From an uncultured Erysipelotrichaceae bacterium (GTDB lineage: Bacteria; Bacillota_I; Bacilli_A; Erysipelotrichales; Erysipelotrichaceae): a stretch of DNA of 63,160 nucleotides. The position numbers were made by a program, and so were the translations under genes. Numbering within the stretch: the first letter of the stretch is position 1; every line of letters begins with the position of its first letter. Below the pieces are notes generated by a model, which was not told where the DNA came from, ran no database searches, and saw nothing but the letters and a program-made list of their open reading frames with translations. Location: NCBI GenBank assembly GCA_944326095.1, contig CALVCO010000003.1, positions 1 through 63,160 of the forward strand. Direction: 5' to 3'. This document shows, in pieces, positions 1 to 63,160 of this stretch.

Positions 1-69
1 CGTAGTACTTAAAGTACTTTGTCTAATCAACAAGAGCTTTTTCAAGCTCCCACTTCTATAAGTGGTGGG
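1..69. mobile_element. Possible IS200/IS605-type right end (hairpin cluster)
   Basis: Three small inverted repeats follow one another: AGTACTT/AAGTACT at 4-18, GAGCTT/AAGCTC at 34-49 and CCACTT/AAGTGG at 50-65, then GTGGGTTATTGAC. A terminal hairpin followed by GTGGGT and a TTGAC-like cleavage site is typical of the end of IS200/IS605-family (tnpB-carrying) elements. No transposase is visible because the window starts here. The hairpins could instead be a terminator for the SWIM gene whose stop lies at 70-72. Confidence 0.35.
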
Positions 70-1398
70 TTATTGACGTGCTAATATTGGTAAATTATCT
101 AAATCATCTGGCATTTTATCTAAGATTTCTTGTCTTTTTTGTGACCATGATTCTTCAGAATATTCATCTTTAAGTGCGTCTAATAAATCTAAATCATCTG
201 GATAATAGTTAGTAATTAAATCTTCTAGAATTTCTAGATATTTTTGCTTATCACCTTGTAATTTATAGATATCCATTTTAAGTAGTTTTAAGTCTCCTTG
301 GATATCATTATCTTCTTTATTTAATTCATTACATTTATTAATAATATCTAAAGATTGATCAAAGTTACCTTGAAGATTGTTTTGATAAGCTAATATTTCA
401 ACAAGATCAATATTGTCTAAATGTTCCATGCAAAAATCATTTAGTTTTTCTTTATATTTTGGTAAACCAATCATACTATGAGCGTAACATGTTTCCCATT
501 GATATCTTTGCTTATTTGAAATGTTCTTATTTTCATTTAATTCTTGATTTTTTTCTTCTAAAAAGTCAATTTTTTCTTCTTCAAATTCTTTTGGACAGTT
601 ATTCACTATTAGATTTAATAATGTACTATGAATCCATTGTTGTTCTTGATTATCTAATAAGGATAATATCAAATCAAAAGTTTCATATTTAACTTCACTA
701 TCAGCTTTCTTAAGTAAAGTTTTTAATACATCATAAATTTCTTCTTCAGCATTATATAAAGTATCAATATAATTATCTTCAATATCATCAAATCGTTCAA
801 AAATAATAATTAATAATGATAAAGCTTCATCATATTCTTCTTTATCTATGAAATATTGAATTTCTTCATCGATTATATTACACAATTCATCGTCAAGTTC
901 TTCATAAGCATAATCATAATCACAATATTTATCACTGTTGATATTAAAATTATTAAAAGTTTCATTTATTCTATCATCAGCTTGATCAAACACATCTTCA
1001 TCATCCATATCAACATATTTTTCAAATAGTTCTAATAGTTCATAATTTCCATCTAAAACTTTTAATAAAAATCTATCGATATCTTTGCGATTAGCCCTTT
1101 TGATTAAATCTTCCAAATAATTGTCTTCATCATTTTGGAAAATTTCAATTTTAGAAAGTTCACCATTTAATTTTTCTAGTGCTTCTATAGCAGTAATTAT
1201 ATGTTCACAATAATTACCTTCTTTGCCATTTTCACAATCACAATAAGCCTCTAAAATTTCCCCATCTCCTAAAGTAATATTTACTTCATGATCGGGATTA
1301 CCTTTAACTTTAGCTTGAATCGCATCACCCTTTATTGATAGATTCACATTAAGTTCTTCATTTGCATAAAATTCATTTCTTTTTTCTTCATATATCAT
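70..1398 (-). CDS. SWIM zinc-finger domain protein
   Basis: A 442-residue acidic, mostly helical protein. Near the N-terminus it has a SWIM-type CxCxnCxH zinc site (C53, C55, C64, H66; local sequence YCDCENGKEGNYCEH). SWIM domains bind DNA or protein. The remainder is rich in D, E, N and L and looks like TPR-type helical repeats, but I recognise no enzyme domain. A GTG lies 9 nt further upstream, but AGGA (1409-1412) is 10 nt from the ATG at 1398 and only 1 nt from that GTG, so I chose the ATG. The last codons before the stop overlap the possible insertion-sequence end at the window edge, so the native C-terminus may be missing. Family assignment is fairly safe; the cellular role is unknown. 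Confidence 0.75.
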   Translation of the reverse strand: MIYEEKRNEFYANEELNVNLSIKGDAIQAKVKGNPDHEVNITLGDGEILEAYCDCENGKEGNYCEHIITAIEALEKLNGELSKIEIFQNDEDNYLEDLIKRANRKDIDRFLLKVLDGNYELLELFEKYVDMDDEDVFDQADDRINETFNNFNINSDKYCDYDYAYEELDDELCNIIDEEIQYFIDKEEYDEALSLLIIIFERFDDIEDNYIDTLYNAEEEIYDVLKTLLKKADSEVKYETFDLILSLLDNQEQQWIHSTLLNLIVNNCPKEFEEEKIDFLEEKNQELNENKNISNKQRYQWETCYAHSMIGLPKYKEKLNDFCMEHLDNIDLVEILAYQNNLQGNFDQSLDIINKCNELNKEDNDIQGDLKLLKMDIYKLQGDKQKYLEILEDLITNYYPDDLDLLDALKDEYSEESWSQKRQEILDKMPDDLDNLPILARQ

Positions 1399-1440
1399 AA
1401 TTATCACATCCTACTAAATATTTTATCATTTATATTATAA

Positions 1441-1467
1441 AAAAGTTCTCCTTTTAAGAGAACTTTT
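1441..1467 (-). terminator. Terminator of the mgl operon
   Basis: A perfect 10-bp hairpin (AAAAGTTCTC / GAGAACTTTT) starts 5 nt after the mglC stop and ends in a T tract on the minus strand. Confidence 0.85.
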
Positions 1468-1472
1468 ATCAA

Positions 1473-3128
1473 CTATTTCTTTCTTACGTACTTCAAGCAG
1501 TCCAAAGTAACAGCTACTAGGATGATAATACCTGAGAATACGAATTGTAAGTTAGTATCGATACCTAAGATTGTTAAAGAGTAAGTTAATGCTGTAAAGA
1601 TAAATACACCAACAACTACACCTGAAATCTTACCAATACCACCAGTAAATGATACACCACCAACTACGCAGGCAGCGATAGCGTCCATTTCCCAACCTTG
1701 ACCATAAGCAGCAGAACCAGAACCAACCATTCTGATACATTCTAACCATGAACCAAATCCATATAATACACCAGCTAATACGAAGGCACCTACTGTAACT
1801 TTAAGTACAGAAATACCAGATACTGATGCAGCTTCAGAGTTACCACCTACTGCATATAAGTTTTTACCAAATGTTGTCTTGTTCCAGATGAACCAAACAA
1901 CAACTACAGCAGCAATTGCCCATAAAATAATTGTAGGGAATCCACCAACTTTAGGAATAATCATCTTTGGAATTGAAGGTTCAATAGCACCGAAAGATAC
2001 ACCTTTAGTAGAATATGTTACTAAACCGAAGATTACTAACATATTAGCCATTGTAGAAATGAATGGATGCATCTTAAACTTAGCAGTGAAGAATCCAGCA
2101 ATAGTAGTAAATACTGTACATAACAATACACACATCAATAATGCAAAGAATACTCTAACAATTACAGGTAGACCCGTAAAATCAAAGATATGTCCAAATA
2201 CTGAACCAGTATTAATACCTTGGTGCATTATGATAGTCGCAACAGTCATACCCATACCAACCATTCTTCCTACAGAAAGGTCAGTACCTGCTAACAAGAT
2301 CAATCCAGCAACTCCAAGTGCTAAGAACATACGAGGAGAAGCTTGTTGTAAAATATTTAATACGTTATTTAATGTTAATAATTGTAATCCATTTTTAACA
2401 ATTGGTGTAATGATACATAATCCAATAAATACGATAATAATTGCGATATATAGACCATTACGCAATAAGAAATCACGAGTATTGAATGTATAAACATAAT
2501 TCTCTTTTCTTTGTGCTAAATTTTCTGCAAATGAGAAATTACCCATCTTCAATAAGTCTATTAAATGATAACGATAATCAAAAGCATTATGTTGACGATC
2601 TTTAATATTTTGAAGATTCTTTTGATATTCCATCTTTGCATCAAACAAACGGTTCTTTTGAATATATTTTTCTTCTTTAATTTCAGCAGAATCTTTTAAT
2701 TTAGCTAAATTATTTTTATGTTCATTATTTAATTCAGCTACTTTAGCATCATATGCTTGACGAGCTTGTTGTTTTTCTAGCTTACAACTAGCTACAACTG
2801 CATCATAATATTCATTATAATGCTCTTTCAAATAAGCTTCACCTTTCGCAACATTATCTGCTACAGCTTGCTTATTATTTTCTTCAACTTTTTTAGCTTG
2901 AGCTAATTTAGCTTTTAAATCAGTCAAACGTTGTTCTTTTTCTTGTTTAGAATAAATTTTATCTCTTTTAACAGCTTCGATTTCTTCGGTATATTCTATT
3001 ACTTTAAAAGTACCATCTTCTCTTAATTTATCGACAACCTGTTGTATCTCCCCTAATTTAGTTTCAAAAGGTTTACGAAGTTCTAATTCTTCTTGAGGAG
3101 TGAGAATCTTGGAAATCTTATTACTCAT
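1473..3128 (-). CDS. mglC: Galactose/methyl-galactoside ABC permease MglC with long N-terminal extension
   Basis: Membrane subunit of the galactose ABC importer. From about residue 222 it aligns with E. coli MglC: a first membrane helix after LLRNGLYIAI, then the family signature GLILLAGTDLSVGRMVGM, further hydrophobic segments, and the conserved GGVSFTGGIGKISG loop near the end. The protein is 551 residues against about 336 in E. coli. The extra ~210 N-terminal residues are charged (K, E, Q, A rich), predicted helical or coiled-coil, and have no membrane segment, so they probably lie in the cytoplasm. The start has GGAG upstream and lies 15 nt after mglA. The extension could bind MglA or another partner; that is inference. 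Confidence 0.92.
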   Translation of the reverse strand: MSNKISKILTPQEELELRKPFETKLGEIQQVVDKLREDGTFKVIEYTEEIEAVKRDKIYSKQEKEQRLTDLKAKLAQAKKVEENNKQAVADNVAKGEAYLKEHYNEYYDAVVASCKLEKQQARQAYDAKVAELNNEHKNNLAKLKDSAEIKEEKYIQKNRLFDAKMEYQKNLQNIKDRQHNAFDYRYHLIDLLKMGNFSFAENLAQRKENYVYTFNTRDFLLRNGLYIAIIIVFIGLCIITPIVKNGLQLLTLNNVLNILQQASPRMFLALGVAGLILLAGTDLSVGRMVGMGMTVATIIMHQGINTGSVFGHIFDFTGLPVIVRVFFALLMCVLLCTVFTTIAGFFTAKFKMHPFISTMANMLVIFGLVTYSTKGVSFGAIEPSIPKMIIPKVGGFPTIILWAIAAVVVVWFIWNKTTFGKNLYAVGGNSEAASVSGISVLKVTVGAFVLAGVLYGFGSWLECIRMVGSGSAAYGQGWEMDAIAACVVGGVSFTGGIGKISGVVVGVFIFTALTYSLTILGIDTNLQFVFSGIIILVAVTLDCLKYVRKK

Positions 3129-3143
3129 TTGATATCTCCTTCA

Positions 3144-4652
3144 TTATAGGTATTTTGTACTCAATCTTAATAATTCTTCTTGATTAGTTTCTTTAGTATT
3201 AACAATACCAGCTAATTGTCCATTAGACATTACGCCAATACGATTTGTCATACCTAAGATTTCAGGCATTTCAGAAGAAACAATGATAATTGTCTTTCCT
3301 TCTTTAGCCATCTTAATAATCAATTCATAAATTTCATATTTAGCACCAACATCAATACCACGAGTTGGTTCATCCATCATAAATACCTGTGGTGCTCTTT
3401 CTAGCCATTTACCAAAAATTACTTTTTGTTGGTTACCACCTGACAAACTAGTAATCATATCATCATGTCCCATACATTTAGTATGCATGATCTTAATTTC
3501 TTTTTTCGTTGCATCAACCATCTTCTTATCTGAAAGGGCAACTCCTTGTTTATAAGAAGGTAGATTAGCAATTGTTGTATTAAAGGTCAAATCACATTTT
3601 AAGAATAAGCCATTAGCTTTTCTTTCTTCCGTAATTAATGCAAAACCATGTTCAATAGCTTCTTTAGCATTATTGAAATTCATTAATTTACCATCTAAAT
3701 ATACTCTACCAGAAGCTCTAGTACGAATACCAAATATTGTTTCTAGTAATTCTGTTCTTCCAGCTCCAACTAGACCATATAGACCAAATATTTCACCTTT
3801 TCTAACATCAAAACTAATATCTTGAAGATGAGGTTCAAATTTAGTAGTTAAATGTTGAACTGATAGGCTAACACCTTGTGGAACATTATCTACTGGTGGG
3901 AAACGATTATCCAATGAACGACCAACCATGGCTGATATCAATTCATTCATATTTGTTTCACTAGTTGCTTTTGTCATTACCATTTTACCATCACGTAATA
4001 CTGATACTTCATCACAGATTTCAAAAATTTCATCCATCTTATGAGAAATATAGATTAATGAGATACCTTGGCTTTTCAACATTCTCATCATTTCAAATAG
4101 TTTATCTACTTCTTGAATGGTCAAAGATGAAGTTGGCTCATCTAATACGATAACCTTTGAATTATAAGAAATAGCACGAGCAATTTCACACATTTGTCTT
4201 TGTGATACCGACATATTACGCATAGGTTGTGTCAAATTGACCGTCATTCCTAATTTTCTAAATAATTCAGACGCTTTCTTTTTCATTCGTTCTTCATCAA
4301 CTACGCCCATTGAATTTACAGGATAACGGCCTAAGAACAAATTATCAACAACGTTTCTTTCCAAGCATTGATTCAATTCTTGGTGAACCATCGCAATTCC
4401 ATTTTCAAGAGCGTCTTTAGGCCCTTCAAAATTAATTTCTTTGCCATCTAGGAAAATCTTACCTTCATCTTTTTGATATGAACCGAAAAGACATTTCATC
4501 ATTGTAGATTTTCCAGCACCGTTTTCTCCCATAAGTCCCATAACCGTACCAGCTTTAACATCTAAATTAATATGATCCAAAACTTGGTTACGACCAAAAG
4601 ACTTACACATGCCACGTATCGATAAGATTACATCATTTTTCTTATCTTCCAT
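3144..4652 (-). CDS. mglA: Galactose/methyl-galactoside ABC importer ATPase MglA
   Basis: A 502-residue double ABC ATPase that powers sugar uptake through MglC. The N-terminal half has Walker A GENGAGKST, signature SVSQRQ and Walker B VIVLDEPTSS. The C-terminal half has the usual degenerate P-loop of sugar ABC proteins (GLVGAGRTE), signature LSGGNQQK and MMDEPTRGIDVG. Length and layout match the RbsA/MglA family. It lies between mglB and mglC in one operon. The 82-nt gap from mglB contains a strong hairpin that may lower its expression relative to the binding protein. Confidence 0.95.
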   Translation of the reverse strand: MEDKKNDVILSIRGMCKSFGRNQVLDHINLDVKAGTVMGLMGENGAGKSTMMKCLFGSYQKDEGKIFLDGKEINFEGPKDALENGIAMVHQELNQCLERNVVDNLFLGRYPVNSMGVVDEERMKKKASELFRKLGMTVNLTQPMRNMSVSQRQMCEIARAISYNSKVIVLDEPTSSLTIQEVDKLFEMMRMLKSQGISLIYISHKMDEIFEICDEVSVLRDGKMVMTKATSETNMNELISAMVGRSLDNRFPPVDNVPQGVSLSVQHLTTKFEPHLQDISFDVRKGEIFGLYGLVGAGRTELLETIFGIRTRASGRVYLDGKLMNFNNAKEAIEHGFALITEERKANGLFLKCDLTFNTTIANLPSYKQGVALSDKKMVDATKKEIKIMHTKCMGHDDMITSLSGGNQQKVIFGKWLERAPQVFMMDEPTRGIDVGAKYEIYELIIKMAKEGKTIIIVSSEMPEILGMTNRIGVMSNGQLAGIVNTKETNQEELLRLSTKYL

Positions 4653-4683
4653 AAAGTTTACTCCTGTCTTTTTTTAACAAACT

Positions 4684-4710
4684 ATTAGGGAGAGATAACC
4701 TCTCCCTAAT
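4684..4710 (-). promoter_or_regulatory. Intercistronic hairpin between mglB and mglA
   Basis: An 11-bp perfect stem, ATTAGGGAGAG / CTCTCCCTAAT, with a 5-nt loop lies in the 82-nt gap. On the minus strand it is followed by AATAG rather than a run of T, so it is more likely an RNA-stability or partial-termination element that favours MglB over MglA/MglC than a full terminator. Confidence 0.6.
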
Positions 4711-4734
4711 AATCAATTTTCTTTTAATTACAAA

Positions 4735-6030
4735 TTATTGGCTTAAAAGTGATGTATAAGAAGCCGCATTATCTGTCTTAACCATGTTGATTGCGAATGC
4801 ATCATATTGGCTAGGGTTACCTAAACGGTTAGTAATATTAGATTCAGTTTGACCGTCACCACCGATGTATTCAACATTTAAGTTCAACAAATCATCATAT
4901 TTTTGTAATAATGGTTGGTAAGTAGAACTTAAGAAGTTATCTGCAGCGTTATAGATGTTTAACCAAACATTCTTAACTGGATGAGCAGCTTCATCTAATT
5001 GGTTAGAAACTGGAGCATATGTAACTGTTGAATCTAAGAAATCTTCATAATTATCAGCAGTTACTGCAACGTTTAATGCATAGTATGAACGTTGATCAGC
5101 ATCATATCTATAAACATCAGCACTTAATACGTTACCAGCATCATCAGCAGTACCAATACCTGTATCAACATCAACACCATCTAAAGCATTACGTAATACA
5201 CGAAGTGTTAAGTAAGCTTGAACGTCAGCATGTTGGCTAATTGTTCCTCCATAACCTTCAGCGATAGCTGCTACTGCATCAGAGTTAGCATCATAACCGA
5301 ATGTAGGAACTTCATTTTCTTTAGACCAAGCATTGAAGATTGACATACCCATACCATCATTGTTAGATGCTACGATATCAATTTGATCACCAAATGAAGC
5401 TGACCAAGTACCAATTGCGTTACCAGCTGTAGCTGCATCCCAAGTAGCACCTGCAGAGTTCTTCATTTCTTGAGAAGCTAATTCTCTTACAGTATAAGTT
5501 GTACCATTAATTTCTAGAGTTCCATCTTGAACTACTGTTGCAGAACCATCAGTATTTGTACCAGCTGGATCACTAACGATATTTCCATCAGCTTCTACTG
5601 CTGTACCTAATGCTTTACGAACACCTCTTGTACGAGCAATTGAGTCATTGTGACCTACGTCACCAATAGCTAATACATAACCGATAATTCCATCACCATT
5701 ACGATCAAGACCATCGATGTTATTTTCGATATAAGCTTTAATCATTTCACCTTGTAGTTCAGCACCTTGGTTAGCATCGAAACCTACATAGTAAGTATCT
5801 TCGTTGAATGATAAAGCATTCATGTCTAGTTCACCAGTTGAACTGTTAGATGGTTGGCGGTTGAACCATACCAATGGTTTGTCAGCATTTGCTACTGTTG
5901 TAGTTGTTTCAGCACCTGTTGTACTTTCAGCAGTACCACTAGGTTCTTCTGTTGTTGTTCCTCCACTACAGCCTACTAGACTTACAGTCATAGCAGCTGC
6001 CATGAAGAAAGGTAAAAATCTTTTTTTCAT
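4735..6030 (-). CDS. mglB: Galactose-binding lipoprotein MglB, circularly permuted
   Basis: Sugar-binding component of the mgl importer, 431 residues. The signal peptide ends in lipobox SLVGC (C21), so it is membrane-anchored, followed by a T/E/G-rich linker. The globular part begins at KPLVWFNRQPS (51-61), which in E. coli GBP is residue ~85 onward. It runs through the EF-hand-like loop DRNGDGIIG, GHNDSIAR, SNNDGMGM and FGYDANSD. After a linker (about 335-352) comes VWLNIYNAADNF (355-366) to the end, equivalent to the E. coli mature N-terminus (IGVTIYKYDDNF). The order is therefore permuted. Likely ligand residues: D364, F366, N57, H127, D129, R133, W197, D247. I chose ATG 6030 because GAGGGAG lies 8 nt upstream and the signal peptide starts there. 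Confidence 0.9.
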   Translation of the reverse strand: MKKRFLPFFMAAAMTVSLVGCSGGTTTEEPSGTAESTTGAETTTTVANADKPLVWFNRQPSNSSTGELDMNALSFNEDTYYVGFDANQGAELQGEMIKAYIENNIDGLDRNGDGIIGYVLAIGDVGHNDSIARTRGVRKALGTAVEADGNIVSDPAGTNTDGSATVVQDGTLEINGTTYTVRELASQEMKNSAGATWDAATAGNAIGTWSASFGDQIDIVASNNDGMGMSIFNAWSKENEVPTFGYDANSDAVAAIAEGYGGTISQHADVQAYLTLRVLRNALDGVDVDTGIGTADDAGNVLSADVYRYDADQRSYYALNVAVTADNYEDFLDSTVTYAPVSNQLDEAAHPVKNVWLNIYNAADNFLSSTYQPLLQKYDDLLNLNVEYIGGDGQTESNITNRLGNPSQYDAFAINMVKTDNAASYTSLLSQ

Positions 6031-6063
6031 TTTGTTACTCCCTCTAAGATTCTTTCTGTCTTG

Positions 6064-6092
6064 ATAATAACACAAAATGTTAACGCTTTCAA
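6064..6092 (-). promoter_or_regulatory. mglB promoter with overlapping cre site
   Basis: On the minus strand, TTGAAA (6087-6092) and TATTAT (6064-6069) are spaced by 17 nt. A perfect match to the CcpA operator consensus, TGAAAGCGTTAACA, lies at 6078-6091 across the -35 and spacer. This predicts carbon catabolite repression of mglBAC. Confidence 0.8.
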
Positions 6093-6159
6093 CACAATAT
6101 TTTAATTATTTTTTCACACAATTTTTACAAAACTACAAAATAGTATTTATTTAAGCTAC

Positions 6160-7431
6160 TCAAACAATCTTATAACCACCTACTGGGCGAATACTAAATT
6201 TGAAACAAGAACCTTCTCCAAAGATAGCTTCCATCTGTTTTGCATATTCTTCGACCATATTTTTTGGCACAAAAGCTTGAATAGTTCCAGCAAGTCCACC
6301 ACCATGTACACGATAAGCACCCTTGCCTTTTAATAAACTTTCTGACACACATAAAGCTACAGCCAATTCTTGATGTTTATAATCTTTAGGACTATAGACA
6401 TTTTGTAAATACATATAGCTAGAATAACCAGATTCAACTACTAAACGTTTAAAGCTTTCCATATCACCATTTCTTAAAGCTTTAACTTGTTCAACTACTC
6501 TTTCTGTTTCATCTACAAAATGTAATGCTCTAAGTAAGCATCTATCATCTGTCTTCTCTCTAATTAAAGCAATATTATCTAAAATTTCTTGTTTAGTAAC
6601 TTGTGACAATACTTCTTTACCTAAAACATGAGCTACTTTTTTCATTTCTAAAGGCATCAAACCATATTCATCACTAAGATCAGCATGATCTCCCTTAGTA
6701 TCAACAATACATAAAGCATAATCACTATGAGCAAAATCAAAATCTACTTTTTCTACTTTAGGATCATCTTTATCTTTAAAATCAATGGTAACAAAACCAC
6801 CAACAGAACAAGCCAATTGATCCATTAGCCCACATGGTTTCATAAAATAATTATTTTCAGCATATTGTCCAATCTTACCAATAGTAATTGAATCAACTTT
6901 ACCTTCATTATATAAATGTGACAAAATAGTTCCTACTAATACTTCAAATGCCGCACTAGAAGATATACCTGAACCTCTTAAAACTGCACTTTGTGCATAA
7001 GCTTTAAAGCCTCCAATCTTATAACCAAGTTCTTTAAATCTAGCTAAAGTACCTCTAATTAAAGCCTCACTAGTAAATTTTTCTTCTTCTTTTGGATTTA
7101 ATTCATCAATTCTAACTGGTTTAACTTCATAGCCTTCGGAATAATATTCACAAACATCATCACTAGGACAAACAACACAAGCGATATCCATATTAACACT
7201 AGCTGCTAATACTCTACCTAATTGATGATCAGTATGATTTCCTCCTACTTCTGTTCTTCCTGGAGCGCAAATCAAATGAGCATCTCTATCGCCAAATTTT
7301 TCCAAAGCACTATCTAATAATGCTAAATAACGTTCTTTTTGATCATCAATTTCTTGACGACAATTTAGCATTTGTAATTGCTCATCAAAAGCTCCTTCCT
7401 TTAAATTTTTAACAATTTCCGTAATTAACAT
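6160..7431 (-). CDS. galK: Galactokinase
   Basis: Phosphorylates galactose to galactose-1-phosphate, the first Leloir step, in the cytoplasm. The 423-residue GHMP kinase has the galactokinase signature GRTEVGGNHTDHQLG (58-72), the ATP loop GSGISSSAAFE, and the C-terminal motif RVHGGGLAGTIQAFV. Its start lies 2 nt after the galM stop, so the two are co-transcribed, with mglB 130 nt further on. galT and galE are not in this window. Motif match and length make the call firm. Confidence 0.95.
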   Translation of the reverse strand: MLITEIVKNLKEGAFDEQLQMLNCRQEIDDQKERYLALLDSALEKFGDRDAHLICAPGRTEVGGNHTDHQLGRVLAASVNMDIACVVCPSDDVCEYYSEGYEVKPVRIDELNPKEEEKFTSEALIRGTLARFKELGYKIGGFKAYAQSAVLRGSGISSSAAFEVLVGTILSHLYNEGKVDSITIGKIGQYAENNYFMKPCGLMDQLACSVGGFVTIDFKDKDDPKVEKVDFDFAHSDYALCIVDTKGDHADLSDEYGLMPLEMKKVAHVLGKEVLSQVTKQEILDNIALIREKTDDRCLLRALHFVDETERVVEQVKALRNGDMESFKRLVVESGYSSYMYLQNVYSPKDYKHQELAVALCVSESLLKGKGAYRVHGGGLAGTIQAFVPKNMVEEYAKQMEAIFGEGSCFKFSIRPVGGYKIV

Positions 7432-7433
7432 AA

Positions 7434-8435
7434 CTATACTTCCTCCACCTTAAATTTTGTTATATGTTCTTTTACTTCATTAGCTTTTAAAATTGGTTTA
7501 ATATGCTTATGCAAATTAATCGCATTAGGATAATATTGTGTTTCAAAACAAATTGAAGAGCGTTTTGGATAACAATTACCATCTTTACCCCTAGCTTTAC
7601 CATCAAGATAATTAGCAGAATATAGATGCATACCTGGAAGATCAGAATATACTTCCATCTTTAATTTGCCATTATCATAAGTACAAAAATGACGCATGCC
7701 TTCCCCTTTAATTACATAATTATGGTCATAACCATTACCATTGATAATTTGTGGATGTGCTACATCAATATCCTGACCTATTTTTTTCCTTTGTCTAAAA
7801 TCAAATGGAGTACCAGTAACATCCATCAATTCTTCATGAGTTAAACCATCGCTATCTACCATACCTATATAATCAGCATTTATCATTAGATAATCATCTA
7901 AAATACTAGTAGATTTTAAACCATTGATATTAAAGAAAGCATGATTACAAATATTAACAATTGTATCGGCATCACTTGAGACTTTATATTTATAAATTAG
8001 ACCATCATCTTCTAATTTATAAGTAATTTCAACTTGTAGATTACCAGGAAAACCTTCTTCTAAATCTTCACTCAAATATCTACAAATTAATTGATCACCA
8101 TCTTCTTCAATTTCCCACTTTTTAGTATCAAAGCCATCTTTACCTCCATGTAAAGTATTAGGACCATTATTGATAGCCAAAGTATATTCTTTACCATTCA
8201 AGCTAAATTTACCTTTTTCAATACGATTACAAACCCTACCAATAGTCGCATTCATATACTTTACATCTTCTACATAGCCATGGACATTATCAAATCCCTG
8301 AACAATATCCACTCCCTTATATTTAAAATTACAAAGGGTTGCTCCATAGTCACTAACACTAATCTCAAAGTGACCTTTATTGATGGTATAAAGATAATAA
8401 TCTTGGCCATCATATGTTTCTAATAGTCTTTTCAT
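7434..8435 (-). CDS. galM: Aldose 1-epimerase (galactose mutarotase)
   Basis: Interconverts the alpha and beta anomers of galactose so that galactokinase can use them. The 333-residue protein has the family landmarks NRIEKGKFSLNGKEY, NNGPNTLHGG with the catalytic histidine, NHAFFNING, and the late acidic motif CFETQYYPNAIN holding the catalytic glutamate. It is the first gene of the galM-galK unit. AGGAG lies just upstream of the ATG, and a cre site sits at 8453-8466. Confidence 0.93.
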   Translation of the reverse strand: MKRLLETYDGQDYYLYTINKGHFEISVSDYGATLCNFKYKGVDIVQGFDNVHGYVEDVKYMNATIGRVCNRIEKGKFSLNGKEYTLAINNGPNTLHGGKDGFDTKKWEIEEDGDQLICRYLSEDLEEGFPGNLQVEITYKLEDDGLIYKYKVSSDADTIVNICNHAFFNINGLKSTSILDDYLMINADYIGMVDSDGLTHEELMDVTGTPFDFRQRKKIGQDIDVAHPQIINGNGYDHNYVIKGEGMRHFCTYDNGKLKMEVYSDLPGMHLYSANYLDGKARGKDGNCYPKRSSICFETQYYPNAINLHKHIKPILKANEVKEHITKFKVEEV

Positions 8436-8452
8436 TATTTTTTCTCCTAATA

Positions 8453-8466
8453 TGTAAGCGCTATTA
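8453..8466 (-). promoter_or_regulatory. cre site before galM
   Basis: TGTAAGCGCTATTA matches the cre consensus TGWAARCGYTWNCW at 13 of 14 positions. It lies just downstream of a minus-strand promoter (TTGAAC, 18 nt, TATTAT), where bound CcpA would act as a roadblock. A divergent promoter for the butyrate kinase (TTCAAA, 17 nt, TATAAT ending near 8521) shares this 112-nt gap. Confidence 0.7.
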
Positions 8467-8547
8467 TTATAATAAACTAAATATCATAAATGTTCAAATT
8501 TAATTAACCAACAAGTATAATATAAGTAATAAAAAAATGGAGGAATT

Positions 8548-9651
8548 ATGAATAATTATAAAATTTTAGTAATAAATCCCGGTTCAACTTCTACTAAATT
8601 ATCACTATTTATCAATGATAAGCATATAAATACCACCGACGTATTTCACGATTCAAGCATCTTAAAAACTTTTAAAACTATTAATGATCAATTACCCTAT
8701 CGCATGCAAGTAGTAGAACAATTTATTAAGGATAATAAGATTGATCTTAGCAATCTAGATGCTATCGCCAGTAGAGGAGGTCCATGCTATCCCGTAGAAA
8801 GTGGAACTTATGAAGTAGATGATAAACTAATAGAAGATACCAAAAATTCTAAAGGAGGCCTATATCACTCTTCAATGTTAGGAGTCCAAATGGCTAAATT
8901 AATCCAACAAAAATATGGCGGTAAGATTTTTATGAGTGATCCTACCGTCGTCGATGAATATAATGATTTAGCTAGAGTTACAGGTATCGATGGAATCTAT
9001 CGTAAAGCCATCTGCCATGCCTTAAATTTAAAAGCAGTTGCCAAAAAATATGCCAAAGATATTAATCGCAATTATGAAGATTTAAAATTAATCGTATGTC
9101 ATATCGATGGAGGCATTACTATTACTGCCCATGATCATGGAAGAATGATTGATGGTAATGATGGAGGTGGAGGTGAAGGACCTTTTACCCCAACAAGAAT
9201 GGGAAGCATGGCTATAACTGATGTAATAAATAATCTTTGGGATAAATCTAAAGAAGAAATGTTAAACCTATGTAGTTGTACTGGTGGATTATCTAATTAT
9301 TTTGGAACATCTAATTCTGATACTATTCATCAAATGATTGAAGATAATCCTAAAGCTAAGCGTGTTTGGCAAGCCATGATTTATCAAATTTGTAAATATA
9401 TTGGCGCCATGAGTACAGTATTAAAAGGTCAAGTAGATGGTATTGTCTTAACTGGAGGTCTAATGCGTTTTAATGATATCTATGAAATGATTAATGAACA
9501 TTGTGCATGGATTGCTCCAATTAAAGTATATCCAGGTGAGTATGAACAAGAAGCTTTAGCTTTAAATGCTCTAGAAGTTTTACAAGGTAAAAAAGAACCA
9601 AAAAAATATTTAGGAAAGCCTATATGGGAAGGCTTTAATGACAAAAGGTAG
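8548..9651 (+). CDS. buk: Butyrate kinase
   Basis: A 367-residue acetate/butyrate kinase-family protein that interconverts butyryl phosphate and butyrate with ATP. It starts with the ASKHA phosphate loop NPGSTSTKLSLF (9-20) and has ICHALNLKAVA, VCHIDGGITITAHD and VLTGGLMRF, which are butyrate kinase landmarks rather than those of the longer acetate kinases. GGAGG precedes the ATG. No phosphotransbutyrylase gene is adjacent, so it could instead act on branched-chain acyl phosphates. It is divergent from galM. Confidence 0.9.
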   Translation: MNNYKILVINPGSTSTKLSLFINDKHINTTDVFHDSSILKTFKTINDQLPYRMQVVEQFIKDNKIDLSNLDAIASRGGPCYPVESGTYEVDDKLIEDTKNSKGGLYHSSMLGVQMAKLIQQKYGGKIFMSDPTVVDEYNDLARVTGIDGIYRKAICHALNLKAVAKKYAKDINRNYEDLKLIVCHIDGGITITAHDHGRMIDGNDGGGGEGPFTPTRMGSMAITDVINNLWDKSKEEMLNLCSCTGGLSNYFGTSNSDTIHQMIEDNPKAKRVWQAMIYQICKYIGAMSTVLKGQVDGIVLTGGLMRFNDIYEMINEHCAWIAPIKVYPGEYEQEALALNALEVLQGKKEPKKYLGKPIWEGFNDKR

Positions 9652-9666
9652 CATTCGCTACCTTTT
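9643..9666. terminator. Bidirectional terminator
   Basis: Perfect hairpin AAAAGGTAGC-attc-GCTACCTTTT between two convergent genes. It covers the stop codons of both, and each strand ends in T residues. Confidence 0.85.
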
Positions 9667-10660
9667 AATTTAAATATTTATTAAAGAAATCTTCTATTTT
9701 GTCAAAAGGAATAATATCCATGCGATCATATAAATCCGTATGAACCGCATTAGGAATAATTAATAATTCCTTATTATCTACATACTTATTACCATCAATC
9801 ATCTTAGCATATGCATCTTTACTAAAGTAACAAGAATGAGCCTTTTCACCATGTATCATCAATACTGCATTACGAATTTCATTAATATATGTCAAAATTG
9901 GCATATTATAGAAAGATTCACAGCCTGTAACATTCCAACCCAAGCCTTCACCTTGAGAACGAGGATGATAACCTCTTTGACGATTACGATAATAATTAAT
10001 ATAATCAATCATAAATTGAGGAGCATCTTTAGGTGCTTCATCTGGTAAAGCCCCACCATGAGCATAACTACCATTTTTATAATCCATAGTTCTTTGTTTA
10101 GCCATAGCTAAACGTTTTTCATAACGCGCTTCTTCACTATCTTCTTGATCAAAATAACCATTGGCATTTACTCTACACATATCATACATTGTAGAAGTAA
10201 CACAAACTTTAATTCTAGGATCTAAGGCAGCAGCATTTAAGGCCATACCACCAAAACCACAAATACCAATAATACCTATTTTTTCAGGATCAACAATATC
10301 TAATGTAGATAAATAATCTACTGCAGCCATAAAATCTTCCGTATTGATATCTGGTGAAGCAACATTACGAACATTGCCTCCACTTTCACCAGTATATGAT
10401 GGATCAAATGCTAAAGTAACAAAACCTCTTTGGGCCATTGTTTGAGCATAAAGTCCAGAAGCTTGTTCCTTAACAGCACCAAAAGGTCCACTTACAGCAA
10501 TAGCTGCCATCTTTTCTTTAATTTCTTTTGGTTTATATAAATCCGCAGCTAAACTAATGCCATAGCGATTAACAAATACTACTTTTTCATAATCAACTTT
10601 TTCACTTTTAGGAAAAGTCTTATCCCATTTAGTTTCCAATTTTAAATTTTTAACTTGCAT
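9665..10660 (-). CDS. Alpha/beta hydrolase, dienelactone hydrolase-like
   Basis: A 331-residue cytoplasmic alpha/beta hydrolase. The nucleophile elbow is degenerate: GICGFGGMALNA has Cys in the position usually held by Ser, as in dienelactone hydrolases. An acidic residue should follow, and the histidine is probably in NAVHTDLYD near the C-terminus. The start lies 1 nt after the CMD-cupin gene, so they form one operon with the flavodoxin-like gene. Homologues are often annotated as DLH-family or acetyl-xylan-esterase-like. The substrate cannot be read from the sequence. Confidence 0.8.
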   Translation of the reverse strand: MQVKNLKLETKWDKTFPKSEKVDYEKVVFVNRYGISLAADLYKPKEIKEKMAAIAVSGPFGAVKEQASGLYAQTMAQRGFVTLAFDPSYTGESGGNVRNVASPDINTEDFMAAVDYLSTLDIVDPEKIGIIGICGFGGMALNAAALDPRIKVCVTSTMYDMCRVNANGYFDQEDSEEARYEKRLAMAKQRTMDYKNGSYAHGGALPDEAPKDAPQFMIDYINYYRNRQRGYHPRSQGEGLGWNVTGCESFYNMPILTYINEIRNAVLMIHGEKAHSCYFSKDAYAKMIDGNKYVDNKELLIIPNAVHTDLYDRMDIIPFDKIEDFFNKYLN

Positions 10661-10661
10661 C

Positions 10662-11423
10662 TTAATTCTCCCTTATAGCCTTTTTATAAGTTTCATCATC
10701 TACTGGTTCTAACCATTCATTAGAACAATTTTCTCCAGGCACTTCAATTGCTAAATGTGAGAACCAACTATCAGCAGCTGCTCCATGCCAATGTTTAACT
10801 CCTACTGGAATATTTATCACATCACCAGGTGTCATTAATACTGGTTCTTTACCCCATTCTTGATAATAGCCTCTACCATTAACACAAATTAAGATTTGAC
10901 CTCCACCTGAAGTTGCATGATGAATATGCCAATTATTGCGACAACTAGGTTCAAAAGTAACATTAGCAATCCCCACTTGTGAATTAGAAATTGGAGCCAA
11001 ATAACTATTACCAATAAAATATTTAGCATATGCCTCATTCGGCATACCAATAGGGAATATCATACCCTTAGCATGTTCACTTTTAGCATCTTTAACTTCA
11101 TCATCATTCCAAACTTCTTTAGCCATTCTAAAAGCTGCCCAAGCTTTAGGCCAACCAGCATAGAAAGCTGCATGCGTCAATATTTCTGCAATTTCTTGTT
11201 TACTAATACCATTTTTCTTAGCTTCCATTAAATGAAATTTAAATGATGAATCCGTTAACCCTTGAGCCATTAAGCAAACAACAGTAACTAAAGAACGATC
11301 TCTTAAAGGTAAAAGATCTTCTCTACTCCATACCTCACCAAATAATACATCATCATTTAATTGAGCAAATTTTGGAGCGAATTCTCCTAAAGAATCTCTT
11401 CCAGCGGTTTGTTTTACAGCCAT
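10662..11423 (-). CDS. Carboxymuconolactone decarboxylase-cupin fusion
   Basis: A 253-residue two-domain protein. Residues about 10-95 are a carboxymuconolactone decarboxylase/AhpD-like helical domain (RSLVTVVCLMAQG, LTHAAFYAGWPKAW) without the redox CxxC of AhpD. Residues about 135-250 are a cupin barrel with a metal-binding WHIHHATSGGGQ motif and a second box, PGDVINIPVGVKHWHG. Such fusions are common next to flavodoxin-like reductases and hydrolases in gut Firmicutes, and the same arrangement is seen here. A role in detoxifying or isomerising small cyclic carbonyl compounds is inference. Confidence 0.85.
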   Translation of the reverse strand: MAVKQTAGRDSLGEFAPKFAQLNDDVLFGEVWSREDLLPLRDRSLVTVVCLMAQGLTDSSFKFHLMEAKKNGISKQEIAEILTHAAFYAGWPKAWAAFRMAKEVWNDDEVKDAKSEHAKGMIFPIGMPNEAYAKYFIGNSYLAPISNSQVGIANVTFEPSCRNNWHIHHATSGGGQILICVNGRGYYQEWGKEPVLMTPGDVINIPVGVKHWHGAAADSWFSHLAIEVPGENCSNEWLEPVDDETYKKAIREN

Positions 11424-11442
11424 AATAATTATCTCCCTTCTT

Positions 11443-11985
11443 TTATTTTATGCTATTTCCTAATTCATATGCTTTTTTTAATGCAGGATGATCTTTAATA
11501 TCATTTATATCATTAACCCCACCAGCAAAAACATAATCAATTAATTTAGCTTTTTCAAAACATTCTACCCAACCACCTAAGCCATTATAAGCTCTTTCAA
11601 TGGACTTAGGATCTTCATCAGCAGCACAAGCTAATAGATATACTTGTCTAAACTTATAATCACTATCATATAAAGGATTAGCTCTATCTAGCATCGTCTT
11701 CATTTGACCACTCATCTCATAATAATAAATAGGAGTCGCAAATACTAAAACATCAGCATTTTTCATCTTATTGACAATTTGTAAAGCATCATCTTTAATA
11801 ATGCATTCTCCAGTTTTTTGACAAGCAAAGCAACCTTGACAAAAATTAATTTCCTTATCATATAATGTAATCATTTCCACATAATTATTTGCTGCAGATG
11901 CTCCTTGCATAAAAGCATTAGCTAAAGCATTAGAATTCCCATTTTTTCTAGGACTTGATGCAATAATTAAAACATTTGGCATCAT
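11443..11985 (-). CDS. Flavodoxin-like NAD(P)H-dependent oxidoreductase
   Basis: A 181-residue FMN-binding oxidoreductase. The N-terminal SSPRKNGNSNAL loop binds the FMN phosphate, and CQGCFACQKTGECIIKDD is the ferredoxin-like cysteine stretch common in this NADPH-dependent FMN reductase group. TPIYYYEMSGQMKTMLDR is the second flavin segment. Two adjacent ATGs (11985, 11982) follow AGGTG, so the start is uncertain by one residue; an in-frame ATG further upstream has no ribosome site. It is the first gene of the operon with the CMD-cupin and hydrolase genes, suggesting a shared redox or detoxification task. Confidence 0.87.
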   Translation of the reverse strand: MMPNVLIIASSPRKNGNSNALANAFMQGASAANNYVEMITLYDKEINFCQGCFACQKTGECIIKDDALQIVNKMKNADVLVFATPIYYYEMSGQMKTMLDRANPLYDSDYKFRQVYLLACAADEDPKSIERAYNGLGGWVECFEKAKLIDYVFAGGVNDINDIKDHPALKKAYELGNSIK

Positions 11986-12087
11986 ATCACCTACCCTTTT
12001 CAATATTATCTTAATACTAAATTTACAAATAACAAATATTTATATTTTATATACATGTATAGATAAAAATTATATAACTGTTAAAAA

Positions 12088-12116
12088 TTGACAAATATTT
12101 ATAACAAAGGTATATT
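12088..12116 (+). promoter_or_regulatory. Promoter of the small membrane protein-mscL unit
   Basis: Consensus TTGACA (12088-12093) and TATATT (12111-12116) with a 17-nt spacer, about 28 nt before the ATG. Confidence 0.8.
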
Positions 12117-12144
12117 ATAGGCGTTTTTATGTGGGGGGATAATC

Positions 12145-12513
12145 ATGAAAAAATTATTGGTATTAGTTTCAATTTTAATGCTTATACTAGGAATTATTTC
12201 GTTAATAGTAGGTGGTACAAATATTGCGGCATTTACTATGTTAGATAATTCCATAGTTGCTAATATCTTGATAGGTATAACTGTATTAGTATTGATTATC
12301 AGTGGCATATTTAATACTATAGCTGGCATTTTAGGAATAAGAGCTGCTAAAAATCCTAATAAATCAACAGCCGCTTTAGTCTTAGCAATCTTATCATTGA
12401 TAACGACAATCATATCAATCTTACTAGAACAAAATATGCAAAGAATACTAGGAGGCATAATACCAATTATTTATTTTATATGTATCTTATACATAAGAAA
12501 ACAAGCTAAATAG
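12145..12513 (+). CDS. Small four-helix membrane protein, function unknown
   Basis: A 122-residue, very hydrophobic protein with four predicted membrane helices (about 3-25, 38-62, 76-96 and 100-117) and a short basic tail (RKQAK). I do not recognise a family; the layout resembles small DUF4064-type membrane proteins. GGGGGG precedes the ATG by about 8 nt. mscL follows 9 nt after the stop, so both come from the promoter at 12088 and may respond to envelope stress together. Confidence 0.7.
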   Translation: MKKLLVLVSILMLILGIISLIVGGTNIAAFTMLDNSIVANILIGITVLVLIISGIFNTIAGILGIRAAKNPNKSTAALVLAILSLITTIISILLEQNMQRILGGIIPIIYFICILYIRKQAK

Positions 12514-12522
12514 GAGAAAAAA

Positions 12523-12927
12523 ATGAAAAAGTTTATTCAAGAATTTAAAACATTTGCCTTAAGAGGCAATGTAATGGATATGGCTGTTGGTATGTTAATT
12601 GGTGCTTCATTTACTAGCATCGTTACTTCACTAACGGAAAATTTCATCAATCCATTATTACAATTTATCTTAGGTTCAGCTACTTATACGCTAGCTGATA
12701 TCATGACTTTTGCAGGAAATTTCATTTCGGCAATAATTAATTTTATAATCACAGCATTTGTATTATTCTGCTTGCTTAAAGGCATTAATAAGATGCTTTC
12801 TTTAGCCAAGAAAAAAGAAGAAGTACCTGCAGCACCTACTACAAAAAAATGTCCATATTGCATGAGTGAAATCGATATCAACGCAACACGTTGTCCTCAT
12901 TGCACATCTCAATTAAGTGAAAAATAA
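12523..12927 (+). CDS. mscL: Large-conductance mechanosensitive channel with C-terminal zinc ribbon
   Basis: A pressure-relief channel in the cytoplasmic membrane. It starts with the MscL signature FKTFALRGNVMDMAVGMLIG and has the pore helix TM1, a short loop and TM2 (FIITAFVLFCLLKGINKM). In place of the usual charged helical tail it ends with a four-cysteine zinc ribbon, KCPYCMSEIDINATRCPHC (CxxC...CxxC), reached through an AAPTT linker. At 134 residues it has the normal MscL length. A hairpin terminator overlaps the stop. The channel identity is firm; what the zinc ribbon does in the cytoplasm is not known. Confidence 0.93.
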   Translation: MKKFIQEFKTFALRGNVMDMAVGMLIGASFTSIVTSLTENFINPLLQFILGSATYTLADIMTFAGNFISAIINFIITAFVLFCLLKGINKMLSLAKKKEEVPAAPTTKKCPYCMSEIDINATRCPHCTSQLSEK

Positions 12928-12952
12928 ATGTCTTGCAAAAGGCATTTTTTTC
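12926..12952 (+). terminator. Terminator after mscL
   Basis: Nine-bp stem AAATGTCTT / AAGGCATTT closed by a GCAA tetraloop and followed by a T run. Confidence 0.8.
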
Positions 12953-12982
12953 TTTACATTTTTATAATAATCTTCTTATACT
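12953..12982 (+). promoter_or_regulatory. Promoter of the MFS gene
   Basis: TTTACA (12953-12958) and TATACT (12977-12982) spaced by 18 nt, with AGGAG and then the ATG at 13003 downstream. Confidence 0.6.
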
Positions 12983-13002
12983 GCTAAGGTAGGAGTTATA
13001 TT

Positions 13003-14169
13003 ATGTTTCATTTATTATTAGTTATTATTTACTTAGCCTTTATTAGCTTAGGTCTACCTGATTCCTTATTAGGTTCAGCATGGCCTTCTATATATCCCCA
13101 ATTTAATGTACCTGTATCCTATGCTGGTATCATCTCAACTATCATAGCTTTAGGTACTATTATTTCTAGTTTATTTAGCGATCGGCTTACTAATAAATTT
13201 AAAACTAATGTTGTTACAGCCGTAAGTGTATTAATAACCGCCATTGCCCTATTTAGCTTTTCTATAAGTCACTCATTTATAGCTTTATGCTTATGGGCTA
13301 TTCCTTATGGCCTAGGTGCAGGTTGTATCGATGCTGCTTTAAATAATTATGTCGCATTAAATTATCATAGTAAGCATATGAATTGGTTACATTGTATGTG
13401 GGGCATCGGTGCTTCATTAGGTCCTTATATTATGGGATATGCCCTAAGTGTTAAAAATAGTTGGAATATGGGTTATGGCTATATAAGCATCATTCAATTT
13501 GTCTTAGCCATCATCATTTTCATCAGCTTACCATTATGGAAAAAAGATAAACAAGAAAATGAAGAAATTGCTGACTACAAACCTCTATCTTTAGCCAATA
13601 TTATCAAAATACCTGGTGCTAAAGAAATTATGATAACCTTCTTTTGTTATTGTGCCATTGAAAATACTACCGGACTATGGGCAAGTAGTTTTTTAGTATT
13701 AAGATATAATATCAGTGCTACTATGGCAGCAAACTATGCCAGTTTCTTTTATATCGGTATTACTATAGGTAGAGTCCTAAGTGGTTTTCTAAGCATAAAA
13801 TTTAATGATAAACAAATGATACGATTAGGACAATTCACTATTCTATTAGGCATCATCTTATTATTTATATCTATTTATCAACAAATTGCCCTAATAGCTA
13901 TTATCATCATTGGTTTAGGTTGTGCTCCAATCTATCCCGCCATCATCCATTCCACTCCAGAAAACTTTGGAAAAGATAAATCCCAAGCCATCATCGGTGT
14001 AGAAATGGCTAGTGCCTATATTGGAACTTGTTTAATGCCCCCACTATTTGGCATCATCGCCCAAAATATTAGCGCAACATTATTCCCAATTTATTTATTA
14101 ATAATTCTTGTTTTAATGATAATAATGTATAAATATATGTTAAAGAAGGTAAAATATAATGAAAATTGA
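13003..14169 (+). CDS. MFS transporter
   Basis: A 388-residue integral membrane protein with about 12 hydrophobic helices. The loop between TM2 and TM3, FSDRLTNKFKTN, matches the MFS D-R-x-x-x-R/K motif, and CMWGIGASLGPYIMG is the TM5 motif. The general layout resembles the fucose/glucose permease-like (FucP/YfkF) branch. The substrate cannot be assigned. The downstream VOC pseudogene starts inside its last codons (ATG at 14159), suggesting former translational coupling. Confidence 0.85.
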   Translation: MFHLLLVIIYLAFISLGLPDSLLGSAWPSIYPQFNVPVSYAGIISTIIALGTIISSLFSDRLTNKFKTNVVTAVSVLITAIALFSFSISHSFIALCLWAIPYGLGAGCIDAALNNYVALNYHSKHMNWLHCMWGIGASLGPYIMGYALSVKNSWNMGYGYISIIQFVLAIIIFISLPLWKKDKQENEEIADYKPLSLANIIKIPGAKEIMITFFCYCAIENTTGLWASSFLVLRYNISATMAANYASFFYIGITIGRVLSGFLSIKFNDKQMIRLGQFTILLGIILLFISIYQQIALIAIIIIGLGCAPIYPAIIHSTPENFGKDKSQAIIGVEMASAYIGTCLMPPLFGIIAQNISATLFPIYLLIILVLMIIMYKYMLKKVKYNEN

Positions 14170-14522
14170 ACACATTGCAATGTATGTAAATGATTTAGAA
14201 AAAACTAAAGAAATTTTTCATCAAATATTTTAATGCTAAAGCAAATGATATCTATCATAATCCTAAAACAAATTTTAGATCATATTTTCTATCATTTGAT
14301 GAAGGAACAAGATTAGAAATTGTGCATAAACCTAATATGCAAGATACTAACAAAGATTTAGCCCGCACTGGCTATATCCATATTGCTTTTTCTGTGGGTT
14401 CAAAAGAAAAAGTCGATGCATTAACAAAGCAATTACAAAATGATGGTTATTATGAAAGTTGTATAATAGCTATTGAAAATAATCAAATTGAAAAACTATA
14501 TAAAAAAATATACACTCTTTAA
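14159..14522 (+). pseudogene. VOC (glyoxalase-fold) protein, frameshifted
   Basis: The first 24 codons encode MKIEHIAMYVNDLEKTKEIF, a classic vicinal-oxygen-chelate start, and then hit TAA at 14231. The continuation FNAKANDIYHNPKTNFRSYF... lies in another frame, consistent with a short indel in the T run near 14228-14231. Near the end, LQNDGYYESCIIAIENN lacks the residues normally found between the glycine-rich loop and the final metal-binding strand, so a small internal deletion is likely too. It overlaps the 3' end of the MFS gene and is followed by a terminator hairpin. I judge it non-functional. Confidence 0.8.
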
Positions 14523-14534
14523 AAAGTGTATATT
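14507..14534. terminator. Bidirectional terminator
   Basis: Ten-bp perfect stem AATATACACT / AGTGTATATT between the VOC remnant and the convergent GNAT gene, overlapping the latter's stop codon. Confidence 0.7.
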
Positions 14535-14967
14535 ATAAGCTCATATATAGAATGGGATAGGGATTACCTTGTTCATCCAATTCACTTCTTTTATAAACTT
14601 TAAAGCCCATATGTTCATAAAAACCTTTAGCCTGAGGATTTTGTTCATTAACAGCTAAATATTTAACTCCATATTCATTAATAGCTTTTTGAATTAAACT
14701 TTTACCTAAACCTTTTCCTCTTTCATTATTAGAAATAAATAACATTTCTAAATTTTCATTTTCAATACCCATAAAAGCTATAGGTTTATCATCTTTTTTC
14801 GCAATTATTAAATGCTTAATACCTTTTAAAGCTTGAGGTACATATTCTTTAATATTTTCAATTTCTGCATCACTTAAAAATAAATGAGTAGCTCTTACCG
14901 AGCTTTCCCAAACTTTTAAAAGTTGATTAACTAATTCTTCATTTCTTTCTTTAACTTCTATTATCAT
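14533..14967 (-). CDS. GNAT family N-acetyltransferase
   Basis: A 144-residue acetyl-CoA-dependent acetyltransferase. The acetyl-CoA pyrophosphate loop is RGKGLGKSLIQ (about 83-93), preceded by the beta-strand LEMLFISNN, and the final GFYEHMGFKVYKR segment is the typical GNAT motif B. It resembles the PhnO/YjaB-like group with an N-terminal LLKVWESSVRATHLFL. It begins 1 nt after the RibD-like pseudogene, so they were one transcript. The substrate is unknown. Confidence 0.85.
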   Translation of the reverse strand: MIIEVKERNEELVNQLLKVWESSVRATHLFLSDAEIENIKEYVPQALKGIKHLIIAKKDDKPIAFMGIENENLEMLFISNNERGKGLGKSLIQKAINEYGVKYLAVNEQNPQAKGFYEHMGFKVYKRSELDEQGNPYPILYMSL

Positions 14968-14968
14968 C

Positions 14969-15643
14969 TTAACCTACCTTATATCTTAACCAAACAGCTT
15001 GTGAAGCAAATTGTTTAATACTTTCTAAAGTTAATGGGGTTACTTCTCTATCCATTGGTAAACCATCAAATGCCGCTGCCATTTGTCCCCTACCATCAAT
15101 TCCAGCTCCAATTAAAATACTAATTTCATCTAAAAGATTAGCTGCTAAAAAGCCTGCATTGATATGACCACCGCCAACAACTGCTGCTCTTTCCACTTTA
15201 AATTCACTGGCTAATATTTCCATTGCTTTATTTAAATCAATTCTATCTTTTCCACAAGCAATCCACGAAATATTTTTACTTTCCAAATAAGCAAGATATT
15301 CCTTAGTAACTTGTTCACTAGTAATAATTAAATATGGTTTTCCTTCATCATTATCGCCCCATAATAATGTACCTTTAGTATCTACTACTACTTCATAACC
15401 CTTAGCGTCTAATTTCTTACAAGAGCCTTCTTTACCATAGCTTTCATTATTTTTCGAAATAAATTTTCCAGGCAAAGCTAATTCAAGTTCAGATGCAGTT
15501 TAACCACTAATAGTAGTTGGGGTATTTAACATATCCAAGGTCGTATAATAATCATCTACTCCCTTTAATTTTCCCGTCATTTCACAATCAATTCTTCCAT
15601 CAACTGATGTCATCATATGGCAAATAATATAAGGTCTATTCAT
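14969..15643 (-). pseudogene. RibD C-terminal/dihydrofolate reductase-like protein, nonsense mutation
   Basis: The full frame starts at an ATG at 15643 after GGAGT (MNRPYIICHMMTSVDGRID...) and ends at 14969, about 223 codons, the normal length for this family. A TAA at 15500-15502 interrupts it, where homologues read GRTTAEL or similar. Downstream the frame stays open and conserved: WIACGKDRIDL, VVGGGHINAGFLAANLLDEISIL. The fold is that of NADPH-dependent reductases of riboflavin or folate type, but this stand-alone form is usually of unknown substrate. An internal TTG start at 15475 could give a 168-residue fragment lacking the N-terminal strand. Confidence 0.8.
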
Positions 15644-15714
15644 TTTTATAACTCCTTTACTAGTTTTTTAAACATATTTAATTTATCATAAAATCAAACA
15701 ATTGGAGGTAATTT

Positions 15715-16218
15715 ATGCAACAAATAAGTTATTATCAATCACCATTAGGCAAAATGTTAATAGCTGCCGATGATATAGGAATCTGTGGTATTTGGTTTGA
15801 AGATCAAAAATTTTATGCCGCAAAGCTTAATCAAGATTATATAGAATTGGAAAATGAAGATATAATACAAGCTAAAAAATGGTTAGATATTTACTTTTCA
15901 GGCAAACAACCTGATTTTACTCCTAAATTACATTTAGTAGGAACTAATTTCCAATTAGATGTTTGGAATATTCTTTTAAAAATTCCATATGGTAAAACTA
16001 CTACCTATGGTAATATTTCCCAAGAGCTTGTCTTAAAATATCATAAAGAACATATGAGTGCCCAAGCTGTAGGCAATGCAGTAGGAAGAAATCCCATCAG
16101 TATCATTGTTCCATGTCATAGAGTAATTGGTGCCAATGGCAAACTAACAGGCTATGCAGGTGGATTAGATAAAAAAAGTAAATTATTAGCCTTAGAAAAA
16201 TTAGAATATTCTTTATAA
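15715..16218 (+). CDS. ogt: Methylated-DNA-protein-cysteine methyltransferase
   Basis: A suicide DNA repair enzyme that takes methyl groups from O6-methylguanine. The 167-residue protein has the helix-turn-helix YGKTTTYGNIS with arginine-finger region AVGRNP, and the active site IIVPCHRVIG with acceptor cysteine (about residue 133). GGAGGT precedes the ATG. Its last 67 nt overlap the 3' end of the opposite-strand membrane protein gene, and no terminator separates them. Confidence 0.95.
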   Translation: MQQISYYQSPLGKMLIAADDIGICGIWFEDQKFYAAKLNQDYIELENEDIIQAKKWLDIYFSGKQPDFTPKLHLVGTNFQLDVWNILLKIPYGKTTTYGNISQELVLKYHKEHMSAQAVGNAVGRNPISIIVPCHRVIGANGKLTGYAGGLDKKSKLLALEKLEYSL

Positions 16219-17330
16219 GTTTTTTGATTAAACATCATTACCCTATATAATATACCTTCATCATTAAATGTCATTTCCATGCGTCCATATTCTTCATTAC
16301 GATAAGTAAAACTATGATTTTCAAATCTATCATATGGTTTACCATATAGATTTAAAACATCATTAATATTCGACCAACCTAGCATTAAACCTTTAGGCAA
16401 ACGAACATCAACACCCGCAAAATCATAATTATCATACACAACATAAATGCCACCAACAATTCCCTTATCAAGCGTAATCGGCATATTTTGGATATTATAA
16501 ACCATAACATCAATTCTTTGCTCATCATCATTAGTTAAACTAATCCATTCGCAATCATATGAACCATATAATTCTTCATATCCTACTAGAATAATATCTT
16601 GATCTTCAGGAATAATTTGCCATCCATCATCAATAAATTCATTCAAATTTAATGGCAAATTATAAGTAGTATCATTTATTTCAATAGAAAAGCTTGTCCA
16701 ATCATCCCCTAAATCATCACTAACAGGATATTGATCAATTAATGTATTATCTAAATTATCTAATAATTCAAAAGACATTACCACAGAAGTATTAGGTAGA
16801 TAAATAACTTTAGCATAATTATTAAAATCGTTATTTATCCAAATATCATATGCTTCATCATACTTTTTGCTAGTTATTAAAAAACTATGATATTTGCCTT
16901 CAACATCTACTCCACCTAGATAATAATTATTTCTATTATCACCTGTACCTAAACTTTCATCAAATTCTAAACGTTGTAAATAAGTAGTCATAGGATTATC
17001 TAAATATGGAATATCTAATATTATTGGTTTTATAAAAAATATTAAAGTAATGATAAAACAAATTATCATTAATATTCCTACAATAATACTAGGAATATTA
17101 ATGATTTTCTTTATAATCAAATAGAAAATAACATTTATTAAAATTAAAAAACAAATATTGGTAATTATTACTCTAATAAAACCACTATTACCCATTACAA
17201 AAAAATCACCATTTAAAACCCAATATAATCCCATAACAAGCAAAATAGGTAGAAAAATAGTTAAAAATAGAAAGATAATAAATAATATCTTAATTCTAGG
17301 ATTATCTATTTTTCTACCTAATTTTTGCAT
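16152..17330 (-). CDS. Membrane protein with large soluble C-terminal domain, unknown function
   Basis: A 392-residue protein. The first ~130 residues contain about four hydrophobic helices (17-42, 52-70, 73-90, 96-117), beginning after a basic cytoplasmic start MQKLGRKIDNPRIK. The remaining ~260 residues are hydrophilic, rich in D, N and Y, with beta-type segments, and probably lie outside the membrane. I see no catalytic motif. The C-terminal ~22 residues overlap ogt on the other strand, so the native stop may have been lost and the end replaced by antisense read-through. Confidence 0.65.
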   Translation of the reverse strand: MQKLGRKIDNPRIKILFIIFLFLTIFLPILLVMGLYWVLNGDFFVMGNSGFIRVIITNICFLILINVIFYLIIKKIINIPSIIVGILMIICFIITLIFFIKPIILDIPYLDNPMTTYLQRLEFDESLGTGDNRNNYYLGGVDVEGKYHSFLITSKKYDEAYDIWINNDFNNYAKVIYLPNTSVVMSFELLDNLDNTLIDQYPVSDDLGDDWTSFSIEINDTTYNLPLNLNEFIDDGWQIIPEDQDIILVGYEELYGSYDCEWISLTNDDEQRIDVMVYNIQNMPITLDKGIVGGIYVVYDNYDFAGVDVRLPKGLMLGWSNINDVLNLYGKPYDRFENHSFTYRNEEYGRMEMTFNDEGILYRVMMFNQKTYKEYSNFSKANNLLFLSNPPA

Positions 17331-17387
17331 ATTCTCACCCTAATTAGATTTTAACACTACTTAAAATTTAAAAAGGTAAAATATAAG

Positions 17388-17861
17388 TTAAAACTCTCCT
17401 ATCACTTTTACTACTTCACCTACAAACATCCGATGTGGTTCTTCTTTTAAATAATATTTATCAATAACATCTTTAGGCATATTATTAATATCAAGATCTT
17501 GCCAATAAATCTTCTTGCAAACTAAAGTACATTTAGCTTCTTTAAAGGTAATACCATTTTCTAAAAAGTCGGGACGCAAATGGGTTAATGCAAGTTTATC
17601 CATATCTCTTTTAGACTTAGTACCCAAGATTCGCAAATCATCACGATATTTTTCATCATAGAAGCTAACGGTAAAATAATCACTATCATTCATATATTTA
17701 TAAGTATAGCGACAAGGTTTAATATAGACACTAATCGTAGGTTTAGACCACAAACTGCCTATACCTCCCCAGCCTATAGTCATCGTATTAAAATCTTCCT
17801 TAGTACCTGCGGTAACTAAGGCCCATTTATTAGTAAATAATTTTAAAGTATCTTCTATCAT
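17388..17861 (-). CDS. Flavin reductase family protein
   Basis: A 157-residue FMN-binding split-barrel protein of the DIM6/NTAB flavin reductase-like group. Landmarks are KWALVTAGTKEDFNTMTIGWGG (flavin phosphate region), SKPTISVYIKPCRYTYKYM and DYFTVSFYDEKYR. It starts 6 nt after the SDR stop, so both share a transcript. Homologues reduce FMN or carry it for other oxidoreductases; the partner is unknown. Confidence 0.85.
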   Translation of the reverse strand: MIEDTLKLFTNKWALVTAGTKEDFNTMTIGWGGIGSLWSKPTISVYIKPCRYTYKYMNDSDYFTVSFYDEKYRDDLRILGTKSKRDMDKLALTHLRPDFLENGITFKEAKCTLVCKKIYWQDLDINNMPKDVIDKYYLKEEPHRMFVGEVVKVIGEF

Positions 17862-17867
17862 AATTTT

Positions 17868-18614
17868 CTAACAACTTCCTTGTTGTCCTCCATCTATTCT
17901 TATAATTGTATTATTAATATAATTAGCTTCATCACTAATTAAAAATCTTACTAAATATGCTACTTCTTCTGGTTTACCATAGCGTTTAACCAGAATTTTT
18001 TCCATTTCACTTTTTAAAAATTCTTCATCATAACCATCTAATTCTTTTTCAGTTCCAATAAAACCTGGAGCTATACCATTCACATGAACATAAGGCCCTA
18101 GTTCCATAGCTAAATTATGGGTTAAAGAAATAAGGGCAGCCTTGGAAGCATCATAATCAATACACATCGGATAATAAGTATTAATACCATTAGTACTAGA
18201 AATATTAATTATTCTTCCATATTCCTTCTCTAACATCTTAGGATATACTCTTTTACTACAATTAAAAGCTCCTACAACATTTACATCAAGGGTCCTTCTA
18301 AATTCTTCAGCTGTCTTTAAATGAAATAAATTTGAAAGATCAATGGCAGCATTATTAATTAAAATATCTACACTACCCAATTTTTCTTCAATTTCCTTAA
18401 CCATTTGATCAACTTGTTTTTCATCTGCAACATCAGCACATATAGCTTCACATCTTACCCCATATTCTTTTTCAATATATGTTTTTAAATTATTTGCAAC
18501 TTCTTTAGAAGTATGATAATTAATCACAATATCATAATGATTTTTAGCTAATTCAATAGCTATAGCCCTACCTATTCCTTGAGCTGCTCCCGTAATTAAA
18601 ACAATCTTATTCAT
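17868..18614 (-). CDS. Short-chain dehydrogenase/reductase
   Basis: A 248-residue classical SDR with Rossmann loop GAAQGIGRA (TGxxxGIG type), NNAAID, catalytic serine in NISSTNG, YxxxK in YDASKAAL, and the C-terminal NNTIIRIDGGQQG typical of 3-oxoacyl-ACP reductase (FabG)-like members. The second nucleotide-binding segment (NYHTSKE) suggests NADPH. It lies between efp and the flavin reductase gene. It is probably a FabG-like or sugar/steroid dehydrogenase rather than the essential FabG, because no fatty-acid genes are adjacent. Confidence 0.88.
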   Translation of the reverse strand: MNKIVLITGAAQGIGRAIAIELAKNHYDIVINYHTSKEVANNLKTYIEKEYGVRCEAICADVADEKQVDQMVKEIEEKLGSVDILINNAAIDLSNLFHLKTAEEFRRTLDVNVVGAFNCSKRVYPKMLEKEYGRIINISSTNGINTYYPMCIDYDASKAALISLTHNLAMELGPYVHVNGIAPGFIGTEKELDGYDEEFLKSEMEKILVKRYGKPEEVAYLVRFLISDEANYINNTIIRIDGGQQGSC

Positions 18615-18617
18615 AAT

Positions 18618-18645
18618 TTTAAAAAGAAGAGCTATTAAGCTCTTC
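18618..18645 (-). terminator. efp terminator
   Basis: Eight-bp stem GAAGAGCT / AGCTCTTC that includes the efp stop codon, followed on the minus strand by TTTTT. Confidence 0.75.
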
Positions 18646-19192
18646 CTGCATATTTACCATCTGTTGTAAATACAACGATCTTTTCTCCTGGTTCGATGAA
18701 TTGAGGTACACGTAAAGTCAATCCTGTTTCCGTTGTCGCATCTTTAGTTTGGTTAGAAGGAGCTCCTTTAATAGCTGCATCAGTTTCAGTAACGGTTAAT
18801 TCAACTTTTTCAGGTACTGATACTGAAAGTAATTGTCCTTCAAAAAACATCAATGAAACTTCTCCACCTTCTACAATGAAATACTTATTGAAACCAATTT
18901 GTTCTTCATCCAACTCATAAGTTTCATATGTTTCCATATCCATGAAATAATAAGCATTACCATCATTATAAGAATATTGTGCTGATTTCTTAGAAATATT
19001 TGCTTGTTCAAATTTAGTAGAAGCATTAAAGTTCTTTTCTTGAACGCTTCCAGTTTTTAAATTACGCATTTTAGTTTTTAAAATTGCTGCACCCTTACCT
19101 GGTTTTACATGTTGGAAGTCCAATACTACCCAAGGGTCATTATCTACGATTACTGTTAAACCTGTTCTAAAATCTCCTGCTGAAATTGCCAT
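18635..19192 (-). CDS. efp: Translation elongation factor P
   Basis: A 185-residue, three-domain tRNA mimic that relieves ribosome stalling at polyproline stretches. The N-terminal KOW domain has the loop HVKPGKGAA with the presumed modified lysine at K33, followed by the OB domains and the family ending GLTLRVPQFIEPGEKI. Length matches EF-P exactly. The modification type (for example 5-aminopentanol as in Bacillus) cannot be read here. A terminator covers the stop. Confidence 0.96.
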   Translation of the reverse strand: MAISAGDFRTGLTVIVDNDPWVVLDFQHVKPGKGAAILKTKMRNLKTGSVQEKNFNASTKFEQANISKKSAQYSYNDGNAYYFMDMETYETYELDEEQIGFNKYFIVEGGEVSLMFFEGQLLSVSVPEKVELTVTETDAAIKGAPSNQTKDATTETGLTLRVPQFIEPGEKIVVFTTDGKYAGRA

Positions 19193-19264
19193 ATTTTATC
19201 ACTCTCATTTCCTTTTTACACTAAAATTGTATCAGTTAAATTTAATATTCTCAAGTTATTATCA

Positions 19265-20488
19265 TTAAAACAATGAAACTTGTTCTTCTTTATGCGTTTT
19301 AATATACTTGCTCCACTTAATATATCCATAAGTCGTATTAGTAAAATAACCTAATTTTAAGATTAATAATACATATTGACCAGATAAGATATTAATAATA
19401 GCTTCTAGGGCAGAACAAATATACCATGCAATCCATTGTTCTCTAAATCTAAAGAAGATAAAGATACCATTAGCGATACCCACTGCCGAAGCACAGGCAT
19501 CGATATAGATAATTGCTGTTTCTAAAGTACGATTATGATAGAAATCAGTCGCAATATCTAGACCACTAATGATATATCCCACAATGATAGTCCAAGCGAT
19601 GATACCTACAATTACCATTACTTCTTGCCAACCTTTTAATCTTCTTACCTTAGTTAATTCACTTTCTTCTTGGTCTTTATGTTTTGACCAGTTAATAAAG
19701 CTAATAATATCAATTGGTAGCCAGAAGAATAAAGTAGTTGTTAAAGTTGCAAAACGATACATTAAGACTAGCGAAATAGCTATTTCTACAATTTCTACAA
19801 ATACAGAAACTAAGAAATTATATCTAGATTGCTTAGAAATTAATAATTCACAAAGAATATTTAAGAAGGTATCTAATAGATATAATAGCATAATAACAAT
19901 ACCATTAACCCCATTAGCACTTTCTTCTGGGAATAATACCGAGAAGATGGTTGCTAAAATCATTATTGATAAGAACCAACATTTTTCATAAGTCGTAAAT
20001 TGTTTAGCAAATAACATCATTATTAAAAATGATAAAACTAAAATAATTGAAGCATTCGCAAAATTAAATGTTACCATCGTCTCATTAGCCATTACTTGAC
20101 TATAAGCATATTGAGCTTCATCAACATTTACATTTTCATAATCAAAATAAAGCAAAGTACCATCATTTGTCTCATACTCATAAGCGGTAATATTTTCATC
20201 AGAATTAACAAATTCTTCATAAGTATAAGTCAATACCATTTGCGCATCAGCACTTTGATAGACAACATCCACACTAGCACTTTCTTCACCATTATAATCA
20301 TCTAGGCTAGTAACTCTATCCATTTGTAAACTTTGTTTAAATGTATATTCACCTACATTAGCATTTATCTTAGTAAAGCCAAAAGCATAGGCAACTACAC
20401 TACCTAATAAAAGTAGAACTAAAATAATAATTTCTAAAGTTCTAATTTTTTTATTAGGTTCAATATTCTTTTGAAAAAAAATAATCAT
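19265..20488 (-). CDS. pnuC: PnuC-like nicotinamide nucleoside transporter with extra N-terminal domain
   Basis: The C-terminal half is PnuC: LFFWLPIDIISFINWSKHKD, FFRFREQWIAWYICSALEAIIN and the ending KLGYFTNTTYGYIKWSKYI, which form the nicotinamide riboside-binding channel. The protein is 407 residues, whereas PnuC is usually about 220-250. The extra N-terminal part has one membrane helix (about 18-37), a ~100-residue acidic soluble segment that should face outside, and further helices before the PnuC core. Transport of a vitamin B3 nucleoside is likely; the job of the outer segment is unknown. It lies between efp and the gamma-lyase-like gene. Confidence 0.82.
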   Translation of the reverse strand: MIIFFQKNIEPNKKIRTLEIIILVLLLLGSVVAYAFGFTKINANVGEYTFKQSLQMDRVTSLDDYNGEESASVDVVYQSADAQMVLTYTYEEFVNSDENITAYEYETNDGTLLYFDYENVNVDEAQYAYSQVMANETMVTFNFANASIILVLSFLIMMLFAKQFTTYEKCWFLSIMILATIFSVLFPEESANGVNGIVIMLLYLLDTFLNILCELLISKQSRYNFLVSVFVEIVEIAISLVLMYRFATLTTTLFFWLPIDIISFINWSKHKDQEESELTKVRRLKGWQEVMVIVGIIAWTIIVGYIISGLDIATDFYHNRTLETAIIYIDACASAVGIANGIFIFFRFREQWIAWYICSALEAIINILSGQYVLLILKLGYFTNTTYGYIKWSKYIKTHKEEQVSLF

Positions 20489-20500
20489 CTAATAACCCCC

Positions 20501-21754
20501 TTATATATTTTTCATATTTGTCAAAGCTAAAAGAATTGACAATTTACCATATTCAAAGGTTAAACCACCTTGCATATAACAAGTATATGGTTCAATAACT
20601 GGTGCATCAGCACTAAGTTCAATCGTACTACCTTGGGTAAAGGAACCAGCAGCCATTACCTCATCAAAAGGATAACCTGGCATTGGTGCAGGTAATACAC
20701 GTACATAGGAATCAATTGGACTAGCTGATTGAATACCTTGAACAAAATTTACCAAATTTTCTTTTGTACCAAGTTCTAAAGTCTGAATAATATCAGTTCT
20801 ATGTTCATCATATCTAGGAGATACATTCTTATATCCTAATTTTTCTAACATATAAGCTGTAAATACTGCGGTCTTTAAAGCACTTTTAACCGCATTTGGC
20901 GCTACAAAGATACCCTTAAAAAATAAACTATTTTGATTAAAATTAGCTCCAAGATCTTTACCAATACCTGGTGCTGTCAATCTTTCCGCAACCATATGTA
21001 CTAGATCTTTATTTCCAGCAATATAACCCCCAGTAGAAGCAATTCCCCCACCAAGATTTTTCATCAAAGAACCAACAACCACATCAGCCCCAACATGACC
21101 TGGTTCTAACTTCTCTACTAATTCGCCATAGCAATTATCTACCATGATAATAACATCAGTATTAACTTCACGAATTTTCTTAATAATTCTTTCAATTTTT
21201 GCAATACTTAAAGATAAACGATGCGAATAACCGCGAGATCTTTGGATTTCTACTAAACGAACATTTCCTTTTTTTAAGCGTTCAATAATTTTTTCATCAT
21301 CAAAATCATCATTAACTAATTCAATCTGTTCATAACTAACCCCATTAGCTTTTAATGATTGACTAGAATCACCATATAAACCAATCATTTCTTGCAAAGA
21401 ATCATAAGGACTACCGGTTAAGGAAATCATCGTATCCCCATGTTTCAACAAAGCAGAAAGAGCAAGATATATTGCATTGGTACCACTCATGATCTGTGTT
21501 CTTACTAAAGCATCCTCACAACCAAGCACACTAGCAAATATCTTCTCGATCTTATCGCGCCCTTCATCATAATTACCATAACCATTAACATCCGCAAAAT
21601 CACCATAAGAAACATTATTTTCAATAAAAGCAGATAGGATACGATTAGAATTATGCATACATATATCATCAATATTATGATAAATATCTTGAAGCTCTAC
21701 ATCTGCAAGCTCACTCATCTTCAATAAATCTTTATCTATTTTATCTAAAATCAT
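20501..21754 (-). CDS. Methionine gamma-lyase-like / aluminium resistance family PLP enzyme
   Basis: A 417-residue PLP enzyme of the aluminium-resistance (Alu_res, YnbB) family, related to Cys/Met metabolism lyases. SGTNAIYLAL is the cofactor phosphate loop, VDNCYGELVE holds the aspartate that pairs with the pyridine nitrogen, and GSLMKNLGGG carries the lysine that forms the Schiff base. The ending GGLTFEYGKLSILLAL is typical. The ATG at 21754 is preceded by AGGGGGT at a good distance, unlike the upstream ATG at 21808. The true substrate is unproven in this family. Confidence 0.88.
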   Translation of the reverse strand: MILDKIDKDLLKMSELADVELQDIYHNIDDICMHNSNRILSAFIENNVSYGDFADVNGYGNYDEGRDKIEKIFASVLGCEDALVRTQIMSGTNAIYLALSALLKHGDTMISLTGSPYDSLQEMIGLYGDSSQSLKANGVSYEQIELVNDDFDDEKIIERLKKGNVRLVEIQRSRGYSHRLSLSIAKIERIIKKIREVNTDVIIMVDNCYGELVEKLEPGHVGADVVVGSLMKNLGGGIASTGGYIAGNKDLVHMVAERLTAPGIGKDLGANFNQNSLFFKGIFVAPNAVKSALKTAVFTAYMLEKLGYKNVSPRYDEHRTDIIQTLELGTKENLVNFVQGIQSASPIDSYVRVLPAPMPGYPFDEVMAAGSFTQGSTIELSADAPVIEPYTCYMQGGLTFEYGKLSILLALTNMKNI

Positions 21755-21859
21755 AATACCCCCTAAAACCACGCCTATTATTATATGAAATTTTTCTAAT
21801 GTTTGCATCTTAAAAGATAAAGATTTTTGGTATAAACTTGATAAACATTTACTAAAAAA

Positions 21860-22012
21860 ATGAAAGCAAAAGGATATGATATGGTATTAACTTCTACTCA
21901 AGTTGATGAAGAAGATTAACATTTTTATCGAAAACTAGGATATAAAGATTATGAAATTATTCTTTGTAAAAAAAATTTAATTTGCAAATTAAGCAAAAAG
22001 TTGCTTAAATAA
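21860..22012 (+). pseudogene. GNAT acetyltransferase C-terminal fragment
   Basis: A short stretch encodes MKAKGYDMVLTSTQVDEED-stop-HFYRKLGYKDYEIILCKK, recognisable as the last ~45 residues of a GNAT acetyltransferase (family pattern STQ-DE-xxHFYRKLGYKD). The TAA at 21917-21919 replaces the glutamine codon expected before HFYRK, and no N-terminal part exists upstream. It is a decayed fragment in the gap before the AIM24 gene. Confidence 0.7.
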
Positions 22013-22034
22013 AGTTAGAATTGGAGGACAAAAT

Positions 22035-22739
22035 ATGAATTATAAAATTCTAGGTGACAATGATTGCCCATTAATCGAAATAAGCTTAAATAATAATGAA
22101 TCAGTCAAAATCGAAAATGGCGCTATGGCCTATATGTCAAATGTTGTAATCGAAGGTAAACTGAATTCCAAAAAAAGCGGATTCGGCGGTTTATTAAGCG
22201 CTATAGGAAGATCTTTAACCAGTGGTGAAAGCATGTTTATCACTCAAGCAACAGGAGAAAGTGATGATGCCTTTATTGGTATAGCTCCTGCTTTGCCAGG
22301 TAAAATCATTTCTTTACAAGTACAAGGCAATAAACAATATCGTTTAAATACTGCAGCGTATCTAGCTAGTGATATGAGCGTAGACTATGTCATGAAAAAA
22401 CAAGACTTAGGAAAAGCTCTATTTAGTGGTACAGGAGGATTATTCGTCATGGAAACTGAAGGAGATGGCGAAATATTAGTATCAGCCTTTGGTAGCCTAT
22501 TAGAACTAGAAGTAACACCTGATCGTCCACTTAAAATCGATAATGAACATGTTGTAGCTTGGGATGCCGCACTTGATTATCATTTAGAAATTGCTTCTGG
22601 TACCTTTGGTTTTACAACTGGTGAAGGTATAGTAAATACTTTTACTGGCCAAGGTAAAGTATTAATCCAAACTAGAAATATTCACTCTCTAGCCGATGCC
22701 ATAAGGGTATTTATTCCAACCCAAAGTAGTAGCAATTAA
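22035..22739 (+). CDS. AIM24/TIGR00266 family protein
   Basis: A 234-residue beta-rich protein of the AIM24 family (related to yeast mitochondrial AIM24; bacterial role unknown). Typical features are the repeated beta-strands with glycine turns, GAMAYMSNVVIEGKL, SGESMFITQATGE, LASDMSVDYVMKKQ, GLFVMETEGDGEILVSAFG and the late HVVAWDAALDY. GGAGG precedes the ATG. It stands alone and ends at a bidirectional terminator shared with ferritin. Confidence 0.88.
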   Translation: MNYKILGDNDCPLIEISLNNNESVKIENGAMAYMSNVVIEGKLNSKKSGFGGLLSAIGRSLTSGESMFITQATGESDDAFIGIAPALPGKIISLQVQGNKQYRLNTAAYLASDMSVDYVMKKQDLGKALFSGTGGLFVMETEGDGEILVSAFGSLLELEVTPDRPLKIDNEHVVAWDAALDYHLEIASGTFGFTTGEGIVNTFTGQGKVLIQTRNIHSLADAIRVFIPTQSSSN

Positions 22740-22765
22740 CAATAAAACACATCTATAATAAAGAT

Positions 22766-22797
22766 AAGCCCCAAGATAAATTTCTTGAGGCCTTTTT
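22766..22797. terminator. Bidirectional terminator between AIM24 and ferritin genes
   Basis: An imperfect 10-bp stem, AAGCCCCAAGA / TCTTGAGGCCTT, with a T run on the plus strand. Confidence 0.7.
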
Positions 22798-22799
22798 AA

Positions 22800-23324
22800 T
22801 TAATCCAATTCTAATGAAGGAGCACTATATTTACGAGTCTTAAACTCACTATCTAAAGCATATAAACCATGAGGATCACCACCAAATAATTTAAAGCGAT
22901 CAATCATTTCCATAGCATTTTTCTCTTCTTCACCTTGTTCATCAATGAACCAACTTAAGAATTTTTGTGCACGATAATCTTTAGTTTCTAAAGCTACTTC
23001 ATAAATATTATTAATTAAGCTTGTAACATATTTTTCATGCTTTAACGCTTCATTTAGTGGATCAATAAATTCTTTTAATTCAACATTTGGTTTAGCAATT
23101 GCTTCAAGTTTTACACTATGATCATTATTCTGTAAAAACTTAACCATTAACATTGCATGATCCATTTCTTCTTTAGCTTGAATTTCATACCAATTAGCAA
23201 ATCCATCCAAACTCTTATCATGATAATAATTAGCAAAATCTAAGTAAAGATAAGCTGAATAAAATTCCTTATTTACTTGATCATTTAACAATTCTACAAC
23301 TCTATTATTTAACATTTTCTTCAA
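22800..23324 (-). CDS. ftnA: Ferritin
   Basis: A 174-residue non-haem ferritin that oxidises and stores iron in a 24-subunit shell. Ferroxidase ligands are visible: the glutamate in NKEFYSAYLYLD, EIQAKEEMDHAMLM (ExxxH), and the later EQGEEEKNAMEMIDRF. It has the normal FtnA length and lacks the haem-binding methionine pattern of bacterioferritin. It is a single gene convergent with the AIM24 gene. Confidence 0.94.
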   Translation of the reverse strand: MKKMLNNRVVELLNDQVNKEFYSAYLYLDFANYYHDKSLDGFANWYEIQAKEEMDHAMLMVKFLQNNDHSVKLEAIAKPNVELKEFIDPLNEALKHEKYVTSLINNIYEVALETKDYRAQKFLSWFIDEQGEEEKNAMEMIDRFKLFGGDPHGLYALDSEFKTRKYSAPSLELD

Positions 23325-23395
23325 CTCCTTTTCTTTAACTTAATCTTATACTAATTATTATTTTTTACAAGAAATATGCTCACAAATGTATACAG

Positions 23396-25111
23396 TTAAA
23401 ATTTTAACTTATTCATAAAATCATTTAATTTATTTTCTTTAATTTTTAGTTCATTACGAGTTTTTACAACATCATCATTTAACTGTTGATATTTATTAAT
23501 AACTTCAAGTTGATTTTCTTGATCTATAACAGGAACTTCCATTGAATCTAAATTGTTTTTGGATACAACCGGAATAACACTACCTGTTTGTATTCTTTGA
23601 ACACATTGTTTTCCTAAATCGCAATTCAAAAAGCAATATAAATACATTGGAATTATATATTCTTGATTAGGACGAATAACTATTATATTTTCTGAAGGAA
23701 CAACTTTATTATTCTTTATGTTTTGAACTATCCCAACTTTATATCCTTTACCTCTACTAGATAACAAGACATCACCATCTTTTAACAAAAACTTTTCTAC
23801 TTTTTCTGAATCAGCATCAAATGTTTTTAAAAAATCATAATCTATTTTACCTTCTACAATGTCTCCTAATTTGAGAATGCTATAGTTGCCTTCACCTGAA
23901 TCTAGCTCAGTAAAGCTCTCTGTATTACATTGATACCCTCTAAATGTATATGCAATTTCTTTTAATGATTTTGCTTTTACAAGTAATATTTTATCTTGAA
24001 AATAGAATTTAGCACTAAGGCAAAAAGCTCTATCTCTCATTATAGTATCATTATTAATTTCAATATATTTTTCGCCTTTTATATTAATTAAGTTCATTAT
24101 AGCATCAACATCAATTGTTTTTCTTTTTTTATCAAGTTTAAAACATTTGGAACCATCAACAAACTTAACTGCATCATTATTTTGAGAAAAGACTACCAAA
24201 GAATAACTACCTAAAGACTCATGACTAGTTCCATAAGGTAGACTAATAACCATTTCAACTAATTTATTTTTAATTAATTTCATTCGATTTGTTCCGTCTA
24301 TTATATTATATAATGTACCTTCGTTCACTAAAACTACCGCTCTACCACCATCTTTGAAGGAATTAATTGCTTTTTCAATAAACCCCCAATCAGCTTTATT
24401 TTGTATATTCTCAAAATGAATTCTAGGATTTATATCTTGCTTTATTTCTCTTGGATTTTTCTCATTCCTTGAAAAATCACAAAAAACTAAATCATATTCT
24501 CTATCTAATGATTGTGAAAAAGCAAACTCATTTTCTAAATACTTATACCCTACATTTATTAAATATAATCTTATTACCAAAACTAAATTTGTACTATAAT
24601 GTTTTTCTATTCCACGAATACTTGCATTAGGATATTTTTGTATCATTGAACTCAGAAAATTACCATTACCCGAACAAATATCCAAAATAGATTTTATCTC
24701 TCTATTATTGGTAAGCCTATATACTAATTCTACAATATCATATGATGTTAGATTCATCCTACTTTCTATTGGTAACATATCTTGGCTGTACAAAGATCTA
24801 GTTATCAAATCATATAAATCTACTAAAGAATAACGTTGTAATTCCTTATAAAGTGTTACTGCTTCTTCTCCTGGGGTAACTAATCCACAAAGCATTATTC
24901 TCATTACCAACTCTCTTTCTTCATTGGACACTAATCCAGAAAAATTCAACGCTGTATGATTAAATCTCTCTCTGTTTGTAAAATCTAAATCTGCATTTAA
25001 GTCATACTTTTTCTTTAAAAGAGTCAAAAAACCAACACCCACAACTTGCTCAATCACATCAAATTTTCTATGACCAGAAGCTAAGAAACCAAATACATTT
25101 TTTTCTATCAT
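23396..25111 (-). CDS. N6-DNA-methylase-like and specificity-subunit fusion, catalytic motif IV missing
   Basis: A 571-residue protein. Residues about 100-330 look like a type I HsdM methylase core with SAM motif I LDICSGNGNF (143-152). Where the catalytic NPPF/Y should be, after YDLVF (about 206-210), the sequence reads CDFSRNEKNP, so methyl transfer is doubtful. Residues about 370-571 resemble a single HsdS target-recognition half (YSILKLGDI, GDVLLSSRG, LYCFLNCD, QTGSVIPVVSKNNLDSMEVPV) ending in a helical spacer. No hsdR lies nearby. It may be a DNA-binding regulator or a decayed methylase. Confidence 0.72.
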   Translation of the reverse strand: MIEKNVFGFLASGHRKFDVIEQVVGVGFLTLLKKKYDLNADLDFTNRERFNHTALNFSGLVSNEERELVMRIMLCGLVTPGEEAVTLYKELQRYSLVDLYDLITRSLYSQDMLPIESRMNLTSYDIVELVYRLTNNREIKSILDICSGNGNFLSSMIQKYPNASIRGIEKHYSTNLVLVIRLYLINVGYKYLENEFAFSQSLDREYDLVFCDFSRNEKNPREIKQDINPRIHFENIQNKADWGFIEKAINSFKDGGRAVVLVNEGTLYNIIDGTNRMKLIKNKLVEMVISLPYGTSHESLGSYSLVVFSQNNDAVKFVDGSKCFKLDKKRKTIDVDAIMNLINIKGEKYIEINNDTIMRDRAFCLSAKFYFQDKILLVKAKSLKEIAYTFRGYQCNTESFTELDSGEGNYSILKLGDIVEGKIDYDFLKTFDADSEKVEKFLLKDGDVLLSSRGKGYKVGIVQNIKNNKVVPSENIIVIRPNQEYIIPMYLYCFLNCDLGKQCVQRIQTGSVIPVVSKNNLDSMEVPVIDQENQLEVINKYQQLNDDVVKTRNELKIKENKLNDFMNKLKF

Positions 25112-25451
25112 TTTATCGCCCTCCTATTTATAAGGTATCTATGTGTACCTTATTAAAAATTAGCAAAAAACTAAATTAATCAAATTAACCTCTCATCAAT
25201 TTTTGATCTACACTCTAATAATTAGCATTAGTCCTTAGCTTTTCCAAATTTGTATAACTAAATGTTTTGACATAATTTCTGGGACGCTTTATCGATATAA
25301 CACTCATGCATATCAAATGTATAAAGGATTTTTTGCATTCAACGCTAATTTTCTTCAATAAATGCCATTTTGTCCTTTACTTATTACTAAAGGAATAGTA
25401 AAGTTCTTCTTATCTTTTATTTTAACTACTAGTAATTTTTAACATTATAAA
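25112..25451. other. 340-nt gap without a supportable gene
   Basis: Very AT-rich, with no open frame that resembles a protein. It probably holds the promoter of the methylase-like gene at its left end. Short minus-strand stretches that translate sensibly are broken by several stops and could be a worn-out coding remnant, but I cannot name it. Confidence 0.3.
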
Positions 25452-25497
25452 ACCCCTTATAGCAAACATAATTTATATAATTCTAACTATAAGGGGT
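25452..25497 (-). terminator. Terminator of the chbG-glycerate kinase operon
   Basis: Eleven-bp perfect stem ACCCCTTATAG / CTATAAGGGGT just after the glycerate kinase stop, with TTTT on the minus strand. Confidence 0.8.
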
Positions 25498-25504
25498 ATT
25501 TTAT

Positions 25505-26629
25505 TTAAATCTTTAAAAATCGAATAATACGATCAACTGCCAAAGTTAAATTATATTCACGTCTATCATATATACTTTTATCATCCATAGGATAAGTAAC
25601 TGTAGACTCTACAGCACAAATACCTAACTCATAGATTTTTTCAAATCCAGGTTTAACAATTCCACCAATCGCAATACACGGAACACTAGCCCTTAAGCAA
25701 TGACTTGCAACTCCTTGAATCAATTTACCCTGACTACTTTGACTATCAATGCATCCTTCACCCGTAATTACATAATCAGCATCTTTGATGCATTCATCAA
25801 ATTTTATTTTATTAAGTACATATTCTATACCCATTTGAATATTTGCATTAAACAAGGCACTTAGGGTTGCTCCAACTCCTCCAGCTGCTCCTCCTCCAAT
25901 AATTTTAGATAAATCACAATTAGTTTTATTAGATAATATAGAAACTACATTCTTTACTCCTTCTTCATAAAATGCTAATTGTTCTTTTAATATTCCTTTT
26001 TGAGGACCAAATACATAAGTAGCACCATTTTCTCCTAAAATTTTATTTTGAACATCACTAAGAATATTTAACTTTAAATCAGAATATTTCTCTTTAATAA
26101 TGGATATATCAATATCTTTAATATCAATTAGATTACTAGAAGTAACTTTTTTAATATTACTTTCCCAAGTAAAGATTGCTCCTAAAGCTTCTAATATACC
26201 CATTCCAGCATCATTTGTAGCACTACCACCTAAAGCCAATACAATATTATGAATACCTTTTTTATATAGATAATCAATTAACATTCCTGTACCATATGTT
26301 GAAGTAAATTCAAGATTTTTACCTTTAGTAAAAGACAATCCACTTGCTTCAGCAATTTCAATATATCCTGTTTCATTAATAATTCCAACTTTAGCTTTTA
26401 TAGGATTAAATAAAGGATCCACTACATCAACATATTCATATATACCATCATTTGCTTCAATTAATGACGCTATAGTACCTTCACCACCATCTCCTATAGA
26501 AAAAGTTTCAACAATACTATCTGGTATTCTTTGAATTATTTGCTTTTTTACAATATCTGCTGCTTCTCTACTTGTAAAAAAACCTTTAAAAGAATCCATT
26601 GCTACTATAATTTTTAATCTTGATTTCAA
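25505..26629 (-). CDS. Glycerate kinase
   Basis: A 374-residue GlxK/GarK-type glycerate kinase that makes 2-phosphoglycerate from D-glycerate and ATP. Landmarks are MDSFKGFFTSREAAD at the start, SIGDGGEGT, LALGGSATNDAGMG (nucleotide loop) and DYVITGEGCID. It overlaps the upstream chbG-like gene by 4 nt (ATGA), so the two are translationally coupled. The pairing hints at use of a sugar acid or a deacetylated sugar breakdown product, but no linking enzyme is present. Confidence 0.92.
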   Translation of the reverse strand: MKSRLKIIVAMDSFKGFFTSREAADIVKKQIIQRIPDSIVETFSIGDGGEGTIASLIEANDGIYEYVDVVDPLFNPIKAKVGIINETGYIEIAEASGLSFTKGKNLEFTSTYGTGMLIDYLYKKGIHNIVLALGGSATNDAGMGILEALGAIFTWESNIKKVTSSNLIDIKDIDISIIKEKYSDLKLNILSDVQNKILGENGATYVFGPQKGILKEQLAFYEEGVKNVVSILSNKTNCDLSKIIGGGAAGGVGATLSALFNANIQMGIEYVLNKIKFDECIKDADYVITGEGCIDSQSSQGKLIQGVASHCLRASVPCIAIGGIVKPGFEKIYELGICAVESTVTYPMDDKSIYDRREYNLTLAVDRIIRFLKI

Positions 26630-27360
26630 TTTCTCACATCCTCATATGAAATTAATTCAATTCCATATTTTTCAACCATTTCTTTTGTTTTATTACTTGT
26701 TAGAAAATCTAACTCTTCTAATCTTTTTAAATTATATGAAGAAGTGTTCATAATATATGAATCCATATATCCAGGATGGCTCATAATTTCTGTATATTCA
26801 TATTTAACAATATCTTCAATATTATCATAAATATAATTTAAACCAACTTCACCATTATATGTTCTAAATTGAACAAAGCGTACATGATGAAAACCATCAA
26901 TATCATGATTTCTAAGTGGTAAATTATACTTTTTAGCTAACTGAATAGCACATTTCTCCATAACTGGATTTGAATCCGTAGTAAATAAATGTGAATCAAA
27001 ATGAGTAGGTTTCTTTTTCATAAGAGAAATAAATTTATTATATTGCGCTTCAATTTCATCAAAAACTTCTTTTTCATCATAGATATGATTTGGATCTAGA
27101 TTTCTTGGCTTAATAAATTCACCATTTTCTCCTACTAAACTTTTACCATCCGTCAAAGGTTTTCCTAAAGCAATATTCAAATGCAAACCAATTTTTAAAC
27201 CCGGATATTGACTACTAAGTTCAATAGCATGTTCTAGAACAGGAGTATTTGTTAATAATGTTGTTGATGTTAAAATACCATTTTTATAAGCATCAACAAT
27301 TCCATAATTAATTCCTCTACACAATCCAAAATCATCTGCATTTACTATTAGTTTTACCAT
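26626..27360 (-). CDS. ChbG/YdjC-family carbohydrate deacetylase
   Basis: A 244-residue YdjC-fold enzyme that removes acetyl groups from chito- or other oligosaccharides. The metal site is visible: NADDFGLCRG at the N-terminus, GLHLNIALG, THFDSHLF and SHPGY late. ATG 27360 is preceded by AGGAGA, so I prefer it to the in-frame upstream start. It is coupled to glycerate kinase downstream. The neighbouring beta-glucoside PTS operon fits a role in beta-linked sugar use. Confidence 0.88.
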   Translation of the reverse strand: MVKLIVNADDFGLCRGINYGIVDAYKNGILTSTTLLTNTPVLEHAIELSSQYPGLKIGLHLNIALGKPLTDGKSLVGENGEFIKPRNLDPNHIYDEKEVFDEIEAQYNKFISLMKKKPTHFDSHLFTTDSNPVMEKCAIQLAKKYNLPLRNHDIDGFHHVRFVQFRTYNGEVGLNYIYDNIEDIVKYEYTEIMSHPGYMDSYIMNTSSYNLKRLEELDFLTSNKTKEMVEKYGIELISYEDVRN

Positions 27361-27368
27361 ACTGTCTC

Positions 27369-27497
27369 CTATTTTAATTCTGGCCAATAGCCTTTATTCG
27401 CTTCAATTAAAGCATCTAAAATTTTTCTTGCTTTTTTAGCATCAGTTACTGTTCTATTTAATATAATGCCATTATATAAATCTGACAAGGATTCCAT
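27369..27497 (-). pseudogene. Possible coding remnant before chbG
   Basis: A 42-codon frame ends NRTVTDAKKARKILDALIEANKG-type, which reads like the C-terminus of a larger enzyme (Gfo/Idh/MocA-like is my best guess, weakly). Its TAG lies inside the ribosome site of the chbG-like gene, as in coupled operons. Its first codons overlap the 3' end of the GNAT gene in another frame, so the 5' part has been lost. Confidence 0.35.
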
Positions 27498-27919
27498 TTG
27501 CCCCAAAGGTCTGGAAAGACTTCAAATTCTTTAAATCCTAAGCTTAAATAAAAACGATTTGTATTATCATATGTTTCATAACATCCCATTTGAACCGTCT
27601 TTACTTGAAGAAAAGAATATCCATTTTCTATCGCAAGTTTCTTGGCATTTAAAAATAATTCTTTTCCAATTCCATGACGATGATAATCTTTTAAAACACC
27701 CATTACACTTATTTCTAGTGTATCTTTACCCGTTTCTTTCAAACATAAAAAAGCTATTGCATGATTTTTATCAAATGCAGCAAAGAAAAGTTGATCTGCA
27801 CTTTCTTTGATATAACTTTCTCTAGCATCTTCTATACCAAACCAATCAGGTAGTGCTTCTAATATCTTTCTTGAAATTTTTTGTTTATCATCATAATCCT
27901 CAATTAACTTAATATCCAT
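27458..27919 (-). CDS. GNAT family N-acetyltransferase
   Basis: A 153-residue acetyltransferase. HRHGIGKELFLNAKK is the acetyl-CoA loop, LQVKTVQMGCYETYDNTNRFYLSLGFKEFEVFP is the conserved second half, and the ending WNPCQIYIMAL is characteristic of a common Firmicute subgroup. The ATG at 27919 follows GGAG with proper spacing, so I prefer it over the in-frame start at 27943. The substrate is unknown. Confidence 0.85.
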   Translation of the reverse strand: MDIKLIEDYDDKQKISRKILEALPDWFGIEDARESYIKESADQLFFAAFDKNHAIAFLCLKETGKDTLEISVMGVLKDYHRHGIGKELFLNAKKLAIENGYSFLQVKTVQMGCYETYDNTNRFYLSLGFKEFEVFPDLWGKWNPCQIYIMALY

Positions 27920-27946
27920 TATCTTGCTCCAAATTTTAATCAAGAT

Positions 27947-28063
27947 TCATTTATCTTCCTGCTTACTTTTGAAATCATCTATGTCAGGTAAAGCTAATAA
28001 AAACGAAATAACAACAATAGAAATAGTTGTAGCTGAAACAGATGACATAAAATAATCTACCAT
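27947..28063 (-). CDS. Short single-helix membrane peptide, possible remnant
   Basis: A 38-codon frame (MVDYFMSSVSATTISIVVIS...) encodes one hydrophobic helix and a charged tail. It lies after the terminator of the bgl operon and may be the leftover end of a membrane transport protein. AGGATT precedes the ATG weakly. I do not recognise it. Confidence 0.25.
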   Translation of the reverse strand: MVDYFMSSVSATTISIVVISFLLALPDIDDFKSKQEDK

Positions 28064-28090
28064 TTTTAATCCTACATTATTTATTAAAAA

Positions 28091-28116
28091 GGGATTAACC
28101 AATATTGATTAATCCC
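28091..28116 (-). terminator. Terminator of the bgl PTS operon
   Basis: Long near-perfect hairpin GGGATTAACCAAT / ATTGATTAATCCC followed on the minus strand by TTTTTAAT. Confidence 0.8.
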
Positions 28117-28153
28117 ATTCTACATTAATTTCTAATTTATGTCTATCAATGCA

Positions 28154-30134
<1,981 letters not shown>

Positions 30135-30135
<1 letters not shown>

Positions 30136-31538
30136 TAATTTAATTCTTCTGCTGTTTTACCATTGTAAAGCATAAATGTGATAATAAAAGATACTGCAAA
30201 CGCTGCTACTACACCTGCTATAATTGCCATCATTGTGCTTTCGAAAATTACTACACCTAATATACTTGAGTATCCCATAGAGAATGCTTTTGCACCCATA
30301 AATCCTGCAACAGCCCCTCCAATAAATCCACCACCTACTACACCAATCATTGGTGTTCTCAAGCGTAAATTAACACCATATAATGCTGGTTCAGAAACAC
30401 CTGACACAACAGCACCAATACCTGCAGATAAAGCAGTTGACTTTAAATCACCATCTTTTGTCTTAAACATAACAGCTAAACATGCTCCACCTTCTGCAAT
30501 ATTATGTAAGATCCAACCTGGACGGAATACATTATCATAACCAACAGCGTTAAATAATTCAGTCATAGGAGCAACCATCATCATATTAACACCTAACATT
30601 ACTAAGAATGGATGCATTGCTGCAATTATTCCTGGAGCAAATCCACCAACATTACTTTGTAGCCATATAATGAAGTTTACAATCCAACCACCGACAACTG
30701 TTCCAGCTGGTCCAAGTACTAAAACTGTAATTGGATAACCTATTAAGAAAACGCATAGTGGTGCAAAAACTGAACGTAATACACCTGGAATAACACGATA
30801 GAAAAATCTTTCTAGATAAGCAAGTAAAATAGCTGAGAAAATAGCTGGTAACAATGAACTTGAATAGCTAACTAATGTAACTGGCAATCCAAACATTGTC
30901 ACAGCATCTCCTGCATTAACCATATTAATAAAATCTGGATATAACAAGGCTGCTGCCATTGTAATTGCAAATGCAGGGTTAGATTTTAATGTTTTAGCGG
31001 CACCATATGCAACCAAAATAGGCATAAAGTAGAAAGGTGCCTGTGACATTATATTAAACAAAATGTATGTTGTATTTGTCGTAATATCTGGGAAGAAGTA
31101 ACTAGCTAGTGATAATACAACACGCAACATTCCAGCACCATACAATACAGTAATAAATGGTGTTAATGAAGCAGACATAAATTGAATGACTTTCATAAAA
31201 TAGTATTTAGCATTTTTCTTTTCAGTATCTTGTTTTAATGCATAATCTTCAGTATGAGTTTCATCAACTATATCACCTAATTTAATGTTGTAATTCTTTT
31301 CAATTTCATCAAATACTGGGAAAAGATTTTCTCCTAAAATAACTTGATATTGTCCTGAACCATATACAACCCCTAAAACTCCTTGCATTTTCTTTATTTC
31401 ATCATCCTTAGCAATATTTCTATCTTTTAATACGAAACGCAAACGAGTTACACAATGTGAAACTGTATGAATATTATCAACTCCACCAACTTTTTCAACA
31501 ATTTGTTCTGCCAAAGCAGCATAATTTAATTTAGCCAT
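30135..31538 (-). CDS. PTS beta-glucoside-type EIIBC transporter
   Basis: A 467-residue permease that imports and phosphorylates a beta-glucoside. The N-terminal EIIB domain (about 1-85) has the phospho-cysteine motif HCVTRLRFVLKD (C29). The EIIC domain has about 8-10 membrane helices and the conserved GVSEPALYGVNLR segment. The sugar could be cellobiose, arbutin, salicin or similar; the order BglG-EIIBC-EIIA-GH1 fits this. It starts 16 nt after the antiterminator gene. Confidence 0.92.
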
Positions 31539-31554
31539 AAATTTCTCCTTTCCT

Positions 31555-32412
31555 TTATTGTGGCTGTTCTAAAATTCTTACAATGTGAATAACTAAATAT
31601 AATCGATCCTCATCACTTAACTGATAGTTATAATTTTCTAATACAAAAGCTGCAATTTTATCAACACATCTATTAGCTTTATCATATTCTTTTGTTAATT
31701 GAGAAGCTAAAGAAGCAAGAGTATCATTTTTTTCTTTTATCTCCTCAAATAGAATAGTTTTCATAAAGAATTTAAGATGAATAATAAATCTAGAATATGC
31801 CAAAGAATCTTCATTTAATTTAACAGAAAAATTGTCTTCAACGATTTGTATTATTTCGTTCACTCCTTTCATAATTTTTAATGAATCGCGATTACTTCTT
31901 TTTTCTGTCGCAGTAATTAAATGAAAAGCTATTGAAGTGGATTCATCATCTTTAAGGGAAATATTAAGTGTTTCATTAATCATTTTGATTGCTTTTTTTC
32001 CAACTTGATATTCTTCTTTATAAAATCTTTTAACTTCTTCATTAACAAGTGTCGGTAAATCAAAGCCTGCTTTATATTGATTAACACTAAAATTAATATG
32101 ATCAGATAATGCAACAATTAGATTTACATTAAATTTGACGTTCAATTCTTTTTGTGCCATATCAATAATTCTTTGTGTTAGCTCAATGATTTCAAATGGA
32201 ATTTGTTCAAACAATGAAAGTATTTGTCCCTTATTTGAGCCATCTACCAAAACATATGTTTTCATTACTTCATTTTGAAACACAGTATCATATTTACTTT
32301 TACGAAATCCTAACCCCTTACCAATCGCGACAACTTCTTGACCTTTGTAGTTTTCTGCAATAACTATGTTGTTATTTACAATCCGTTTGACTATGTATTT
32401 TTCTCTTAGCAT
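31555..32412 (-). CDS. BglG/LicT-type transcription antiterminator
   Basis: A 285-residue RNA-binding regulator. The N-terminal CAT domain (about 1-55; RIVNNNIVIA...GKGLGF) binds the RAT hairpin in its own leader. Two PRD domains follow, with phosphorylatable histidines such as those in ALSDHINFSV (PRD1) and YLVIHIVRI (PRD2). It controls its own operon: when sugar is present, the EIIB no longer phosphorylates it and it blocks the leader terminator at 32462-32517. Confidence 0.94.
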   Translation of the reverse strand: MLREKYIVKRIVNNNIVIAENYKGQEVVAIGKGLGFRKSKYDTVFQNEVMKTYVLVDGSNKGQILSLFEQIPFEIIELTQRIIDMAQKELNVKFNVNLIVALSDHINFSVNQYKAGFDLPTLVNEEVKRFYKEEYQVGKKAIKMINETLNISLKDDESTSIAFHLITATEKRSNRDSLKIMKGVNEIIQIVEDNFSVKLNEDSLAYSRFIIHLKFFMKTILFEEIKEKNDTLASLASQLTKEYDKANRCVDKIAAFVLENYNYQLSDEDRLYLVIHIVRILEQPQ

Positions 32413-32461
32413 AACTACTTTGGAGTCTATAATGTAATACTCTTCTCCTCCTTTCTAAGAA

Positions 32462-32517
32462 CAAAAAAGACAAACTCTAACTTATGATTGTATCTCACAA
32501 TCATATTAGAATTTGCC
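32462..32517 (-). terminator. Leader attenuator of the bgl operon
   Basis: On the minus strand GGCAAATTCTAA pairs with TTAGAGTTTGTC, enclosing a smaller ATGATTGT/ACAATCAT hairpin, then runs into TTTTTT. Its 5' arm overlaps the RAT element, so the two structures exclude each other. Confidence 0.85.
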
Positions 32518-32546
32518 TTAATAACATTGATTAAGTAACAAGCCTA
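32508..32546 (-). promoter_or_regulatory. Ribonucleic antiterminator (RAT) for the BglG-type protein
   Basis: Read on the minus strand: GGCTTGTTACT, then a loop region, then AAGGCAAATTC. This follows the LicT/SacT RAT pattern (GGxTTGTTACTG...AGGCAAAACC). Binding of the antiterminator should stabilise it and free the downstream genes. Confidence 0.82.
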
Positions 32547-32569
32547 ATTATATTTAGTTCTACATGCAT

Positions 32570-32599
32570 ATTATACTGGAAGCGCTATCAAAATGTCAA
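32570..32599 (-). promoter_or_regulatory. bgl operon promoter with embedded cre site
   Basis: Minus strand TTGACA (32594-32599) and TATAAT (32570-32575), 18-nt spacer. The spacer holds TGATAGCGCTTCCA (32577-32590), matching the cre consensus at 13 of 14 positions, so CcpA would block RNA polymerase here. Confidence 0.82.
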
Positions 32600-32792
32600 T
32601 ACACTATTTTGAAATTTGTAATTACATGTGAAAAGTTTTTTAAACGCAATTTTAAATTCTATAAAAGGCTACGCTTAGTTTCAAGATTCGGTTTACCTTT
32701 TTCATGTAATCGCAAAAGGACAAACGCCATTATAAATTTTTATTGTAATTTCGACAAATAATACATGAAACAGTTTACCATTTACAATTAAA

Positions 32793-33992
32793 TTAATCCT
32801 TTTTTTGACAATATTTTAACGCTGGTATCAGTACATCATTTAACGATAATGTAGTTTCACGAAATAAATCAGAAGGATATAATTGATCCATAGCAAAAAC
32901 AACACTATGTCTAGCTCTAGTGCAAGCAACATAAAACTTTGCTATTGTTTGTTTTGAAGATATTTTTTCTTGTTTGGTTATAAAGGGAATGACTGTTGAT
33001 ACAGGAATTATTACAACTCTATCAAATGTACAGCCTTTAGAATTACCATAATTTAACACATTACATGAATGTTGGAAATTAATCTCTTTTGTATTTTTGT
33101 ATCTTAAAATAGTAGGGTTGTAATAATCACAGTATTCTTTCATATACTTATTTTCAATAATATAAACTCCTACATTATCTTTCACAGCATATTTATTTTT
33201 TTCATAAGGAATTACAAAAGATTCACTTTCATTATAAATTGTATTAACAAAATTGCATATTTCTTGATTAAATCTTCTTGTTTCATTTGAATAGCTAATT
33301 TTACATAAATTAATTTTTTCAAGTTCTTTGAAAAAATGCCTTATTTTTTCATCACGAAATTTTTTGTTTTTTAATGAATTATTTGTTCTAAAAGTAGCTT
33401 GTTTATAGTCTCCAACACAATTTATTACAATACTCGAATTAAACAATAATTTAAAAATTTCTAAATCCCATCCAGCATAATCCTGTAATTCATCAATAAA
33501 AATATAACTATATATTTCTTCTAATCGTTTAATAACCGCTCCGTTGGAATCATTTACACATTTAATTGCTAAAGCTGTTACATTATCTTTATATAAATCA
33601 TTAGCACCATTTAAATAATATTGAACATGATTGCTATTATACCATCTTTCAGGTTTTTCATCGGAATAAAAAGCTATTGATTCTATAAAATTTGGCGGTA
33701 ATTCAAATTCACGCTCTTGTTTTAATATTTTATATTTTAATAATAGTTGACATTGATATGGTTTAATAAATTCTGAAAGAATAAAACTATACCAAGTTTT
33801 TATAATAATCTTTTTATCAATAACTCCGCTATTTTGCTTTCGATATTCATTCTCAATGCTATTTTTCCCTTCATTAGTATAAGAAATAATTAATATTTCC
33901 TTATGTGTGGTTTGCACAAACTGTATAGCTTGTTTACACAAATCATATGTTTTTCCATTTCCAGCTGCAGCAAAAACAACTTTATTATTCAT
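32793..33992 (-). CDS. Gabija GajB-like UvrD-family helicase
   Basis: A 399-residue superfamily 1 helicase. Visible motifs: Walker A AAAGNGKT (8-15), motif Ia SYTNEGKNSIE, motif II IFIDELQDY, motif III GDYKQATFR, motif V NYGNSKGCTFDRVVI and motif VI FYVACTRARHSVV. It overlaps by 8 nt the gene for an OLD-type ATPase nuclease, which is the Gabija anti-phage pairing (GajA then GajB). It is shorter than the ~490-residue reference GajB, so this is either a compact variant or a related two-gene system. Confidence 0.75.
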   Translation of the reverse strand: MNNKVVFAAAGNGKTYDLCKQAIQFVQTTHKEILIISYTNEGKNSIENEYRKQNSGVIDKKIIIKTWYSFILSEFIKPYQCQLLLKYKILKQEREFELPPNFIESIAFYSDEKPERWYNSNHVQYYLNGANDLYKDNVTALAIKCVNDSNGAVIKRLEEIYSYIFIDELQDYAGWDLEIFKLLFNSSIVINCVGDYKQATFRTNNSLKNKKFRDEKIRHFFKELEKINLCKISYSNETRRFNQEICNFVNTIYNESESFVIPYEKNKYAVKDNVGVYIIENKYMKEYCDYYNPTILRYKNTKEINFQHSCNVLNYGNSKGCTFDRVVIIPVSTVIPFITKQEKISSKQTIAKFYVACTRARHSVVFAMDQLYPSDLFRETTLSLNDVLIPALKYCQKKD

Positions 33993-35601
33993 CCGAGTTT
34001 ACTCCAATAGCCTTTCTAATATATTTTGGATATAATATTTTTTCTTCACTTAGGAATACTCTCATTGCCCACTCTGTTTTATTATTTGTCATAAATTTGC
34101 AAAGACCATCATAGTCAAGCTTTTGATTTCCTTTATATATTATTCTTTTAAAATTAACAAAGTTATTTTTATTTTCATTCAACACAGATGGTTCCAATGT
34201 ATTAAGATTATCATCTTCTTCAACACATAAAATAACAATATTTTTATATTCTTCAAATTTATTTTTAACAGTTGCTAGTGATCCATCATTATCAGTAACA
34301 ACTACAATTTTCTTTTCTATTAATTTTGCTAGCTCACAATAATTTTTAAATGCAGTCCCATTAACCGCCATAACATCAATTCCATCATCTATTGGCAATT
34401 TAGAATATTCATCTAAATATGCTCGTTGAACAATTAACTCATCCGCTGGTCCTTCTACCAGAATAATTTTTTTAGCTAATAGCAGCCTTAATGTATTATA
34501 TCCAGGTAATTTCACAAAAAAATCATATGTTTCTCTTGGTAGATTTATAAAGGGTTTAACGTTTTTGTTTGATACTAAATGTAAATTATTTAACCCTAAT
34601 TTATTGGCAACAAAACTACTATGTGTTGAAATAAACAATTGTTTATCCTTATTATTTGAAAGCTTAGAAATAAGAATTGACATATTGGAATAAGATAAAT
34701 TGTTTTCTGGTTCTTCTAGCATCAAAAAATCCACCTCAATATTTTGATTAAAAACCAATTCAGACTTTATCATATTTTGAGTTCCAAACCCAATATTTTC
34801 AAACGGAATTTTATCAACAGATAACGACATTTCTTTTTTCCAGTCGTCAATTTCACCTTCTCTTAAATTTACACTTATTTCTTTACTTCCAAATTTATAT
34901 TCATCTTTAATCTTAGAGTTTAATCTTGCTACTACTGGACTTTTTATAAAGTTCTTTCGATTACTTCTGAAAGCTAATCGTAAATTTGTCTCATCTTCTT
35001 TTGACAGATAATTAGCAAAGCTGTTAGAAACAAATCTATTTAGTACCGTACCATAATCTTTTTTTGTTGTATCAATAGATACTATTTTATTTGCAGTTTT
35101 TGTAAAGTAATATTCCGATTGAGCAAATGAACTAAACTCCACTTTATACAATTCTACCGGTATATCAATAACCTTCTTTTCTTCAAGAAGTTGTTTATAT
35201 GTCACACTATAATCATCATTAAATTTAATACTAAGCTTTACTCCAACTGCATCTTCTTTTAAAGAATTATTTGTTCCTTTATAATGATGAAAATAACTAT
35301 CTTTTTCTAAAAGTCCTTCAAAAAATATTTCAATGTCTATACTAGGCAAGTTTACGTTCTCACCTTTTTCTATTTTATATTTATAAAGATTTCTTGTGCA
35401 CAAATTAAACCATTCTGTATTTATTTTTGACATTATAGAAGAACCGTTAATTTTTCCAGTTAACCCCATTGACAATGCTTCTAAAATTGTAGTTTTCCCT
35501 GAATCATTTTCACCGACAAAAATATTAACATTCCTATTCATATCGATACAGATATAATCAAAAATCTTATAATTACGGATTATCAGTTTTGAAACGTACA
35601 T
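33985..35601 (-). CDS. Gabija GajA-like ATPase with TOPRIM nuclease domain (OLD family)
   Basis: A 538-residue defence nuclease. The N-terminal ABC-type ATPase has Walker A GENDSGKT (30-37), Walker B LMLEEPENNLS and the histidine switch ISTHSSFVANK. The C-terminal TOPRIM domain has IILVEGPADELIVQ (catalytic Glu), AVNGTAFKNY and VVVTDNDGS (DxD metal ligands). I start at ATG 35601, with GGAG 9 nt upstream, instead of an upstream TTG. In Gabija, GajA nicks foreign DNA when nucleotides are depleted. It heads a two-gene unit with the UvrD-like gene. Confidence 0.78.
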   Translation of the reverse strand: MYVSKLIIRNYKIFDYICIDMNRNVNIFVGENDSGKTTILEALSMGLTGKINGSSIMSKINTEWFNLCTRNLYKYKIEKGENVNLPSIDIEIFFEGLLEKDSYFHHYKGTNNSLKEDAVGVKLSIKFNDDYSVTYKQLLEEKKVIDIPVELYKVEFSSFAQSEYYFTKTANKIVSIDTTKKDYGTVLNRFVSNSFANYLSKEDETNLRLAFRSNRKNFIKSPVVARLNSKIKDEYKFGSKEISVNLREGEIDDWKKEMSLSVDKIPFENIGFGTQNMIKSELVFNQNIEVDFLMLEEPENNLSYSNMSILISKLSNNKDKQLFISTHSSFVANKLGLNNLHLVSNKNVKPFINLPRETYDFFVKLPGYNTLRLLLAKKIILVEGPADELIVQRAYLDEYSKLPIDDGIDVMAVNGTAFKNYCELAKLIEKKIVVVTDNDGSLATVKNKFEEYKNIVILCVEEDDNLNTLEPSVLNENKNNFVNFKRIIYKGNQKLDYDGLCKFMTNNKTEWAMRVFLSEEKILYPKYIRKAIGVNSDE

Positions 35602-35852
35602 TCCTAACAACTCCTTTTTATTATATTCTAAATACTTTAAATGATATTATTTCTCTATATTACACTTTTTTAAAAATTCATAAAAATATAATTATATTTT
35701 ATATTTTTGATTTAGTTCATTATCGTTATTTTCTAAAAATAACCCCTCAATTTTTTTCAAAAACTATTACATAAATTATTAAATAAATAGTAACGTTTTT
35801 ACGCAATATTCTTTTTTAAGAATAATAATTATTTTAATTTATATCTTTTTCA
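35602..35852. other. AT-rich gap
   Basis: About 250 nt of very AT-rich sequence with no gene. It likely contains the promoter for the Gabija-like pair at its left end. Confidence 0.4.
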
Positions 35853-36460
35853 TTATTTTTTAATTTTCTTGAATTCATGAATTTCTTCACAAAGTTTAGT
35901 TAATATATTATTCTGTTCTTTAATAATAGATAGTAGTTTTTCTTGTTCAGTATCAACCGAAAAAATCACTGCATAATTTTCCATATCAATATCAAAAACA
36001 CTTTCATATGTTTCACCATTTGCTTGATATGTAACTCTTCCCTTTGCTGGTTTTTTGTTCGGATGGTTTTATATTTGTTGTTTGATCCGATATATAAATC
36101 GTAATGTTGGCCCACGCCGATAACACAAGTTTTTTGATTTAACTTTTCACAATAATTTGAAAAAACAGGTTCAGGAAGAGAATTAATAAAAGTAGCATCT
36201 AAAACAATTTTCACATTTTGTGCAGTACATTTTCCATGATTAATAAATCTTAAGCCATAGAAAGCTCGCCTTTCATAAAGAAATTCTACTTCAATATTAG
36301 GGCGATTATCTTCTTGATACTGTCTTCTCATTTCTCTAACCTGAGCCCAAGCAGCTTTTACAGAACAAAAACTAAATATACATGTTATAAGAGATGCGAA
36401 TACAGTTATAAAATTCAATATACCGCTATTCACATTAAGTCACTGTAAAAAATGGTTCAC
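35853..36460 (-). pseudogene. Membrane-anchored hypothetical protein, two reading-frame lesions
   Basis: A strong AAGGAG precedes a GTG at 36460, but the seventh codon is TGA (36440-36442). A GTG at 36433 continues the frame: one membrane helix (ILNFITVFASLITCIFSFC), then a soluble domain (NIEVEFLYERRAFYGLRFINHG...). At 36050-36056 the zero frame reads A AAA AAC; a -1 shift there restores a coherent tail (PAKGRVTYQANGETYES...KIKK) ending at 35853. Such N-terminal-helix proteins are common near defence genes. It is probably decayed, though a programmed shift is not excluded. Confidence 0.6.
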
Positions 36461-36620
36461 AATCTTTAATCTCCTTTTTTATTCAAAAATAATTATCAAA
36501 GTTAAAAGATACATATAGATATTAATATTTTTTGAGTAATCTTATTTTAAAACATAATAACAATATTGAAATAGTATGACTATTCAATTATGCAAAACCT
36601 ATGATGAAAACAAAATGTCA

Positions 36621-39600
36621 TTATCTCATTACTTTTTCTAATAGCGTCTGATAACTATCAACTACATCATAAATAACATTTCCATTTGATATTGCTTTAA
36701 AATGCTCCCTAGCACAATGAATTTTAGATTCTTCTATCAATCTAAGTTGCATAGAATTCATTGATCCTTTTGTTTCTGCAACAAAATAAATATGTTTTAC
36801 TGTGCCTTCATAAAATGCTATTGCCCAATCGGGATTATATTTACCAACTGGAGTTGAAATATAAAACCCCTTAGGAAGCTTTACATATACTGCAACATTT
36901 TTACTTGTATCTAATTCAGAAGCAAAAGACTTTTCATTCGTCGAATCATATACAATATGATCATATAAATGTTTGTTTGCTTTCATTGCATTCACACCCA
37001 AACGTCCTTTAATTGTTGGATCCGTGAAAACTTCTATTCCATATTTTTCATCAGTGATGTTATAAGTAATATGCTCGATAATAGCAGTTGCTTTTTCATC
37101 ATTAATTAGTGATGCAGCTTTAATTATAAATTCTTCTGGATTGTCTTTGAATTGATTAAAAGTCTCTGGTTGAATACCTTGAAGAATTCTAATTATTGTT
37201 TTTCTTGTAAGTCCTGTTTCATCAACAAGTTTTCCAATTAAATCATACTTAACATTAGAGCTAACTTTTATAACATTTCCATAATTTGAAGATTCTTCTC
37301 TAACAAAAGATGTTCCACTTATAAGTTCTTCTTTAGATTTTATCTGTTCCATTGTTCCAGTTTCAACTTTGAAGAAAATTTTTGGAACATGAAGTTTTCT
37401 ATCTAATGAATTAATAGATTTTCTAATCAATTCATCAGTATCAAAATCAACAACATAAACTGATTTTGAATTAATTTTCTCCCACAATGCTTTAAACTCA
37501 GGCATAGCAAGTTTATTGTCATCAACCTTTAACTCAACATTATTACTGCGAGCATTTTCAGGTTGCATTAAACGACTATCATAAATAGAATCAATAATTT
37601 CAATAATGGATGCAGAAGAATCAGCTACTTCTTCAGCAACTTTCAATTCTCCATTTGCTTTATCATCATAGTATTTATCTGTAAGTTCTCCCTTTTTATT
37701 GATATATCCATTTATAATTAAATCAAAATGAATAGCTCTTCCTATATCATTATCGATAACTTGTTCATTTCCTTTATCATCTTTAATAACTTTTCCTATA
37801 AACAATTCAGGAGTAACAGCACGTGGTCGATCTGCTACTGCTTCTGCAATTTCAGTCTGAAGTCCTTTAGCAAAACTATCATAACTTTCACTTGCAATAA
37901 CTGTTAACACATTAACGTTATGAACATCATTTCCAAGAACATTTACATCCATACGTTCTCCATCTTGATTAACACAAAGACGAAGACCACGACCAACTTC
38001 TTGACGTTTTCTAACTTCACTACTGCTTTGTTTCAAAGTGCAAATTTGAAATACATTAGGATTATCCCAACCTTCTCGAAGTGCAGAATGAGAAAAAATA
38101 AATCTTACAGGAGATTTTTTAGGATTTCTATCTAGAAGAAGCTCTTTATTTTTCATAATAAGGTCATAAGCATCCACATCATTCGATATTTTTTCCTTTG
38201 AATTCTCACTTTTTTCATTTGCTTTACTATCAACCATTTTTCCTTTTTTATCAATAGAAAAATATCCAGCATGTGTTTTTGCTACAGGAATTGATTCTAA
38301 ATACTTCAAATAATCATCTTCTCCTAATTCAATTTGCAAATGATTAATTATGTCATTATATTCTTCCTCAAACATATCAGCATATATACCATTAATAGGA
38401 TTTCCTGCTGCATCATACTGTTTATATTTAGCAACTTCATCAATGAAGAATAAAGAAAGAACTTTAATACCTTTATAAAACAATTCTCTTTCTCTTTGAA
38501 TATGAGAAAGAATAGTTTCTCTTATTTGAATGCGACGAAGTTGATCCTCTGAAACCTTACCAATTACATCACCTGCATAAATTTTAATGCCATTAATAAA
38601 TTCTACAGAATCATCACGCCCATCAATTTTACTTACAACAAAATTATTTTTATATTCCTCCATCTCCCCTGAATTATCATAAAGATTAAAGCCTTCTGAT
38701 ACAGTACGAGTAACTTTTCTAACACCTGTTGCACTTTTTACATCAAATTGAATTGTTGCTGTAGGTGCTGCTTTAGAAAGATTAATACTCTCTAAATAAA
38801 CATAGCTTTCAGTCCCAGTAGTACCTGATTCTGTAATACCCTTAACTGCAATTTTCTTTACAAGACGCTTATTATATGCTTCCATAGCATCTAAACGATA
38901 AATCATATTATAAATACTATCTGATTTATGAGTAGCAGAATAACGAAGTGTCATTAGAGGATTAAACTGTTTCAGATTTTCTTTTGTTTGTTTACCCTCT
39001 ACAGACTGTGGCTCATCAATAATCAAAATAGGATTAGTTTTTGCAATAATATCAATAGGACGACGAGAGCGAAACTCATCTAATTTCATAGTGATTCGCC
39101 TAGCATCTTTCCCTTTAGCATTAAATGCTTGAGAATTAATAATCATAACATTGATTGAATTGTCAGAAGCAAATCGATCAATTTCAGTAAGTTGCGCAGA
39201 ATTATAAATAAAGAAACGAATCTTTTTTCCATATTCTTCTGCAAAATGTTCTTGCGTTACTTGAAAAGATTTATATACTCCTTCACGAATGGCAACACTT
39301 GGCACAACAACAATATATTTACTCCAACCATAAGCACGATTTAACTCATACATAGTTTTAATATAAGTATACGTTTTACCAACACCAGTCTCCATCTCAA
39401 TAGTCAAATTATATCTACCTTCTAACTTTTCAGAAGGTTTAATTTGGTTAGCACGTTGAATTGCATTGATATGTTCTAAAACCAACCTATCATTTAATTC
39501 TGGAACTATTTTTTGATTGCTCCAGCCTGTGAAATCATCTTCTTCTGTTAAAGTTTGCTGATAATAACCCGAACCTCTATCCATCATATATGAAGGAGTT

Positions 39601-39683
39601 AAATATGGTTGCCCTGCAAACACATCTACTACAGCTTTCGCAGCATCTGCTTGAAATTTTTGATGTTTAAATTGTAGTTTCAT
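36621..39683 (-). CDS. Type III restriction enzyme Res subunit
   Basis: A 1020-residue helicase-nuclease. Superfamily 2 motifs: Walker A METGVGKTYTY (97-107), motif II LIIDEPQSVEG, SATHKSDS, and motif VI RQEVGRGLRLC. The C-terminal nuclease reads YNPDWAI...FVAETKGS, a PD-(D/E)xK active site. In type III systems Res moves along DNA and cuts after contact with Mod at unmethylated sites. Its ATG overlaps the stop of the DUF1016 nuclease gene by 4 nt, and the Mod gene lies just beyond. It is the last gene of the six-gene defence operon. Confidence 0.9.
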   Translation of the reverse strand: MKLQFKHQKFQADAAKAVVDVFAGQPYLTPSYMMDRGSGYYQQTLTEEDDFTGWSNQKIVPELNDRLVLEHINAIQRANQIKPSEKLEGRYNLTIEMETGVGKTYTYIKTMYELNRAYGWSKYIVVVPSVAIREGVYKSFQVTQEHFAEEYGKKIRFFIYNSAQLTEIDRFASDNSINVMIINSQAFNAKGKDARRITMKLDEFRSRRPIDIIAKTNPILIIDEPQSVEGKQTKENLKQFNPLMTLRYSATHKSDSIYNMIYRLDAMEAYNKRLVKKIAVKGITESGTTGTESYVYLESINLSKAAPTATIQFDVKSATGVRKVTRTVSEGFNLYDNSGEMEEYKNNFVVSKIDGRDDSVEFINGIKIYAGDVIGKVSEDQLRRIQIRETILSHIQRERELFYKGIKVLSLFFIDEVAKYKQYDAAGNPINGIYADMFEEEYNDIINHLQIELGEDDYLKYLESIPVAKTHAGYFSIDKKGKMVDSKANEKSENSKEKISNDVDAYDLIMKNKELLLDRNPKKSPVRFIFSHSALREGWDNPNVFQICTLKQSSSEVRKRQEVGRGLRLCVNQDGERMDVNVLGNDVHNVNVLTVIASESYDSFAKGLQTEIAEAVADRPRAVTPELFIGKVIKDDKGNEQVIDNDIGRAIHFDLIINGYINKKGELTDKYYDDKANGELKVAEEVADSSASIIEIIDSIYDSRLMQPENARSNNVELKVDDNKLAMPEFKALWEKINSKSVYVVDFDTDELIRKSINSLDRKLHVPKIFFKVETGTMEQIKSKEELISGTSFVREESSNYGNVIKVSSNVKYDLIGKLVDETGLTRKTIIRILQGIQPETFNQFKDNPEEFIIKAASLINDEKATAIIEHITYNITDEKYGIEVFTDPTIKGRLGVNAMKANKHLYDHIVYDSTNEKSFASELDTSKNVAVYVKLPKGFYISTPVGKYNPDWAIAFYEGTVKHIYFVAETKGSMNSMQLRLIEESKIHCAREHFKAISNGNVIYDVVDSYQTLLEKVMR

Positions 39684-40759
39684 CCATTTTCACCTCCATT
39701 TTCATCGTCTATTTGTTCTTGTAATAATTTTTGAAAATCCTCTTTACTAGGCAATACTGTTTCATATTTACTAGCAAAAATTTGTGAATTATCTTCTGGT
39801 AAAGTCATTTCTACAACCGCGTTGTTCTTATCTCTACAAAGTACAATTCCAATCGTTGGATTTTCATCTGGCAACTTAACCTGACGATCATAATAATGCA
39901 CATACATCTGCATCTGACCGATATCCTGGTGTTTAAGTTCTCCAATTTTCAAATCAAAAAGAACAAAGCAACGAAGAAGACGGTTATAAAAAACCAAATC
40001 AACCATGAAATGCTCTTCATTAAAAGTAAATCTTTCTTGCCTACCAACAAACGCAAAACCTGTACCAAGCTCTAAAAGAAATTGTTGTAAATGATCAATG
40101 ATTCGACTTTCTAGTTCAGTTTCTGAATAACATGGTAATTCTGGTAATCCTAGAAATTCCAACACATAAGGATCTTTCACAACATCCTTAGGATGTTCTA
40201 CTGTTTGTCCTTCCATAGCCAACCGATATACTTTATCCTTATCTGTACTAAGTGATAAGCGTTCATAAAGAGAACTGTTATACTGCCGTTTCAATTCGGT
40301 AAGGCTCCAATCATTTTTTGCCGATTCAATTTCATAAAAATGGCGTTCATCAACGTTAGAGATACGCATTAGTTTTAAATAATGTGACCAACTCAGATAA
40401 AATTTACGTCCAGTATTTGTTACAGGTAAATTCTTAGATTGGGGAAACACTGTTTCCCCAATTTGATCAACGGAGTAAACCACATAAAAACGACGCATTA
40501 GTTTAAGATTATCTACAGAATAACCTTTCCCAAAATTCTTCGTTAAATAAACAGATAGTTCATTTAAAAGTTGAGTTCCATAAGCAGCTCGCTTTGCACC
40601 ATGTTGTTCCTCTTCCACAATCATTCGACCTATCTCAAAATAAGCATAGACCATAGAAAGATTTACAGCTGTTTTCGCATTTTTTCTTGCTTGAGTAAGT
40701 ACTTCTGCAATACTTTCAAGAAAACAATGATCTATAGGAGTCAAATTATTTTTTTCCAT
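39680..40759 (-). CDS. DUF1016/YhcG-type PDDEXK nuclease
   Basis: A 359-residue protein of the YhcG family. The N-terminal DUF1016 domain (about 8-165) includes NLSMVYAYFEIGRMIVEEEQ and FGKGYSVDNLKLMRRFY. The C-terminal PD-(D/E)xK nuclease has HFMVDLVFYNRLLRCFVLFDLKIG with the expected D...DxK arrangement, then IGQMQMYVHYYDR. It sits between mod and res, 10 nt after mod and overlapping res by 4 nt, so it is an integral part of the restriction transcript. Its substrate in this setting is unknown. Confidence 0.88.
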   Translation of the reverse strand: MEKNNLTPIDHCFLESIAEVLTQARKNAKTAVNLSMVYAYFEIGRMIVEEEQHGAKRAAYGTQLLNELSVYLTKNFGKGYSVDNLKLMRRFYVVYSVDQIGETVFPQSKNLPVTNTGRKFYLSWSHYLKLMRISNVDERHFYEIESAKNDWSLTELKRQYNSSLYERLSLSTDKDKVYRLAMEGQTVEHPKDVVKDPYVLEFLGLPELPCYSETELESRIIDHLQQFLLELGTGFAFVGRQERFTFNEEHFMVDLVFYNRLLRCFVLFDLKIGELKHQDIGQMQMYVHYYDRQVKLPDENPTIGIVLCRDKNNAVVEMTLPEDNSQIFASKYETVLPSKEDFQKLLQEQIDDENGGENG

Positions 40760-40769
40760 ATTCTCCCCC

Positions 40770-42641
40770 TTAAATAACTTTTACTCTCGTATCAGGAGCA
40801 ATTAATTTAAATATTTCACCAACATTAATTTTTGATGGACTATCTACAAAACTGCTATCACGGAATACTGCACGAAGTGGTTTTTTCTTGGCAATTTCCT
40901 TGATTACACTCTCGGGTACATTCTCATCAAAACACGCAATCAAATCTCCATCGTTATAATTATGAACAGTGCATCCATCTATCTGCTCAGAACTATAAGG
41001 CAACGATAAAGGTAATCCCCATTCAAGCAAGCATCCAAATAATAAATCTAAATCAGTACGATCTGGTTTTATATTTGATTCTAATTGAGACAAAAATCCT
41101 TGAGAATAATCATTTGGACTATAGTAAACATCTGTCATATTTGAAGAATCTAACTTAAAAACTCGAAAACCAACATCTAAATCCAGCGTTGTAAGTGGAT
41201 TCTCTTCTTTAATTTTCTTTCCTGCACGACGAATGCGCTCTTTGCCAATATCTGATAAATTAGCGTAACCTTCTTTGGTTGCAACTGATTTTTCATCTAA
41301 AGGCTCATTAACTTGGACCATAATATATTTACATTTTTTGTTATTCTCCTCATTATATTTTAAAACTGCGTGAGCGGTTGTTGCTGAACCAGAGAAAAAA
41401 TCTAATACTAAATCATTTTTCGATGTTGCCAACTCAATTATTTTTTTTATAAAACCTACAGGTTTAGGAGTATCAAAAACTTTACTACCAAACAAATTCA
41501 ATATTTCTCTGGTTCCATCAGTTGCTGTTCCACAATCATCCCATAACGATTTAGGGGTAAGTCCTTTATCTTGAGCTTCTGTCAAAAATCTTTTAAGTTG
41601 TGGTTTACTATTCCCTGTTTTCCCAAAAATAATTCTATTATCAGCTAAAAAATCTAAAAACTCTTTTTCCCCAGTACGCCAACAACGTCCTTCTGGAGGC
41701 CAATATTCTATTCCTGTATTGGGATTTATTATACCATAAGTTAAATTAGGCCTTATGCCAGGGCTATCAAAAGGATCTGCTTTCCATGGACCTCTTGGAT
41801 CATTATCTGGATTACCAAACCCTTCTCCAACATCTGGTAACTTAAATTCTGACTTATTTGCGTAAAATGTTGTCATATTTTTTGCGTATACTAAAGTATT
41901 ATTGTGATTTAAAGAAACAACAGCATCATTAGAAACTGATTTTCGTGAATTCCATATAATTTCGGCTACAAAATTACTCTCTCCAAACACTTCATCACAA
42001 ATTTTTCTCAAATTATGTACTTCATTAACATCTATTGAAATAAATATAGTTCCAGTTTCACACAATAAATTTCGTGCTAAAATAAGTCTAGAGTACATCA
42101 TTGAACACCAATCCGAGTGGTACTTGCCCGCTGAAGAGCTATTTTCTCTAAAAAAATTAACATTCCCATCATCATCAAAATATCCAGTACCCTCATTATA
42201 ATCCTCGTTATCCATAATGAATGAATCAGGATAAACAAAATCGTGCCCTGTGTTATATGGAGGATCAATGTAAATGAGCTTTACTGAATTTAAGTAACTT
42301 TCTTGTAAAAGCTTAAGTACTTCCAAATTATCTCCTTCTATATAAAGATTTTCTGTATTATCCCAGTCTACACTTTCTTCTCTACAAGGCCGCAATGTTT
42401 TTCTTATAGGTTTATTAGATTCAACAATAGAGGCCTTTTTCCCAACCCATGTAAATTCATATGCCTCATCTCCATCAATTATATCTTCAGACAACATTTG
42501 TTTTAAGACTTCAAAATTAATAGCTTTTTTCAGATTTCCATTTTCATCCTTCGTTTCAGTAATACAGTTTGGAAACAAATTGCCTATTTTTTCTATATTT
42601 TGATTGGTCAAATCAACTGATTTCATTTTCATTTTTTCCAT
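40770..42641 (-). CDS. Type III-like DNA methyltransferase (Mod)
   Basis: A 623-residue beta-class N6-adenine or N4-cytosine methyltransferase. Catalytic motif IV is IDPPYNTGHDF (DPPY at 126-129) and comes before the SAM motif LVLDFFSGSATTAHAV, the beta-class order. The long region between them (about 230-400) is the target-recognition part. An N-terminal YIEGDNLEVLKLL is typical of type III Mod. AGGAT-type ribosome site precedes the ATG. It should both modify host DNA and guide Res. It follows the ATPase gene by 28 nt. Confidence 0.92.
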   Translation of the reverse strand: MEKMKMKSVDLTNQNIEKIGNLFPNCITETKDENGNLKKAINFEVLKQMLSEDIIDGDEAYEFTWVGKKASIVESNKPIRKTLRPCREESVDWDNTENLYIEGDNLEVLKLLQESYLNSVKLIYIDPPYNTGHDFVYPDSFIMDNEDYNEGTGYFDDDGNVNFFRENSSSAGKYHSDWCSMMYSRLILARNLLCETGTIFISIDVNEVHNLRKICDEVFGESNFVAEIIWNSRKSVSNDAVVSLNHNNTLVYAKNMTTFYANKSEFKLPDVGEGFGNPDNDPRGPWKADPFDSPGIRPNLTYGIINPNTGIEYWPPEGRCWRTGEKEFLDFLADNRIIFGKTGNSKPQLKRFLTEAQDKGLTPKSLWDDCGTATDGTREILNLFGSKVFDTPKPVGFIKKIIELATSKNDLVLDFFSGSATTAHAVLKYNEENNKKCKYIMVQVNEPLDEKSVATKEGYANLSDIGKERIRRAGKKIKEENPLTTLDLDVGFRVFKLDSSNMTDVYYSPNDYSQGFLSQLESNIKPDRTDLDLLFGCLLEWGLPLSLPYSSEQIDGCTVHNYNDGDLIACFDENVPESVIKEIAKKKPLRAVFRDSSFVDSPSKINVGEIFKLIAPDTRVKVI

Positions 42642-42669
42642 GATTATATCCTTTCTATTATGTTTATTG

Positions 42670-44871
42670 TCATAAAGATTTAACCCTTTGATATAAATTC
42701 AGTAGTTCTTCTATATCCATATCTAAAATGGGCTCATACATAAATGAATTAATATGAATATGTTCGGGGGTCATAATAATAACTTCATTAAGAACAGCCA
42801 CTTTCTCAGAATATCCGAACTGCTTATATCCATTAAATAGCTCACGAGTCTGATTTTTCGAATTATTAACACCATCCAGATATTCTGAATTCGATTTCAT
42901 TTGAGATTGTTTATTTTTATACCATTTAATTTGCCCAGTGTAACTTTTTATTTCAGAAATCATAAACTTCTCTGCTTTATGACGTATTCCGATTGCAAGA
43001 ATAATTTTGTTTTCCAATTCAATATCTGTATTAGTTATACCATCACAAATACAATAAAGATTATCTAGAACCGACTTAGTTAAATCAACTGAATCATCAA
43101 AATTATTAATCCCCATGTACTCCTTATACAAAGGTTTGATATCTCCAAATTTTATATCATGTGTATTAGATTTTTCATGTAACAAAGATGTCAAATACAC
43201 AAAATCTTTACCTGTTTTACTTACATCTTTATCTATTCCGTATTCAATTAAATTACGTACAAACGGAATCAGTGCAATAACATACTTTTCTGTAGGATGT
43301 TCTTTCCAATAATTGAACGGCTGCTTTTGATAAAATTCTTTTTTAAGTATCAATTCTTCATTATTTACATCTGCCATCAATCGGTATTCTCCATTAATTC
43401 CTAAACGACTTGATACAGTTCTATGAAAATCAAAATTATGTGTCAATATTAACATGTAGAAATTATTTTCTTGTGCTATCTCATATAAATACTCTATGAT
43501 GGCATATTTATTTTTATAATCAAATGAATCTGCAATATCATCAACAATCAATAATACTTCCTTACCTAATGCTTTCAATTGTTCTATATCAAAAATAATA
43601 TTTAATAGATATAACGCTCTTTTTTCTCCTTGACTTAAAGTGTTTAGTTCTTCGAGATGTTTTCGATCCATTGTTTTAGTATCTTTTCCATTTGTGAAAG
43701 TAAATTCTACATGTGGAACACTCTCTCCAATAATAGCTCCCTTTAAATTTGATACACTCATAGAAAAAGGAACTGAAAAACGTTGATCAAAAATATCCAA
43801 TGCTCTTTTCCATGGAGTATCATCTATCGGCATTGCATCTATAGCTTTAGAAAACTCACGATATTTATAACACAAATTATCAAAAATAATTTTATCCGAT
43901 TTTATATAAGAAGCCCAAATATTTTTTCGAAGAATATTAAGTTTATCAACTGAAAGATATTCAATTATTTCTGGATGAGTTTCAATAATATCTTTAAGAA
44001 TAATTCCTTTTGAATCACTAAGAAGTTTTTCAATTTCTTGGTATTCAGGCAATTGAATTATCTTAGTCTCAATTTCAGAAATTTGTCGATCAAGTTCGTT
44101 AATATTTGCCACTGATCCTTTTTCAGATAAATATAAGTGATTATCTTTAACAAAAAAATCATCTTTCTCTAAAGTTTTTCTAAGATCTTTTAATTTAGGA
44201 AGCGTTAAATGACCTTTCTCTAAAAAAGCAAAGGATTTATATATCTTTTCAGATGATGATACAAAATTAGAAATACCTTTTTGAAACTTTGAATCACATA
44301 TTTTATTTAACACTGTTGAATCAAAAATAGATGAATACGGTATATCATCAAGTTCAATTTCTGGAATATATGATTCTAAGATATCTAAGCTCAACAGAAT
44401 ACTATCATTCTTTAATTCAAAATCTTTAATGATTTGTGACTCTAACTCATATGCTGGCTTTCCTTGAGAAGTCTTTTTAATTTTTAAACCAGATTTTTTT
44501 TCAAGTAATTTCATAAATTGCTTATGAGTTTTAAGCACATCGTTCAATTGTTTTTGAATTTCCTCTTTTACTAGTAATGATGAAATATCAGATTCATAAA
44601 AACTCTCATAAGATTTAACTACAAACAATTGATCTCTATCAATTGATTTGCCATCTACTTGTACAGAAGCATTTCCATCATAACCAAATATTTTATCACC
44701 TATTTCATTTTCTTTACCTAGCTTTAATAACTGAAAAGTTTTGGCAAAAGAAGTTTTCATTAAACCATTTCTTGCATAAATAGAAAATACATTTCCCTTC
44801 GAGAAGTCAAATTCGTATTGTAATGATTCTATTCCGAAACAATTTTTAAAATTAATATTCAACTTATTCAT
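42670..44871 (-). CDS. SMC/RecF-like AAA ATPase of the defence operon
   Basis: A 733-residue ABC-type ATPase (AAA_13/PrrC-like class). The P-loop is atypical: YARNGLMKTSFAKTF, where the last glycine of GKT is methionine (M38, K39, T40). The middle (about 100-330) is helical, partly coiled-coil. The signature LSQGEKRALYLLN, Walker B EVLLIVDDIADSFDY and switch ILTHNFDF follow. Its ATG overlaps the DUF4391 stop by 4 nt. It could sense foreign DNA or act as a clamp for the methylase and helicase; no separate toxin domain is obvious. Confidence 0.82.
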   Translation of the reverse strand: MNKLNINFKNCFGIESLQYEFDFSKGNVFSIYARNGLMKTSFAKTFQLLKLGKENEIGDKIFGYDGNASVQVDGKSIDRDQLFVVKSYESFYESDISSLLVKEEIQKQLNDVLKTHKQFMKLLEKKSGLKIKKTSQGKPAYELESQIIKDFELKNDSILLSLDILESYIPEIELDDIPYSSIFDSTVLNKICDSKFQKGISNFVSSSEKIYKSFAFLEKGHLTLPKLKDLRKTLEKDDFFVKDNHLYLSEKGSVANINELDRQISEIETKIIQLPEYQEIEKLLSDSKGIILKDIIETHPEIIEYLSVDKLNILRKNIWASYIKSDKIIFDNLCYKYREFSKAIDAMPIDDTPWKRALDIFDQRFSVPFSMSVSNLKGAIIGESVPHVEFTFTNGKDTKTMDRKHLEELNTLSQGEKRALYLLNIIFDIEQLKALGKEVLLIVDDIADSFDYKNKYAIIEYLYEIAQENNFYMLILTHNFDFHRTVSSRLGINGEYRLMADVNNEELILKKEFYQKQPFNYWKEHPTEKYVIALIPFVRNLIEYGIDKDVSKTGKDFVYLTSLLHEKSNTHDIKFGDIKPLYKEYMGINNFDDSVDLTKSVLDNLYCICDGITNTDIELENKIILAIGIRHKAEKFMISEIKSYTGQIKWYKNKQSQMKSNSEYLDGVNNSKNQTRELFNGYKQFGYSEKVAVLNEVIIMTPEHIHINSFMYEPILDMDIEELLNLYQRVKSL

Positions 44872-45521
44872 AATATCGATAATTCCTTTCTGAGCTTTTT
44901 CAAATCGTTGTTCATTTCCATTTGTTTATTCAATTGTTTTTCTTTTCGAATTTTGTCTTGAAGCTTATCAATCTGTTTCTGCAACATCTTCTTTTTTTCA
45001 TCACGTTCAATTGATTCTTTTATGTCTTCTTCTGCATTTTTAATTGTTAAATTATCTCCTGCAATCTGTCTTACAAAGTTTTCATATACAGAATCAAGAT
45101 TTAAACCTTCTAATTTTAGTGGAAGTTTATCTTCAGATAACCAATCTGTATGATAATACTTACCAATTCTGAAAATGTTCTTTGAAGAAGATGACATTTC
45201 TTTGTATCCAATCCAAGCTTGATACTTTCCTTGATACTCTAACAAGAATAAAATATGATAAGGTATTCCCTTGTCGATTTGTCTTAATAAGCTTTCATCA
45301 AGTTCTGAATTATTTAATCGAACTTCAAACACTTCTAGTTCAGTTACATTTGTTCCAGGAGCTAGATTTGTTGTAGAAGCTGCAATTTTGTTTCTCCAAT
45401 AGATAATTTTCACTTGTTCAACAAAAATCTTTTTTAAATTTGGTGAGATATCCATATTTTCATAAAACTTTTGTTTAGGAATTCTCTTGTTAAATTCTGT
45501 TGTTTTTGGTAATCCAATCAT
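44868..45521 (-). CDS. DUF4391 protein
   Basis: A 217-residue protein matching the DUF4391 pattern: MIGLPKTTEFNKRIPKQKFY start, VKIIYWRNKIAASTTNL, VEVFEVRL-like strand, and YHILFLLEYQGKYQAWIGYKE. It ends in a charged helical tail. The family is found next to large helicases and methylases in defence islands, but its job is not established. It starts 14 nt after the helicase gene and overlaps the ATPase gene by 4 nt. Confidence 0.82.
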   Translation of the reverse strand: MIGLPKTTEFNKRIPKQKFYENMDISPNLKKIFVEQVKIIYWRNKIAASTTNLAPGTNVTELEVFEVRLNNSELDESLLRQIDKGIPYHILFLLEYQGKYQAWIGYKEMSSSSKNIFRIGKYYHTDWLSEDKLPLKLEGLNLDSVYENFVRQIAGDNLTIKNAEEDIKESIERDEKKKMLQKQIDKLQDKIRKEKQLNKQMEMNNDLKKLRKELSIL

Positions 45522-45535
45522 TATTTGACCTCCGC

Positions 45536-48500
45536 TTACTTCACAACTAAAAAACAGATAAGCTCAAAATCATCTAAACCTGATATTTCAGACATTAAAG
45601 CTGATGTTCCTCCAGCAGAGAATAAACTGTCAATATCACTTTCTTCTTTACAATCTATTATTGAATTAATAGCTTCACTAAGAAATTCTGACATTTTTGA
45701 CATATTTTTTCCATCATTTGTTTCTTCATTAAAACGTTGATACAAATCTTTAATCGGTTCACTTTTTCCGCGACAAAGCAATCTAATATCATCAAGCATT
45801 TTCTTTGGATTCAAGTAATCGCAAATAATTTCTTCATCTGTTCCAATATATACCATATAAAAAGGATGAATCCTATTCTGATTATCAATATTTACACTAT
45901 TATTTACATTTTTCAAAATAAAGATAACACCTTCAGTAAGTCCATTTGTTGCTGAGACAACTGCATGTAATCCTTTTGGTTTTTTATCTAAATCATCATG
46001 CTTTTTAACGTGCTCCAATAAATCTAATCTAAATTCATTCAAGCCTAAATCTACAATGGAAATTCCGTTTGACATATCTTCGACATCAACAACTTCTTCT
46101 TGCAAACGTTTAAGTTGTTCCTTTCGATATTCCAAATCTCCCTTTTCTTCTGGATTAATTAAATCATCATCACCAGTAGAAGTCATAATAGATATTTTCA
46201 TTCTTGTTTCTACTCGTCCTTTAAGTTTAATATATTCATCCAAATCCATATCAGGCCAAAAATTAACCAATTGAATTTGTTCATTTCTACTACCAATACG
46301 GTCTATACGTCCAAATCTCTGGATAATTCGTACTGGATTCCAATGAATATCATAATTTATTAGATAATCACAATCTTGAAGGTTTTGGCCTTCAGAAATA
46401 CAATCTGTAGCAATTAATATATCAATTTCAGTTTTACTTTCTGGCATAAGTACATCTTTACCCTTTGATATTGGTGAAAAACAAGTAAGTATATTATTTA
46501 AATCTGCTTTAAATCCTTTAATTGTTGTTTTTCCTTCAATGGCACCAGTAATAACAGCTGTTTCTAAACCATATTTATTTTTAATGTATGTACTAACATT
46601 GTCATAAAGATATTCAGCTGTATCTGAAAATGCTGAGAATATCAATACTTTCTTATTCCCAGAATTAATAGGATTTTCAATTTTTTTAGATATTAATCTT
46701 AATAATTCTTGAAGTTTACTATCATGTTCAGGAGTAATATCTAAAATCATATAAGTTAGCAATTCAAGAATATCGGCATCTGCCTTTAATTCATTTCTCC
46801 ATGTTTTATAATCCATATCAGCTAAATCAATTTTGACTTTTTTCCCTACTGTGAAATAGTCTGTATTAGCATCGTCTATATCCAATTCTGATTCAGATGC
46901 TTCATACATATCAATATTGGATAATCCATATTTTTCAAAATTATCAATAGCTTTAATAGTATTATCAATTAACGCTTTAATTCTATTGAGAGTTAATTGA
47001 AATGAATTAACAGAACTTTCTAGTCGTTTCAAAAGATTAATACTCATCAATCTTCTAATTCCTTGTTCTCGTCCTATTTGAGTAAGACTATTACCTTTAT
47101 TATGAGTAATATCTATATATTTTTGCATCTTACTTGGAAAAATATAATTTGAAGGTGTATAAACACACAAAGAAAGCAACATCAATTGTTCGTATATTTC
47201 ATTATAATTAATAGCAGAATTCAAATCTGTTAACCTTGGGCGAAGAGAGATTGGTTTTCTTCTCTCAGGAAACTTTCCAATTTCAGCTACATTATAGTAT
47301 TTTTCAATATGTTTTCTTGAACGAGCAATGGTAACACTATCTAACAATTCAAAAAAATCAAAATCTAACATTTTTAGAAGTGTGTTAGTTGTTCTTTCTT
47401 TCGAATCTAATTTACTCCAAGAATTAAACGCTCTTTGAGCTTGTTTAAAAATTTCTTCAATTGTTTTGGTTGTATCTAAATGTTGATTCATATTTTCAGA
47501 ATCACCTTCATAAGCAATAGCAAGTTGATTCTTTAAATCAACAAATCTATTGTTAACAGGTGTTGCCGATAGCATCAAAACTTTAGTTTTAACTCCAGCC
47601 TTAATAACTTTATCCATTAATTTAACATATCTATTTTCTTGTGTGTTTGCATGTGTTCCTGCGCCATTACGAAAATTATGGGATTCATCAATAACAACAA
47701 GATCATAATTCCCCCAATTCAAGCGTTCAAGATCAATCCCATTAGAAACTCCTCTAGCCCGAGAAAGATCTGTATGATATAAAACATCATAGCGTAAACG
47801 ATCTTCTGCAATCGGATTATTAATATAATTAGCCTTATATGTATTCCAATTTTCAGATAATTTCTTAGGACAAAGCACTAAAACTGACCGATTGCGATTT
47901 TCATAATACTTAATTACAGCTAGTGCAGTAAAAGTTTTACCTAAACCTACACTATCCGCTAATATACATCCATTATATTTCTCTAATTTATTAATTATTG
48001 CTAATACAGCATCTTTTTGAAAGTCATAAAGCATACCCCAGATTTTGCTTTGTTTAAAACCTGTGGCTTCATTTGGCAATTCATCATCAGAAATATCATC
48101 CAAAAATTCATGAAAAATATTATAAAGAATAAAAAAGTAAATAAACTCTGGTGAGTTTTCTTTATAAGCTACCGAAATATTATCGATAACTTTGTCAGTA
48201 ACTTCTTGCATCTTATTTTTATCATTCCAAATTTCTTCAAAAAGATTAAGAAAATACTTAGCATTTTCGTAACTTTCAGTCTTCTGAACTGGATAATAAG
48301 CATTATTTCCACGTTCACATCCAAGGTCAACCGTTGTAAACCCCCTAATTGGCATATAAGTACTTTGATCAACTGTCATAAATCCAACCATATTTTCATT
48401 TGTGACATTTGATTTAAAAGTAACTTTTCTTCTTATCCAATCAGCACATTCCTTGGAAATATCCTTCTGTGTTAATTCATTACGAAGCCTAATTTCAAAT

Positions 48501-48757
48501 TCAGTCCCATAAAGACTACTTTCTCTTGAAAGACGAGGTATATAAAATTCTCTTTGCTGTTTAGAAACTTTTTCTGTTACAAATGTTGGAGAAGTAAAAA
48601 TAAAACGCAATTCATCTATATTTTCTAGTTGCTTTTTCAAAGAACTATAAGCATACATAGAAAAACATTCTGCAGCAATAGAAACCTTACTTCCTTTCTT
48701 CATGATTTTTATCAAATCATCTAGAACAATATCTGTAACATTATCAAATATCTTCAT
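45536..48757 (-). CDS. SNF2-family helicase with N-terminal phospholipase D-like region
   Basis: A 1073-residue SF2 ATPase. Residues about 1-180 resemble the PLD-like domain of helicase-linked nucleases (FDNVTDIVLDDLIKIMKKG..., CFSMYAYSSLKK), without a clear HKD motif. Then ADSVGLGKTFTAL (Walker A), VIDESHNFRN (DESH box), LMLSATPVNN and, in the second lobe, CISEGQNLQDC and IIQRFGRIDRIGS. ATG 48757 follows GGAGG; an upstream TTG lies inside that ribosome site. It is the first structural gene of the six-gene operon. Confidence 0.9.
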   Translation of the reverse strand: MKIFDNVTDIVLDDLIKIMKKGSKVSIAAECFSMYAYSSLKKQLENIDELRFIFTSPTFVTEKVSKQQREFYIPRLSRESSLYGTEFEIRLRNELTQKDISKECADWIRRKVTFKSNVTNENMVGFMTVDQSTYMPIRGFTTVDLGCERGNNAYYPVQKTESYENAKYFLNLFEEIWNDKNKMQEVTDKVIDNISVAYKENSPEFIYFFILYNIFHEFLDDISDDELPNEATGFKQSKIWGMLYDFQKDAVLAIINKLEKYNGCILADSVGLGKTFTALAVIKYYENRNRSVLVLCPKKLSENWNTYKANYINNPIAEDRLRYDVLYHTDLSRARGVSNGIDLERLNWGNYDLVVIDESHNFRNGAGTHANTQENRYVKLMDKVIKAGVKTKVLMLSATPVNNRFVDLKNQLAIAYEGDSENMNQHLDTTKTIEEIFKQAQRAFNSWSKLDSKERTTNTLLKMLDFDFFELLDSVTIARSRKHIEKYYNVAEIGKFPERRKPISLRPRLTDLNSAINYNEIYEQLMLLSLCVYTPSNYIFPSKMQKYIDITHNKGNSLTQIGREQGIRRLMSINLLKRLESSVNSFQLTLNRIKALIDNTIKAIDNFEKYGLSNIDMYEASESELDIDDANTDYFTVGKKVKIDLADMDYKTWRNELKADADILELLTYMILDITPEHDSKLQELLRLISKKIENPINSGNKKVLIFSAFSDTAEYLYDNVSTYIKNKYGLETAVITGAIEGKTTIKGFKADLNNILTCFSPISKGKDVLMPESKTEIDILIATDCISEGQNLQDCDYLINYDIHWNPVRIIQRFGRIDRIGSRNEQIQLVNFWPDMDLDEYIKLKGRVETRMKISIMTSTGDDDLINPEEKGDLEYRKEQLKRLQEEVVDVEDMSNGISIVDLGLNEFRLDLLEHVKKHDDLDKKPKGLHAVVSATNGLTEGVIFILKNVNNSVNIDNQNRIHPFYMVYIGTDEEIICDYLNPKKMLDDIRLLCRGKSEPIKDLYQRFNEETNDGKNMSKMSEFLSEAINSIIDCKEESDIDSLFSAGGTSALMSEISGLDDFELICFLVVK

Positions 48758-48816
48758 AATTATAGATTCCTCCAATATTATAATTAGTGTTTTAATATTT
48801 ATTATTTATAGTAACA

Positions 48817-49029
48817 CTAAACTTTCGGAAGTATCTCCACTACATCATTTAATGTACAATCTAATACTCTACAAATTCTTACTAAAACATCCATAGAAAC
48901 ATATTCATTTTTAGATAATTTAGCCATTGTAGGTGAACTAAGATTACACATTTTAGCTAGTTCACTCTTCTTAATTCCCTTATCAATTAATAATTTAAAA
49001 AGATTATTATAGCGAACATTATTATTCAT
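48817..49029 (-). CDS. XRE-family DNA-binding regulator
   Basis: A 70-residue helix-turn-helix protein with no other domain: KKSELAKMCNLSSPTMAKLSKNEYVSM holds the recognition helix, and LVRICRVLDCTLNDVVEIL is the usual end. It lies 59 nt before the defence operon on the same strand, so it probably controls it and itself. Confidence 0.88.
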   Translation of the reverse strand: MNNNVRYNNLFKLLIDKGIKKSELAKMCNLSSPTMAKLSKNEYVSMDVLVRICRVLDCTLNDVVEILPKV

Positions 49030-49160
49030 AAAAAAATTAACTCCTTATGCCTATAATGATATCATATTTACATAGCAAATTATATATTTATATTAGTGAT
49101 TGCTAAGATATAGTTTATAATTATTTATATATTAAATAATTGTTATAGAGGACTCTAACC

Positions 49161-49748
49161 ATGCAAAATACCCCATTAATTAAAACTGAACGTTTAATAT
49201 TAAGAAAATTTACTAAAGATGATATTGAAGCACTTTTTAATATATTAAAAGATGAAGAAGTAAATACTTATTTACCTTGGTTTCCTATTAAAAATATTGA
49301 AGAAACTAAAATATTTTATAAAAATAGATATGAAACTATTTATAAACAAGATAAAGGTTATGCATATGCTATTTGTTTAAAAGAAGATAATTATCCTATA
49401 GGCTATATTAATATTGATACTAATGAACCATATGATTTAGGATATGGACTACGCAAAGAATTCTGGCATAAAAAAATTACTAGTGAAGCAGCTAAAGCAT
49501 TAATTGAACAAGCCAAAAAAGATGGCATCCCATATATAACTGCCACCCATGATAAAAATAATATAAGAAGTGGAAAAGTAATGCAAAAAATAGGTATGAA
49601 ATATTGTTATTCATATGAAGAACTATGGCAACCTAAAAACTTTCCTGTTATCTTTAGAATGTACCAAATAAATTTAAATATTAATGATGATTATATTTAT
49701 CAAGGTTATTGGAATAAATCTAATAATCATTTTATTGAAAAATTATAG
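49161..49748 (+). CDS. RimJ/RimL-like GNAT acetyltransferase
   Basis: A 195-residue acetyltransferase of the RimL branch: LIKTERLILRKFTKDDIEALF start, a YDLGYGLRKEFWHKKITSEAAKALI acetyl-CoA region, and NIRSGKVMQKIGM near the end. The last ~30 residues (NLNINDDYIYQGYWNK) extend beyond the core. It is divergent from the XRE gene and 12 nt before an esterase gene, so those two are likely co-transcribed. It could acetylate a protein N-terminus or an antibiotic. Confidence 0.85.
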   Translation: MQNTPLIKTERLILRKFTKDDIEALFNILKDEEVNTYLPWFPIKNIEETKIFYKNRYETIYKQDKGYAYAICLKEDNYPIGYINIDTNEPYDLGYGLRKEFWHKKITSEAAKALIEQAKKDGIPYITATHDKNNIRSGKVMQKIGMKYCYSYEELWQPKNFPVIFRMYQINLNINDDYIYQGYWNKSNNHFIEKL

Positions 49749-49760
49749 GAGATACTTTAC

Positions 49761-50777
49761 ATGAAAAAGACATTAACATTATTAACATTCATTGCCTTAG
49801 GCGCTACAACTTGGTCTATTCATCGAAATAAAAAATATCCTTTAGCAAAAGGATATAAACTTTTTAATAAGGTTGTTATTAGTGGTTCTGTTATTAATAA
49901 TCATACATTAACATTAGCTAATAAAATATTATCTAATGAACCATTACCACCAGTACCTAATGTTTTAATTTCCAAACAAATTAATATTAAAACTAGAGAT
50001 AATAAAAATATCAAACTAACCATTTATCAACCAAAAGAAATAAAAGAAAACAAACCATGTTTAGTCTATTTTCATGGTGGTGGCTTCTTTATAAAAGATG
50101 AAGCATATATTCATAGAATCGTTATGAAATATGCTATAAATGCCAAATGTACAGTTGTATTTGTACATTATCGAACATCTGATAAATATCCTTTTCCTAC
50201 TCCTTTTTATGATTGCGCTGATGCAATTGAATATGTTTGGAAAAATGCTAAAGAATTAAATATTGATAAAGACAGGATTGCTGTTGGTGGTGATAGTGCT
50301 GGAGGATGTCTAGCAGCCGCTATTAGTCACTATTGCAAAGATCATAATATTCCATTATGTTTCCAAATGTTAATTTATCCCGTAATTGATAAAAATATGA
50401 ATAGTGAATCTACTATTAAGTATAAAGATGCTCCATTATGGAATCCTACTATGTCTAAAAAGATGTGGGAATACTATTTAAAAAATGGCATTAATGAAAA
50501 AGAAGAATATGCTAGTCCTATTTTAGCTAAAGATTTTAGTAATTTACCAAGTGCTTATATTGAAACATGTGAATTTGATTCTTTGTCTGATGAAGGTAAT
50601 CAATATGCTCAAATATTACAAGAAAATAATATTCCTGTTGAATTATTCCAAATAAAAGGTGGTATTCATGGCTTTGATTTTATTCAAAATACGGAATTAA
50701 CAAAAAATGCAATAATTAAACGTTGTAATGCATTATATAATGCATTTTATCTAAAATCTAATAATCACAAATCATAG
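49761..50777 (+). CDS. Alpha/beta hydrolase (hormone-sensitive-lipase/Aes type)
   Basis: A 338-residue esterase. A short hydrophobic N-terminus (LTLLTFIALGATTWSIH) suggests a membrane anchor. The oxyanion-hole motif HGGGFF and nucleophile elbow GGDSAGG are those of the HSL family, with likely acid in CEFDSLSDEG and histidine in GGIHGFD. It follows the GNAT gene and ends before a bidirectional terminator. It hydrolyses short acyl esters in related enzymes; the natural substrate is unknown. Confidence 0.88.
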   Translation: MKKTLTLLTFIALGATTWSIHRNKKYPLAKGYKLFNKVVISGSVINNHTLTLANKILSNEPLPPVPNVLISKQINIKTRDNKNIKLTIYQPKEIKENKPCLVYFHGGGFFIKDEAYIHRIVMKYAINAKCTVVFVHYRTSDKYPFPTPFYDCADAIEYVWKNAKELNIDKDRIAVGGDSAGGCLAAAISHYCKDHNIPLCFQMLIYPVIDKNMNSESTIKYKDAPLWNPTMSKKMWEYYLKNGINEKEEYASPILAKDFSNLPSAYIETCEFDSLSDEGNQYAQILQENNIPVELFQIKGGIHGFDFIQNTELTKNAIIKRCNALYNAFYLKSNNHKS

Positions 50778-50809
50778 ATTTTAAATAACATATTTCAATA
50801 ATGAAAAAC

Positions 50810-50841
50810 GCTTTGTTCTATTCATATGAATAAAACAAAGC
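50810..50841. terminator. Bidirectional terminator
   Basis: GCTTTGTT / AACAAAGC with further pairing TATTCATATGAATA inside. It lies between the convergent esterase and reductase genes, with T-rich tails on both strands. Confidence 0.75.
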
Positions 50842-50862
50842 ATTTTCTTTTATATAAATTAA

Positions 50863-52755
50863 TTATTGCATTTCAGCGATATGTTCAGCTACGCCATCGC
50901 CTGCCATCTTACCCCAAACATAGGTACCAGTATTACCAACACCACCGATAGTTGTACGACCAAAGGCATTAGCCATACCAATAATTTCACCGGCTGCATA
51001 TAATCCTGGAATTGGTTCACGATTTTCATCTAATGCTTGTCCTTTAGTATTTACATCAATACCACCAGCACAAATCATAATATATGGAGTTGTTCTAATT
51101 AAGTAGATATCACCTTCTAATTTAGTAAATGTATCTCTACCTAAATCAACCATTTCTCCTGAATTTGATTTAATAGTAGTAATATTTGTTCTACCAAAAT
51201 CTTCATCTAAACCTGCATCTACATATCCATTATATTTTTCAATAGTATTTGCAAAGTTTTCTACATTAATTCCAGCTTTTTCAGCTGCTTCTTCTGGAGT
51301 TGAACCAACAAAAATTGCTTCACCATCTGCAACTAATTTATCAAATTTTGCCCAATCATCATCAGCAGACAATAAGCTTTGTTCACGAGCTTTCATCGCA
51401 TCAATTTGACTTTGTGATACAGCAATATAAACATAATTATCTTTTTGTTGTTTCCATTGATAAGTAATTGCATCATAAGTAGAACCATCACCTGGACCAA
51501 ATTCATCAATGAAACGTTCACCATCACTGTTTACAAAAATGATATCTCCAAATTCTTTAACACGAATTGCATATGTTTGAGTTAAACCAGTTTCTGCTGT
51601 TTTAATACCAGCTGCATATGTAGTAATGAAGTCCATATTCTTTAAAGATGCACCAGCTTCTTCAGCCCAAATATAACCATCACCTGTTTGGAAGGTAGGA
51701 GCTGATGTCGTATAGTTCTTTAAGCCAGCTCTTTCTACTAGATCTTCATTATATCCATAACCACCAGTAGCTAAAACAACTGCTTTAGCAGGATATGATT
51801 TATTTTCCCCATTTAAATCATATGTTACACCACTAATAGTTTTATCATCTTCTTGAATTAAACCAGTTACATTAACACCTGTAACAATTTGTAATTGTCC
51901 ATTATCAACAAATTTTTGCAAAGCATCTACTAATGCATCAGTATAAGAAGCACGATTACCACCAGATAATACACGCATTACATCCATTGGTTCATACAAT
52001 GTTGGATTTGAAAGTTTACGTTCACCAAAATCAACACCAATTTCATCAGCAAAGTTTGTAACTTCACCCATATGATCACCAAAATAGATTGCTAAATCAC
52101 GATTAAACCAATAATCATCAATGCCAGTTCTTTCAACATATCCCGCATTTAAACGATCAACATCCTTCATAAATGCTTCTGTAGAATCATTGGTAATTCC
52201 TTGTTCTAGTTGCATATTAGAACCAGTTGCAATCCAAGTACCTCCACCAAATGTTCCACCTAATTTATCTTGTTTTTCAAATAAAACAACACTAGCACCA
52301 CCATCACATGCCCAATAAGCAGCACTTAAACCAGCATTTCCGCCACCTACTACAACAACATCTTTACCTTCAGTAATTTCAACTGTTTCTACTTCACCAG
52401 TTGCTGTAGCAATGGCATTTTTAACCGCTGTACGAATACCTTCAGAAGAACTCGTAGCTCCACTAATCGCATCTGCTTCAAGTCCATTATCTAAGATATT
52501 TTGTGGCATTTGTTCAATACCTTCAGTCAATGTTTCAGCATTTTCTAATACATTGATGGTAACCATTTCCCCATCTTTAAATTCAACACTGACTTTGATA
52601 TCTCCTGCGTATCCAGAACCTACACCTTCATAAGTTCCATCAGCTACATCTGGATAAGTAGATGTACTTGTAGTAGTTGTTGTTGTCGATTGGCTTGAAC
52701 AGCCAGTAACAATCATCATCAAAGAAAACAACAATACTGTTAAAAGTTTTTTCAT
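50863..52755 (-). CDS. FMN/FAD-dependent fumarate-reductase-like lipoprotein
   Basis: A 630-residue extracytoplasmic reductase. Signal peptide ends in lipobox VTGC (C19). Residues about 35-115 are an FMN-binding domain with the flavinylation motif ISGATSSS, where ApbE would attach FMN. From about 130 is a FAD-binding flavoprotein domain: VVVVGGGNAGLSAAYWA, VVLATGGYGYN, and near the end GLYAAGEIIGMANAFGRTTIGG. Related enzymes reduce fumarate, urocanate or similar acceptors at the cell surface, fed by extracellular electron transfer. No ApbE or Ndh2 gene is nearby. The acceptor is not determined. Confidence 0.9.
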   Translation of the reverse strand: MKKLLTVLLFSLMMIVTGCSSQSTTTTTTSTSTYPDVADGTYEGVGSGYAGDIKVSVEFKDGEMVTINVLENAETLTEGIEQMPQNILDNGLEADAISGATSSSEGIRTAVKNAIATATGEVETVEITEGKDVVVVGGGNAGLSAAYWACDGGASVVLFEKQDKLGGTFGGGTWIATGSNMQLEQGITNDSTEAFMKDVDRLNAGYVERTGIDDYWFNRDLAIYFGDHMGEVTNFADEIGVDFGERKLSNPTLYEPMDVMRVLSGGNRASYTDALVDALQKFVDNGQLQIVTGVNVTGLIQEDDKTISGVTYDLNGENKSYPAKAVVLATGGYGYNEDLVERAGLKNYTTSAPTFQTGDGYIWAEEAGASLKNMDFITTYAAGIKTAETGLTQTYAIRVKEFGDIIFVNSDGERFIDEFGPGDGSTYDAITYQWKQQKDNYVYIAVSQSQIDAMKAREQSLLSADDDWAKFDKLVADGEAIFVGSTPEEAAEKAGINVENFANTIEKYNGYVDAGLDEDFGRTNITTIKSNSGEMVDLGRDTFTKLEGDIYLIRTTPYIMICAGGIDVNTKGQALDENREPIPGLYAAGEIIGMANAFGRTTIGGVGNTGTYVWGKMAGDGVAEHIAEMQ

Positions 52756-52898
52756 AAAATTATGATACCTCCTGATATCTGTATTATGTCACTTTTTTCA
52801 CAAGTTGTATATAGACTTATAAAACTTGTAATTATGTTTCAATAATATAAAAAAGTACATATATAAACATTCTATTTCATATATGCACTAAAAAATTA

Positions 52899-54044
52899 TT
52901 ATAACGTTTTATCAGGACTTATCATTTTACCTTTCCAACCAAGTGATTGTGCCCAATAATAAACATTTTCAGCATTTTCAACTGCTTCATCATCAAAAAT
53001 ATTTACTTCATAAATATTTTTTAACATTTCACAAAAACCATGGACACCACCAACATTCTCAACAAGTTCAATACCATCTTTTTTAATACAAATAGGACGA
53101 TATTTATCAATTACATAATTTAAATCTTTAATTAAATCTTGTTCTACTTCTTCACCATTTAACATCCATTTACCAGTTAAATCAGTATTATATATTCCTT
53201 CCATAGTTATTGATACTTTCCAACCATCTCCATAATCATAACTATAGATAAGTTCATCAGTAATTGGTAAGGTATCAATATTCAAATTATCTAAATAATC
53301 ATGTCTTTTTTTCTTACTAGGAAATAATGTAGTACAAAACTTTTCATATTCTCCTATAGGATCACGATTAATTGTTGAATCTTTAATATATTTTTTAATT
53401 GTATTCCAATCAGCTCTATCATGACCCTTTGGTACTAATATATTTCTAAGAGGCAAACGTTCTAATAATTCTTTACAATTGATCATAAAACCTAGTTCAC
53501 TTAGACATACTTCTTCGATTGATGCATCTTCTAAATTAACTTGATATTGTTCAATTTTTCTATAATCATTTACATCCAATTTACGCGTTGTAATCACTTC
53601 ATACTCTTCACGCAAATCATCTACTTCTTTTTGAGCGCAAATATAATGTTCTCCTAGTCCTTTATATTTATATGGACCAGTATATTTTCTTTTTTGCCAA
53701 GCTCTAAAATTTTCATTTTTTCTATAATCATCATCCCAATATATATCATGCCAATCTTCAGAAGGAAAACGAAAATATATACCTGCCATCAATGTCCAAT
53801 TTACAAATTTTTCCTCAGTAATTTTATTAAAAGTATTATCTAGCAAACTAAAATTATGTAAATGACCATTTAACCATCCAAATGATCTTTGAATAGCATA
53901 ACTCAAAGCATGAAGAGTCATATCATAAGGAACAAGAATATCTCTAGATATCGACTTTTTCATATTTCCATGTTTTTTTAGTATAGCTAATTCCTCTTCA
54001 TTTAAATCAGCCTGTAATTCTAAATGTAAATTAATGACTTTCAT
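52899..54044 (-). CDS. Plasmid pRiA4b ORF-3-like protein
   Basis: A 381-residue protein of the pRiA4b ORF-3 family (PF07929). Characteristic parts are VPYDMTLHALSYAIQRSFGWLNGHLHNF and YSYDYGDGWKVSITMEG, then PICIKKDGIELVENVGGVHGF. The family has no proven function and is often found near mobile or stress genes. It begins 3 nt after the small gene upstream. There is a strong excess of charged residues and no membrane helix. Confidence 0.87.
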   Translation of the reverse strand: MKVINLHLELQADLNEEELAILKKHGNMKKSISRDILVPYDMTLHALSYAIQRSFGWLNGHLHNFSLLDNTFNKITEEKFVNWTLMAGIYFRFPSEDWHDIYWDDDYRKNENFRAWQKRKYTGPYKYKGLGEHYICAQKEVDDLREEYEVITTRKLDVNDYRKIEQYQVNLEDASIEEVCLSELGFMINCKELLERLPLRNILVPKGHDRADWNTIKKYIKDSTINRDPIGEYEKFCTTLFPSKKKRHDYLDNLNIDTLPITDELIYSYDYGDGWKVSITMEGIYNTDLTGKWMLNGEEVEQDLIKDLNYVIDKYRPICIKKDGIELVENVGGVHGFCEMLKNIYEVNIFDDEAVENAENVYYWAQSLGWKGKMISPDKTL

Positions 54045-54047
54045 ATA

Positions 54048-54374
54048 TTATTTTTTACTCCAATAATCTCTACTTTCTTTAATACTAGTTATTAGTTCTT
54101 CACTAAAACCTACTAAATCATCCTCAGTAATAGTACCTTGTAATAACAAAAGTGTAATTATATCTTCCATAGTCGACCTTGAAAATCTACATACAACACC
54201 TACATTTTTTCTATCTTCATTTATACGCTTTTGAATTTCCCAAAATTTATCACTATTTTTTAAATCACTATCAATAATTTCGCGATATTCTTCTAGCAAC
54301 CTTCCTATATGTCTATCTTGCCAATCACCTAATCGTTGTTTATAAATCTTCCAATCTTTTTCTAATACATCCAT
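54048..54374 (-). CDS. Small helical protein, unknown
   Basis: A 108-residue helical, charged protein (KDWKIYKQRLGDWQDRHIGR, KFWEIQKRINEDRKN). Short proteins of this type are common in Clostridia and are sometimes wrongly labelled multidrug transporters, yet no membrane helix is present here. It is in one unit with the pRiA4b-like gene. Confidence 0.65.
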   Translation of the reverse strand: MDVLEKDWKIYKQRLGDWQDRHIGRLLEEYREIIDSDLKNSDKFWEIQKRINEDRKNVGVVCRFSRSTMEDIITLLLLQGTITEDDLVGFSEELITSIKESRDYWSKK

Positions 54375-54465
54375 ATTACATCCTTTAATATTATTTATTA
54401 TTATATTATTTCCTTTTTTCTATTTTATCATATATTTTTTAATGAATAAAATTTCTTCAACTATG

Positions 54466-54921
54466 TTAAAAAAAGTCATCTACATCATCATATAATTTAC
54501 TTAAAGCTTTAGCCATCTCTTCAATATCAAAATCAAAAAACATATCCATAGGCATTTTCACTTCATGTTTTTTAACAAATGAATTGATAAATTCACCTTC
54601 TAATTTGTATTTACCATCATTTTTAACAGTTTTATTACTATCTACTATTTTTTGAAGCTCTTCTTTTAGTTTAGCATGTCTTTGCATAAAATCATTTTCT
54701 TTGGCATAAACAATACCATAAAATGTTGGGTCAGAATTTATTAAATTGAAATAAATTTCATATGTATCATCAACTGTAACATCAACTGGTTCAAATATAC
54801 TTATTTCTAATTCTACATGATCTAAATCTTTTCCATATACCTCATCTTTTATTAAATATAAATTTCTATAATATCTTTGTCCTTCACTAAATTTTTCTAA
54901 TACATTATGCCAAACATTCAT
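54466..54921 (-). CDS. Hypothetical protein
   Basis: A 151-residue soluble protein with strands early (VELEISIFEPVDVTVDDTYEIYFN) and a charged helical second half ending in DDVDDFF. No motif is recognised. It lies between the paralogue pair and the pRiA4b-like genes on the same strand. Confidence 0.55.
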   Translation of the reverse strand: MNVWHNVLEKFSEGQRYYRNLYLIKDEVYGKDLDHVELEISIFEPVDVTVDDTYEIYFNLINSDPTFYGIVYAKENDFMQRHAKLKEELQKIVDSNKTVKNDGKYKLEGEFINSFVKKHEVKMPMDMFFDFDIEEMAKALSKLYDDVDDFF

Positions 54922-54954
54922 ATTCTTAACTCCCTTATTTTTTCTTAATAATAT

Positions 54955-56475
54955 TTAAAGTCGCTTAATTAACTTTGATTGTTTTCTAGCATCATCAATT
55001 ATCTTATAGAGATCACTACCAGAATCTACATTAATCTTATGAATATTACCAGTATAAGTAATCACATCTTCATAAGGCACTAGGGTCATTTCTACCAATA
55101 ATGGTAATTTACATCCTCCTACTACCTCAACTATTTTTGAATTCAATCCTTTAACAAAATAAAATTTCTGATCTTTAAGATTAAATATTTCTGTTCCATC
55201 ACTATGATATCCACATATTACCATTACTCCTGTTTTAAACTTTTTAAAACTACGAATTAATGCTAAATCTTTTTGCGTCATATTATATGGATTATCCCTT
55301 AAATATTCATCAATTACCTTTGGATTTTTCCAAATATATTCATCAACTTTGAAATAATACTTATCTAATTTTTTAATATCGAAATAACTATCGCTTATAA
55401 GGGTTGCTAAATCTTTTTTAACTACTTTATGACATTTATTTGTATAAGCTATAAGCGATAACTGTACATCATAAAATCTTTGTAATTGATAAGGTTTTAA
55501 AAGTGATTTTGAAGTTTGCATTTCATTTTTAAAACTTTTATTTATCTCTTTAATTTCCTTTTTAGTTTCAAGCCATTGTTCATATGTTCTGCCATTTAAA
55601 GCAGGAGAAGGTATCTTTTTAAACAGATTCATAATAATATTTTTAATATTATCATCAAAATCATTCGCAAATCTCTCCATACCTTCTATATCTGCTAATT
55701 TCACATGATTATTAATGGCTAAAACACAAAAATAAAGCATCTTTTCATCATCAAATGCATTATATAATTGCTGAGTCTCTACTAAACAATGTGGCAAAGC
55801 ATCAGTATACAAATCTTTTAATAAATCAATATTTATAGGCGTAGTACCACCCATAGCCTTATTTTTTCTTGCTCTATCAATAATATCTTTTACATATATA
55901 TAATCATAATAACCAATCATCTTAGCTTTAATTTTAGGTTCATAATATAAATAAGTTTCAAAAACAAATACTGCTTGATGATTTAAAAACGGTTCAATTT
56001 TATTTTTATCTCTATCATCAGCAAGATCAGAAATCATATTAAAATAAACATCATAAGGTATATTCCCAACTGCCTTAAGAATACCAAGAGCTAAATATAA
56101 AAAGTCATCATGTCGTTTAGGTCGATTGGCAATTAAATCTTTAAGTAGTTCAACAAATTCATCATAAATATAAAATTTATTGTTAAATTCATTTTCATAT
56201 ATAATACACTTTTTTTGAAGTTTTAAAGCACGTAAATAATCATCAATATTCTCTATTTTATTTTCCCCATCAAATATTTTTTTAATAACATCTAACTCTT
56301 TATCCGTTATGATACTACTTAAATATCCATTATCTTCCATATAATTATCAATTATATTTTCTGCCATAACCGTTCTTGTTACTTTTTCATATGATTTTTT
56401 AGCTAAACACATTCTTTGATAGCTATCATAAAGCATTGGTTTTGGCATGTTTTTTGCATAATCAACAAAACGCAT
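54955..56475 (-). CDS. Tandem paralogue A, SEC-C/YecA-associated-like hypothetical protein
   Basis: A 506-residue cytoplasmic protein. It is closely similar over its whole length to the gene at 56780-58300, sharing PSPALNGRTYEQW, LLKPYQLQRFYDV, AYTNKCHKVVKKDL and VEVVGGCKLPLLVEMTL. The LNGxTxEQ motif and the late PLLVEMTLVPYEDVITYTG resemble the N- and C-terminal regions of SEC-C-motif proteins, though no SEC-C cysteines are present. I start at the ATG preceded by AGAGGTGAT, not an upstream in-frame one. No function is known. Confidence 0.75.
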   Translation of the reverse strand: MRFVDYAKNMPKPMLYDSYQRMCLAKKSYEKVTRTVMAENIIDNYMEDNGYLSSIITDKELDVIKKIFDGENKIENIDDYLRALKLQKKCIIYENEFNNKFYIYDEFVELLKDLIANRPKRHDDFLYLALGILKAVGNIPYDVYFNMISDLADDRDKNKIEPFLNHQAVFVFETYLYYEPKIKAKMIGYYDYIYVKDIIDRARKNKAMGGTTPINIDLLKDLYTDALPHCLVETQQLYNAFDDEKMLYFCVLAINNHVKLADIEGMERFANDFDDNIKNIIMNLFKKIPSPALNGRTYEQWLETKKEIKEINKSFKNEMQTSKSLLKPYQLQRFYDVQLSLIAYTNKCHKVVKKDLATLISDSYFDIKKLDKYYFKVDEYIWKNPKVIDEYLRDNPYNMTQKDLALIRSFKKFKTGVMVICGYHSDGTEIFNLKDQKFYFVKGLNSKIVEVVGGCKLPLLVEMTLVPYEDVITYTGNIHKINVDSGSDLYKIIDDARKQSKLIKRL

Positions 56476-56638
56476 TGTATCACCTCTACAAAAGCATAAC
56501 ATATTATAATTTCTTATAACATGTTTTTAAAAAACATTCATTACTTAAGATAATCAAAATTTTGACACTATTCCTAAATTTTTAAGTAAATTTAGGATAT
56601 TTTTATTTTCAAAAACAATTTATTTTCGATAGAGCATT

Positions 56639-56671
56639 AAAAAAGAGCCACTGTATAAAATACAGAAGCTC
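56639..56671 (-). terminator. Terminator after paralogue B
   Basis: GAGC..CTGTAT / ATACAG..GCTC hairpin followed on the minus strand by TTTTTT. The same sequence type recurs at 61375-61406. Confidence 0.75.
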
Positions 56672-56690
56672 AATTTTTTAGTTATAAATT

Positions 56691-56764
56691 GAGAGTGTAA
56701 AACAAACCGTGGCAAGTTAAGTTATGCGCGCTTTCTTAACTTACACGATTTATTTTACACTCTC
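56691..56764. repeat. 74-nt imperfect inverted repeat
   Basis: Twelve perfect pairs at the base (GAGAGTGTAAAA / TTTTACACTCTC), then AAA/TTT, CGTG/CACG and AAGTTAAG/CTTAACTT: 27 pairs around a 13-nt loop with GCGCGC. Each arm reads like an IS256-type terminal repeat, so this may be a fused pair of IS ends or a MITE. A structured RNA is the alternative. No target duplication is seen. Confidence 0.7.
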
Positions 56765-56779
56765 TAACTTTATATTATT

Positions 56780-58300
56780 TTAAAGTCTTTTAATAATCTT
56801 TGTTTGCTTTTTAACCTCATTAATCTCTTCAATAAGTTGACTACCTATATCTATAGTTAACTTATTAATATAACCAGTATAAGTAATCACATCTTCATAA
56901 GGTAATAAAGTCATTTCTACTAATAATGGTAATCTACACCCTCCTACTACCTCAACTATTTTTGAACCTAATCCTTTAACAAAATATATTTTTTGTTCCT
57001 TTAAATCCAAAATTTCTGTTCCATCATTATGATATCCACATATTACCATTAATCCTGTTTTAAACTTTTTAAAACTACGAATTAATGCTAAATCTTTTTG
57101 TGACCTATCATAAGGATTATCTCTTAAATATTCATCAATTACCTTAGGATTATTCCAAATATATTCATCAACTTTAACAATATACTTATCTAATTTCTTT
57201 TTATCAAAAAAATTATCACTTACAATAATCGACAAATCTTTCTTAACTACTTTATGACATTTATTTGTATAAGCTACAAGTGATAAATATACATCATAAA
57301 ATCTTTGTACTTGATAAGGTTTTAAAAGTGATTTAGAAGTTTGTATTTCATTTATTAAAGATTTTTTTGCTTCATGCACTTCTTTTTTAGCTTTTTCCCA
57401 TTGTTCATAACTTCTACCATTTAAAGCAGGTGATGGTAATTTCTTAAACAAATTCATAATAATATTTTTAATATTATCATTTTCAAATAATTCTATAAGT
57501 TTTTCTACACTTTCAATATCAGCTGTTATACGAGCATTATCTAGTGCCACAGCACATGCATAAATAACATGTTCATTATCAATAGCCTTATATAAATCTT
57601 TAGTTTCTTTTAAACACTGTGGTAATAAGTCAGCATATAAACCTTTAAATAAATTAATATCTAAAGCCAAATTACCACCCATAGCTTTTTCAGCTTTTGC
57701 TTCTTTGATTTCCTCATCTACAAATAAATAATCACTATATTCAATCATTAAAGTTTTTAATTGTGGATCATCATATAAATATGTTTCAAATTGAAATACT
57801 GCCTGACTTTCTAAAAATTTTTCAACCATCTCACTATCATTATCTTTAATAAATTGAGAAAGCATTTTAATATAAACATGATATGGCAAATTACCAACTG
57901 CCTTAAGAATACCTAAAGCTAAATTTAGAAAATCATCATTACGATTACGTTTAGTATTTTTTATTCTTTCAAATGACCCAATAAACTCATCAAAAACATA
58001 ATATGAATCACTATCATCGCCATAAACAATACACTTTTGATGTAATTTAAAAATTTTAGAAAAGTCTTCAGCCTTTTCTATTTTATTTTGTCCATTTAGT
58101 AATTTTTTAATTATATCAAGTTCATTATCTGTTACAATACTACTTAAAAAATCAATATTTTCTAAATAATAGTCAATTATCTCTTTAGCCATAGTTGTTC
58201 TTGTTACTCTATCATAATCTTTACAATCATAATAAATTCTTTGATAACTATCATATAGTACTGGTTTTTCCATTGTTTTAGCATATTCAGTAAAACGCAT
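56780..58300 (-). CDS. Tandem paralogue B, SEC-C/YecA-associated-like hypothetical protein
   Basis: A 506-residue copy of the neighbouring gene at 54955-56475, with which it shares nearly every segment and even the ribosome site AGAGGTGAT and start MRF. PSPALNGRSYEQW and GCRLPLLVEMTLLPYEDVITYTG are present here too. Divergence is highest in the N-terminal third (for example GSFERIKNTKRN), suggesting that part adapts to different partners. It is followed by the inverted repeat and a terminator, so the two copies are transcribed separately or with attenuation. Confidence 0.75.
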   Translation of the reverse strand: MRFTEYAKTMEKPVLYDSYQRIYYDCKDYDRVTRTTMAKEIIDYYLENIDFLSSIVTDNELDIIKKLLNGQNKIEKAEDFSKIFKLHQKCIVYGDDSDSYYVFDEFIGSFERIKNTKRNRNDDFLNLALGILKAVGNLPYHVYIKMLSQFIKDNDSEMVEKFLESQAVFQFETYLYDDPQLKTLMIEYSDYLFVDEEIKEAKAEKAMGGNLALDINLFKGLYADLLPQCLKETKDLYKAIDNEHVIYACAVALDNARITADIESVEKLIELFENDNIKNIIMNLFKKLPSPALNGRSYEQWEKAKKEVHEAKKSLINEIQTSKSLLKPYQVQRFYDVYLSLVAYTNKCHKVVKKDLSIIVSDNFFDKKKLDKYIVKVDEYIWNNPKVIDEYLRDNPYDRSQKDLALIRSFKKFKTGLMVICGYHNDGTEILDLKEQKIYFVKGLGSKIVEVVGGCRLPLLVEMTLLPYEDVITYTGYINKLTIDIGSQLIEEINEVKKQTKIIKRL

Positions 58301-58552
58301 TTTATCACCTCTATAATAAGTTTAACATATATAACTTATAGAAAGCTAAGAATATATATAATTTCTTATTCTACTATAAGAATTAATGCTACATACACTT
58401 TTATCAGCGTTAATATTTGACGAGATTTTTTAGCATTTATTTTCAAGAGAATTTATACATTCTTATCTGATCATTTTTATAACAACTTTTTCTCTTATCA
58501 TAAATAACTTTATATATGAATGATATAATATGTAAAAATTTGCTAACAAGTA
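58301..58552. other. Divergent intergenic region
   Basis: About 250 nt of AT-rich DNA between paralogue B and merR. It should hold the paralogue B promoter; I see no gene in it. Confidence 0.4.
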
Positions 58553-58589
58553 TTGACCTATACGTAGCGTACATGCTTATACTTTAGGT
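58553..58589 (+). promoter_or_regulatory. MerR-type promoter and operator
   Basis: TTGACC (58553-58558) and TATACT (58578-58583) are 19 nt apart, the long spacer expected for MerR-controlled promoters. A dyad with outer ACCTA/TAGGT arms spans it (58556-58589). Autoregulation of the downstream gene follows. Confidence 0.75.
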
Positions 58590-58607
58590 GTAAGGAGGTT
58601 ATTTGGT

Positions 58608-59483
58608 ATGTTATTAAATGAGATAATTAAAGAAGTAGGAATGACCAAACGTGCAATCAAATACTATGAAGAAAAAGGATTGTTATCGGTAAAGAAAGAT
58701 AATAATGGTTATCGTAATTATACGAAAGAAGATGTGGAAATATTAAAAAAGATTTCTGTATACAGAAAATTAGGTATTGGCATTGACGATATCAAAAAAC
58801 TTTTAGAAACTAATGACAAGCAAATTCTTCTAAACATATACCATCAAAAGTTAAAAGAAAATCAAGCACAAGAAATTGAGCTAAATGCTTTAAAAGATTT
58901 TATTGAGAATGGGGACCCGAATAAAGTAAATGAACTACTTGATTATGAAACTATTGAAAATGCAATCGTATCAATGTTACCTGAAGAAGAATGGGCGGAT
59001 TATTTAATCAGTCATTTCAAACCATTTCTTAATGTAAGGATCAAAACACCAGAACAAAAAGAAGCTTTTCAAAATATCTTAGAATATTGTGAGAACACTA
59101 CTTTAAAAACACCATTTATGATGAAATTAGGAATCAAACTTACTGGTGGTATCGTTAAGGAAACAAGAACAGCAGATGAAATGATTGCTTATTATCGTGA
59201 TATGAGTGAAGAAGAATATGAAAGATTAAAAGCAAGTGTATTAAAAGGCGCTAAATTAAAATCAGGTATTTTGAAATACCATCCAGCATATGTAGCTCAA
59301 AGAAAAATGATGAAACAATATCAGGACAAAGGTTACAACGATATATTCATTCCTAACCTTATGGTATTATCACCAAAATATAAAGAGTATAAAAAAGCCT
59401 TAGATAGCGTTAATGATAGAATATGTAGAGAACTTGGACTTCATTATGATTCGAACTTTAATCTAGTAATCAAAAAGCCATAA
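58608..59483 (+). CDS. MerR-family transcriptional regulator
   Basis: A 291-residue activator. The N-terminal winged helix-turn-helix (NEIIKEVGMTKRAIKYYEEKGLLSVKKDNNGYRNYT) is followed by a coiled-coil (to about 100). About 190 further residues form an effector domain with no cysteine cluster, so it is not a metal sensor. The C-terminal part includes MMKQYQDKGYNDIFIPNLMVLS. GGAGG precedes the ATG. No target gene follows on this strand, so it may act only on itself or on distant genes. Confidence 0.88.
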   Translation: MLLNEIIKEVGMTKRAIKYYEEKGLLSVKKDNNGYRNYTKEDVEILKKISVYRKLGIGIDDIKKLLETNDKQILLNIYHQKLKENQAQEIELNALKDFIENGDPNKVNELLDYETIENAIVSMLPEEEWADYLISHFKPFLNVRIKTPEQKEAFQNILEYCENTTLKTPFMMKLGIKLTGGIVKETRTADEMIAYYRDMSEEEYERLKASVLKGAKLKSGILKYHPAYVAQRKMMKQYQDKGYNDIFIPNLMVLSPKYKEYKKALDSVNDRICRELGLHYDSNFNLVIKKP

Positions 59484-59614
59484 AAAAACATATTTATTGC
59501 TCTTGTATTAGATAATTATAAAAAATTATCTCATCAGACAAGGAAGATATACTGATGCGTTTGATGCTTCCCTCACCAAAATGTTAAAATATAAAAGAAT
59601 TTCATTATAAAAAC

Positions 59615-59660
59615 AAATCCTCTGTCTTGAAGATACTCACTTCAATTCAAAGGATTTTTT
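59615..59660 (+). terminator. Terminator downstream of merR
   Basis: AAATCCT / AGGATTT with inner TTGAAG / CTTCAA pairing, followed by TTT. Confidence 0.6.
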
Positions 59661-59683
59661 ATATTTAAATAGTACAATTATTT

Positions 59684-59755
59684 GTTGACTAAGTAACACT
59701 TCAGAGTGGCTCAATTTTAAATTAAAAAATGGCTCATTTTTCGATTGACAAATAC
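59684..59755. mobile_element. IS21-like insertion end remnant
   Basis: TGTTGACTAAG precedes two spaced copies of TGGCTCA(A)TTTT (59706 and 59730 regions) and then CGATTGACAAATACA. Multiple short terminal repeats and a TTGACAAATAC edge are typical of IS21-family ends. No istA or istB remains. It forms the 3' end of the truncated NUDIX gene. Confidence 0.45.
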
Positions 59756-60015
59756 ATCATTATGACATCTTTTTTACCATTAAGTTCAATATGTCTTTCC
59801 CAAATCAAGTTTAATGGTTTAGTAATAGATAGCCCTACTTCTTCTTTAAGTTCTCTAATGCATGCATCTTCTTTGGTTTCGTTTTTTTCGATTTTCCCTC
59901 CCGGAAAAACCCACCATGCCTTACTTCCTTTAATTTTGTTTTGAATAAATTCGTATAGCAGAACTTGATTTTTACTATTAATGATTACTGCTCTGGATGA
60001 GTATCTGTCGATCAC
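59734..60015 (-). pseudogene. NUDIX hydrolase, C-terminally truncated
   Basis: A 93-residue frame with a complete NUDIX box GGKIEKNETKEDACIRELKEEVG (G-x5-E-x7-REU-x-EE-x-GU), so metal-dependent pyrophosphate hydrolysis would be chemically possible. Family members have about 130-150 residues; here the last strands are replaced by YLSIEK, encoded by the IS21-like end. It uses a GTG start at 60015 with AGGA 9 nt before it. Probably inactive. Confidence 0.75.
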
Positions 60016-60104
60016 TTGTCGTTCCTTTCTGCTTTATTTTAGCAAATTATAATTTTATCTAATGTCGTATGGTGATATTCATGAGATGGAATAATCACTT
60101 TCCA

Positions 60105-60425
60105 CTATTCCTCGGTGATCCCAAACAATACCTGCATGAAATTACGTCTTGCATAGAGTATGCGATCGATGTATACCATATCTTCTTCATAGCGATAAAA
60201 TGCAATATATCTACCACAAACCAAATAACGATAATCGGTCTTGATATCAACGATAGAAGTAAGCGGTGATCCTATTTCTGGGAAACTTATCAGCATGCGG
60301 ATCTTCTCCATGATTTTTGAAACAGTCTTATTGGCTGCAACTTCATTTAAAAGTTCATCTTTTATATAAGCTTTGATCTCATCAAGATCGTCGATCGCTT
60401 TCTTAGAAAAAACGATCTTAGCCAT
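60105..60425 (-). CDS. RelE/ParE-family toxin
   Basis: A 106-residue type II toxin. IVFSKKAIDDLDEIKAYIKDEL is the ParE/RelE opening, with the conserved basic strand YRYLVCGRYIAFYRYEED and VYIDRILYARRNFM near the end. It overlaps the antitoxin gene by 8 nt, the usual layout. It likely targets gyrase or translating mRNA. Confidence 0.9.
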   Translation of the reverse strand: MAKIVFSKKAIDDLDEIKAYIKDELLNEVAANKTVSKIMEKIRMLISFPEIGSPLTSIVDIKTDYRYLVCGRYIAFYRYEEDMVYIDRILYARRNFMQVLFGITEE

Positions 60426-60675
60426 TATTTTTGATGCCTAGCATGCTTTCTACAGTATCGATATCTATCCAGCCATCTTCTTTACCTGATTTTTCGCCAT
60501 TAGCTAATTCGCTCATAAGCTTTAAAATAGCTCTTGTCTTTTCATATTCTTCGATATCGATGATAGCATAGCGTCCTCGTCCATTCTTTGTAAGAAAAAC
60601 AGGTTCATCTACAGAGATATCTTTTAAGACATCAGTATAGTTTCTTAAATCGGAAATAGGTCTAATATTAGGCAT
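60418..60675 (-). CDS. Phd/YefM-family antitoxin
   Basis: An 85-residue antitoxin. IRPISDLRNYTDVLKDI is the DNA-binding Phd fold, FLTKNGRGRYAIIDIEEYE the conserved second half, and the acidic tail binds the toxin. I start at ATG 60675 after AGGAG, not at the far upstream in-frame ATG. It should repress its own promoter. Confidence 0.9.
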   Translation of the reverse strand: MPNIRPISDLRNYTDVLKDISVDEPVFLTKNGRGRYAIIDIEEYEKTRAILKLMSELANGEKSGKEDGWIDIDTVESMLGIKNNG

Positions 60676-60817
60676 GATAACATTCTCCTTTGCTGTAAAT
60701 ATTATAGCTATATTTAGCACTATATACAACAGTAATGTTGATTTACTTTTTAAATACATTGCGAAAAATACGTGTTATCGCCTCACAGGGGAAGCCTATT
60801 TATAGGAAAAAATAGTT

Positions 60818-61329
60818 ATGGCAATTACCGCAATCTGGGATATCAAAGATAGCTTGAGACTTGTCATCAATTATGCCGCCAACAAAGAAAAAACAGAGAT
60901 TGAAAATGATGATCTCATGAATAGCACCCAATATATCTCTCACGATGTTAAAACAGAAGACAAACAATATGTCACTGGCATCAACTACTCTTTGAAGATA
61001 GCATATGATGAAATGGCAGCTACAAAAAGAAGTTTTGGCAAGGAATCCGGCATCCTTGCCTTTCATGCTATTCAGGCTTTTATGCTAGGTGAAATCACAC
61101 CAGAAAAAGCACATGAAATTGGCGTTAATTTGGCAAACAAACTATGGGGTAATCACTTTGAAGTGATTGTTGCAACCCACACAGACAAGAAGCATATTCA
61201 TTAACATTTTGTCATTAACTCCGTTTCCTTTGTAGATGGAAAACGATATTACGACAATAAGCAGACTTACTATAAATTTCAAAAATCTTAGGATGAGTTA
61301 TGTATGGAACATGGACTATCCGTTATCAC
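60818..61329 (+). pseudogene. Relaxase/mobilisation nuclease, decayed
   Basis: The start MAITAIWDIKDSLRLVINYAANKEKT is that of MobA/VirD2-type relaxases from conjugative or mobilisable elements. Further on come YVTGINYS, FHAIQAF and VATHTDKKHIH. There the metal-binding HxH...H motif is broken by TAA (61202-61204), where homologues have Asn. After it the frame continues HFVINSVSFVDGKRYYDN, then meets another stop at 61291-61293 and fades. The element it once moved is no longer intact. Confidence 0.88.
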
Positions 61330-61374
61330 ACTAAAAGAAAAAAAGACCCTTATGTCGTATGTTATTCCAAAGCT

Positions 61375-61406
61375 AAAAAGAGCATCTACATACAATACAG
61401 AAGCTC
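61375..61406 (-). terminator. Terminator of the XRE membrane regulator gene
   Basis: GAGC..CTGTAT / ATGTAG..GCTC hairpin followed on the minus strand by TTTTT. The sequence is close to the terminator at 56639-56671. Confidence 0.65.
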
Positions 61407-61419
61407 AAATTTAATCATC

Positions 61420-61773
61420 TTATAATGATGGTACAGATGCAGTAAGCACAATGACAAGTGCAGCGATCGCAATAATGATCACAAAAGCTATAAAGGCAAT
61501 ACCAATGACTTTAAGTACCTTCATAATGGCATTAACGACGATCTCGGTATCGCTAACTTTTTTGACGACGATATTTTGGATATCGTTGTTTAAAAGATCA
61601 TCAATACTGACATTAAAGGCTTTTGATAATAGTTTTAATTGTTCAGGGTTAGGAGCTGTTTCTTCTAGTTCCCAATTGGATATCGTCTGCCTTGTGACAC
61701 CAATGATATCACCTAGTGCTTCTTGCGAAAGATTAGCTTCTTTCCTTAATTTTAAGATGTTTTCACCTAACAT
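61420..61773 (-). CDS. XRE regulator with C-terminal membrane helix
   Basis: A 117-residue protein. LGENILKLRKEANLSQEALGDIIGVTRQTISNWE is a typical Cro/CI helix-turn-helix (1-60). The last ~35 residues (VIGIAFIAFVIIIAIAALVIVL) form one membrane helix. Such membrane-tied regulators are common in gut Firmicutes; the signal is unknown. AAAGGAAGG lies upstream of the ATG. Confidence 0.85.
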   Translation of the reverse strand: MLGENILKLRKEANLSQEALGDIIGVTRQTISNWELEETAPNPEQLKLLSKAFNVSIDDLLNNDIQNIVVKKVSDTEIVVNAIMKVLKVIGIAFIAFVIIIAIAALVIVLTASVPSL

Positions 61774-61927
61774 AATTTTTACCTTCCTTTCGTCATCAAT
61801 ATATCCAATTTTCTATTTTACCTTCTAGCGAAGACCTTTGGAATCGTGTCAAAGATATTTAACATTGATAAATTTAAAGGTATATGAACTTGTTTCCCCC
61901 TCGATAAATGGATGTCCAAAGACTTTA

Positions 61928-61953
61928 AAAGGGATATCCGAAGACATCCCTTT
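61928..61953 (-). terminator. Terminator of the acetyltransferase gene
   Basis: AAAGGGAT / ATCCCTTT hairpin just after the stop, with TTTT on the minus strand. Confidence 0.7.
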
Positions 61954-61955
61954 GA

Positions 61956-62501
61956 TTATGATTTCACTTTTGCCGGATTTCCATATGCTATCGAATTGCT
62001 TGGAACATCTTTTGTTACTACACTTCCAGCACCGATAACCGAATTATCACCAATAGTAACTCCAGGCAAAATGGTACAATTTCCCCCGATCCAGACATTT
62101 TTGCCAATAGTTACAGGTTTCCCGAATTCAACATCCGCAATCCTTTCTTCTGGATCTAGTGAATGGCAAGCAGTATAAATATGGGTGTTTGGTCCGATCA
62201 AAGTATGTTCTCCTATTTTTACAGGGCAAACATCTAGTATCACACAGCCATAGTTAAGCATTACGTTTTTTCCGATAGAGATATTGTATCCATAATCACA
62301 GTAAAAAGGTGGTTTGATCCAAAATACGCCATCAGTATTGATTAATTTTCTCATCAATCGTGATTTCATATTTATCTCATTGAAACTTCTCTTGTTATAC
62401 TTGGTACATATTCTGCTTGCTCGTGCTCGATCAAGAACAAGTTTGGGATCAGCCGGATTGTATTTTTCTCCAGCTATCATTTTTTCTTTTTCTGTTTTCA
62501 A
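61956..62501 (-). CDS. Maltose/galactoside O-acetyltransferase-like protein
   Basis: A 181-residue left-handed beta-helix acetyltransferase of the Maa/LacA/NodL family. The N-terminal [18 protein letters not shown] region and [38 protein letters not shown] with the catalytic histidine are clear, as are the hexapeptide repeats ([19 protein letters not shown]). It acetylates a sugar from acetyl-CoA. It has its own terminator. Confidence 0.92.
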
Positions 62502-62521
62502 TCTTATGGTTCCTTTTAATG

Positions 62522-62764
62522 CTATAAACTATTCTTATCTTTTTTGATTAAAGAACCTATTCCCAAGCCCAAGCATAAACTTATGCCTACACCAAAACAT
62601 ATACATAAAGGGATGTTGTCAGTAAAAATACCTACAACAACTCCCAATGATGTTCCGATACACATTCCTATTGACATTCCCTCTAACATATAAGTTTTGG
62701 TTTCATCTTTAATCTCTTTCTTATTATCTATAATCATCCCTTTTAAAAAAACTAATCTTAACAC
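62522..62764 (-). CDS. Small glycine-rich membrane protein
   Basis: An ~80-residue protein with two hydrophobic helices rich in glycine ([32 protein letters not shown]) and a basic end. The start is uncertain: GTG at 62764 has AGGT nearby, while the ATG at 62737 has GGG directly against it. The function is unknown. Confidence 0.6.
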
Positions 62765-62803
62765 CTTTACCTACAAGCCAAATGGAACAATTGCAACTGT
62801 TGC

Positions 62804-62828
62804 AAAAACGATTTTGAGATAAATCGTT
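62804..62828 (-). terminator. Possible terminator after the MazF-like gene
   Basis: AACGATTT / AAATCGTT stem followed on the minus strand by TTTTTGC. Confidence 0.45.
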
Positions 62829-62853
62829 GCAAAAATCCTCTTAAGAATAATAA

Positions 62854-63160
62854 TCACGTGGCTAGCACCGATAAATAAAGGCTTTTTTTACAACCTCCAA
62901 GCCGAATACTACTATTCGAACTCATATAATCTTTTAAGCAAGATGGACAAAGTGTTAATACATTGATTGCATCCTCTTTTTTATAGAACCAAAAGCCAAA
63001 TGTCTTCTTTAACGAATTATCTATCCGCTTCATCAGTCTTCCATTATTGACCGAGCCGATATAATCGAGCAGATCATTCTTATTGATTGTCTGGATCTGT
63101 TCAAGCAATACCATTGACGGTTTCTTTAAGCCAAATTCCTTACCTAATATTATGTGCGAC
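62854..63160 (-). CDS. MazF/PemK-type toxin, partial
   Basis: The frame stays open to the window end and reads HIILGKEFGLKKPSMVLLEQ, then IQTINKNDLLDYIGSV, the second half of the MazF fold. After it comes a Clostridia-type extension, VLTLCPSCLKDYMSS, with the first two cysteines of a zinc ribbon. The expected final CxxC is absent, and the last residues (CKKSLYLSVLAT) look out of frame, so the C-terminus may be frameshifted. Only the part inside the window can be judged. Confidence 0.7.
   Translation of the reverse strand, partial: SHIILGKEFGLKKPSMVLLEQIQTINKNDLLDYIGSVNNGRLMKRIDNSLKKTFGFWFYKKEDAINVLTLCPSCLKDYMSSNSSIRLGGCKKSLYLSVLAT

Follow-up and report, generated by a model that had tools for sequence, protein, structure and literature searches.

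The DNA analysed here is a 63,160 nt stretch from an uncultured Erysipelotrichaceae bacterium (contig CALVCO010000003.1), referred to below as the window. It carries a gene in which a degenerate HsdM methyltransferase is joined to half of an HsdS specificity subunit. The features of this locus are listed with the evidence on which each was called.

23396..25111, minus strand: degenerate HsdM - half-HsdS fusion, an intact ORF of 571 aa from ATG
24068..24748, minus strand: HsdM-like methyltransferase domain, residues 122-348 (Pfam N6_Mtase PF02384, E 1.1e-15; AlphaFold model against HsdM structures)
23474..23971, minus strand: single HsdS target-recognition domain, residues 381-546 (Pfam Methylase_S PF01420, E 5.1e-7; model against Esub1)
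24656..24682, minus strand: SAM-binding motif I, DICSGNGNF, residues 144-152 (sequence alignment)
24467..24478, minus strand: degenerate motif IV, D212-F-S-R215, where NPPF/Y belongs (alignment)
23402..23521, minus strand: 40-residue C-terminal helix, residues 531-570 (AlphaFold, pLDDT block means 91-97)
25119..25125, minus strand: likely ribosome-binding site AGGAGGG (sequence, by eye)
25130..25153, no strand: perfect palindrome ATAAGGTA-N8-TACCTTAT, candidate operator, at -42 to -19 from the start codon
23383..25505, no strand: variable segment with other genes in the sister genome G004 (comparison between the glycerate kinase and ferritin-like genes)

The PF02384 and PF01420 matches are both over the Pfam cut-offs, and the best PADLOC models for the protein are type I specificity subunits. 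According to Pfam the chain holds just one Methylase_S stretch and not two recognition domains. The preliminary description of this gene had reported a motif I, a replaced NPPF/Y box and a target-recognition half fused behind the methylase. All three were borne out, with motif I read as DICSGNGNF at residues 144-152, PF01420 at residues 381-546, and the aligned tetrapeptide D-F-S-R in place of the box; the 'CDFS' given earlier begins one residue before it. At the motif II position the alignment has an acid, within RGIEK. As motif IV aligns as D-F-S-R, it has neither the proline nor the aromatic residue, and from its residues the protein is most likely catalytically dead.

The AlphaFold model was built from 45 sequences and has a mean pLDDT of 79, with residues 1-61 poorly modelled; there is no helix-turn-helix domain among the Pfam matches of the protein, of which residues 1-61 are of low confidence in the model. 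The model matched the HsdM chains 7vru_B (Z 27.1, 272 residues, 2.9 A) and 3lkd_A (Z 27.4, 304 residues, 4.1 A) and EcoR124I chain 7bst_D (Z 22.9), and its residues 378-570 matched Esub1, 8vsr_B (Z 22.4, 185 residues, 2.8 A). The fold and domain order are thus the same as in solved HsdM/HsdS assemblies (PacII M1M2S, 7vru/7vs4; EcoR124I, 7bst), but the window protein combines them in one chain, has just one recognition domain and has lost the NPPF/Y box. The C-terminal helix of the model is a candidate dimerisation helix, through which two copies may pair.

The neighbours of the fusion gene encode a glycerate kinase (25505-26629, identified by Pfam) and a ferritin-like protein (22800-23324, judged by its sequence). 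The sister genome G004 shares 97% identity with the window across 6.8 kb to one side and 97-98% to the other; window 23383-25505 is replaced there by an ORF of 90 aa and one for a 279 aa protein (L172:7561-8400) that is KilA-N-like by eye. As other genes occupy the matching spot, the fusion is a lone cassette at a variable position, and the KilA-N-like protein in its place indicates that genes are swapped in the interval that separates the glycerate kinase gene from the ferritin-like one. A profile search of the window detected no hsdM- or hsdR-like gene near the fusion. The earlier statement that there is no hsdR nearby therefore holds for the window, but other contigs of the genome do carry type I genes: C49 has an hsdM with NPPF (Pfam) beside a Fic-like gene (by eye), and C74 an hsdS (Pfam) beside an hsdR-like gene (by eye). 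The fusion itself was detected once in this genome. None of the five other genomes of the genus has a full-length counterpart; four have only open frames of 334-352 aa which match within residues 104-349, and the fifth has no match. A peptide pattern search of genome contigs confirmed no close homologues of the window protein.

Other defence genes were observed on the minus strand of the window. A type III R-M island at 36621-48775, 11.5 kb from the fusion, contains Res, a YhcG/DUF1016 nuclease (PADLOC PDC-S02), a Mod methylase, a PDC-S46 protein, a DUF4391 protein and a helicase, and a Gabija-type pair at 32793-35610 consists of a GajB-like UvrD helicase and a GajA-like OLD/TOPRIM ATPase. A partly palindromic element of ~89 bp at window 56689-56779 is 94% identical to L172:9051-9140, in the ferritin/AIM24 gap of G004, and is possibly a small mobile repeat common to both genomes.

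Whole-genome protein and profile searches, a scan of a species-genome collection (60 loci), plasmid records and a viral scan yielded 82 usable fusions. These were drawn from 84 loci, of which L042 and L153 were dropped as partial; L102, L136, L147, L150, L152 and L157 were left out as repeats and L043 and L091 as fragments. The phage relatives found are one short unannotated record and a viral contig locus, L162, which looks like a copy of L130. By record titles, the species-collection fusions come from Bacillota groups, coriobacteria, spirochaetes, Fibrobacter and Succinimonas, with further members in bins labelled Planctomycetes, Victivallaceae, Alphaproteobacteria and Saccharibacteria, which may be mixed. 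Homologues that were aligned to the window protein share 17-26% identity with it. The window protein matches the family profile, which includes it, over its whole length (E 2.5e-187), and the tree places it inside the family with L032 and L038 as its nearest relatives (support 0.89-0.96).

Lone copies were also observed in housekeeping regions. The L038 fusion (L038:7085-8701), from another genus, sits between ffh-like and rpsP-like genes, and in a second genome of that genus a fusion C-terminus lies at a contig edge before rpsP (L043:1-627). The recognition parts of these two are 19% identical over 125 residues, and the neighbouring rimM-like proteins 68%. At L088:6607-8295 a lone fusion is found among miaA-, rluB-, cmk- and der-like genes.

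Motif IV reads as [NDS]PP[FYW] in two of the 82 aligned fusions, both NPPF, and the NPPF/Y box is present in all 55 HsdM neighbours of fusions (anywhere in the chain, not by alignment), so that its loss from the fusions is not due to chance. One of the two peptide patterns used in the species-collection scan spans motif IV and permits NPP, and the motif IV counts are therefore partly selected; among the fusions from whole-genome searches, with the window included, none of 24 has [NDS]PP[FYW]. More commonly the motif is [ND][YF]P[FYWLI] (50/82, exactly N-Y-P-F in 24/82), and N-x-P-[FYW] occurs in 34/82. The third-position proline is kept in 72/82 and is gone in the window protein and nine others. 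KsgA/Erm enzymes have the motif N-x-P-Y/F, which N-Y-P-F resembles, and the family as a whole need not therefore be catalytically dead. The preliminary description had named homologues with an intact NPPF/Y as a finding that would refute its proposal; they exist, but the other 80 of the 82 lack [NDS]PP[FYW]. The two NPPF-intact fusions, L139 and L141, come from an Olsenella record and a Coriobacteriaceae bin and, going by this motif, may be active methylases or a reversion.

The fusions commonly stand ahead of type I genes. In 54 of the 72 loci with at least 3 kb downstream, hsdM or hsdR follows on the same strand, and hsdM lies within 3 kb in 45. A partner of ~175 aa was detected in 40 of the 82 loci, nearly always overlapping the fusion gene or a few bases from it; it was not seen in 42, some of them cut by a contig end, and the window is among these. 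The profiles used to detect hsdM, hsdR and the partner were built from a few of the same loci. Two plasmids show the same arrangement in their public annotation, with the order fusion-hsdM-hsdS-hsdR in Lactococcus and fusion-hsdM-hsdS-helicase in Lactobacillus amylovorus, and both annotations name the fusion 'N-6 DNA methylase'.

Examples of the ~175 aa partner are L035:9422-9949 and L106:7604-8155, which have a conserved GPMPHS stretch. It matched no NCBIfam family at 0.01 (three tested) and no Pfam family over cut-off (four tested), and a Foldseek search for its fold gave no hit under E 0.001; the best, a RAD51 chain at 1.4e-3 with TM 0.28, was discarded. At L041:2015-4417, L086:7651-10107 and L173:2948-5365 proteins of 800-818 aa lie behind the fusion; the one that was scanned is an ADP-ribosylglycohydrolase domain joined to HsdM, and the others start alike.

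Many fusion promoters carry two near-identical palindromes of 16-18 bp, commonly TGGTTAT-N2-ATAACCA. Pairs with arms of 7 and a centre of 2-4 were sought 38-100 bp apart and scored by palindromy plus the identity between the two copies, each region being compared with 100 dinucleotide shuffles of itself. This was done for the 81 of 82 fusions with enough upstream sequence, using other genes of the same loci as controls. At p<=0.01 a pair was found for 38/81 fusions and 3/184 controls (Fisher 7e-20), and at p<=0.05 for 48/81 and 13/184 (Fisher 2e-19), leaving 33/81 fusions with none at the latter threshold; an earlier way of scoring pairs gave 24/81 against 5/197 at p<=0.01. When the fusions are clustered at 50% identity, the 48 with pairs (p<=0.05) are spread over 30 of 56 clusters. 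Half-sites are most often TTGGTTAT or ATGGTTAT; AAGTTTAT, AGGATAT, TTGATTAT, TTGGTATT and AGGGATTT also occur. Pairs are more frequent at loci with type I neighbours than at those without (35/54 and 4/18, Fisher 0.0024).

For promoter and Mantel analyses 49 loci were used (p<=0.1 and score>=21, with L154, L049, L162 and L138 dropped by hand). In 46 of these the best -35/-10 boxes are situated between the palindromes or overlapping them, in a search that was confined to this region and had no shuffle control, and an exact TTGACA is present in 34, again within the operator neighbourhood. The similarity of operators follows that of the recognition domains (Mantel r 0.571, p 0.0005) and also that of the methyltransferase domains (r 0.537). 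Part of the correlation between operator and recognition domain is shared ancestry; when made partial on the methyltransferase domain it is r 0.289 (p 0.0065). Across whole genomes, matches to the family operator with up to two mismatches were fewer than those to a control pattern in five of six (19/36, 13/22, 13/17, 17/42 and 25/56) and more numerous in G006 (27/17); among the matches listed, the exact ones are two in G006 and one in G182, all at fusion promoters.

Homology between the recognition domain of a fusion and the HsdS of its own operon, through which the cognate enzyme could methylate the operator, was looked for and rejected. The fusion recognition domain matches the HsdS of its own locus at all in 8/82 cases, at 23-30% identity and never at 40% or above, with some loci having no HsdS. 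As the domain has no close match in its own operon, the R-M system itself probably does not recognise the operator as its target.

Paired palindromes were not found ahead of the window gene (p 0.81 in the shuffle test), nor in its nearest tree relatives, L032 and L038, by the same test. There is instead the single perfect palindrome at 25130-25153, in the place where homologues often have their second operator, although its N8 spacing differs from that usual in the family. Its single-palindrome p is 0.095, and as inverted repeats of equal strength are present within 70 bases of the start in 8 of 57 window genes, it is weak evidence by itself. The core AAGGTA-N8-TACCTT occurs without mismatch at two places in the 1.6 Mb genome, the other being 9645-9664, at the junction of convergent genes. 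A wider regulon was rejected, since with up to two mismatches there are 135 places in the genome compared with 169 for a reversed control, and so was a link to the genome's own hsd genes, as with up to three mismatches the two contigs hold 8 and 1 sites against 5.3 and 2.6 expected, which is the level of chance. The Fic-like gene stands before hsdM, and the intergenic region upstream of it holds no such site (up to three mismatches).

On balance, we consider it probable that the window protein is a DNA-binding pseudo-methyltransferase, descended from HsdM-half-HsdS fusions that autorepress type I R-M operons. The computed architecture, the loss of the motif, the association with operons and the paired operators in about half of the family fit a regulatory role of the family well, as do the co-variation of the operator with the recognition domain and the finding that no other regulator family recurs among the largest protein clusters of operator-bearing loci. 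From these we infer that the fusion is a repressor which itself reads the operator, and that the orphan has kept this role. The preliminary description had proposed a DNA-binding protein made of type I parts, with a decoy, a regulator and an anti-phage sensor as examples, and for the family the regulator option agrees with the operons and paired palindromes; for the window orphan the role is an extrapolation from these homologues and a single palindrome.

In such a mechanism the fusion would act as a dimer in which the C-terminal helices space the two recognition domains, in the manner of half-HsdS assemblies, and would bind the two 16-18 bp palindromes which bracket a sigma-70 promoter. The bound dimer would block RNA polymerase and so shut its own operon, comprising the fusion, often the ~175 aa partner, hsdM, hsdS and hsdR. 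Repression would then be lifted by some signal, for which the SAM level, a methylated or titrated operator, the partner and a phage protein are candidates; that motif I is kept suggests SAM. The window copy, which retains motif I and the recognition domain and has lost the proline and aromatic residue of motif IV, would have been acquired alone at a variable chromosomal spot. It probably still binds DNA, most simply at the 25130-25153 palindrome, and so would control its own gene; genome palindrome searches found no further targets.

The main rival to autoregulation is that the lone gene is the leftover of a mobile R-M operon, an open frame with no role. This would suit a gene that stands alone at a spot with other genes in the sister genome, that has no paired operators and no full-length counterpart in the five other genomes of the genus, and whose motif IV is without the third-position proline kept by 72/82. 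The 571-codon frame is nevertheless intact, with motif I, the recognition domain and the ribosome-binding site all kept, and a related lone copy is found in the ribosomal-protein region of another genus, with a C-terminal fragment at the corresponding place in a second genome. We regard a functionless remnant as rather unlikely.

It is also conceivable that the paired palindromes are read by some other regulator, and that the fusion serves the R-M complex in another way. The 14 largest protein clusters of the 48 pair loci, named by eye, bear on this: the sole cluster in all 48 is the fusion (which also absorbs HsdM), the partner is found in 29, HsdS-like proteins in 25 and HsdR-like proteins in 9 and 3, and beyond these no cluster, and no other regulator family, is in more than three. 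An XRE-like gene (by eye) does lie near the fusion in two of the 48, but the operator follows the recognition domain of the fusion even after allowing for the methyltransferase domain, and this explanation appears improbable. Slightly less credit is given to a decoy or anti-restriction subunit, which would join or compete with the genome's own HsdM/HsdS and so tune that system. An hsdM, an hsdS and an hsdR-like gene are present elsewhere in the genome, and the protein folds like HsdM joined to half an HsdS, but no homologue has a recognition domain that matches the HsdS of its operon at 40% or above, and many homologue promoters carry operators instead. The least plausible reading is that the gene encodes an active, solitary adenine methyltransferase whose motif IV is unusual, as D-F-S-R in the window protein has neither proline nor aromatic residue, even though motif I and the SAM acid are kept and homologues have N-x-P-[FYW] as in KsgA/Erm (34/82) or NPPF (2/82).

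Autorepression of R-M genes has precedents, from which the fusions differ in their parts. RptR of E. coli, encoded at the head of a type I R-M island, acts on its own promoter as a repressor via short palindromes, and 54 of 117 RptR homologues adjoin type I genes (PMC12255303). In the account given there it is a 9-kDa four-helix protein on TAGCTA repeats, with no methyltransferase or recognition domain, unlike the fusions and the 571 aa HsdM/HsdS fold of the window protein (PMC12255303). M.EcoRII, M.Ecl18kI and M.SsoII are described as methyltransferases that double as R-M repressors, in some cases independently of catalysis, but these are type II enzymes with a separate fused repressor domain (PMC12707154); in the fusions the recognition domain itself would read the DNA, in a dedicated degenerate paralogue. 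C proteins autoregulate through operators at their own promoters, and one precedes the hsd locus of Mycoplasma gallisepticum, but they are helix-turn-helix proteins, unlike the fusions (PMC12707154). On type I control, the passages of a 2025 review give two weak EcoKI promoters and one C protein (PMC12707154), to which RptR was added in 2025 (PMC12255303). In the literature searched (titles and abstract starts in one library) no description of a pseudo-HsdM-half-HsdS regulator was found, and the family is apparently undescribed.

We think it fairly likely that these proteins form an undescribed class of transcription factor, present in records of several phyla, in which a degenerate type I methyltransferase is joined to half a specificity subunit. 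Its recognition domain would read a conserved operator (TGGTTAT-N2-ATAACCA and variants) and restrain type I R-M operons, possibly sensing SAM or methylation via the pseudo-active site; from the orphans, and from Esub1, which was crystallised with Prx, it would seem that the switch has left R-M operons and that phages may target it. How type I R-M operons spare a new host is poorly known. If this reading is true, the repressor is made from the system's own parts, the operator, which records of several phyla share, predicts the controlled genes, and a swap of recognition domains should swap operators, which makes the question directly testable. Genes annotated as 'N-6 DNA methylase' ahead of hsd operons may then be regulators and not methylases.

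The closest solved relative of the recognition half is Esub1 (8vsq and 8vsr, 'Co-crystal structure of Prx with Esub1', E 1.2e-13), of which the solved chain covers the recognition half only. Esub1 is presumably a Streptococcus pyogenes protein, and Prx is taken here to be the prophage protein paratox. In the literature searched the word Esub1 occurs only in unrelated work, and never with 'methyltransferase'. Relatives of the Esub1 stretch, 31-43% identical, are present in seven of 395 genomes, and five of these are the C-terminal halves of fusions (L041, L078, L084, L086 and L087). As its relatives are fusion C-terminal halves in at least five cases, a phage protein may target the fusion family. 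The other two relatives lie in open frames of 540 and 543 aa.
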